DNA of 35,058 bases from Treponema sp. (GTDB lineage: Bacteria > Spirochaetota > Spirochaetia > Treponematales > Breznakiellaceae), in NCBI GenBank assembly GCA_009784775.1, contig WQXQ01000010.1:1-35058 (forward strand), in the 5' to 3' direction. Shown piece by piece: positions 1 through 35,058 of this stretch; position 1 is the stretch's first letter, and the number at the start of each line of letters is the position of its first letter. The notes under the pieces were generated by a model. That model saw nothing but the letters and a program-made list of their open reading frames with translations. It had not been told where the DNA came from and did no database searches. The translations under genes were made by a program, and so were the position numbers.

Positions 1-63
1 AGAATAATCTATATCGCTCATACTATATATATGGCGAAAATATGCGTTTTGCTTGATTGTTAT

Positions 64-720
64 TTATTTTTTTTCCCGCAGTTGCCGCACAAAGGCTGCT
101 TTATCCTGAGCGTTAAAAAATGCGGAACCGGTTACCAGCACATCGGCGCCGGCGGCAATGGCAGCGGGGGCGCTTTGTTCGTGTATGCCGCCGTCAACGG
201 CAATCAGGTAGGCAAGCCCCCGTTTTTGCCGCGCATCCGCCAAAAAGCGGACTTTGTCCAGACATTCGGGGATAATGTCCTGGCCACCAAAGCCAGGGTT
301 TACCGTCATTACCAGAACCAGGTCTGTATAGGGCAGTAAATCGCCCAGCATAGCGACAGGGGTGGAAGGGACAATGCTGATACCAGCCTTTTTGCCCAGA
401 CCCCGGATTGTCTGCAGGAGCCGGTGGGCGTGAACCGTTGCTTCCAGGTGAAAGGTAATAGCGTCCGCCCCGGCAGCGGCAAAGGCAGGAGCCAGTAATT
501 CCGGCGTTTCAACCATCAGGTGTGCATCAAAAAAAGCGGAACTGAGACGCCTCAAATCCTCTACCAGCTTGGGACCAAAGGTCAAATTCGGCACAAATTG
601 CCCGTCCATTACGTCCAAATGAACCCAATCCGCGCCCGAATCCGCAATACTGGCAAGCGCCCCGCCAAAATCGGCAAAATCTGCCGAAAGAACCGAGGGC
701 GCAACAATGGTTTTTTCCAT
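64..720 (-). CDS. rpe: Ribulose-phosphate 3-epimerase
   Basis: Rpe interconverts D-ribulose 5-phosphate and D-xylulose 5-phosphate in the cytosolic pentose phosphate pathway. The 218-residue TIM-barrel protein shows the family motifs in order: APSVLSADF near the N-terminus, the metal/phosphate segment HLDVMDGQFVPNLTFGP, HLMVETPE, VMTVNPGFGGQ and the late VDGGI. Length is normal for the family. The open frame extends upstream to a TTG at 756 and an ATG at 732, but family N-termini match the ATG at 720, and a good promoter (728-756) would start RNA at about 720-721, so 720 is preferred and the transcript may be leaderless. It diverges from the TPR/greA genes. Ribulose 5-phosphate is also a RibBA substrate, but nothing here shows co-regulation. 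The family call is secure. Confidence 0.96.
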   Translation of the reverse strand: MEKTIVAPSVLSADFADFGGALASIADSGADWVHLDVMDGQFVPNLTFGPKLVEDLRRLSSAFFDAHLMVETPELLAPAFAAAGADAITFHLEATVHAHRLLQTIRGLGKKAGISIVPSTPVAMLGDLLPYTDLVLVMTVNPGFGGQDIIPECLDKVRFLADARQKRGLAYLIAVDGGIHEQSAPAAIAAGADVLVTGSAFFNAQDKAAFVRQLREKK

Positions 721-727
721 ACTATCC

Positions 728-756
728 AGCATAACCCCGAAAGATACTATTGTCAA
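728..756 (-). promoter_or_regulatory. Predicted sigma70 promoter of rpe
   Basis: On the minus strand TTGACA (751-756), a 17-nt spacer and TATGCT (728-733) match the sigma70 consensus well. The predicted start of RNA lies about 7 nt past the -10, at 720-721, on the first base of the chosen rpe start codon. The -35 overlaps the -35 of the opposite promoter. Confidence 0.6.
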
Positions 757-779
757 ACCACAAAAAAATAGAGTATACT
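750..779 (+). promoter_or_regulatory. Predicted sigma70 promoter of the TPR-greA pair
   Basis: TTGTCA (750-755), an 18-nt spacer and TATACT (774-779) form a sigma70-like promoter reading into the TPR gene. Predicted RNA start is near 786, leaving a leader of about 18 nt with only a weak purine-rich ribosome site before the ATG at 804. Five of its six -35 bases are shared with the opposite-strand -35 of rpe. Confidence 0.6.
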
Positions 780-790
780 TAATAGTATAC
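773..790. promoter_or_regulatory. Perfect palindrome, candidate operator
   Basis: GTATACT-TAAT-AGTATAC is a perfect inverted repeat with 7-bp arms and a 4-bp centre. It overlaps the plus-strand -10 and the likely transcription start, where a dimeric repressor would block the TPR/greA promoter. AT-rich -10 sequence can make such symmetry by chance, so the operator role is only a suggestion. Confidence 0.35.
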
Positions 791-803
791 CCAAAGAAAA
801 AAG

Positions 804-1745
804 ATGTACACAGAACAATCGGTAGCGGGGCTTATTCAGGAAGCCTATAACAAGCTGAAAGCCTCAGACGCCGAAGGTGCGGCAGCGCTGTTAGACAAAG
901 CGCTGCAGATTGACTTTGATCACGCGGAAACCAAACACGCCCTAAAGTCCGTCAACTGGTGGATTGAGCATATTGCGCCAATCAAAAAAATAGAAAATGA
1001 ATATGAAAAGGGAGGATTTATCCTTTCCCAGCTCAGGCAGTACCACATCTTTCTTGACAGTCTTGGCAGTAATTATGATGTGTGCCAGTACGCGATACGG
1101 CGTTTTGTGTTTTCCAGCGCGTTACGTTATTTCAGGGATTTACTGGGAGACGGCATAAACCAGCACGATCCCGGCCTATTGCTGTTGGTAGGACGCTGCT
1201 ACAAGGGCGTCGGTACTTATGATGAGGCGATGAAGTACCTTGAGCAGGCAATACGATTCAGGCGGGAGGATGGAGAAACACTGGCTGAGCTGGCAGATAT
1301 ACATGCCCTGCGGGGCGATGATAAATCGGCCAAAGCCCTGTTTCGCGAGGCCTTTTTTCTGAATCCCGAAAAGATCGACTTGCAGGCAATGGAATCGGAA
1401 ATGCTGATTCGCTTGCGGGACAGACTGACCAGAGAAAAAAACTGCCGGGAAGAGGAACTGCGTGAATGGCTGCCGGTATACGGCAGATTGTGGGGCGTAT
1501 TCAACATAAAACGGGAACTTACCCCCCTTGAGTTCGGCAGACTCAAGCAGTCAATCTTTAATCTGGAAGCAGAGCGCCGAAGCAATCCGGACAAAAGCGA
1601 CATTCTAAAACCCCGGCTGCTCAACCGGTACTTTTGGCTGATAGACTATTATGCAAGCAAACGGGAAGACCCTGAACTTATTGAAGAGGTCAAATTGAAA
1701 ATAAAAATTACCGATCCGGAAATTTACGACCGGTACATAGGATGA
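804..1745 (+). CDS. TPR-repeat protein of unknown role
   Basis: A 313-residue soluble protein with no signal peptide or membrane segment. Residues about 115-190 carry TPR-like helical pairs (a GRCYKGVGTYDEAMKYLEQA unit, then LADIHALRGDDKSAKALFREAF), typical of protein-protein scaffolds. The C-terminal third is charged and helical and not recognised. It starts at the ATG at 804 behind a weak purine-rich site and is followed after 13 nt by the fused greA, whose ribosome site AAGGAG sits in the gap; the two are very probably co-transcribed. The pairing suggests a partner of the elongation factor or of its helical-repeat extension, but that is inference from context only. Confidence 0.8.
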   Translation: MYTEQSVAGLIQEAYNKLKASDAEGAAALLDKALQIDFDHAETKHALKSVNWWIEHIAPIKKIENEYEKGGFILSQLRQYHIFLDSLGSNYDVCQYAIRRFVFSSALRYFRDLLGDGINQHDPGLLLLVGRCYKGVGTYDEAMKYLEQAIRFRREDGETLAELADIHALRGDDKSAKALFREAFFLNPEKIDLQAMESEMLIRLRDRLTREKNCREEELREWLPVYGRLWGVFNIKRELTPLEFGRLKQSIFNLEAERRSNPDKSDILKPRLLNRYFWLIDYYASKREDPELIEEVKLKIKITDPEIYDRYIG

Positions 1746-1758
1746 CAAGGAGAATACA

Positions 1759-4506
1759 ATGACAGAGACAGAAGGAACAGGACAACCAGAAAGCAGCTTA
1801 CCGGCAGAATCTACCGCTCCGGAATCATTACCGCTGCTCAAAAATGTGCGGGAAATGCTGAATGAAGAAAAGTGGACCAGAGCCGCTTTAAGCAACTACT
1901 CAACCAATCAGTTCAAGGACTTTGATGCCCTGTTGAAAGAGGCAAAAGAGCTGCGCGTTATTGATGAAATGAAAAAAGATTGTGATGAGCATCTTTCCCA
2001 TTCCAAGAACAGCATTATTGCCCTGTACCTGTCCGGCATGGTGGCACTTTCCCGTCAAATCATTGATGATTCCGCAATGATCAATCTGGTAACGCTTTTT
2101 GCGGACAACCACAAATGGACCATCGTAAAATACCTTTGCGAACGTATCCTGGACTATGGTGAATCAAAATTCGCCCTGAGAACCCTCATTGACTGCTACA
2201 AGAACGAAAACAACGAAGAAGTCATGCACAGCATTTGGGAGCGTCTGGTAAAAGTCGATTACGAGGAAGCGGATCTTGCCAAGGCTCTTGCGGAATATTA
2301 CGAGAAGCAGGGAAATACGGAAGCGGCCATTGATTATTTCAAAAAGGCGCTGCATCGCTATATTAAAAAGACAAGTTTTGCCAACGTTAAAGAAATATGG
2401 GAAAAACTCCTGGTGTATTGCCCGGAAGACATCGACTTTTTCCTGCATATACAGAAAAAAGTCGCAAAAGACATTAGCGAAGAAAAGGCAATCGATCTGC
2501 TTAAACTGGTGTATACATTCTACAAAAATGAGAATGTACATACGGCCATCGTCATTCTTAAAATCGTTTTACAGTATGATGAAAAAGACTACCCTGCCCG
2601 AAAAGAAATAATCGAGTGTTTCAGAAAAAAATACGCCGATCACAGCCAGCTGGAAGATTACATACGCGTTTCCAATCTTTCCCAGAGCTACCGCAATGTC
2701 CACGAAGCCATTACCGACTTTGAAAAACACATCGCCTTTGACAAGGGGAATTTTGTGTTCCACCGCACCTGGGGAGTGGGAAAAATATCAGGCATTGAGG
2801 GCGATGAAATCGGGATTAATTTTGCCAAAAAACAGGGCCACACCATGTCGCTTAAAATGGCGGTAGAAGCATTGCAAACCCTGTCCAAAGACCACATATG
2901 GGTACTCAGGGCAATATGGAAAAAAGAAAAATTGCTGGAAAAGGTAAAAGGGGATATTCCCTGGACATTGCGCACCATAATAAAGAGCTTTGGCAATTCC
3001 TGCGACACCAAACGGATAAAGGCTGAACTGTGCCCCGGCATACTGTCAGAAAAAGAATGGTCTTCATGGAACACCAAAGCAAGGGATATTCTCAAATCGG
3101 ATCCGGTTTTCGGCATAAGCCCGGACAATATTGACGTCTACACCGTACGCGATCGCCCCATAAGCATATCGGAAAAACTCTACAACCAGTTCAAGGCTGA
3201 ACGGAATTTCTTTGATCGCGCCGCCACCATCCGCAGTTTTTGCAGCCAGAAAAATGCCGAACTTGATTCGGAATACTTTGCGGAAATGTTTTCGTACATC
3301 TGTTCTTTCCTTAAAACTTCCAGCCATATGGGCGAGCAGGCAATTGCCGCTTACCTCCTGATTAAGGAACTGGCAGGCAAACACCCTCACCTGGGCGTGA
3401 ATATTCCGATCAACTTTATTGACCTTTTCAAGGGGATCAACGATATTCCCGGCCTGTTTTTCAGCCTGAAAGACAGCCGGTTCAGAGAGGAATTTCTGCG
3501 GCACATTCAAATGTTTGTCCCTGAGTGGGCGGATATTTTTGTGCAGCTATTCCCCCGCACCATGAACACTGCCATTATTGACCAGCTTGAAAAAGAAGGC
3601 CACAATGAAAAACTTACCGCCATGACGGTGGATTGTTTCGAGCGCTTCAAGGATTGCCGTGAAGCAGCAGTATGGCTGATAAAAAATGCCGCCAATAAAA
3701 ACTGGTTCAAGGCGGCAAATATTAATCCTGAACGGCAGCTTATTGTACTGATTCATATTCTTGATCTAACCTATCGGGATATTGAAAATCAACGGGAAAC
3801 TGCCGAGGCCCGCAAAATCAACAAACAGGTATACACCATCCTCTTTAAGGACGGCGTTCTTGGCTCGTTTATCGAAAGCGCCGATACCGATACCATTACC
3901 CACATCTACACCTTCGTGAACGATGTAAAGAACCTTGACCCGCAAGACAAGATCAATTTAAGAAGTAAAATACAGGATCGGCACCCGAACTTTAAATTCT
4001 TTGATAACATCGAAAAGAAAACTTCTCAGGGTCTTGTCGTTACCAAATCCAAATTTGAGGAAAAGCAAAAACAGCTTGTCCATATCATGGATGTTGAAGT
4101 TCCCGCCAATTCCAGAGAAATTGAGGCTGCCAGACTGCACGGCGATCTAAAGGAAAATGCCGAATACATCGCGGCAAAAGAAAAGCAGGTTTTACTGAAT
4201 ACAGCGGCGGAAAGACTCAAAGAAGATATCGACCGCGCCCAAATATTCGATCCGGCGACAATCGACACCTCCAGAGTATCCTTTGGAACCGTTATTGTTT
4301 TATACAACGAAAGCAAAAACAGAACGGAAGAATACACCATACTTGGCCCCTGGGAGTCAGAGCCTGAGCGCAATATTATTTCCTATCAAACGCCGTTTGG
4401 AAAGGCGATACTGAGCAAAACCATAGGGGAAGATTTCAGCTTCCTGAGCGATGGCGAGAAAAATCAGTATACGATAAAGGAAATAAAAGCGGCGACTATA
4501 CTGTAG
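1759..4506 (+). CDS. greA: GreA-type transcription elongation factor with long helical-repeat N-terminus
   Basis: GreA binds in the RNA polymerase secondary channel and stimulates cleavage of backtracked transcripts. Ordinary GreA is about 158 residues; this protein has 915. The C-terminal ~155 residues (about 758-912) are GreA: the coiled-coil tip motif GDLKENAEYIAAKE (795-808) holds the conserved acidic D796 and E799, followed by the FKBP-like C-terminal domain. The first ~750 residues are mostly helical, with a TPR-like part near residues 150-210 and a segment FVFHRTWGVGKI (332-343) that recalls the CarD/TRCF polymerase-interaction fold. Large N-terminal extensions of GreA are known in spirochaetes (Borrelia, Treponema). 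AAGGAG at 1747-1752 supports the start. It converges on the HEAT gene with a 10-nt gap and no visible terminator. Confidence 0.92.
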   Translation: MTETEGTGQPESSLPAESTAPESLPLLKNVREMLNEEKWTRAALSNYSTNQFKDFDALLKEAKELRVIDEMKKDCDEHLSHSKNSIIALYLSGMVALSRQIIDDSAMINLVTLFADNHKWTIVKYLCERILDYGESKFALRTLIDCYKNENNEEVMHSIWERLVKVDYEEADLAKALAEYYEKQGNTEAAIDYFKKALHRYIKKTSFANVKEIWEKLLVYCPEDIDFFLHIQKKVAKDISEEKAIDLLKLVYTFYKNENVHTAIVILKIVLQYDEKDYPARKEIIECFRKKYADHSQLEDYIRVSNLSQSYRNVHEAITDFEKHIAFDKGNFVFHRTWGVGKISGIEGDEIGINFAKKQGHTMSLKMAVEALQTLSKDHIWVLRAIWKKEKLLEKVKGDIPWTLRTIIKSFGNSCDTKRIKAELCPGILSEKEWSSWNTKARDILKSDPVFGISPDNIDVYTVRDRPISISEKLYNQFKAERNFFDRAATIRSFCSQKNAELDSEYFAEMFSYICSFLKTSSHMGEQAIAAYLLIKELAGKHPHLGVNIPINFIDLFKGINDIPGLFFSLKDSRFREEFLRHIQMFVPEWADIFVQLFPRTMNTAIIDQLEKEGHNEKLTAMTVDCFERFKDCREAAVWLIKNAANKNWFKAANINPERQLIVLIHILDLTYRDIENQRETAEARKINKQVYTILFKDGVLGSFIESADTDTITHIYTFVNDVKNLDPQDKINLRSKIQDRHPNFKFFDNIEKKTSQGLVVTKSKFEEKQKQLVHIMDVEVPANSREIEAARLHGDLKENAEYIAAKEKQVLLNTAAERLKEDIDRAQIFDPATIDTSRVSFGTVIVLYNESKNRTEEYTILGPWESEPERNIISYQTPFGKAILSKTIGEDFSFLSDGEKNQYTIKEIKAATIL

Positions 4507-4516
4507 ACTGCGGTTT

Positions 4517-5998
4517 CTATTGAATCCCCAGCTTCTCCAGCGTTCTTCGGGCCCTGCGAGCAAGGCCTTCGTTTTTGTCTTCGGCAATGACTCTTATTTC
4601 ATCGGCAAGGCCAACAAGGTTATTGTTGGCAGCTATGTCCAGCCCGGTTGATTTTTCCACAACGCCCCTGTCCTGCATCAGCCGGCGGGCAATGGGCTCA
4701 ATGTTGGGGCTTTTAACAGTGCCAATAATTTTAATAAGACCGTTGTACAGGGCGGTCTGTCTTTTTTGCTTTGCCTCATCCAGTTCTTTCACAAAGCTGT
4801 CAAGAAATTTGCCGGGATCAATTTGCATAATCATTTCACCGGCAATAATACGCACACGCTCGCTGTTCTTTCGCTCGGTAAAAAGATCTTCCAGTATTTT
4901 AATGGCATCGCTGTTTGCTATTGCCCCCAGAGCGCGGATGGCATCATCCCGTACAGCGGGAACCTCATCGCGCTCGGCGCGGAATTTCAGGTAAGGTACG
5001 GCAGCGGCAAGTTTTCGCTGGCGGCTTGCCTGAGCAGCTGCAACACGGGTGCGGAAAAATGAATCCCGAAATGCGTCAAGTATTGCCGCGTCAACGGCTT
5101 CGCCGGAAAAAGGTCCCAGAGCGGTAACGGCAGCGGAACGAATATTGGGATCCTTGGCGGAAACACAGGTTAATACCGCATCAAGACCGGACGGATCGCC
5201 GATTTTGGCAAGCGATTCAAGGGCAGATATGCGCAGGGGTATTCGTTCTTCGCTATCAGTGGCAATACCCGCCAAAAATTCCACCGCCTTAACTGAACCA
5301 GTATTACCCAGCGCAATGATCACTTCACGGCGATTACCATCGCCCGGATCACGGTTTTCGTAATAATCAACAAGATACTCCGCAATATCATCGGCGATTT
5401 CGCCTGATCCGCCAACCCGGCCAAGAGCGCGGAAGGCCGCATTCATAAACCGGGGCTCCCCTCTCTCAAGCAGTTCCCGCAGAAAAGAATCCGCATTTCC
5501 GGCCTTGATTTTGCCAAGGTAGTCAATCGCCGCAAGCACTGTTTCATTTGCCTCATCGTCCCGTTCCTCTATGGCGCGAATAGCCCGGTCTGCAAGGTCG
5601 TTTTTTTCTCTCTCGCCAAAAAAAGCAAGAGCTCCGGCAAGTATTTTTTGATTGCGGGTATGCTCTACCAGAGCAATAATTTCCTCGTCAAGGTAGTCGG
5701 CTTCCTCGGTTCTGAGTGTTTGTATAAGGGCGGCAATTTCCGTCTCGGTCCCAAACTTTATGGTATTAAGCTGCACTTCTTCAAGATCAGGCTGGGCAAA
5801 TAACAAAGCAGCAGAAAATAATATAAATCCCAAATACATCACGCAGAGGCGCAGAGGCGCAGAGGACACGGAGGAAGAAAAAAGGCGGAAATCCGCGTTG
5901 TTTTTTAATACGCCGCTCCCCACTTTTCTTAATCTCTGCGTTCTCTGCGTCCCTGCGTCTCCGCGAGAAAAAAAACCGAATAAATTCTTTTTTTTCAT
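4517..5998 (-). CDS. Exported HEAT-repeat protein carrying an in-frame repeat element
   Basis: A 493-residue protein made mostly of HEAT/PBS-lyase-like repeats (recurring AIRALG, AALGPFSG and ALGRVGG helices with family-typical AL-x-x-LG spacing), suggesting an alpha-solenoid scaffold. A hydrophobic segment YLGFILFSAALLFAQ at residues 55-69 looks like a signal-peptide core with cleavage near AQ, so a periplasmic location is likely. About residues 10-53 are encoded by a repeat element (5841-5968) that separates the charged start MKKKN from this core. The ATG at 5998 overlaps the tgt stop as ATGA, the arrangement expected of the native coupled start, so translation probably still begins there; the alternative is the ATG at 5839. 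No catalytic motif is seen; function unknown. Confidence 0.8.
   Translation of the reverse strand: MKKKNLFGFFSRGDAGTQRTQRLRKVGSGVLKNNADFRLFSSSVSSAPLRLCVMYLGFILFSAALLFAQPDLEEVQLNTIKFGTETEIAALIQTLRTEEADYLDEEIIALVEHTRNQKILAGALAFFGEREKNDLADRAIRAIEERDDEANETVLAAIDYLGKIKAGNADSFLRELLERGEPRFMNAAFRALGRVGGSGEIADDIAEYLVDYYENRDPGDGNRREVIIALGNTGSVKAVEFLAGIATDSEERIPLRISALESLAKIGDPSGLDAVLTCVSAKDPNIRSAAVTALGPFSGEAVDAAILDAFRDSFFRTRVAAAQASRQRKLAAAVPYLKFRAERDEVPAVRDDAIRALGAIANSDAIKILEDLFTERKNSERVRIIAGEMIMQIDPGKFLDSFVKELDEAKQKRQTALYNGLIKIIGTVKSPNIEPIARRLMQDRGVVEKSTGLDIAANNNLVGLADEIRVIAEDKNEGLARRARRTLEKLGIQ
5841..5968. repeat. In-frame palindromic repeat element, family 1, copy A
   Basis: Iterated CGCAGAGG units on the left and their complement (CTCTGCG, CCTGCG) on the right form imperfect inverted arms around a core at 5893-5930. 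The same element recurs at 19010-19140 inside ribD; the 38-bp cores differ at only 4 positions. On the host-coding strand it reads without a stop as a peptide with TQRTQR, RKVG.GVL.NNA and SSS..SA landmarks. It lies within the signal-peptide region of the HEAT protein. Confidence 0.85.
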
Positions 5999-7122
5999 TC
6001 CTCTCTGCTCCTGTATTTTTTTAGAAATTCTTTTTTGAAGGCGGTGAAGCGGTTTGCTTCGATGGCGCGGCGGGCGTCCAGGACCAATTGGTGCAGGAAA
6101 TATAAATTGTGGTAACTTGCAAGCATGGAACAGAGTATCTCCTGGGTCTTAAATAAATGGCGGAGATATGCCCGGCTGTACTGCCGGCATACTTTACAAC
6201 CACACTCTTTATCTATCGGCATAAAATCCATCGTGTTTTCGCTCTTTTTAAGGGCAAAGGGGCCGTTTCGGGTATATACTCTGCCATTTCGCCCTTCCCT
6301 TGTGGGCAATACGCAGTCAAACATATCTATACCGTTTTCAATGGCTTCCAGAATATATTCCGGCGTTCCAATGCCCATCACATACCGGGGTTTTTCATCA
6401 GGCAACAGAGCAGCGGTAAGGGTTAGGGTTTCGATAAATGCTTCATACGGTTCACCCACCGAAAGCCCTCCGATTGCGATACCGGGAGTACCGGCGGCAG
6501 CGCAGGCTTCGGCGCTGCGTTTGCGTAAATCGGGAAAAAAGTTCCCCTGAACTATACTGAATAATTGTCCTGTATAGCCCTCCTCCCGTTTTTGCTCCCA
6601 GGCATTTTTTGCCCGTATCATCCATTCGGTGGTTATGACCAGCGCTTCTTCGGAATCCTTGCGGCTGCTGCCCCAGGCGCTGCATACATCAAGCTGCATC
6701 TGAATATCGCTGTTTATGACGCACTGTATCTCCACCGTCTTTTCCGGACTTAAAAAATGCCGTGAGCCGTCAATGTGTGACTGGAATGTAACGCCTTCAG
6801 CACAGACCTTGCGCAGGGCCGAAAGTGAAAAAACCTGAAAGCCGCCAGAGTCGGTTAATATATTCCGGTCCCAGTGCATAAAACGGTGCAGCCCTCCCGC
6901 GCCTGCCATCACTTCCATGCCGGGCCGAAGATACAGGTGGTAGGTGTTGGAAAGAATAATCTCAAAACCAATTTCTTGTAAGTCTTCAACAGCTACTGCC
7001 TTGACGGTACCATTGGTTCCCACCGGCATAAACACCGGCGTTGCCAGTTTTCCGTGGGGAAGCTGCAGGACACCAGTCCGGGCGGATGATGCCGAATCGC
7101 GGCAAACAACGGAAAAAGCCAT
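5995..7122 (-). CDS. tgt: Queuine/preQ1 tRNA-guanine transglycosylase
   Basis: Tgt exchanges guanine-34 of GUN-anticodon tRNAs for preQ1, a key step towards queuosine. The 375-residue length is standard. Visible motifs are LSNTYHLYLRPG, the general-acid site TDSGGFQVFSL (Asp about 91), GGLSVGEP, the nucleophile region DMFDCVLPTREGRNG (about 266-280), and the zinc site CxCxxC in CGCKVCRQYSRAYLRHL with a later His in SYHNLYFLHQL. The start at 7122 directly abuts the lptG stop and the end overlaps the next start by 4 nt (ATGA), so it is a tightly coupled member of the minus-strand operon. No other queuosine gene lies in the window. Confidence 0.97.
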   Translation of the reverse strand: MAFSVVCRDSASSARTGVLQLPHGKLATPVFMPVGTNGTVKAVAVEDLQEIGFEIILSNTYHLYLRPGMEVMAGAGGLHRFMHWDRNILTDSGGFQVFSLSALRKVCAEGVTFQSHIDGSRHFLSPEKTVEIQCVINSDIQMQLDVCSAWGSSRKDSEEALVITTEWMIRAKNAWEQKREEGYTGQLFSIVQGNFFPDLRKRSAEACAAAGTPGIAIGGLSVGEPYEAFIETLTLTAALLPDEKPRYVMGIGTPEYILEAIENGIDMFDCVLPTREGRNGRVYTRNGPFALKKSENTMDFMPIDKECGCKVCRQYSRAYLRHLFKTQEILCSMLASYHNLYFLHQLVLDARRAIEANRFTAFKKEFLKKYRSREE

Positions 7123-8187
7123 TTACGTTTTAGCCCATTTCAGCAGCAAGAGACCTATGATGATAAAAACGACCACGGGAAACCATGCTCCCACAAGGGT
7201 TGGGATATAGCCCAGTTTTGCCATCATCATGGTTATCATTTCCATAACATAAAAAACGACCGCCGCCGAAAGGCTTGCCAAAAGACTCATCAAAAGAATA
7301 TTTTTCCGGAATCTGCCGCCCATTGAAATGGAAAGAATCATTACTATAAATGAAACAGTAGAAAAAGAAAATCGATGGTAATAATCCGCCTGCGCTTCGA
7401 TATACGGCAGCCCTGCAGCCTGCAAATCCTGTATCAAAAATTTTGCTTCCCTGACCGGAAGTTCTTCATGTTTAACCGCATGGCGCCTGAAAGTGTCCGG
7501 CTGTTCCTGATAGGCATCAGTCGGCGGAAGCACCTGATACCGCAATAGACCATCTTCCCATTGGTATATAACCGGATTAACAAATTCCCAGTACTCGCCG
7601 TTCCATGTCGCCCGCTGCGCGCGTATCAGCGAAACAAATGCCCCCTGCGAATTCTGTTCGACAATGCTTACCCCATTCAGTATCTGCGCGGCATGATCAT
7701 AATAATCAATCGAATAGATAAGCTGTCCCTGCCTTGCCTTAATCACAATATCGGAATTATTTTCGGAGGTTTGGTGACGCAGGGCAATCCGCGCAAGCTC
7801 ATTTTTCACCCGGAGCGTGGGAATGACCACCACATCATCAAAAAAAAATGAAAAAATCGTAGCCATAAAACCAATGATCACCAGAGACAGGCTAAACCGC
7901 CAGAATGGAATCCCCGAAGAAAAAATCGCCGTAAGTTCATTACGGGCATACAGATCCCCCAGAATATAGGCCGAGGCAAACAGCAGCGATATGGGCAAAG
8001 CATACGAAACACTTTTGGGCAAATAGAACAGGCTTATCTTTAGAATCTGGGAAAAGGGAACTTCATAATTAAGATACCGCACCAAATTCGCAAACAAATC
8101 AATTAACGAAAGAACGAACGCAAACATACCTATAGCTACGATAAAAATGGGCAGAAACTGGCGTACCAGATAGCGATCCAGAATCAT
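7123..8187 (-). CDS. lptG: LptF/LptG-family permease (second of pair)
   Basis: A 354-residue inner-membrane protein of the YjgP/YjgQ family. It has the N-terminal ILDRYLVRQFLPIFIV start typical of the family, about three N-terminal transmembrane helices, a polar periplasmic domain (roughly residues 125-260) and about three C-terminal helices. In LPS-bearing bacteria LptF and LptG with LptB2 extract lipopolysaccharide from the inner membrane; what is moved here is unknown, since many treponemes lack classical LPS. Its ATG overlaps the lptF stop by 4 nt, so the two are translationally coupled, as expected for a heterodimer. Assignment to G rather than F rests on order and length. Confidence 0.85.
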   Translation of the reverse strand: MILDRYLVRQFLPIFIVAIGMFAFVLSLIDLFANLVRYLNYEVPFSQILKISLFYLPKSVSYALPISLLFASAYILGDLYARNELTAIFSSGIPFWRFSLSLVIIGFMATIFSFFFDDVVVIPTLRVKNELARIALRHQTSENNSDIVIKARQGQLIYSIDYYDHAAQILNGVSIVEQNSQGAFVSLIRAQRATWNGEYWEFVNPVIYQWEDGLLRYQVLPPTDAYQEQPDTFRRHAVKHEELPVREAKFLIQDLQAAGLPYIEAQADYYHRFSFSTVSFIVMILSISMGGRFRKNILLMSLLASLSAAVVFYVMEMITMMMAKLGYIPTLVGAWFPVVVFIIIGLLLLKWAKT

Positions 8188-9485
8188 TTCATCACCTTAA
8201 TAATAGCCAATACACTTCCTACCGATAGCGCCAGAATATTAGGCAGCCACATTGACCAGAAAGGATTTGTATTCATCCTTATACCCATAGTCTGCCCGCC
8301 CAGAAGCAATGCCCAATACACAACTGATATAATAAGCCCAAAAATAAAACCAACAGTCTGCCCGCTTTTTTTTGCCATAAGCCCCAGTGAAACCGCAAGA
8401 AAAATAAATGAAAAAGCTCCAAATGGTATGGAGAATTTTTTGTAAAACTCAAGCCAATACAGCGAAAGGGTACGATCATTGCGTATATTATTAAAAGCCT
8501 GCACATCCCGCTGGAATGCGGTAATCTGATTATTTCTGCGGTTCCACCCTGCCGCAGTAGGCCCTCCGCGAAAGGTTTCTTCAAGAGCAAAGGCCGAGGT
8601 GGTTATTCTGTTTTGCCTTTCGTTCAGGCGGTTATTCAGCTCAACGGTTTGTTTTCGTATTTCCTTGAACACGTCAATGGAGCTCATTTCACGGGGGCTT
8701 ACCGAAGACATTGCCTGAATCAGATCCTCCTGCGGCACCCAATACCGAAGAGAACCGGCGATCGCATAATCGTAGTCATCCCGCGCAATTTCCTTGGAAG
8801 ACTGCACAAACGCCCGATCAAGATCCAGACTCAATCCGCTTTTGCCCGCATCCTTTAACTCGGCATTATTGGCCATAATAACACGGCGTTCGCCATCACT
8901 GGTACGATCCAGTATCAATACATTGTCAATGGCGTTGCCGGTTACATTGCCGGTAACAATCACCGTATCTTTAAATTTCTTAACCGAATTGGCAGACAGT
9001 TCCAGCGCCGGAGTTGAAACCAGTATGCGCCGGTACAAGCGGGCAAACTGTAACGTTCCCGCAGGAAGCAATACATCATTCGCCATAAAGGAAAGCAGGG
9101 AAATAACCACGCCAACGGTAATGGCGGGGATAAACACATTGCGAAATGAAAGCCCGGATGACAACATCACTAAAATTTCATTGTCACTGGAAAGCCGCCC
9201 AACAGTCATTAATGTCCCGACAAGAGAGGCAAAGGGAGCCGACATTGCAATAACCCCCGGCAGGGAAAAAAGCACCAACATGGCAACCTGTCCAAAGGGG
9301 ACCTGCTTGGTCAAAATTTCCTGCGCCATAAGAAGGAGCTGATTCACAAAAAAAATAAAGAAGAAAAAAAGAAATGCGATTAAAAAAGAAAAAAACGCCT
9401 CGCTCAAAATATACCGGTAAATGGTAAAAGACATGGAACGGGGGCTTTCCCCGTCCGGCGTTTGCAAAAAAGATAACTGTCTCAT
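8184..9485 (-). CDS. lptF: LptF/LptG-family permease (first of pair)
   Basis: A 433-residue membrane protein of the YjgP/YjgQ family, partner of the following gene. Near the N-terminus it reads FTIYRYILSEAFFSFLIAFL followed by a long hydrophobic stretch; a large polar central domain (about residues 170-340) precedes three C-terminal helices including SFIFLAVSLGLMAKKSGQTVGFIFG. It is longer than typical members, the excess lying in the central domain (an NNRLNERQNRITT region). The start at 9485 lies 3 nt past the dut stop; the ATG at 9434, just before the conserved SFTIYRYIL, is an equally plausible start and would remove 17 polar residues. The transported lipid is not known from sequence. Confidence 0.85.
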   Translation of the reverse strand: MRQLSFLQTPDGESPRSMSFTIYRYILSEAFFSFLIAFLFFFFIFFVNQLLLMAQEILTKQVPFGQVAMLVLFSLPGVIAMSAPFASLVGTLMTVGRLSSDNEILVMLSSGLSFRNVFIPAITVGVVISLLSFMANDVLLPAGTLQFARLYRRILVSTPALELSANSVKKFKDTVIVTGNVTGNAIDNVLILDRTSDGERRVIMANNAELKDAGKSGLSLDLDRAFVQSSKEIARDDYDYAIAGSLRYWVPQEDLIQAMSSVSPREMSSIDVFKEIRKQTVELNNRLNERQNRITTSAFALEETFRGGPTAAGWNRRNNQITAFQRDVQAFNNIRNDRTLSLYWLEFYKKFSIPFGAFSFIFLAVSLGLMAKKSGQTVGFIFGLIISVVYWALLLGGQTMGIRMNTNPFWSMWLPNILALSVGSVLAIIKVMK

Positions 9486-9488
9486 ATA

Positions 9489-9938
9489 TCACATCCCGGT
9501 AGAACCAAAACCGCCGGAACCCCGCCCGGTTACGGAAAGTTCAGTTGCTTCTATGAGGTCAACACGGGAAACCGGGGCTATTACCAATTGCGCAATACGA
9601 TCGCCGTTTTGTACGGTAAACGTTTCCGCGCCAAGGTTTACCAGAATAACGTCTACATCGCCCCGGTAATCTGAATCGATGGTACCGGGCGAGTTAAGTA
9701 CCGTTATGCCATTTTTAATTGCCAGACCGGAACGGGGCCGTACTTGCGCTTCAAAACCTTTGGGAATTTCCATTCGTAAACCTGTGGGAACTCTGACCCG
9801 CCCCATCGGAGGGATGAGCAGATCCGCTGCCAGAAAGGCTCGCAAGTCCATTCCGGCAGCGCCATCGCTTTCATACTGAGGCAATGGGACACCAGGATCG
9901 ATTCTCGATATTCTCAGCGTTAGCCGTCCCGCAGTCAT
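9489..9938 (-). CDS. dut: dUTP diphosphatase (dUTPase)
   Basis: Dut hydrolyses dUTP to dUMP and pyrophosphate, keeping uracil out of DNA and supplying dUMP for thymidylate synthesis. The 149-residue trimeric-type enzyme shows all five motifs: AAGMDLRA (28-34), RPRSGLA (68-74), GTIDSDYRG with the catalytic Asp about residue 90, the NGDRIAQLV segment, and the C-terminal lid [11 protein letters not shown]. It begins 10 nt after the pnp stop and is followed 3 nt later by lptF, consistent with one operon. No strong ribosome site is seen, suggesting coupling. Confidence 0.97.
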
Positions 9939-9948
9939 TGCTTACTCG

Positions 9949-12105
9949 TTAACGCCGGGGCCGATCCTTACCGTGACCATTGCCTGCATCAGCGCCGCTG
10001 GGGGCACCATCAGGGTCTATGGCATCTATGTACGAAAGGTTCAGCCTGCCCATTTTGTCAATCTCGGTTAGTTTAACGGGGATTTCCTGGCCTTCCTTTA
10101 ACACATCGGTAACCTGGGCTATACGCTGGCGGGAAAGTTTGCTGATATGTACCAGCCCTTCCTTACCCGGCAGAATTTCCACAAAAGCACCAAAGTCCAT
10201 TATCCGCTTTACCGTACCATTATACACTCTGCCCACTTCCGGATCAGAGGCAATGCCCATAACGGCAATTTTTGCCTCCTCCGCATCCTTGGTGTTTTTG
10301 CCAAAGATCGTCACAGTCCCGTCATCTTCGGTATTGATTTTGACGCTGTACTGCTCGCAGAGGGCTTTGATATTTTTACCGCCGGGACCAATGAGCGCCC
10401 CGATTTTATCAATATCGATCCGCATGGTTAAAATCTTCGGCGCATATTCGCTGATATGATCTGCCGGGCGGCTGAGTGTCTGGTTCATGACCGAGAGTAT
10501 ATGCAGTCTGCCGCGTTTCGCCTGATCCAGCGCCTTGCGCATAATTTCCGGGCTTACCCCGGCGATTTTAATATCCATTTGGAAACCGGTAATGCCGTCC
10601 TGGGTTCCCGCAACCTTAAAGTCCATGTCACCCAGATGATCTTCATCACCCAGAATGTCAGATAACACCGCATAACGGTCGCCGGGGCCGCCGGCTCCTT
10701 CGGTGATAAGGCCCATAGCGATACCGGCCACGGGCTTTTTCATGGGTACTCCGGCATGGAGCATGGCAAGCGTTCCGCCGCAGACCGAAGCCATTGACGA
10801 TGAGCCGTTTGACTCCATTATTTCGGAAACCACCCTTACCGTATACGGGAACTCATCCTTTGAAGGAACCATTGGTTCCAGTGAACGGCGGGCCAGGTTA
10901 CCATGGCCTATTTCGCGGCGGCCTGTTCCCATTCTGCCTACTTCACCCACCGAATAGGGGGGGAAATTGTAGTGCAGCATGAAATGTTCCCGCTTGTCGC
11001 CTTCAATGTCATCGTATACTTGTTCGTCAAACACCGTACCCAGGGTTGTCACACACAGGGCCTGTGTTTCACCGCGGGTAAACAGCGCCGATCCGTGCGT
11101 ACGGGCCAGTATGTCAACCTCGCAGGTGATATTGCGGATATCTTCGGTGCCGCGCCCGTCAACTCTTTTGCCTTTATCCAAAATTGATGAGCGAAGAATG
11201 TCATACTGCATATCCTCGAACAATGCATTGAATAATTTTTTCTGTTTTTCGTCTTCAAGCTGGGCGGCATACTGTTCGGCAAATTCTGTTTTTACCGCTT
11301 TAATACCATCGTGCCGTTCATGCTTGCTTCCCAGGAAGCAGGCCTTTTCCAGTTTTGGATAGGCGGCGCTCCGTATAACATCCTTGTTTTCAAGGGAATA
11401 CGAAGGCACAAGCAGGGGCAGCTTGGACTTGCCGGCAAGCTCGCGGAATTTTTCCTGCAGCGTACACAGCTCAATGATCATACGATGGGCTTTTTCCAGC
11501 GCTTCGATCATCAGATCTTCGCTGACTTCTTTTGCCCCGCCTTCAACCATGGTTATGCCGTCTTTGGTTCCGGCAACCACAATTTCCATGGTAGATTTTT
11601 CAATCTGCTCATAGGTGGGGTTCAGTACCAATTCGCCATTGACCTGACAAACCCGCACCCCGCCAACGGGGCCGTTAAACGGAATGTCGGAAATATGCAC
11701 TGCAGCCGATGCGGCAATAATTGCCAGCATATCCGGCGGGTTCACCTGATCGGTTGAAAGCGTGGTGGGGATAAGCTGTATCTCCCTGCCAAAACTCTTT
11801 TCAAACAGGGGACGCATGGGGCGGTCGATAAGACGGCTCACCAAAATTTCTTTATCCTTGGGCCGGCTCTCCCGTTTGATAAAACCGCCGGGGATTTTTC
11901 CCGCAGCATAATATTTTTCGTTGTAATCAACCGTAAGGGGGACATAATCCAGTCCTTCCACCGGTTCCGAAGATGAACAGACAGTGGCGAGTACTGCTGA
12001 TCCGCCGTATTGGGCAAATACCGAGCCGCTCGTCTGTTTTGCGATTCTGCCAGTCTCAAGAATAAGATCTTTGCCGGCAATTTGGAGTGTTACTTTTTGT
12101 ACCAT
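9949..12105 (-). CDS. pnp: Polyribonucleotide nucleotidyltransferase
   Basis: PNPase degrades RNA phosphorolytically from the 3' end and can add tails; it acts in the cytosol as a trimer. The 718 residues show two RNase-PH-like cores (about 10-140 and 320-545), the linking helical domain, a KH domain with IGPGGKNIKAL (about 565-615) and an S1 domain with GRVYNGTVKRIMDFGAFVEI (from about 622). GRRE and GMGT-type core motifs are intact (MGTGRREIGHGNLARRSL). It starts 2 nt after rpsO, the classic rpsO-pnp arrangement, with no strong ribosome site of its own. Confidence 0.98.
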   Translation of the reverse strand: MVQKVTLQIAGKDLILETGRIAKQTSGSVFAQYGGSAVLATVCSSSEPVEGLDYVPLTVDYNEKYYAAGKIPGGFIKRESRPKDKEILVSRLIDRPMRPLFEKSFGREIQLIPTTLSTDQVNPPDMLAIIAASAAVHISDIPFNGPVGGVRVCQVNGELVLNPTYEQIEKSTMEIVVAGTKDGITMVEGGAKEVSEDLMIEALEKAHRMIIELCTLQEKFRELAGKSKLPLLVPSYSLENKDVIRSAAYPKLEKACFLGSKHERHDGIKAVKTEFAEQYAAQLEDEKQKKLFNALFEDMQYDILRSSILDKGKRVDGRGTEDIRNITCEVDILARTHGSALFTRGETQALCVTTLGTVFDEQVYDDIEGDKREHFMLHYNFPPYSVGEVGRMGTGRREIGHGNLARRSLEPMVPSKDEFPYTVRVVSEIMESNGSSSMASVCGGTLAMLHAGVPMKKPVAGIAMGLITEGAGGPGDRYAVLSDILGDEDHLGDMDFKVAGTQDGITGFQMDIKIAGVSPEIMRKALDQAKRGRLHILSVMNQTLSRPADHISEYAPKILTMRIDIDKIGALIGPGGKNIKALCEQYSVKINTEDDGTVTIFGKNTKDAEEAKIAVMGIASDPEVGRVYNGTVKRIMDFGAFVEILPGKEGLVHISKLSRQRIAQVTDVLKEGQEIPVKLTEIDKMGRLNLSYIDAIDPDGAPSGADAGNGHGKDRPRR

Positions 12106-12107
12106 AA

Positions 12108-12377
12108 TTATTTGCGGAGACCTAATTCCTTAATAAGTTTGCGGTATCCTTCGAGGTTGGTATTCTGAATGTATTTCAGTAACCGCCGTCGTTTACCAAC
12201 GAGGATCAAAAGCCCCCGCTGACCGGATTTGTCTTTTTTGAATTGTTTGCAGTGACCTGTCAACTGATTAATACGCTCAGTGAGCAGGGCAATCTGAACT
12301 TCCGTTGCGCCAGTATCTTTCTCGCTTTTACCGAACTTGGTAACGATGGATGCTACGCTTTCTTTTGCTAATGCCAT
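12108..12377 (-). CDS. rpsO: 30S ribosomal protein S15
   Basis: S15 binds 16S rRNA early in assembly of the 30S platform. The 89-residue protein is full length and shows the family core: TGATEVQIALLTERINQLT, then a lysine-rich turn, and RGLLILVGKRRRLLKYI. A ribosome site AGGAGAAACAG precedes the ATG at 12377. In the 46-nt gap after ribF a TATAAT hexamer lies on the coding strand without a good -35, so a separate rpsO promoter is possible but weak. It is followed by pnp after 2 nt. Confidence 0.98.
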   Translation of the reverse strand: MALAKESVASIVTKFGKSEKDTGATEVQIALLTERINQLTGHCKQFKKDKSGQRGLLILVGKRRRLLKYIQNTNLEGYRKLIKELGLRK

Positions 12378-12423
12378 TCTGTTTCTCCTATCTCCTATTT
12401 GGGAACATGGTTATTATAGCTGT

Positions 12424-13275
12424 TTAACAGCTCAGGGAGCGGCCCAAAAGCCGTTCTGCCTCTGCCTTTTGTCCGGCGGCCAATGCCTGCCTGATACGGC
12501 TTGAGCTTACCGGCTGCCCTCCGTCCATAACCGGCGGCGCAACCCAGACTGCTACTCCCCGCGCTTTGGCAAAGCGCCGTATCTCGTCAGCACCGGTATC
12601 CAGCCGCTGCCCACAGCGAAAATCCGGCCCCAGCACAAGCAGTTCTACCGGCTGGCTGCCCAGCAGTAGATCAATAAAATCCCTGCCGTTTATTTTACTG
12701 AATTTTTCAGAAAAGTCAATAAGTATGGTCAATTTCACTCCCAATTCCTGTAAAACAGCAAGTTTTTGTTCCAGCGGAAGAATATCTCCGGTAAAAGCCT
12801 GTGGATTCAGCACCTGGAGAGGGTTTTGGGTGAAAGTCACGACCGTGGGGGTAGGGGGAGAATGAGGTACGCAGTTGCCGAAGGCTTTGAGGAATGAGGA
12901 ATGAGGGGGGGAGGATGGGGACTGGGGACTGGGGGAAGAGGGATGAGGGGACTGGGGACTGGGGACTGGGGACTGGGGTTTGGGGTTTGGGAATTGGGGG
13001 TTGGACAACAAAGGTTGGGGAGAGGTACATATCTTGCGTATCAAGGCTTGGTGGCCTAAATGGACGCCGTCGAAGACACCTACGGTTACGGCTAAGGGAC
13101 TAGGGACTAGGGATTGGGGACTGGGGGTATTAGTCTGTAAGCACAACGGGTTACCAACACGCTTGGATTGCGGACAACTATCCCTAGTCCCTAGTCCCCG
13201 AGGCCTTCGGCAACTGCGTACCCCAGTCCCTTTAATGTATTCTTCCCAGCTAATTATGTGCATAGACATAGCCAT
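12424..13275 (-). CDS. ribF: RibF-like FAD synthetase domain with two in-frame repeat insertions and no riboflavin-kinase domain
   Basis: Normal RibF is about 300 residues: an N-terminal FMN adenylyltransferase (FAD synthetase) and a C-terminal riboflavin kinase. Here the nucleotidyltransferase landmarks are present: GVFDGVHLGHQALI with the HxGH site, and SSSRIRQAL near the end. The protein stops right after the GRSL segment, where the kinase domain would begin, and only 46 nt separate it from rpsO. The 283-residue length is kept up by two insertions: about residues 16-60 (before AVTVGVFDG) and 87-138 (between IRKICTS and TVVTFTQNPL), both encoded by GGGACTG-type repeats. Candidate starts are 13275, 13269 and 13263; all overlap the truB stop, implying coupling. 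Activity is uncertain. Confidence 0.88.
   Translation of the reverse strand: MAMSMHIISWEEYIKGTGVRSCRRPRGLGTRDSCPQSKRVGNPLCLQTNTPSPQSLVPSPLAVTVGVFDGVHLGHQALIRKICTSPQPLLSNPQFPNPKPQSPVPSPQSPHPSSPSPQSPSSPPHSSFLKAFGNCVPHSPPTPTVVTFTQNPLQVLNPQAFTGDILPLEQKLAVLQELGVKLTILIDFSEKFSKINGRDFIDLLLGSQPVELLVLGPDFRCGQRLDTGADEIRRFAKARGVAVWVAPPVMDGGQPVSSSRIRQALAAGQKAEAERLLGRSLSC
12862..13016. repeat. In-frame heptamer-repeat element, family 2, copy in mid ribF
   Basis: A G-rich tract of tandem 7-mers, mainly GGGACTG and GGAATGA variants, plus degenerate GGGTTTG units. It encodes a Pro/Ser/Gln-rich stretch (PSPQSP units) in ribF. It lacks the conserved core of the other two copies but carries GGTACGCAGTTGCCGAAGGC at 12866-12885, which occurs inverted in the neighbouring copy. 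Confidence 0.8.
13096..13230. repeat. In-frame heptamer-repeat element, family 2, copy at ribF N-terminus
   Basis: Plus-strand GGGACTA/GGGACTG 7-mers on the left and CCCTAGT 7-mers on the right flank a core at 13128-13187. The core is 52/60 identical to 13501-13560 in truB. The right end carries the 20-mer GCCTTCGGCAACTGCGTACC (13203-13222), the inverted match of 12866-12885. It reads through in the ribF frame. Confidence 0.85.
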
Positions 13276-14227
13276 ATTTCCATTTGTTATTTGAATACTC
13301 TATTATAGCAATAAAGGTATCGCCAGAGAAAAGAGCGGTGGCGGCGTTTGCCCCGGACGGAGGGGTGTTGCCCACAATTGGGCCCAAAGACTTGCCATGA
13401 AAGACATTTGTGGCATCTTGTGGGCTGATTTCAAGGCAGGGAATACCCAGTTTTTCAAAGACAGATTTGTTTATGGGGACTGGGGACTGGGGACTGGGGA
13501 TATTAGTCTGCAAGTGCAATGGGTTGCCAACACGCTCAGATTGCGAACAACTATCCCTAGTCCCTAGTCCCCAGTCCCCAGTCCCCTCTTCCTCATTCCT
13601 CATTTCTAATTCCTCATTAACTGAAAACTCTGCCACTCTCATGCGCAATAAACGAACCAAATGTGCCCGGCTGCTGGCTGCGAGCGCTATGTCCCGCGCC
13701 AGTGAGCGGATGTAGGTGCCGCTGGAGCAGTGGACGAATATTTGGGCAAAGGGCGGTTCCCAGGACAGGAGTTCCAGGCGGTAAATGGTTATGGGGCGTT
13801 TTTGCATCTCGGGGGTCTCGCCGCGGCGGGCCAGCGTTGAGGCGCGTTCGCCGTCAATGTGAATGGCGGAATAGGCTGGAGGGGCCTGCTCAATGGCACC
13901 GCGGAATTGGGAAAGGGCTTGTTCCACTGCCTCGCGGGAAGGCAGGGGGGCGCTGGCAATAACGGCACCTTCGGGATCAAGGGTTTCGGTTTCGGTGCCA
14001 AAACAAATGGTGCCTTCGTATTGTTTGTCGCAGTGGGTAAACCAGCGGCTCAGTTTGAGCGCCTTGCCGGTGAGTACCAGCAACAGGCCTTCGGCAAATT
14101 TGTCCAGGGTGCCGGTGTGGCCAGCCTTGCCGGTACCCAGCGCGCGTTTAATGTCGCGTAACGAGTCAAAGGAAGTAATGCCCGGCGGTTTGTGCAAAAG
14201 AATTAAGCCAGAGGGAGCGGGTTTCAT
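13250..14227 (-). CDS. truB: tRNA pseudouridine-55 synthase with an in-frame repeat insertion
   Basis: TruB converts U55 of tRNAs to pseudouridine. From the ATG at 14227 the protein has 325 residues: SGLILLHKPPGITSFDSLRDI, then AGHTGTLDKFAEGLLLVL with the catalytic Asp at residue 42, PPAYSAIHIDGERA, and SSGTYIRSLARDIA. About residues 204-252 come from a heptamer-repeat element inserted after VAEFSVNEE, between the catalytic domain and the short C-terminal part; without it the enzyme would be about 276 residues, near normal. The frame is open further upstream into the DUF4143 gene, but family N-termini fit 14227, 7 nt past that gene's stop. It overlaps ribF. The usual upstream neighbour rbfA is absent here. 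Confidence 0.95.
   Translation of the reverse strand: MKPAPSGLILLHKPPGITSFDSLRDIKRALGTGKAGHTGTLDKFAEGLLLVLTGKALKLSRWFTHCDKQYEGTICFGTETETLDPEGAVIASAPLPSREAVEQALSQFRGAIEQAPPAYSAIHIDGERASTLARRGETPEMQKRPITIYRLELLSWEPPFAQIFVHCSSGTYIRSLARDIALAASSRAHLVRLLRMRVAEFSVNEELEMRNEEEGTGDWGLGTRDSCSQSERVGNPLHLQTNIPSPQSPVPINKSVFEKLGIPCLEISPQDATNVFHGKSLGPIVGNTPPSGANAATALFSGDTFIAIIEYSNNKWKYGYVYAHN
13474..13619. repeat. In-frame heptamer-repeat element, family 2, copy in truB
   Basis: Three GGGACTG units (13475-13499), a 60-bp core (13501-13560), then CCCTAGT and CCCCAGT units and finally CCTCATT 7-mers. The flanking 7-mers are mutually inverted, so the element can fold into a long hairpin. In the truB frame the core reads GTRDSCSQSERVGNPL; the ribF copy reads nearly the same. 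Confidence 0.87.
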
Positions 14228-14234
14228 GTTGGTA

Positions 14235-15578
14235 TCAAGCCTCTCCCATGATATTACCAATTGCATATAACGGATAAATGGCGATATCACCGGATTGTCC
14301 AAAGTTTTCAAGGGATGTCCGTATACCATTTTGAATATTTTTTTCTTTCATAAAAAGCCGGAGACTTTGCATACTGCCCTGGGTTCCCGATTTAACTTCT
14401 ATGGGAATAATGCGGCTGCCCCTTTGCACAAGAAAATCAACTTGAGCGTTGCCATGCGAAGAATGGGGATTAGCCGAACGCTGCCAGCAGAATAACTCCT
14501 GGGGTTTATAACAGGAAGCATTTTTTAATAATTCCAGACCGGTAAAAATTTCCGCCAGAGAACCGCGATTAACAGCAGAAAAATCGGAAACGGGTAAAAT
14601 TTCCGAACGGAGGCCGAGAATCTGGAGGAAGATGCCGGTATCGCAGGGAATTATCCGCCGGAATTTTATATTCTTTTCTGCGCCAAGAGGAATACCGTTG
14701 GCGGCAGTATGCGTTACCGAATGAACCAACCCTGCCATGACAAGAAGATCGAGCGCTTGCCTTACCGCTGCGGTTGGAGTTCCCGGAACAGCGCGTTCAT
14801 AGACAAATTTTCCTTCGGTTTGATGCATAACCGATTCAAACACTTCATTAATGAGTAATAATGGCGCTTTTTTTTGGTATTTGGCAAAATCTGTTTTAAG
14901 TACCGTTATAAGGTCGTTCAAAACAAGTTCACCATAGAGCAAATCGCTTTTGCGCACATATTGAGAAACCGCTTCGGGCATTCCGCCGCAAATCATAAAA
15001 AATTTCAGCCTTATCAAAAGCTGTTGATGAATAGGCTCGGCAAGCGGTTTTTCGGGAGATGCTTCCTTAATAGCTTCACCAAGCGATTCCTCATTCATAG
15101 CAGTCAGAAATTCATTAAAAGAAAAAGGATACATAAAGACAGACCGAATACGCCCCACGCCAAATGTTGGTATCTCTTCAAGTGCGAATTCCAAAAGAGA
15201 ACCGGCAGCAACTACATGAAGCTCGGCATATTTTTCATAAAAAAACCTGAGCTTTTCCAACGCTGCGGGACAGCTTTGAATCTCATCAAAAAAAAGCAGT
15301 GTTTCCCCGGGAATTATGGGCACATGGTAATAAAGCGAAAGCTGCTCACAAATTTTCTGAGGAGACAAAGAAGTGTCAAAAAAGCTTTTTACCTCTTTGT
15401 TTTCATCAAAGTTTATCTCGATAAAGTACTTAAACTGTTTCCCTAATTGCCTTAGAGCGGAGGATTTACCGACCTGCCTTGCCCCGCGTAAAAGCAACGG
15501 TTTCCTGTCAGGCGGCCTTTCCCGGCTCCATTCAAAGAGCGTTTTATCGACATTTCGCTTGAAATAGTGATCTTCCAT
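14235..15578 (-). CDS. AAA-family ATPase with DUF4143 domain (first of two)
   Basis: A 447-residue member of the free-standing AAA_14/DUF4143 family. The Walker A motif is GARQVGKSS (32-40, Lys39) and Walker B is LLFFDEIQ (about 94-101). FMYPFSFNEFL follows the ATPase core, and the C-terminal DUF4143 part ends with VDFLVQRGSRIIPIEVKSG, which resembles a PD-(D/E)xK nuclease-fold motif. The family is common and often multi-copy in gut bacteria and archaea; its function is not established. Start at 15578 lacks a ribosome site and lies 13 nt past a putative -10. It sits directly before truB, where rbfA often lies, so it may be an insertion into the conserved cluster. A second member is at 22443-23687. 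Confidence 0.88.
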   Translation of the reverse strand: MEDHYFKRNVDKTLFEWSRERPPDRKPLLLRGARQVGKSSALRQLGKQFKYFIEINFDENKEVKSFFDTSLSPQKICEQLSLYYHVPIIPGETLLFFDEIQSCPAALEKLRFFYEKYAELHVVAAGSLLEFALEEIPTFGVGRIRSVFMYPFSFNEFLTAMNEESLGEAIKEASPEKPLAEPIHQQLLIRLKFFMICGGMPEAVSQYVRKSDLLYGELVLNDLITVLKTDFAKYQKKAPLLLINEVFESVMHQTEGKFVYERAVPGTPTAAVRQALDLLVMAGLVHSVTHTAANGIPLGAEKNIKFRRIIPCDTGIFLQILGLRSEILPVSDFSAVNRGSLAEIFTGLELLKNASCYKPQELFCWQRSANPHSSHGNAQVDFLVQRGSRIIPIEVKSGTQGSMQSLRLFMKEKNIQNGIRTSLENFGQSGDIAIYPLYAIGNIMGEA

Positions 15579-15591
15579 ATATTATTATTCA

Positions 15592-15620
15592 AAAATAATG
15601 TATTTTTAAATAAATTTCAA
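15592..15620 (-). promoter_or_regulatory. Predicted promoter of first DUF4143 gene
   Basis: Minus-strand TTGAAA (15615-15620), 17-nt spacer and TATTTT (15592-15597). The -10 ends 13 nt before the ATG, so the leader would be only about 6 nt, without a ribosome site. The region is very AT-rich, which raises the chance of a false match. Confidence 0.4.
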
Positions 15621-15638
15621 CCCTAAAAAAGGCCAATA

Positions 15639-15692
15639 TTTAAGAAAATGAAGGGCAAAAAAGGGGTGAATTTTGAGAAAATGAAGGGCAAA
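15639..15692. repeat. Two direct repeats, 33-bp period
   Basis: A 21-bp unit (TTTRAGAAAATGAAGGGCAAA) occurs at 15639-15659 and 15672-15692, differing at one base. It lies between the Uma2 stop and the first DUF4143 promoter. Confidence 0.75.
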
Positions 15693-15700
15693 GTGACCTT

Positions 15701-16282
15701 TCACTCTGCCCACAGGCCTTCAAAGGTGATTTCCAGTCCCGGCAAAACAGCAACGGGAATACGAACATCTTCTGTGTAGATGGTGCTGATGTAACGCCCA
15801 TTTTCGTAAATATGCACCTGCACTTTTTTTGATTCCGGGTCAATTATCCAGTATTCTCGTACTCCGGCTTCAAGGTAATACTGGAATTTGCGGAATAGTT
15901 CACTATGGGAATTGGAAGGGGACACAATCTCAAGCACCAGATCAGGAGGGCCGTTCACCGAGCCCTTGCTCAGTTTATTTTTATCGCACACCACCAGCAA
16001 ATCGGGCTGCACTACTGTTTTGTCAGAATTATCCTTTTTGGGAAACAAACGGACATCCAGCGGAGCGGCAAACACCTGACATGGCTTTCCGCGAAGCCAG
16101 TTGCCAAATTGTAATGACAACTCCATTAAAAGCGATTGGTGCGTAACTGACGGGGAGGCCATTTGAAAAACCTCGCCGTTAAGAAGCTGGAACCGTTCGG
16201 GACCTTCCCACTCCAGATAATCGGCGTAGGTATAACTGCGTTTTTCTGTAAATTCGTCATCGATTCTTAAGGCGTCAGACAT
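15701..16282 (-). CDS. Uma2-family (DUF820) putative PD-(D/E)xK nuclease
   Basis: A 193-residue member of the Uma2/DUF820 family, a PD-(D/E)xK nuclease-like fold of unknown biological role, often present in many copies in bacterial genomes. The typical order is visible: SYTYADYLEWEGPERFQLLNGEVFQMASPS, HQSLLMELSLQFGNWL, then VVQPDLLVVCD and DLVLEIVSPSN with the acidic residues of the putative active site, and the family ending YYLEAGVREYWIIDPESKKVQV. The ATG at 16282 is chosen over 16330 because AGGAGAAT precedes it at proper spacing. It lies 60 nt after ribH on the same strand and could be read through from the rib operon; no flavin link is apparent. Confidence 0.88.
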   Translation of the reverse strand: MSDALRIDDEFTEKRSYTYADYLEWEGPERFQLLNGEVFQMASPSVTHQSLLMELSLQFGNWLRGKPCQVFAAPLDVRLFPKKDNSDKTVVQPDLLVVCDKNKLSKGSVNGPPDLVLEIVSPSNSHSELFRKFQYYLEAGVREYWIIDPESKKVQVHIYENGRYISTIYTEDVRIPVAVLPGLEITFEGLWAE

Positions 16283-16342
16283 TGGTATTCTCCTGCACCT
16301 CAGTATAAACCATTGTGTGATTATTCGCAAGAAGAAAACGGC

Positions 16343-16810
16343 TTAACCAAGCTGCTTGTAAATGTCGGCCATTTCCATGGCAGAGAGCATGGCGTCCCAG
16401 CCTTTGTTTCCCACTTTTGTACCGGCCCTTTCAATGGCTTGCTCGATGGTATCGGTTGTCAGGACACCGAAAATGACCGGCAGTCCTGTTTTGAAGGCCG
16501 CCTGAGCGATACCTTTGGCAGCTTCGGAAGCCACATAGTCAAAGTGCGGAGTTGATCCGCGGATAACGGCGCCCAGACAAATGATGCCGTCATATTTTTT
16601 ACTTTCGGCAAGTTTTAATGCGATGAGGGGGATCTCAAATGAACCGGGTACTCTGACAATAGTCAGGTTTTCCTTTTTTCCGCCGTGACGTTCAAAGCAG
16701 TCCAATGCGCCTTCGAGCAAGCGTTCGGTGATCATGCTGTTAAAGCGTCCCACTACCAAAGCAAAGCGTCTGTCTTCGCCTTTCAGATTTCCGTTGATTT
16801 CAGTGTACAT
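16343..16810 (-). CDS. ribH: 6,7-dimethyl-8-ribityllumazine synthase
   Basis: RibH condenses 5-amino-6-ribitylaminouracil with 3,4-dihydroxy-2-butanone 4-phosphate to lumazine, the penultimate step to riboflavin, usually as a large capsid-like or pentameric assembly. The 155-residue protein shows [52 protein letters not shown] with the catalytic His, [27 protein letters not shown]. The start at 16810 is preferred to 16855 because AAGGAG stands 7 nt upstream and the protein then begins as in relatives. It is the last rib gene of the riboswitch-controlled operon. Confidence 0.98.
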
Positions 16811-16855
16811 ATACGCTCCTTCAAAAATATGATGAGCCGGAATTAGAGCCGGCAC

Positions 16856-18106
16856 TTATACCCATTCCAGTTTGTGCCCAAAGCGTTTTTTCTTTGCGGC
16901 AAGGTAATCCCGGCTTTCTGCCTGGGGCTTTATTTCAATGCGCACCTGTTCCTTTATGCCGATTCCCGCCTGCAGAAGCGCCTGGCTTTTGCAGGGGTTA
17001 TTCGTCATGAGCCTGACACCGGATATGCGCAAATCTTTTAGTATGGCTGCGGCAACGGCGTAATCCCGCTCATCGCCTTCATGGCCCAATTTGATGTTGG
17101 CGTCAACGGTATCCAGGCCTTCGTCCTGCAGGGCGTATGCGCGTATCTTTTGCGTAAGGCCGATGCCCCGCCCTTCCTGGCGAAGATAGACCAGAACCCC
17201 GCCTTCGGCGCTGATGCGATCCATGGCCATGGAAAGCTGGGCGGCACAATCGCAGCGCAGCGAAGCAAGAACTTCCCCCGTTAAACATTCGGAATGGAGT
17301 CTGACCAGAGCGTTACACGGATCAAACGATTTTTCCGAAACAAGCGCCAAATGAGGCTGGTCGGGTTTGCCGTGGTTTTCGTAACTGATTATCGTAAAGC
17401 CGCCCGCGCGGGTGGGAAGCCTGCTTTGGGCAAGCCGTTTCAGCGGAACCGGCGCACCGGTTTCTGCGGACACGGACGAATCGTGCATTTTCCGCCAGGC
17501 GGCCAGTTTTTCCACGGTTAATATTTTCAGGCCATGTTCCAGCGCCATTTTTTCAAGGCGGGGAATCCGCGCCATGGTGCCATCGTCGTCAAGAATTTCG
17601 CAGAGTATACCTGATGGAGCAAGACCCGCAAGCCGTGCCAAATCCACTGCGGTTTCGGTGTGGCCCGCTCTGGCAAGAACGCCTCCGGGTGCGGCAATGA
17701 GGGGAAAGACATGACCGGGACGGCACAGATCGCCGGGACGGGTTGCCGGATCGATCAAGGCCTTGATGGTAACCGCGCGATCAAAAGCGGAAATTCCGGT
17801 GGTGGTTCCTTCCTTTGCATCAACGCTAATCGTAAAAGCCGTGCCATGAGCGGAAGTATTTTTCTGCACCATAAGCGGAAGGTCCAGTTCCGCCGCCCGC
17901 TCCGAAGTAATGGCCTGACAGAGCAGCCCCCGCGCATGGATGGCAATAAAGTTCACGGCTTCCGGGCTGGCTTTTTCGGCAGCCATAACCAGATCTCCCT
18001 CATTTTCCCTGTCTGCATTATCAGTGACAATGATCATTCTGCCGCGGCGTATTTCGTCGAAGGCTTCTGCAACTTCCAGATATAGTTCTTTAATAGCCCA
18101 ATTCAT
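16856..18106 (-). CDS. ribBA: Bifunctional DHBP synthase / GTP cyclohydrolase II
   Basis: The N-terminal half makes 3,4-dihydroxy-2-butanone 4-phosphate from ribulose 5-phosphate; the C-terminal half opens GTP as the first step to the pyrimidine precursor. From the ATG at 18106 there are 416 residues. RibB motifs: TDNADRENEGDLVMAAE near residue 30, RPGHVFPL, and GHTETAVDLARLAGL. RibA motifs: the zinc ligands in CLTGEVLASLRCDC, QEGRGIGLTQKIRAYALQ, and TNNPCKS. The acidic loop reads DNAD rather than the common DDED, a variation worth noting though the DRENEGD part is intact. The start at 18106, behind GGAGAGA, overlaps ribE by 17 nt; the open frame extends to 18166 within ribE. Confidence 0.97.
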   Translation of the reverse strand: MNWAIKELYLEVAEAFDEIRRGRMIIVTDNADRENEGDLVMAAEKASPEAVNFIAIHARGLLCQAITSERAAELDLPLMVQKNTSAHGTAFTISVDAKEGTTTGISAFDRAVTIKALIDPATRPGDLCRPGHVFPLIAAPGGVLARAGHTETAVDLARLAGLAPSGILCEILDDDGTMARIPRLEKMALEHGLKILTVEKLAAWRKMHDSSVSAETGAPVPLKRLAQSRLPTRAGGFTIISYENHGKPDQPHLALVSEKSFDPCNALVRLHSECLTGEVLASLRCDCAAQLSMAMDRISAEGGVLVYLRQEGRGIGLTQKIRAYALQDEGLDTVDANIKLGHEGDERDYAVAAAILKDLRISGVRLMTNNPCKSQALLQAGIGIKEQVRIEIKPQAESRDYLAAKKKRFGHKLEWV

Positions 18107-18728
18107 GCAGTCTCTCCATCGTAAGGGAATTTTTTGAAACGAATGGCGCCAAAAATCGTTCAACATAACGTCCGATAATATCGGTTTCCAAATTCATTGT
18201 ATCGCCCACTTTTTTGTACGATAAACTTGTACCCTCAAAGGTTACGGGAATAATATTGACGGTAACAATAGTGCCGGCAATTTTTGCAACCGTAAGGCTT
18301 ATTCCGTCCAGGGCAACAGAACCTTCGGGAACGCACAGGCGAATCAATGCCTCGGGGACTTCCACCGAAAGATATACATTGCCGTTTGTTCTGGAAAGCT
18401 CCCGTATTGGCACGGCAGCGCTGATATGCCCCTGCACCATGTGGCCGCCCATGCGAGAGTGAGGTGTAAGCGCCCGTTCAAGATTAACTTTGCTCCCCAC
18501 CTTAAGTTCTCCAAGGGTGGTTTTTTTAAGACTCTCCGCAAGGGTGAAAACCGCAAAGCTGCCATCCAAAAGTTCCGCCACCGTTTGGCAAACACCATCA
18601 ATGGCAATCGAGTCGCCGTACTTTGTTCCCTCAAGCGTTTTTTTTGCCCGTATCACCAGACGCGCCCTGCCCGCTTCCCGGTTAAGCGCCGTGACGGTTC
18701 CCACTTCTTCAATTATGCCGGTAAACAT
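18090..18728 (-). CDS. ribE: Riboflavin synthase, alpha chain
   Basis: RibE dismutates two lumazine molecules into riboflavin and the ribitylaminouracil reused by RibH. The 212-residue protein begins with the invariant MFTGIIEEVG and contains two lumazine-binding repeats: the first with IAIDGVCQTV, the second with VALDGISLTVAKI, ending in GDTMNLETDIIGRYVERFL. The ATG at 18728 overlaps the ribD stop, and the 3' end overlaps ribBA, so translation is coupled in the operon. Length and motifs are normal, with a short extra C-terminal tail. Confidence 0.98.
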   Translation of the reverse strand: MFTGIIEEVGTVTALNREAGRARLVIRAKKTLEGTKYGDSIAIDGVCQTVAELLDGSFAVFTLAESLKKTTLGELKVGSKVNLERALTPHSRMGGHMVQGHISAAVPIRELSRTNGNVYLSVEVPEALIRLCVPEGSVALDGISLTVAKIAGTIVTVNIIPVTFEGTSLSYKKVGDTMNLETDIIGRYVERFLAPFVSKNSLTMERLHELGY

Positions 18729-19972
18729 TACAGACTCCTTGCCTCAAACATTATCTGAGAACCAATGCGGCGAAAAACACCGTTTTTGAATCGCAGAACC
18801 TGATCCATAGAATCAATACCCAAGCCAGAAACAGCGTTAAGGCCGCCGCCCAGCATTATCGGAGCAATGATAATCGAAAGCCGATCCCAAAGGCCCTCCC
18901 GCAAAAAGGAAGCAAAGATCCCCGCCCCCCCTTCAACAAGTATGGACTGTATACCCCTTTCCCCCAACGCTGCTAACACTTCCTGGAGGGGTAAAGCTTG
19001 AGAAGAACTCTCGCAGAGGCGCGGGGACGCAGAGAACGCAGAGGAAGAGGGAAGGTAGATAGCCGCGTTATTTCTTAATACGCCGCCACCCACTTTTCTT
19101 CCCCTTTGCGTTCTCTGCGCCTCTGCGCCTTGGCGTGAAATAATCGGAATGAGCTCTACGCCGAGGGAGTGGAGGTTGGCTGCTTTGCGGGGGTTGGCGT
19201 TGTGGCTGTGGACGATGATGGTTTTTTCCGGGTCTGGTAAAGAAAACAGTTTTGCGGTCTCAGGAATGGCGAGACGGGAATCGAGGATAACGCGGCGGGG
19301 GTTGCGGCCTTTTACCAGCCTGACTGTCAGCTCGGGATCATCGGCAAGCGCGGTGCCCCGGCCAATTAACACGGCGTCATACTCGCTGCGAAGGCGATGC
19401 ACCATACGCCGCGCCGCTTCGTCGCTGATCCAGCGGGCGCTGCCGTTAGGCGCAGCAATCCTGCCATCCAGGGTTTGAGCCATTTTAAGGTGGACAAAGG
19501 GGCGCCCCGCACGGTGAAAGGTAAAAAAAGCGCGGTTCAGTTCTTCTCCCGCTTCAGCGCAAAGCCCGGACACCACTGTGATGCCCGCCTTTTCAAGTAT
19601 GGTTATGCCTTTTCCGCTCACCCTGGGATTGGGATCGAGGTTTGCGATGTACACTCTTTTGATTTTGTTTTTGATGATGAGTGTTGTGCAGGGGGGCTGA
19701 TGCTTGCCCGGCGCGTCAAAGCAGCAGGGTTCAAGGGTGCAGTACAAATCAGCGCCGGCGGGGGAAAGCCCTGCCGCCAGGGCCGCCTGTACCGCTTCTG
19801 CCTCGGCGTGGAGGCCGCCATAATAGCGATGCCAGCCTTCGCCAATGATGCGGCCTTTTTTGACCAGCACTGCGCCCACCATTGGGTTGGGGGCGGTTTT
19901 TCCCATGCCCCGCCCGGCAAGGGCAAAGGCCCGCTTCATGTATGTACTGTTGACTGTATTTGATACTTCCAT
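18728..19972 (-). CDS. ribD: Bifunctional pyrimidine deaminase/reductase with an in-frame repeat insertion
   Basis: RibD deaminates and then reduces the pyrimidine intermediate of riboflavin synthesis. The N-terminal deaminase shows APNPMVGAVLV, the zinc site HAEAEAV and EPCC...PPC; the reductase half shows the FVHLKMAQTLDGRIA start, RWISDEAAR, DAVLIGRGTALADDPELTVR and ILVEGGAGIFASFL. About residues 278-320 are encoded by the family-1 repeat element (19010-19140), placed between VELIPII and LPLQEVLAALGERG in a likely surface loop. Start 19972 is chosen because the ATG at 19984 lies within the conserved 3' strand of the FMN riboswitch. First gene of the rib operon. Confidence 0.96.
   Translation of the reverse strand: MEVSNTVNSTYMKRAFALAGRGMGKTAPNPMVGAVLVKKGRIIGEGWHRYYGGLHAEAEAVQAALAAGLSPAGADLYCTLEPCCFDAPGKHQPPCTTLIIKNKIKRVYIANLDPNPRVSGKGITILEKAGITVVSGLCAEAGEELNRAFFTFHRAGRPFVHLKMAQTLDGRIAAPNGSARWISDEAARRMVHRLRSEYDAVLIGRGTALADDPELTVRLVKGRNPRRVILDSRLAIPETAKLFSLPDPEKTIIVHSHNANPRKAANLHSLGVELIPIISRQGAEAQRTQRGRKVGGGVLRNNAAIYLPSSSAFSASPRLCESSSQALPLQEVLAALGERGIQSILVEGGAGIFASFLREGLWDRLSIIIAPIMLGGGLNAVSGLGIDSMDQVLRFKNGVFRRIGSQIMFEARSL
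19010..19140. repeat. In-frame palindromic repeat element, family 1, copy B
   Basis: Left arm of CGCAGAGG-type units and a right arm of their complements (about 30 bp each, imperfect) surround a core at 19063-19100 matching 5893-5930 with 4 differences in 38. It is in the same orientation and reading frame relative to its host gene (ribD) as copy A in the HEAT gene. Confidence 0.88.
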
Positions 19973-20094
19973 ATTTTCTTCCATCCGGACTATACCGTCG
20001 GCATCGGAATTTCACCGATTCAGTCTGGGTTTTACTCAAACCCAAAGTCGCGGGCTTTACCGCCGGTCGGGAATTACACCCCGCCCTGAAAATC
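19973..20094 (-). promoter_or_regulatory. FMN riboswitch (RFN element)
   Basis: The minus strand shows the conserved RFN blocks: TCAGGGCGGGGTG, AATTCCCGACCGGCGGTAAA, GCCCGCGA, then GGTGAAATTCCGATGCCGAC, GGTATAGTCCGGATGGAAGA. The 5' end ATTTTC can pair with GAAAAT just before the ribD ATG, so helix P1 would cover the spacer beside the GGAAGA ribosome site. FMN binding would then block ribD translation directly and so repress the rib operon. Consensus match is strong by eye. Confidence 0.96.
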
Positions 20095-20102
20095 TTGTAT
20101 AC

Positions 20103-20131
20103 AGGCTATCAAAATACGGCCTGATTGTCAA
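20103..20131 (-). promoter_or_regulatory. Predicted promoter of the rib operon
   Basis: A perfect TTGACA (20126-20131) is followed after 17 nt by TAGCCT (20103-20108), a weak -10. It would start RNA near 20096, just before the first riboswitch helix. A closer TATACA (20096-20101) is spaced too far from the -35 and would cut into the aptamer. Confidence 0.5.
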
Positions 20132-20146
20132 TATGCATTAATGTAC

Positions 20147-20903
20147 TTATCCAATAAATTTATCTCCATTGAAATGGATCATGTGTGTTGCATTATCGGC
20201 TATCCACACTTCTGTTTCCCATGCAATATCTTGGCTATACTTGGTAAAAGTTTGCTTATTTGGAAAAGCAGAAACATATATCTTTTTAAGACTTGTATCA
20301 AACAATTTATCCAATTCAAGTTGCCTTTTGCTATCTACTGGCCCGTGACTGGTAACAGCTTCTACTAGAATAAGCCACTTTTTTGTTGCGTTAAAGAATA
20401 TAACGTCTGGCATTTTTCCATGTTCATCAAATGAAAGCCCGATTTTATTAAATGTTTTTTCGTCAAAAAACCCCCATTTATTACCTGTATCACCAACATA
20501 CAAAAGCATTGAACCTGCAAGAAACCGTGACGCAAATTCTTCAATGATTTCTTTAATCAATTGACTGTGTTTACCAGGACTAAGAGTAATTTTTTCATCT
20601 TTACAAATTTGAACAGGTATCATTTTCATTTTTCGTTCTTGTTGATATTTTTCAACAAGAGAACCTGTCTCCAATTTGAATTTTTCTAACGATAGTTGGA
20701 GCATAATTTTTTTCATAATGTTCTTTTGCGAATTGCATCATTGGAGTAATTCCAATAAGTGGTGTTTCAGAATTCACCCATTTAGTTCTAGGTCTTATAT
20801 TAAGCAGAGCAAGCAAACACAAGGCAGTTCGCTCATTTTGCTGCCCCTTAGGAACATCGAAATCTATCAGGATTTGCAACGCTTCTTTTATTTTACTTTG
20901 CAT
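20147..20903 (-). pseudogene. BsuBI/PstI-type restriction endonuclease, internally deleted and frameshifted
   Basis: Type II endonucleases of this family are about 315 residues and cut at CTGCAG. Here an 83-codon frame begins at 20903 with a family-like N-terminal domain ending FAKEHYEKNYAPT, then runs to a stop at 20652. A second frame carries the C-terminal catalytic part: GSLVEKYQQERKMKMIPV, LSPGKHSQLIKEIIEEFASRF, LYVGDTGNKWGF, HGKMPDVIFF, LVEAVTSHGPVDSKRQLEL and WETEVWIADNATHMIHFNG. The join lies near 20690-20710; relative to the family (from memory) roughly 65 residues seem missing there as well as the frame being lost. Its start overlaps the methyltransferase stop by 11 nt. The intact-looking catalytic half suggests a recent break. 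Confidence 0.8.
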
Positions 20904-22383
20904 AGTTCAACACCAACTTTTCAAATATTTGATCATATTCTTCAATTCTTTTTCTTTTAACTAAGCGGGCGAATTCAGCCAGAGTATCAGAGGTAGGATA
21001 TTTCATGTTTCGTAAATCGGTAGCATTAACCTGTGTATGACCACTAAAGTTTCTGAATAAATTATCACAGTATGCAGTATTTAAATATGCTGTTAACCCT
21101 GTTGCTATATCTTTAGTAAGACTTTTGCGTTTATAATGAATTATGTTTAAATGATTTTCTACAGTAAAATAATCAGCAGGTAAACTGTCTGGTGTAAGTA
21201 ATGTAGCATACAGTCTGCGTTTTTCTTCTTTGGAGGAGAAACGTTTAACTAAAACATAATACCCTTTTGGGAAAGCAATTTTTTTTTGTTCCATTTCATT
21301 AAGCATTATGGCATTTGGTTTCTTTGATTGAATAGGCCAATTTACCTCTTGATTACGGATATGGACAGGATAAAGCAGAGGTATAGCAGCATCACGATTG
21401 TTATCATTTGGTTCATCAAAGATTAATTTTTCTTTTAGCCTAAAATCAACCACTGGTCCAGTTGAAATATCAAAATATAAATCGCCATTGCTGCATGAAA
21501 GAATATTTTTAGATGCAGGAATTGGTTTCGTAGGGATAAAAATGTATTTATGCTCGTCATCAGGTATAATAATGTCAGAGTATGGAACATGGTTTTCAGT
21601 ATAGTTTGAAAACAATTTATCGGTTGAATGGCTGATAGTTATATGAGTTTGTTTTCTTTTCGTCTTTTTTAAAACTATTATTACGTTTTCCTGCAAAACA
21701 TTTTCATCTCGGAAGGCGTTATCTCTTGACTCAAATAAATGGATATGAAGTATTGAAGTATTATCCAATAAAAATTTCCTAAAAGGCAAAAAATAAAGTC
21801 CATTGCAAAAACTGCGTGGAACAATAGCAGTAAGTATTCCATTATCTGCCATTAATTTTATTGCAAGTGCCATGAATGCACTGTATGTATTAACTGTTTC
21901 TATTCCAATATTTCGCAATGCATTACGGTAAACTGAATCAGAATTTATTTTTTTATATGGTGGATTCATTATAACAAAGTCATATTGCTTTGAAGCATTA
22001 AAATATATATCGTGTGTTATACTGGTAATGAAATCATTCTGTTGAATTGTATAATTTAAATTAGACTTTTCCAAATTTTGGAAAGTTTTGGAAAGTTCTG
22101 GAATAATGCTTTTGTCCATTTCCCATGCATCTATTGACAGCGTTAAATCGGAGTTTTTCTTCAATAATTCATTTATTAGGCAGTAAGAAAGTATGCCTGT
22201 ACCTGCACCGGGGTCAATAATTGAAGCAAAATTTGCTTTTTTCCAATATTTTATACTTAGCTTGGTCATAAAACGAGCAATCTCTATAGGGGTTAGATAT
22301 TGAGCAAATTTTTCCTTATGAACGGTGGTAACTGTTGAGATACGTCTTTTTCTTGCGGTAGCAATGTCTTTTATAGCAAGCAT
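20893..22383 (-). CDS. Type II DNA adenine-N6 methyltransferase (BsuBI/PstI-like)
   Basis: A 496-residue methyltransferase with FAQYLTPIEIARFMTKL (the family start motif), the AdoMet site DPGAGTGILSYCLIN (about residue 57), an acidic motif in AWEMD, and the catalytic NPPY, in the order of gamma-class adenine methylases. The C-terminal half is the target-recognition part. Pairing with a BsuBI/PstI-like endonuclease remnant suggests CTGCAG methylation, which is inference. GC is about a third in sampled stretches, far below the rib operon, pointing to acquisition by transfer. The gene appears intact while its endonuclease is broken, so it may now be an orphan methylase. No convincing ribosome site precedes the ATG at 22383. 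Confidence 0.9.
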   Translation of the reverse strand: MLAIKDIATARKRRISTVTTVHKEKFAQYLTPIEIARFMTKLSIKYWKKANFASIIDPGAGTGILSYCLINELLKKNSDLTLSIDAWEMDKSIIPELSKTFQNLEKSNLNYTIQQNDFITSITHDIYFNASKQYDFVIMNPPYKKINSDSVYRNALRNIGIETVNTYSAFMALAIKLMADNGILTAIVPRSFCNGLYFLPFRKFLLDNTSILHIHLFESRDNAFRDENVLQENVIIVLKKTKRKQTHITISHSTDKLFSNYTENHVPYSDIIIPDDEHKYIFIPTKPIPASKNILSCSNGDLYFDISTGPVVDFRLKEKLIFDEPNDNNRDAAIPLLYPVHIRNQEVNWPIQSKKPNAIMLNEMEQKKIAFPKGYYVLVKRFSSKEEKRRLYATLLTPDSLPADYFTVENHLNIIHYKRKSLTKDIATGLTAYLNTAYCDNLFRNFSGHTQVNATDLRNMKYPTSDTLAEFARLVKRKRIEEYDQIFEKLVLNYAK

Positions 22384-22442
22384 AGATATACGATATCATA
22401 ATTAGTTAAAATACTTCAAGAGGATTACATCTTGTATATTGG

Positions 22443-23687
22443 CTATACGTCACTCCAAAATGCCGCGATGGGAACCGCAATCATACCATCGCCAAATGAC
22501 AATATATCCTCGCCTGAATACAAAACAATTCCTTTATATGGCATCTTATCTTTAATAATATTATCCCTGAACCAAATTTGCGGAGCAAAATCCTCTTTGG
22601 ATACGCTGCGGCTGGCTTTAACCTCAAATCCCGCCACTCCTTCACCTTCCTTCTCTACAATAAAATCTATCTCGCGTTTTTTTGCATCCCGATACTGATA
22701 GAGCGAATAATCGCTGTCTAAATCAATCTGCGCTGCCAATTCCTGAAACACAAATGTTTCCATAAGTTTTCCGCTTCTGTCTGCATTGAGCACAACATCT
22801 TCTCTCTTCCAGCCTAATAATGATGCCATCAAACCAGTATCAGTTATATAGATTTTTGACCTCTTTCCGGCTAAATCGTAATCAGTTTTAAGCCATGGAA
22901 CAACCCGCTCAAAGATAAACAAGGCTTCCAGCGCATTGGAATAAGCCTCTAATGTCGGCCTTGATACCTCAAGCGCGGCGCTTATTTGGGACTTATCCAT
23001 GTATTTGCCAGACCAACCAGCAAGGATTTTAACCAAGTCTCTCACTGTATCAAGACGGCGAATTTTTTCAAGATCGTTTAAGTCCTTTTTTATCAGACTA
23101 TCCACATAATCCCTATGCCACTCCTTGCGTTCTTTTGGATTGTTGATACGCAGGGCTTCTGGATAACCGCCGCAAAACGCCAGATCAAAAATGGCATCTT
23201 TATCATACCCTTTTATCTGGACAGGAAACGTGCCGGCAAAAACCCGCTGCAGAAACGTTGGCTTTTTACCCAGAATTTCCCCAACCGCTAAAGGCCGGAG
23301 CCGAATATGTTTAATGCGCCCTGCCAGGCTGTCATTAATATGTGCAATTGTTTGCAGATTAGCAGAACCGGTTATCAGATATTGCCCAGGCCGGTTGTCT
23401 TTATCAACTGCAAGTTTAATTTCTGACATAAGTTCAGGGACTTTCTGAATCTCGTCAATAACCATTGTGCCGGAAGACGAATTTTTTACAAATTCATTTG
23501 GATCATCACTTGCGGCCTGTAAAAGGGCGGCACTATCCAAAGAACGAAATGTGCCATTATGTACGATAACTTGCCTGGTCAGTGTTGTCTTACCAGTCTG
23601 CCTTGCGCCAGATATAGCGACAACTCGCCGGTTTTTTAACGCTTTTTGGGCACTTTCCGCCTGCCACCGTGTATATCCCTGAATCAT
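22443..23687 (-). CDS. AAA-family ATPase with DUF4143 domain (second of two)
   Basis: A 414-residue relative of the gene at 14235-15578. Walker A is GARQTGKTT (27-35, Lys33) and Walker B MVIDEIQ (75-81); LITGSANLQTI contains a sensor-like Asn. The DUF4143 part includes SGKYMDKSQISAALEVSRPTLEAY, a winged-helix-like segment, then LFIFERVVPW, and ends with the nuclease-fold-like motif KKREIDFIVEKEGEGVAGFEVKAS. The two window copies are clearly diverged, so they are not a recent duplication. It starts at 23687 only 6 nt after a -10 box, suggesting a leaderless message. Its biological role is not established. Confidence 0.9.
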   Translation of the reverse strand: MIQGYTRWQAESAQKALKNRRVVAISGARQTGKTTLTRQVIVHNGTFRSLDSAALLQAASDDPNEFVKNSSSGTMVIDEIQKVPELMSEIKLAVDKDNRPGQYLITGSANLQTIAHINDSLAGRIKHIRLRPLAVGEILGKKPTFLQRVFAGTFPVQIKGYDKDAIFDLAFCGGYPEALRINNPKERKEWHRDYVDSLIKKDLNDLEKIRRLDTVRDLVKILAGWSGKYMDKSQISAALEVSRPTLEAYSNALEALFIFERVVPWLKTDYDLAGKRSKIYITDTGLMASLLGWKREDVVLNADRSGKLMETFVFQELAAQIDLDSDYSLYQYRDAKKREIDFIVEKEGEGVAGFEVKASRSVSKEDFAPQIWFRDNIIKDKMPYKGIVLYSGEDILSFGDGMIAVPIAAFWSDV

Positions 23688-23693
23688 ATCCTT

Positions 23694-23722
23694 AGTATAT
23701 CATATTTAGTCGAATTTGTAAA
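23694..23722 (-). promoter_or_regulatory. Predicted promoter of second DUF4143 gene
   Basis: Minus-strand TTTACA (23717-23722), 17-nt spacer and TATACT (23694-23699). The -35 belongs to the first 23-bp tandem repeat unit. RNA would start on or next to the A of the ATG at 23687. Confidence 0.6.
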
Positions 23723-23792
23723 GTAGAAATAGTCGAATTTGTAAAGTAGAAATAGTCGAATTTGTAAAGTAGAAATAGTCGAATTTGTAAAA
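23707..23792. repeat. 23-bp tandem repeat, nearly four units
   Basis: Three identical 23-bp units (23707-23729, 23730-23752, 23753-23775), each starting TAGTCGAATTTGTAAAG, are followed by a partial fourth unit to about 23792. There are no spacers. Each unit supplies a minus-strand TTTACA hexamer. Confidence 0.95.
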
Positions 23793-23800
23793 TACGCGTA

Positions 23801-23833
23801 AAAAAAGGCGGTCCCATACGGAACCGCCTTTTG
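23801..23833 (-). terminator. Rho-independent terminator of the beta-helix operon
   Basis: On the minus strand AAAAGGCGGTTCC, a short loop and GGGACCGCC are followed by a run of seven T. The stem is 8-9 bp, GC-rich, with one bulge. It lies about 20 nt after the stop of the last beta-helix gene and separates it from the DUF4143 gene. Confidence 0.9.
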
Positions 23834-23852
23834 TACCAAGCGTTATTGCCGG

Positions 23853-26800
23853 TTATGGATTATTCGCTACCAGCCTTCCAATATCCACGCCGGAGTCGGC
23901 TATCCGGTATGTGGGGCTTATTGGCTGGGTGTTGTCGGAGGTTGACAGAAACATCCCTAACGACAGTATCTTTGCCACATCACCAGTGGTAAGAGTGTAA
24001 CCGGAAGCTGCTTTCAATACTTCTTCACCTTCCCAGCTGGCAATAACACTATTTATATCTGCGGTACCTCTTCGCAGGTTAAGCGTACCAATATTACCTG
24101 TCCAGCCTGCATTGATAGTTACTGATGGATAATAAGGACTCATAAAATTCAATACAACATCATCAACAATGGCATTGCCGGATACAATAAATGTACCGAT
24201 TAGACCCTCCATACTAGAAGCAACAAATACTCCGTCAGCGTAAGAAGTAGCAGTATTGCCGGTAATACTTCCTCCCAACATAATAAAATGACAGCCATTC
24301 TCTACACGTACACCGCTTGCGATGTTAGTAGTATTTCCGGTAATTTTTGATCCGTTAAGCATAGTCAGTCTGGCACCGTTTTGCAATCTAACCACTGATG
24401 AAGCGTCGCTATTGCCGCTGCGCCCCACCAGGGTAATATTGTCCCCAAGAGTCAGCGAAGCAGTACTATGCGAAACATTAAACATTATTCCATTGGAATC
24501 CAGATTGATACTCCGCTCCCTGCCAGTACCAACAAGAGTGATGTGCATATTGACTGCGTCGATTGTCCACGGCGCAAGGGACTGGTCTCCACTTATCGTA
24601 ACCGTATAGTCTCCGGCGATGATGATTGCGCCTAATGCGGCAGTCAGTGTGGGATAAGCTGTTTCCGCGCCGCCATTCCTGCTAACCATGACTGGGGGAA
24701 TGACCAGTCTTCCAATATCCGCGCCAGAGTTGGCAATATGGTACGTGGAACTTATGGCCTGGGTGGCGCTGTCGGCTGCTGAGGTAATAAAGTTACCCAG
24801 GGTAACTTTTGCTACATCGGCGGCAGTAAGGGTGTAGTCGGCAGCGGCGCGTAGTACTATTATGTTTTCCCAATAGCTAATGGTTGTTACCATATTCGTA
24901 TTGTTACCATACAGGTTAAGCGTGCCAATATGCCCGTCCCAGTCGGAAGCAATGGTTAGCGAGGCATTTGAAGTTGCATTCGCAACTAAGGTAATGGTCC
25001 CAATTTCCGCATCTCCGGATACCGTAAAAGAGGCAACAGTTTGCGTTACAAACACATCATTATTCACACCGGTATTTCCAGTAATACTGCCCCCTTCAAT
25101 GATCGCAGAAGCACCGGGAGCCGCTACATATAAACCGCCTGTGATAGAACTATTTCCGGTAGTTGGCGCGCTGTTCCCGGTGATTGCTCCGCCCCTCATG
25201 ATAAAAGCAGAGTTAGTAGCTATAGAAACTGCATTAAATGTGCCGGCGGCAGTACCAGTAGATGTATTTCCGGTAACTTTTGAATCATCAAGCATGGTAA
25301 AACTGGCGCCGTTATCCACATATACCACACAGTTATTGTTATTCTGGTTACCATTACCGCCCACACTGCGTCCTACCAGAGTAATATTGTTCCCAAGAGT
25401 CAGTGAAACATTACTGCCCGAAACATAAAACATTCTCCCATTGGAGGACAGATTGATCTTTCGTTCCTCACTATTTCCAATAAGGGTGATGTGTACACCA
25501 GTTGTGTTGATTGTCCACGGCGCAAGGGACTGGTCTTCACTTATCGTAACCGTATAGTTACCGGCGGTGGTAATGGCGTTTAGTGCGGCAGCCAGTGTGG
25601 GATAAGCTGTTTCCGCGCCGCCATTCCTGTTGACCATGGCTGGGGGAAGAAGAGGCAGCGGGAATACTGCGGTAATTATGCCTGAGCCGGCGGCATTTGT
25701 TACCGATTCTGCATTTGTAACCGTGAAGAAGTTTGCTGCGACACCCTCCACGGTGAAACCGTTTATCGCCGTCAGTGTAATGGTGGCGGTGTACGGTATT
25801 CCCGCTTCAAAAACAGGATCATTGGGCTCCCATGTGACCGTTCCGGTATATTGGTTTGTTTCGTTGATAAGCGTTACCGGAGCAAATCCTACCACTGGAA
25901 CGGGTATACCTCGTATTGCGGCAATATTAATGTGGATCATCCCAAAATTAACCGCACCCGGTGCGCCCGGCCAGGCTCTTTTGTTTCCGTAGAAGTCAAA
26001 GATGGGGAAGTTTGCCAGATACGATGCGGGAAGCATCGTTGACAGACCGCTTACCGGCACAAAAGTAGTCGTATTAAACGGAATACCGCTAATGCCCAGT
26101 GCTGAGAATAACCTATCCGTAGGTGCCGCAACCCAACCGGCCTGAGAAGCGGCGGTACCAAACGCTATGTCTACCACATTGTAACCGCTGGCAGCGGCAT
26201 TATACGTTCCGCCATTCATAGCTAACACCCTTGATCTGCCGGCATTGCCACTGGTACTGGTGTTCCCATAGAACAAATTCCCAATCATGGTAACGCTGCC
26301 TCCTGTATTATCAATCGCCCCGCCGCCCCAGCTTCCGGATGAATTATTATAGAAGGTACAACCCCTTACGATCAGGGTTCCAGCGCAAGAAATGGCGCCG
26401 CCTTGTGATCCAGTACCTACAGCCCGGTTGTCGCTGAATATACAGGATTCCAAGGTAAGAGTATTATTACTTCCATTGCGGATTCCTGCGCCATAATCAC
26501 CAAATCTGCCGCCAGCAAAATGTACACCACTAATATGCACATTAATACCGGCAACGGTAGTCATGTCTACCAATCGCAAGTTGTTGATTGTAGGATTACG
26601 GATAGTGACGCCATTACCGCGAATGGTAAGGCTTTTGTTAATGGTTAAGCCGCTGGCAAGATTAATGGTTCCTACGCCGCTATCAATAACAATGGTACTT
26701 CCTGCCAGCACGGTGGGGGAATTTATGGCCTCCCGCAAGCTGCCTGCTCCGGTGTCTGCGTTGCTGGTTACAAAGTACACATTTGGATCAACAAAATTCC

Positions 26801-27521
26801 CATCAATAAATTGATTGTCGGTAAATACGATGGGGTCTACGGTATTGCCGTATTCGGTGGTTAACAAATTATATATGTGCACCACTTCAATTTTGCCGGC
26901 ATCCTTACCGTCTTTGTGCAGATTGATAGTCAGCAGATAAAACCCTGCGGGTATTTCTTCTACCGTGCCGATAAAATCGGCAGAACCGGGAACGCCTAAA
27001 TCGATGCTTGCCGTCAAATCCGGCAGTTTTTCCATGGTAATGACCGCAGCAGTTCCCTCTGGATACTGAATATTGAAACTGAATGTGCCCAGACCGTCCC
27101 CGGCCGGCGCTTCTTCAATAACAATGTCCACATCAACTGTGCCGCCGGAAACAAGCGTAAACGTTCCGGAACCGAATGCCGCCAGCTTGTCAGTATCTAT
27201 TTCACCGGCATACACCGAGACATACACGGTCCAGGGTACACCTGATTCCAGCGTAAACGAGCCATCCGTATTCTGTGGAATAATTTCCAGCGGGCCGCCG
27301 TTGTTGCTAAAACTATAGTCATAGATCAGAATATCCTTGGCAGGGAATATCGTACGGAACGGATCCCCTACCATATTGAAGTTCACTCTTCCATACCCTG
27401 CCTCGACAGGCCGGTCAACTTTGTTCGGCGGATTAAAAATATCCGCACAACCCGCCAATACCAAACAACTCATAACCAATAACAAAGACCATTGTCCTAT
27501 TTTCATTGTTCTTTTTTCCAT
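23853..27521 (-). CDS. Giant beta-helix surface lipoprotein (A)
   Basis: A 1222-residue predicted lipoprotein. The N-terminus has a charged start, a hydrophobic core and lipobox LAGC with Cys25. Residues about 30-245 are beta-rich and unrecognised. VTSNADTGAGSLREAI (251-266) opens a right-handed parallel beta-helix with Asn/Gly/Thr-rich turns and SNNRAVG..GGAI units, ending DFYGN..PGAPGAVNFG near residue 520. A linker module (YTATITLTA.NGF.V.GVA.NFFTV) follows, then two tandem ~300-residue copies of a second beta-helix module, each beginning MV.RNGGAETAYPTL and ending in an IADSG.DIGRLV-like motif. AAGGAG overlaps the stop region of gene B and supports the start. The role is unknown; such proteins are adhesins or carbohydrate-binding surface proteins elsewhere. 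No enzyme active site was recognised. Confidence 0.88.
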   Translation of the reverse strand: MEKRTMKIGQWSLLLVMSCLVLAGCADIFNPPNKVDRPVEAGYGRVNFNMVGDPFRTIFPAKDILIYDYSFSNNGGPLEIIPQNTDGSFTLESGVPWTVYVSVYAGEIDTDKLAAFGSGTFTLVSGGTVDVDIVIEEAPAGDGLGTFSFNIQYPEGTAAVITMEKLPDLTASIDLGVPGSADFIGTVEEIPAGFYLLTINLHKDGKDAGKIEVVHIYNLLTTEYGNTVDPIVFTDNQFIDGNFVDPNVYFVTSNADTGAGSLREAINSPTVLAGSTIVIDSGVGTINLASGLTINKSLTIRGNGVTIRNPTINNLRLVDMTTVAGINVHISGVHFAGGRFGDYGAGIRNGSNNTLTLESCIFSDNRAVGTGSQGGAISCAGTLIVRGCTFYNNSSGSWGGGAIDNTGGSVTMIGNLFYGNTSTSGNAGRSRVLAMNGGTYNAAASGYNVVDIAFGTAASQAGWVAAPTDRLFSALGISGIPFNTTTFVPVSGLSTMLPASYLANFPIFDFYGNKRAWPGAPGAVNFGMIHINIAAIRGIPVPVVGFAPVTLINETNQYTGTVTWEPNDPVFEAGIPYTATITLTAINGFTVEGVAANFFTVTNAESVTNAAGSGIITAVFPLPLLPPAMVNRNGGAETAYPTLAAALNAITTAGNYTVTISEDQSLAPWTINTTGVHITLIGNSEERKINLSSNGRMFYVSGSNVSLTLGNNITLVGRSVGGNGNQNNNNCVVYVDNGASFTMLDDSKVTGNTSTGTAAGTFNAVSIATNSAFIMRGGAITGNSAPTTGNSSITGGLYVAAPGASAIIEGGSITGNTGVNNDVFVTQTVASFTVSGDAEIGTITLVANATSNASLTIASDWDGHIGTLNLYGNNTNMVTTISYWENIIVLRAAADYTLTAADVAKVTLGNFITSAADSATQAISSTYHIANSGADIGRLVIPPVMVSRNGGAETAYPTLTAALGAIIIAGDYTVTISGDQSLAPWTIDAVNMHITLVGTGRERSINLDSNGIMFNVSHSTASLTLGDNITLVGRSGNSDASSVVRLQNGARLTMLNGSKITGNTTNIASGVRVENGCHFIMLGGSITGNTATSYADGVFVASSMEGLIGTFIVSGNAIVDDVVLNFMSPYYPSVTINAGWTGNIGTLNLRRGTADINSVIASWEGEEVLKAASGYTLTTGDVAKILSLGMFLSTSDNTQPISPTYRIADSGVDIGRLVANNP
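25661..26780. repeat. Duplicated block shared with gene B (copy 1)
   Basis: About 1.1 kb of gene A matches 28784-29895 in gene B closely; long runs are nearly base-identical, for example around 26190-26370 against 29310-29500. It covers the first beta-helix and the linker module. Confidence 0.85.
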
Positions 27522-27531
27522 TGTTCACTCC

Positions 27532-30500
27532 TTAATTGGTAACCGTAACGGTAAAGTTCATGTTGTAATACCTGCCGTCTTTGAAAACCAGCAAGCCAAT
27601 ATCATAATCCCCATTTGCCCTTCCAAAGCTGGAGAAAACAAAGGTTTCTCCGGTCTGACCGGTATTCACACCGTTAAGGTACCATATCTGGCCGGTATAG
27701 CCAGGGCCAATGGCGTCAATGATCAACGATTGTCCGATGCTTCTGGACAGCGTACTCGAGCTAATGGCCGCAATTTCCCCGTCACCCTGTTCATTGACCC
27801 AGTAATAGGCAAATTGCGCCGCAGGCGGGATCGGAATGAGTATCAGTCTCCCAATATCCATGCCGGAGTCGGCGATCAGGTGTGTATCATTGATGGCCTG
27901 GGTGTTGCTGCTGGTTGCTGAGGACATAAAGTTACCCAGAGTGAACTGTGCCACATCGTCAGCGGTAAGCGTGTAGCCGGCAGCGGCGCGCAGTACCGGC
28001 TGGTCTTCCCAGGCGCTAATGACATCAGCTATGGCGGTGACTGCCCTGCGCAGGTGCAGACTGGCAACACTGCCGGTCAACGGTCCGGCAATGGTTACGG
28101 CGTTTCTGGTAGTTGCGCCGCTTGCGAATAACTTAAGCGCGCCCACTGTCGCGCTGCCGGACATGGTGAATCTATCAGCGACCGTGATTATCACATACAC
28201 GTCCGCCGGAATGGTGTTGTGGGTATTGCCGGTAATACTTCCCCCGCTCATGGTAATATAACCATCGTTCAGGCTTACGCCGCCGTTGGCCGCCGTACCG
28301 GTAGCCGCGGCAGTGGTACTGTTTCCGCTGATTTCGCCGCCTTCCATAATCAAACGAGCATTCAGTCCATTTACATAGATTGCGCCATTGGCGCTGCTGG
28401 TGGTATGCCGGGTAATTCTTGAACCTGTCTGCATAATCAGCCTGCCGTTGGTAATGTTTATCAGACTAGTGCTGCTGGCACTGGTTAAGCCCCTCAGGGT
28501 GATGTCATTCCCCAGGGTCAGGCTGGTATTGGTATTGCTAATGGTAAACATTATCTGACCAGCAGTACCGCTATGAGTGATCATCCGCTCTCCGTCTTCG
28601 CCGACAAAGGTAATATGCACATCGGCGGTATTGATTGTCCGCGGCGCAAGGAGCTGATCTTCTTTTACGGTAACCATATAGCTTCCGGCTGCGGTAATCG
28701 CGTCGAGCGCGGCAGTTAATGTTTCATACCCTGTTACCGCACCGCCATCTCTGCTCACCATGACTGTAGGAATAAAAGCCGCCGGGAACACTGCGGTAAT
28801 GATGCCTGAGTTAGCGGCATTCGCTGCGGATTCTGCATTGGCAACCGTAAAGAAGTTTTCCGCAACACCCAACACGGTGAAACCGTCTTTCGCCGTCAGT
28901 GTAATGGTGGCGGTGTACGGTATTCCCGCTTCAAAAACAGTATGATCGGGATTCCATGTGACCGCTCCGGTATATTGGTCTGTTTCGTTGATAAGCGTTA
29001 TCGGAGCAAATCCTACCACTGGAACGGTTATACCTTGTATTGCGGCAATGTCAATGGTATCGGGGGTATCATCAAAATTAACTGCGCCTGGCGCACCCGG
29101 CCAGATTCTGTCGTTTCCGTAGAAGTCTGTGTCCGGGAAGTTTGCCAACGGAGACCCAGGCAGCATATTGATAGCATTATTAAACGGCACGAAGGTAGCA
29201 GTCCTGAACGGAATACCGCTAATGCCCAGCGCTGAGAACAACCTGTCTGTAGATGCTGCAACCCAGCCGGCCTGAGCAGCGGCGGTACCAAACGCTATGT
29301 CTACCACATTGTAGCCGCTGCCGCTGGCATTATACGTTCCGCCATTCATAGCTAACACCCTTGATCTGCCGGCGGTGGTACTGGTACTGGTATTCCCATA
29401 GAATAGATTCCCCAGCATGGTAACGCTGCCTCCTGTATTATCAATCGCCCCGCCGCCCCAGGATCCGGATGAATTATTATAGAAGGTACAACCCCTTACG
29501 ATCAGGGTTCCAGCACACGAAATGGCGCCGCCCTGCGAAGAGCCGCTTGTAGCGATATTGTTACTGAATATACAGGATTCCAGAAGCAGGGTTGAGCCAT
29601 TTGCATTGTTGATTGCGGCGCCATAATCACTTACTCTGCCGCCGGTAAAATGCACATCACTAATGTGTACAGTAACAAGATCATTATTAACGGTGCGAGT
29701 TATCTGCAGCAATCGTACGGCAGTGGTGGCTATCGTTACACCATTACCGCGAATGGTAAGGCTTTTATTAATGGCTAAGCCGCTGGTAAGATTAATGGTT
29801 CCCACGCCGTCTTCAATAACAATAGTGCCCCCTGACGCCGCATCGGCTATGGCCTGCCGCAAGCTGCCTGCTCCGGAGTTTGCGTTGCTGGTTACATACA
29901 AAGGACAAACACAGGGATTTTCTCTGCAATCCAGACATTTGCCATCATTATAGGAGAAGGATATGTTATTGATGCTGCTGTTATATACTTCTATATGTCC
30001 AAGGTATGCTTCGTCGTATTCCCCTAATATTGTTTCGAATTCCAGATAGAAGTACAGATACATCGGCGTATGTAAAGGCACAATCGGCACTTGCCATGCA
30101 CCGGTATCAACATCCATTGCCCAGGCACCTGCATAATCACCATTGTCCAGATATACATGTATATTGGCATAATCGAAGGGGTCCAGTATTACAAGATCGA
30201 CCACACCGCTCAAGGTGATCGAGCCGCCGCCATGAATGGTTTGACCAAAGGTAAAGTGAATATTATCAATGTCATAATCATGTACCACCCACGTGCCAAG
30301 GAATCCCTCGTCTTCTTCCCCGGATACTGTTCGTACATAAATACCGAATTGCAGGAGCGTTGGCGTATTAAAAGTACTGACATACGTCTGCCATGCACCG
30401 GTGGCAATATTAATACTTGCAGAACCAACCCAAGAATTTTCCAGGAAAATACCTATTCCCGCTAATTCCAAAGGGACTCCTATATTCGCAAGATTGACGG

Positions 30501-31221
30501 TACCGCCCAGGAATATCTTTTCGACATCGCCCACGATATCATATTCGGTAAATACAAAATCGCCGACGGTTGGCATATTTGAGTAAATGTGGACCACTTC
30601 GCTTTTGGTTTTGGGTTTGCCCTCATCAGGATACACATAAACGGTCACAAAATAGTAACCCGGCAAAAGATACAGTCTGTCTTGATTACTATTATATACG
30701 TCGAAGTAACCACCATAACCATTCGAAAAGCCATAGATTTCCAGATATGCATAATTAATCAGGTCATGAGGAAAACTTACGGTATAATCGAAAAAGCCGT
30801 CATCAGCGCCAAAAGGTTCTGTTGCTTCCAGTATAATGGTCAGACCCTGAAAACTGCTGGAATTAACATTAATTTCATTATACCCTTCCGCCAGCGGCTC
30901 ATCGTAAATAAATCCGGTGACATGAATGCCCCACAATCCGTTTACCAGATCGTCAATGAGCACCGATGTTTGGCCCTCATCCAGGATTTCATCGTCACGC
31001 TCCTGCGAACCCTGACCCAGCCACACAAACTGTATTTCAAAACGATCAAAGGTCGGGGTGGGCAGCAGTGTCCTTTGGGCAAGGCCGCCCAGATCAATGA
31101 GCAAGCCCCTTTGCTGCGGCGCGGCCGCGCTTTTCACATCGGCGTTAAATACGCCCTGACAAGCGGCCATCAGTACTATGCTTACGGCGATTATCGCGCT
31201 GTATGTTATTAATTTTTTCAT
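27532..31221 (-). CDS. Giant beta-helix surface lipoprotein (B)
   Basis: About 1229 residues with a lipoprotein signal: MKKLITYSAI, a hydrophobic core and lipobox LMAAC (Cys21). Two ATGs are adjacent (31224 and 31221); AAAGGAGGAG is better spaced for 31221. Residues to about 425 contain two similar beta-rich modules (FLGGTVNLANIGVPLEL and SGVVDLVILDPFDYANI regions), then a small cysteine cluster CLDCRENPCVC, and VTSNANSGAGSLRQAI opening the beta-helix shared with gene A. One copy of the second beta-helix module follows (MVSRDGGAVTGYETL to IADSGMDIGRLI). The last ~100 residues form a separate Ig/PKD-like domain with WYLNGVNTGQTGETF, resembling the end of gene C. Only 11 nt separate it from gene A. 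Confidence 0.87.
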   Translation of the reverse strand: MKKLITYSAIIAVSIVLMAACQGVFNADVKSAAAPQQRGLLIDLGGLAQRTLLPTPTFDRFEIQFVWLGQGSQERDDEILDEGQTSVLIDDLVNGLWGIHVTGFIYDEPLAEGYNEINVNSSSFQGLTIILEATEPFGADDGFFDYTVSFPHDLINYAYLEIYGFSNGYGGYFDVYNSNQDRLYLLPGYYFVTVYVYPDEGKPKTKSEVVHIYSNMPTVGDFVFTEYDIVGDVEKIFLGGTVNLANIGVPLELAGIGIFLENSWVGSASINIATGAWQTYVSTFNTPTLLQFGIYVRTVSGEEDEGFLGTWVVHDYDIDNIHFTFGQTIHGGGSITLSGVVDLVILDPFDYANIHVYLDNGDYAGAWAMDVDTGAWQVPIVPLHTPMYLYFYLEFETILGEYDEAYLGHIEVYNSSINNISFSYNDGKCLDCRENPCVCPLYVTSNANSGAGSLRQAIADAASGGTIVIEDGVGTINLTSGLAINKSLTIRGNGVTIATTAVRLLQITRTVNNDLVTVHISDVHFTGGRVSDYGAAINNANGSTLLLESCIFSNNIATSGSSQGGAISCAGTLIVRGCTFYNNSSGSWGGGAIDNTGGSVTMLGNLFYGNTSTSTTAGRSRVLAMNGGTYNASGSGYNVVDIAFGTAAAQAGWVAASTDRLFSALGISGIPFRTATFVPFNNAINMLPGSPLANFPDTDFYGNDRIWPGAPGAVNFDDTPDTIDIAAIQGITVPVVGFAPITLINETDQYTGAVTWNPDHTVFEAGIPYTATITLTAKDGFTVLGVAENFFTVANAESAANAANSGIITAVFPAAFIPTVMVSRDGGAVTGYETLTAALDAITAAGSYMVTVKEDQLLAPRTINTADVHITFVGEDGERMITHSGTAGQIMFTISNTNTSLTLGNDITLRGLTSASSTSLINITNGRLIMQTGSRITRHTTSSANGAIYVNGLNARLIMEGGEISGNSTTAAATGTAANGGVSLNDGYITMSGGSITGNTHNTIPADVYVIITVADRFTMSGSATVGALKLFASGATTRNAVTIAGPLTGSVASLHLRRAVTAIADVISAWEDQPVLRAAAGYTLTADDVAQFTLGNFMSSATSSNTQAINDTHLIADSGMDIGRLILIPIPPAAQFAYYWVNEQGDGEIAAISSSTLSRSIGQSLIIDAIGPGYTGQIWYLNGVNTGQTGETFVFSSFGRANGDYDIGLLVFKDGRYYNMNFTVTVTN
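28784..29895. repeat. Duplicated block shared with gene A (copy 2)
   Basis: Partner of 25661-26780. Differences are scattered substitutions plus a few codon-length gaps, with reading frame kept, as expected for paralogous segments kept similar by duplication or conversion. Confidence 0.85.
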
Positions 31222-31224
31222 CAT

Positions 31225-31236
31225 GCTCCTCCTTTA
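31225..31236 (-). promoter_or_regulatory. Strong ribosome-binding site of beta-helix gene B
   Basis: AAAGGAGGAGC on the minus strand partly overlaps the stop of gene C and stands 6 nt before the ATG at 31221, but only 3 nt before that at 31224. This favours the second ATG and implies coupled translation in the operon. Confidence 0.7.
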
Positions 31237-34200
31237 CCGCACAACCATGAAGGTCAATTCTTTGGAATAGGGTATGTCGCCCTTCCAGCAGACAATGGTC
31301 AGGGTGTACCTGTCATATACATATGATTCGGGCACTCCCATCGCATACACCAGAAAATAGTATATATCCCCAGCGGAAATACTAAAGGAATTATCTTCAT
31401 CTCCATACAGATACATTCCGTCTATCCGCCATTCGAAATAATCAAAATCGCCATCTACGGTTATTTCAAGCGTATTATTGTTAAACACTGAAATAACGCT
31501 GCTGCTTTGGCTAATATCGATACGTTCATCGTGGGTCTGGAACCGTATATAAATGGTATTCGATTCGGGCGAAAGCGTTGTGCCTACCGCGCCCGGAGCG
31601 CCCGGCCATTCATTCCGTGTATTGCCGTAGAAATCAACCGCGGGGAAACCGCTCCCCACAACGGCCTGCGGCATTATACGCGTTGCGTATGCCGGCCTAA
31701 AGTTACTGGTATTAAAGGGATTGCCGTCAATGCCCAAGGCCTCAAAGGTGGTGTCTGTTGAATGTGCATACCAGCCGCATTCATCACTGTCGGATCCAAA
31801 ATGCACGTCAGTCACATTATAGCCGGTGGACGTAATCTGCGTACCGCCTTCATTCCATATAATGGGATATCCATAACCAGTATCGGTATTGCCATAAAAC
31901 AGATTGCCGGTAAGGGTTATAGATCCATTGTAGGTACCAATTGCTCCGGCCTGAGCAGCGCTGTTTGCGTAGAAGGTACAGCCCCTTAGAATTAAGTCAC
32001 CCATTTCATTCCAAATGGCGCCGCCTGCATCATCCACGATATTATCGCTGAAGATACAGGATTCCAGAGTGAGTGCTCCGCCATCATTCATGATGGCTGC
32101 TCCCCAGTCATCGGACCTGCCGCCTTTGAAGTGGACACCGCTGATTGTTACAGCAGCACCCTCTATATACATCATCCGGAAAGCATTATTTGCCGTAATG
32201 GTAATGCCGTTTCCTTCGATGGTGATACCGACACGAATATCAGGCAATGCATTCTGCAATGTAATGGTTGAAACACCCGGTTGTACTCCCACAAACCTGA
32301 CAATATCATCTTGCCGGGCATTTTCAAGCGCGCGGCGCAATGTGCCGGACTGATTTCCATCCTGAAAACTGGTAACAAGGAGGACATCGCCGCCGACTTT
32401 CACCATAAATACAGCCTCTATATACGTATGCTGGTTTATCGTAAAGGTATACGGATTGTTGGTAACCTGATTCCCGTTTACCAGCCAATGCGAGAACGAC
32501 ATATTCGCCCGCGCCGGAGTTGCCGTAAGGGTAATGGAGCCGGTATACAGTCCGTCTATATTGGAAACAGCGGAACTCTGTACGCTGCCGCCGAATGCAT
32601 CGTAGTCAACGACAAGCATAAAGCCGCTTGCCATTGTCTGCACCGCACCGGCAGCAGGGTTGAATCTTGATATGGAGCTGCCGTAGAAATCCACTGTGGG
32701 ATAATCAAACATACTGGGTATTTCATTAACTATATTGTCCGCTCCGCCGCCGTTAATCGGCCGGAATGTCGTTACAGAGATGACAGGAATGACAGGATCG
32801 TCAATATAGACATCACCATCTTCCTCGTACCAGCCGCAGTCCCAGTAATAATCTCCAAAGGGTGCATCAACCACATTCCAGCCATAAGAGTCTATACTTG
32901 CTCCCGTAGCCACCGGATAGTAATTGGCGGTATTTTCATAGAAGATATTACCGGCCAGCGCAAAATAGCCGTTGCCGCCAATGGCGCCGCCGGCATTGGC
33001 GCTATTCCCGTAGAAGGTACAGCCAACCACCACCGTACTACCGGCAAGATTAACAATAGCGCCGCCGGTGGTATTGGCGGTGTTGCCGCTGAAAATACAG
33101 GATTCCAGGATCAGCTGTCCGCCAATCATGTTTAGAATCGCACCGCCGGCAGCCGCATGGCCGTCTTTGAAGTGCACACGTTTGATATGGACCTGATTAT
33201 TGCCATATACCCGTAACAGCGATGAGGTAATATCCACTGTATTCCACGAAGCATTGCGGGTTAAGGTAACGCCGTTGCCGTTAATGGTCAAAGGCTTATT
33301 AATCGGCGGCAGCGCTGAGGACAGCCGAATGACACTAACTCCCGGCGTTGCGGTAATATTGATAATGTCGTCATCTTCCGCCCGTGTCAGCGCATGGCGT
33401 AAAGAACCGGCTATATGAGCGCTGTTTGCGTTATCGTTCAGGTTACTGACGATATGCGTCACGCTGAATACGGCCTGTACGCGGGTATGCGCGGTTATGG
33501 TAAAGGTATAGGGGCTGTTGGTTACATCGGTCCCGTTCACCACCCAACGCGCGAATGTCGCATTCGCCGCCGGAGCTGCCGTGAGGGTAACCGAGCCGGA
33601 ATACAACGCATCTGCGTTCGCAGCGCCGGAAATGGTTACGCCGCCCCGTTCGGCATTGTAGACCAACTCAAGCACATAACCACTGCCGCTGGCGATTTCC
33701 TGCACCGCGCCGGCAGAAGCGCCGGGAGTTGTCATGGCATTACCGTAAAAGTCTTCTACGGGATAGAAACCAAGTGATTCCGTTATAATACCTTCCGCTC
33801 CGGCGCCGGAAAGCAAGCGGAATGTTGCGGGAGAGAAGGTCAGTTCGTCAATAGAGACATCACCAATACCTGCATCCCAGCCGCACTCATCGTAACCCCA
33901 TCCAAAGTCTACATCAACCACGTTAAAGCCATAGCCATATATAGTATCCCCTATGTATACCACCGGGTATCCATTCTGGGCGTTATTCCCGTAAAAAATA
34001 TTGCCCACTATGGAAATGCCGCCCATACCAAGGTAGATCGCGCCGCCGTTACCGGACGCGCTGTTATCGTAGAAGGTACAACCATATACCTCAAGATGTC
34101 CCCCGTTTGCATTAATGGCGCCGCCATTACCCAGTGTGGCTCTGTTGTCGCTGAAAATACAGGACCTTACGATCAGGTCTGAGCCCTGGGCATTAATTGC

Positions 34201-35058
34201 CCCGCCATTGGCAGACCGGCCGCCCTTAAAGCGGACACGATTAATCTCTACTGTTGAATCATCAATATACAGCAGGTTGGTGGCCATAATTACCTCTGCC
34301 CAGGAAGGACTGCGGGTTATGGTTACGCCATTCCCTTCGATAACAAGGTTGTGGTCTCTCATTACCAGACGGCTTTCCAGATAAATGGTGCCGACATTGT
34401 CGTTAATATAAATGGAGTTTCCCCAACCGGCAGTATCAATGGCATTCCGTAAACTGCCCGGCCCCCGGTCATTGCCGTTGGTAACCACCAGGTCATAGAC
34501 AAAATTTTCCGGCACAAACATGCACTCAAAATGACTGACCATATTCTGATACACGTGCAAATATTCTTCACGAACTACCGTGCGCGACCCGTTACTCAGA
34601 TTGAATACCACCAGATAATAGCCGGTGTTCAATTCAAGGGGGTTCCATACGTTATTGGGATATTCTTCCATATTCCAATTGCGTACAAAATGTATGGTTT
34701 GCTCAGGACTTCCTGTTTCTACGTCCAGGGGCAATATGGTCATATTTACAGCCACCAAGCTCTCAGGAGAATAATAATACAGATATTCAATATCAAGATC
34801 CCAGCTAAAAAAACCGGTTCCATTTTCGACCATTGCCTTAAGTTCAATGTTGACAACGGTGTTGCTGCCGTTGGTTATGGCAATGCCCGTTCTGGTTCCG
34901 CGGGCGGCGGGGTATTGACCTGCCAACCCCATACAGGCGGTAACGGTCAAGCTCCAGGTTCCCGCGTCAAGGGTAACGGTTTGACTGTCAAAATCGGCAT
35001 AGGTCCAGGTTCTGGTCACATCGGCCTTGCCGGCAGCGCTGAAAACCAGCGTATACGA
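31234..35058 (-). CDS. Giant beta-helix surface protein (C), 5' end beyond the window
   Basis: The frame stays open from the stop at 31234 to the window edge; the GTG at 35019 is merely internal, since the 13 codons before it (SYTLVFSAAGKAD) contain no stop. At least 1274 residues are present and the signal sequence is missing. Three beta-helix blocks each open with a VTxxxDxxxGSLRxA-type motif (near plus positions 34480, 33430 and 32370) and close with a DFYGN-like segment. Between blocks stand two InlB B-repeat-like modules (SGSVTLTAAP..NATFARWVVNG..VT.SPYTFTI and TGSITLTATP...SFSHWLVNG). The C-terminal ~100 residues form an Ig-like domain similar to that of gene B. First of three co-oriented genes; 9 nt precede gene B. 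Probably surface-exposed; function unknown. Confidence 0.85.
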   Translation of the reverse strand, partial: SYTLVFSAAGKADVTRTWTYADFDSQTVTLDAGTWSLTVTACMGLAGQYPAARGTRTGIAITNGSNTVVNIELKAMVENGTGFFSWDLDIEYLYYYSPESLVAVNMTILPLDVETGSPEQTIHFVRNWNMEEYPNNVWNPLELNTGYYLVVFNLSNGSRTVVREEYLHVYQNMVSHFECMFVPENFVYDLVVTNGNDRGPGSLRNAIDTAGWGNSIYINDNVGTIYLESRLVMRDHNLVIEGNGVTITRSPSWAEVIMATNLLYIDDSTVEINRVRFKGGRSANGGAINAQGSDLIVRSCIFSDNRATLGNGGAINANGGHLEVYGCTFYDNSASGNGGAIYLGMGGISIVGNIFYGNNAQNGYPVVYIGDTIYGYGFNVVDVDFGWGYDECGWDAGIGDVSIDELTFSPATFRLLSGAGAEGIITESLGFYPVEDFYGNAMTTPGASAGAVQEIASGSGYVLELVYNAERGGVTISGAANADALYSGSVTLTAAPAANATFARWVVNGTDVTNSPYTFTITAHTRVQAVFSVTHIVSNLNDNANSAHIAGSLRHALTRAEDDDIINITATPGVSVIRLSSALPPINKPLTINGNGVTLTRNASWNTVDITSSLLRVYGNNQVHIKRVHFKDGHAAAGGAILNMIGGQLILESCIFSGNTANTTGGAIVNLAGSTVVVGCTFYGNSANAGGAIGGNGYFALAGNIFYENTANYYPVATGASIDSYGWNVVDAPFGDYYWDCGWYEEDGDVYIDDPVIPVISVTTFRPINGGGADNIVNEIPSMFDYPTVDFYGSSISRFNPAAGAVQTMASGFMLVVDYDAFGGSVQSSAVSNIDGLYTGSITLTATPARANMSFSHWLVNGNQVTNNPYTFTINQHTYIEAVFMVKVGGDVLLVTSFQDGNQSGTLRRALENARQDDIVRFVGVQPGVSTITLQNALPDIRVGITIEGNGITITANNAFRMMYIEGAAVTISGVHFKGGRSDDWGAAIMNDGGALTLESCIFSDNIVDDAGGAIWNEMGDLILRGCTFYANSAAQAGAIGTYNGSITLTGNLFYGNTDTGYGYPIIWNEGGTQITSTGYNVTDVHFGSDSDECGWYAHSTDTTFEALGIDGNPFNTSNFRPAYATRIMPQAVVGSGFPAVDFYGNTRNEWPGAPGAVGTTLSPESNTIYIRFQTHDERIDISQSSSVISVFNNNTLEITVDGDFDYFEWRIDGMYLYGDEDNSFSISAGDIYYFLVYAMGVPESYVYDRYTLTIVCWKGDIPYSKELTFMVVR

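Follow-up and report, generated by a model that had tools for sequence, protein, structure and literature searches.

Heptamer-armed repeats read in frame within ribF and truB of a Treponema species and their link to S23 genes

The window, by which is meant the whole stretch of 35,058 nucleotides that was analysed, is one contig (WQXQ01000010.1) of a Treponema sp. assembly (GCA_009784775.1) of 2.4 Mb in 153 contigs that is 92.7% complete. The repeat blocks described here are located in two of its genes, ribF and truB, the 3' end of truB overlapping the start of ribF:

12424-13275, minus strand: ribF (FAD synthetase domain), 283 aa, with two blocks in frame; FAD_syn match at E 3e-31
13250-14329, minus strand: truB (tRNA pseudouridine synthase), 359 aa, with one element in frame
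12862-13016: composite block without a core, located in ribF downstream of the GVFDGVHLGH motif; read through on the minus strand
13096-13198: full element in the ribF N-terminal linker; left arm 13096-13125, core about 13126-13180, right arm 13181-13198
13199-13230: outer module GAGGCCTTCGGCAACTGCGTACCCCAGTCCC, present in other copies too and inverted at 12860-12900
13474-13586: full element in the truB C-terminal loop; left arm 13474-13499, core about 13501-13553, right arm 13554-13586
13587-13619: second heptamer-like type (TTCCTCA, TTTCTAA) adjoining the truB element

The blocks were found where the sequence-only reading had placed them (12862-13016, 13096-13230 and 13474-13619), and its statement that all are read through by the host gene was borne out, as the ORFs of ribF and truB are open across them on the minus strand. 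TruB_N was matched at E 4e-48 with model positions 1-149 of 149 covered. The sequence GGGACTRGGGACT occurs 11 times in the window, always inside 12918-13585, against 0.00 expected from shuffles. The description of the blocks as three copies of one element had to be abandoned: block 12862-13016 has neither the core nor the AGTCCCC right arm, being a mosaic of a GTACGCAGTTGCCGAAGGC module with GGAATGA, GGGGACT and GGGGTTT arrays, and only two full elements are present. These consist of inverted GGGACT(G/A) arrays flanking a quasi-palindromic core of about 53 nt. The limits given for them were too wide, since the elements proper stop at 13198 and 13586 and the later bases are additional module or array sequence. 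A shared core was correctly recognised, but its proposed length of 60 bp was too short, as the identity between the two core copies is 89% and extends over 97 nt.

The two core copies have, as had been claimed, the same orientation and frame, and their peptides RDSCPQSKRVGNPLCLQTNTPSPQ and RDSCSQSERVGNPLHLQTNIPSPQ are closely similar. The shared frame of the arms alone carries little weight because a heptad array gives one repeating peptide in all three frames; the frame is constrained only by the core and the A-type units. With an arm, a core and an inverted arm, the RNA or single-stranded DNA can fold into a long hairpin, and folding of the element RNAs gave such a hairpin with z scores of -3.0 and -6.4. 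Rfam matches to animal microRNA models were discarded as sub-threshold and of low complexity.

Several other features of the window were recorded. The RibF at 12424-13275 is the FAD synthetase half only, and the RibF ORFs of relatives are similarly short, so that the riboflavin kinase may be encoded elsewhere. At the start of rpsO, 12321-12438 matches the ribosomal S15 leader with 23.1 bits, which falls short of the cut-off of 39.5. Tandem 23-bp units (TTTGTAAAGTAGAAATAGTCGAA) at 23692-23806 adjoin a large secreted-protein gene, and the three large genes at 23853-35019 are paralogues of about 1220-1260 aa that contain internal repeated blocks and by their look encode secreted, beta-helix-like proteins.

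The genome-wide search for the core that had been proposed as a check was performed with the 13096 element as query and returned 71 matches in its own assembly at E <= 0.001. An iterated profile search over the stretches around matches yielded 46 places after merging, of which 40 had sufficient length for measurement, and GGGACTRGGGACTRGGG was counted 294 times as an exact match in the assembly (reversed control, 0); these genome-wide figures are based on pattern counts and on the stretches around matches. The standard copy, of about 117 bp in total, has about five GGGACT(G/A) heptads, a core of the GTTGTTCGnnATCTnAGCGTGTTGGCAACCCGCTnTGCTTnCAAACAAC type and about five inverted heptads. Of the 40 copies, 36 have a left arm of 4-5 heptads and 32 a right arm of this size, and the commonest core length is 53 nt. 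Array lengths differ among copies, and some have double or different cores. An assembly artefact is unlikely, given copies on many contigs with differing flanks and cores and related, non-identical copies in other genomes. The window blocks thus belong to a dispersed family, and small selfish elements are the best reading of what the family probably is.

The copies have terminal inverted repeats, and in this and in their short length they resemble MITEs. A conventional transposase encoded elsewhere might therefore move them, as in MITEs or REP/RAYT systems. Among the copies read, none has these arms around a transposase gene, and no match to a reverse transcriptase (RVT_1) that could act as partner was detected in the assembly; on the copies read, we consider movement by such an enzyme improbable.

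In-frame location within ORFs was found for 16 of 42 full-length copies, the other 26 lying elsewhere. A copy was counted as in-gene where long coding stretches occur on both sides, and the ribF 13096 copy just missed the cut-off of 40 upstream codons. The hosts include PriA, ValS, LeuS, Lon, threonine synthase (ThrC), an RNase II/R-family protein and a radical SAM protein, and standard copies translate as GTGDWGLGTRDxC...PSPQSPVPSP or close to it. Placement inside the coding regions of conserved enzymes thus stands for ribF and truB, but not its description as unusual: as so many other conserved enzymes have in-frame copies, these two genes are no special case in this genome. No open frame in any of six was found in 15 of the 26 copies outside ORFs. 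Open copies in genes and closed copies elsewhere are what selection against disruptive insertions predicts, and this contrast is partly built into the way in which in-gene copies were recognised.

A similar distribution is known for the Rickettsia and Wolbachia palindromic elements (RPE; Ogata 2000, 2002, 2005; reviewed in PMC2229807), which are palindromic, of about 105-146 bp, and both intergenic and in frame within conserved protein genes. Like them, the present family consists of palindromes in the range of 100-150 bp located in frame in conserved protein genes and in intergenic DNA. The likeness is one of size, palindromic form and placement, and PMC2229807 does not describe RPEs as tandem heptads or as tied to S23.

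The related genomes, one of which belongs to the same order and is a single contig of 1.1 Mb, appear Treponema-like. Relatives were compared at both insertion points. In TruB the element occupies a loop of variable length; other repeat-like peptides, e.g. HTEAQRHKEHGG and SHGGAEAQRHGE, are seen in this loop in relatives (loci L173 and L185). In the RibF N-terminal linker, other species of the genus (loci L166, L167, L169 and L171) carry heptamer-like arrays of differing sequence, which are CCCTACT-type in G009, CTCTTAC in G016 and CAACT-type in G001. That the same RibF and TruB positions carry inserts in several species could indicate domestication, with the peptides kept for a service to the host protein or its mRNA. 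As relatives hold differently built sequence at these positions, and as copies outside such ORFs are commoner (26/42), this is very improbable indeed.

LeuS contains three inserts: a short array, an S23 element and a core element. It nevertheless scores 1076 bits against the bacterial LeuS model, and its alignment to the solved T. thermophilus LeuS breaks at the insert sites. In nine LeuS proteins of the same genus the first two inserts are absent, and the third site is occupied by no more than a short stretch that varies. No second TruB was detected in the assembly, other matches to the TruB query being to the inserted stretch and its edges only. The concern that intact RibF and TruB come from another locus, leaving these as pseudogenes, is weakened by the strong host domain matches and by the score of the triply interrupted LeuS, and the host proteins probably work with the insert in place. 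A clean target-site duplication could not be defined from the TruB and LeuS relatives, nor a base-exact empty site, because the insertion loops vary too much between them.

The S23 element in leuS contains the only match to the S23/four-helix-bundle family (PF05635) detected in the assembly. The gene is on the same strand as leuS and is flanked by inverted GGGACT arrays, at distances of 19 and 27 nt from the S23 match, and leuS is open through it in the +2 frame. The window copies have no S23 ORF; they have GGGACT arms in common with this leuS copy of the same genome. The S23 insert was absent from nine same-genus leuS genes and present in one. In genome G022 an S23 gene lies in the same leuS loop, with arms that are mostly of another heptamer than the dispersed GGGAGT arrays of that genome, so that between the two assemblies the S23 gene is conserved and the arms differ. 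The S23 gene of G009 has GGGGAGT arms and is carried in frame within an acyl-CoA dehydratase activase of 1628 aa. Counts of GGGACTR versus GGGAGTR were 294 versus 37 in the assembly studied and 7 versus 58 in G009; in both, the commoner dispersed heptamer is that of the arms of the genome's own S23 gene.

These observations can be read with S23 as a passenger, the heptad hairpins being an independent repeat family into which S23 genes insert or on which they ride. Consistent with this, most copies are without S23, the leuS S23 gene is conserved where its arms differ, and genome G027 (assembly 67% complete) has many GGGACT arrays and no S23 match. The generality of the association between S23 genes and heptads bears on this reading.

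For this, 42 Spirochaetota S23 loci were chosen by profile score, disregarding repeats, and the controls used were distance, period and swapped flanks. Period-7 arrays numbered 38 within 250 bp of S23 (at 17 of the 42 loci), compared with 6 at distances above 500 bp, where 3.7 times more DNA was covered; periods other than 7 were rare. Inverted flanks (left against reverse-complemented right, score >= 36) were detected at 19 of 41 Spirochaetota loci and at 0 of 34 when tested at 1 kb, and over 71 S23 loci at 40, against 3 after flanks were swapped between loci. S23 genes were present in 28 of 30 genomes picked for (GGGGACT)4, compared to 72 of 393 Spirochaetota genomes. The former set was chosen by repeat content, and its figure is inflated by the many cyanobacteria in it, in which S23 genes are frequent. 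Exact (GGGGACT)4 occurs also outside cyanobacteria, and of the 30 genomes the 14 from other phyla include 12 that were S23-positive; several of the (GGGGACT)4 genomes have GGGACT arms around a separate S23 gene. All four plasmid S23 loci (Cyanobacteria, Alphaproteobacteria, Bacteroidota) have inverted arms as judged by eye, and one of the four is a classical 23S rRNA intervening sequence. The S23 copy in the Azospirillum 23S rRNA has GACGGAT/GACAGAG arms. Many S23 loci have only degenerate arms or units of 8 to 9 bases. No S23 relative was confirmed on viral contigs.

A second inverted-repeat family, with CGCAGAGG-type arms of period 8-9, was noted in the window at 5827-5968 and 19009-19150, where it is read in frame within a HEAT-repeat ORF and within ribD. 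It is possibly an octamer-armed sibling, because 8-base arms occur at some S23 genes.

The link between S23 and heptads is well supported by these data. As it spans phyla and many unrelated heptamers, the classical 23S rRNA site included, a passenger S23 would require a separate hairpin family in each lineage awaiting it, and we regard this as unlikely. The arrays could also arise and grow in place by polymerase slippage, favoured by 7-nt units, with no mobile element involved. Array length does vary between copies, and PMC4679880, a paper on Beggiatoaceae with no S23 in its text, reports slippage as a proposal for the abundance of heptanucleotide repeats. Slippage leaves unexplained a non-repetitive core shared at dozens of loci, the inverted arrangement, the clustering near S23 genes and the relatives without leuS inserts, and as the sole cause it is very unlikely; it may even so adjust arm length.

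Gene-within-gene arrangements are not confined to leuS. S23 genes with +2-frame read-through were also found within MmeI-type, histidine kinase, DNA methylase and acyl-CoA dehydratase activase genes. In the MmeI-type host the methyltransferase, target-recognition and C-terminal domains are all matched, with S23 preceding the last. Among 101 S23 genes only 9 have an open +2 frame, and these are mostly the ones inside other ORFs, which fits dual coding kept by selection.

We consider that the window blocks are short, non-autonomous kin of selfish elements of the S23 type, retained at places where read-through does no harm, and that S23 promotes their movement, with a probability of about three in four. 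The short copies would be MITE-like relatives of a longer element with the S23 gene between the same inverted arms. The S23 protein would recognise the heptad arms and promote copying or insertion of the element, and copies landing in genes would persist only where length and frame permit read-through in a loose loop. The window copies share their ends with an S23 element; S23 is not a known transposase and has no known catalytic motif, and it resembles Avd of DGRs. The crystal structures matched by S23 are 2gsc (E 7e-29) and 2rld (E 1e-6), both of which contain five chains, and the S23 protein of X. campestris is described as a homopentamer (PMC4990558). One heptad might be contacted per subunit, a guess from this pentamer and the roughly five heptads per arm, whose agreement is as yet a numerical coincidence. 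A point against a role for S23 is that PMC4990558 argues that the Coxiella protein is not made in vivo. A wider reading, to which we would give somewhat worse than even odds, is that bacterial tandem heptanucleotide arrays are largely the ends or remains of S23 elements, with the pentamer binding about five heptads per arm and the elements living as genes within protein genes through a +2 read-through peptide.

The nearest known system is the 23S rRNA intervening sequence with an S23 ORF, known from Coxiella, Leptospira and Brucella (PMC4990558), where likewise an S23 gene flanked by inverted repeats interrupts an essential gene that remains functional. For Coxiella, GACAGAT heptamers in tandem were reported upstream of S23 without being generalised (PMC4990558). 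The window copies differ as they have no S23 ORF and lie in protein genes, and as the open read-through frames suggest that the insert is translated and not cut from the RNA. The likeness to the STRRs of cyanobacteria suggested by the sequence-only reading was upheld: the window blocks are tandem heptanucleotides such as CCCCAGT, and GGGGACT is a published unit of Nostoc PCC 7120 (PMC4692102). Two Xanthomonas genomes were reported to have 70 and 75 inverted heptamer pairs (PMC4692102), and X. campestris has the solved S23 protein 2gsc. These G-rich heptamers share the GGGGACT unit and the inverted pairs with the present family, but are described as simple repeats of G4 potential, with no mobile-element association, core or S23 link (PMC4692102, in the text of which neither 'four helix' nor XCC0516 occurs). 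In the Nostoc tRNA-Leu intron, complementary 7-nt repeats form the P6b stem and their origin is stated as not known (PMC4476775); these are confined to one intron, and the likeness is one of description. No paper linking S23 genes to heptad arrays was found in the open literature searched, and priority for the link is unproven.

The genome-wide family, the other in-frame hosts, the inverted-arm layout around a conserved core and the S23 partner gene had all been missed by the sequence-only reading. There is no agreed origin for the heptanucleotide repeats described in cyanobacteria, Xanthomonas and others, and no known means of spread for the S23 intervening sequences, which have been called selfish. 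The S23 genes with 7-base arms in several phyla suggest an origin for these puzzling repeats, and joining the two gives both a direct test, namely arm binding and arm movement. Some of the elements encode two proteins in overlapping frames, and the family would be a further case, beside Rickettsia and Wolbachia, of selfish DNA tolerated as an extra peptide in essential enzymes.
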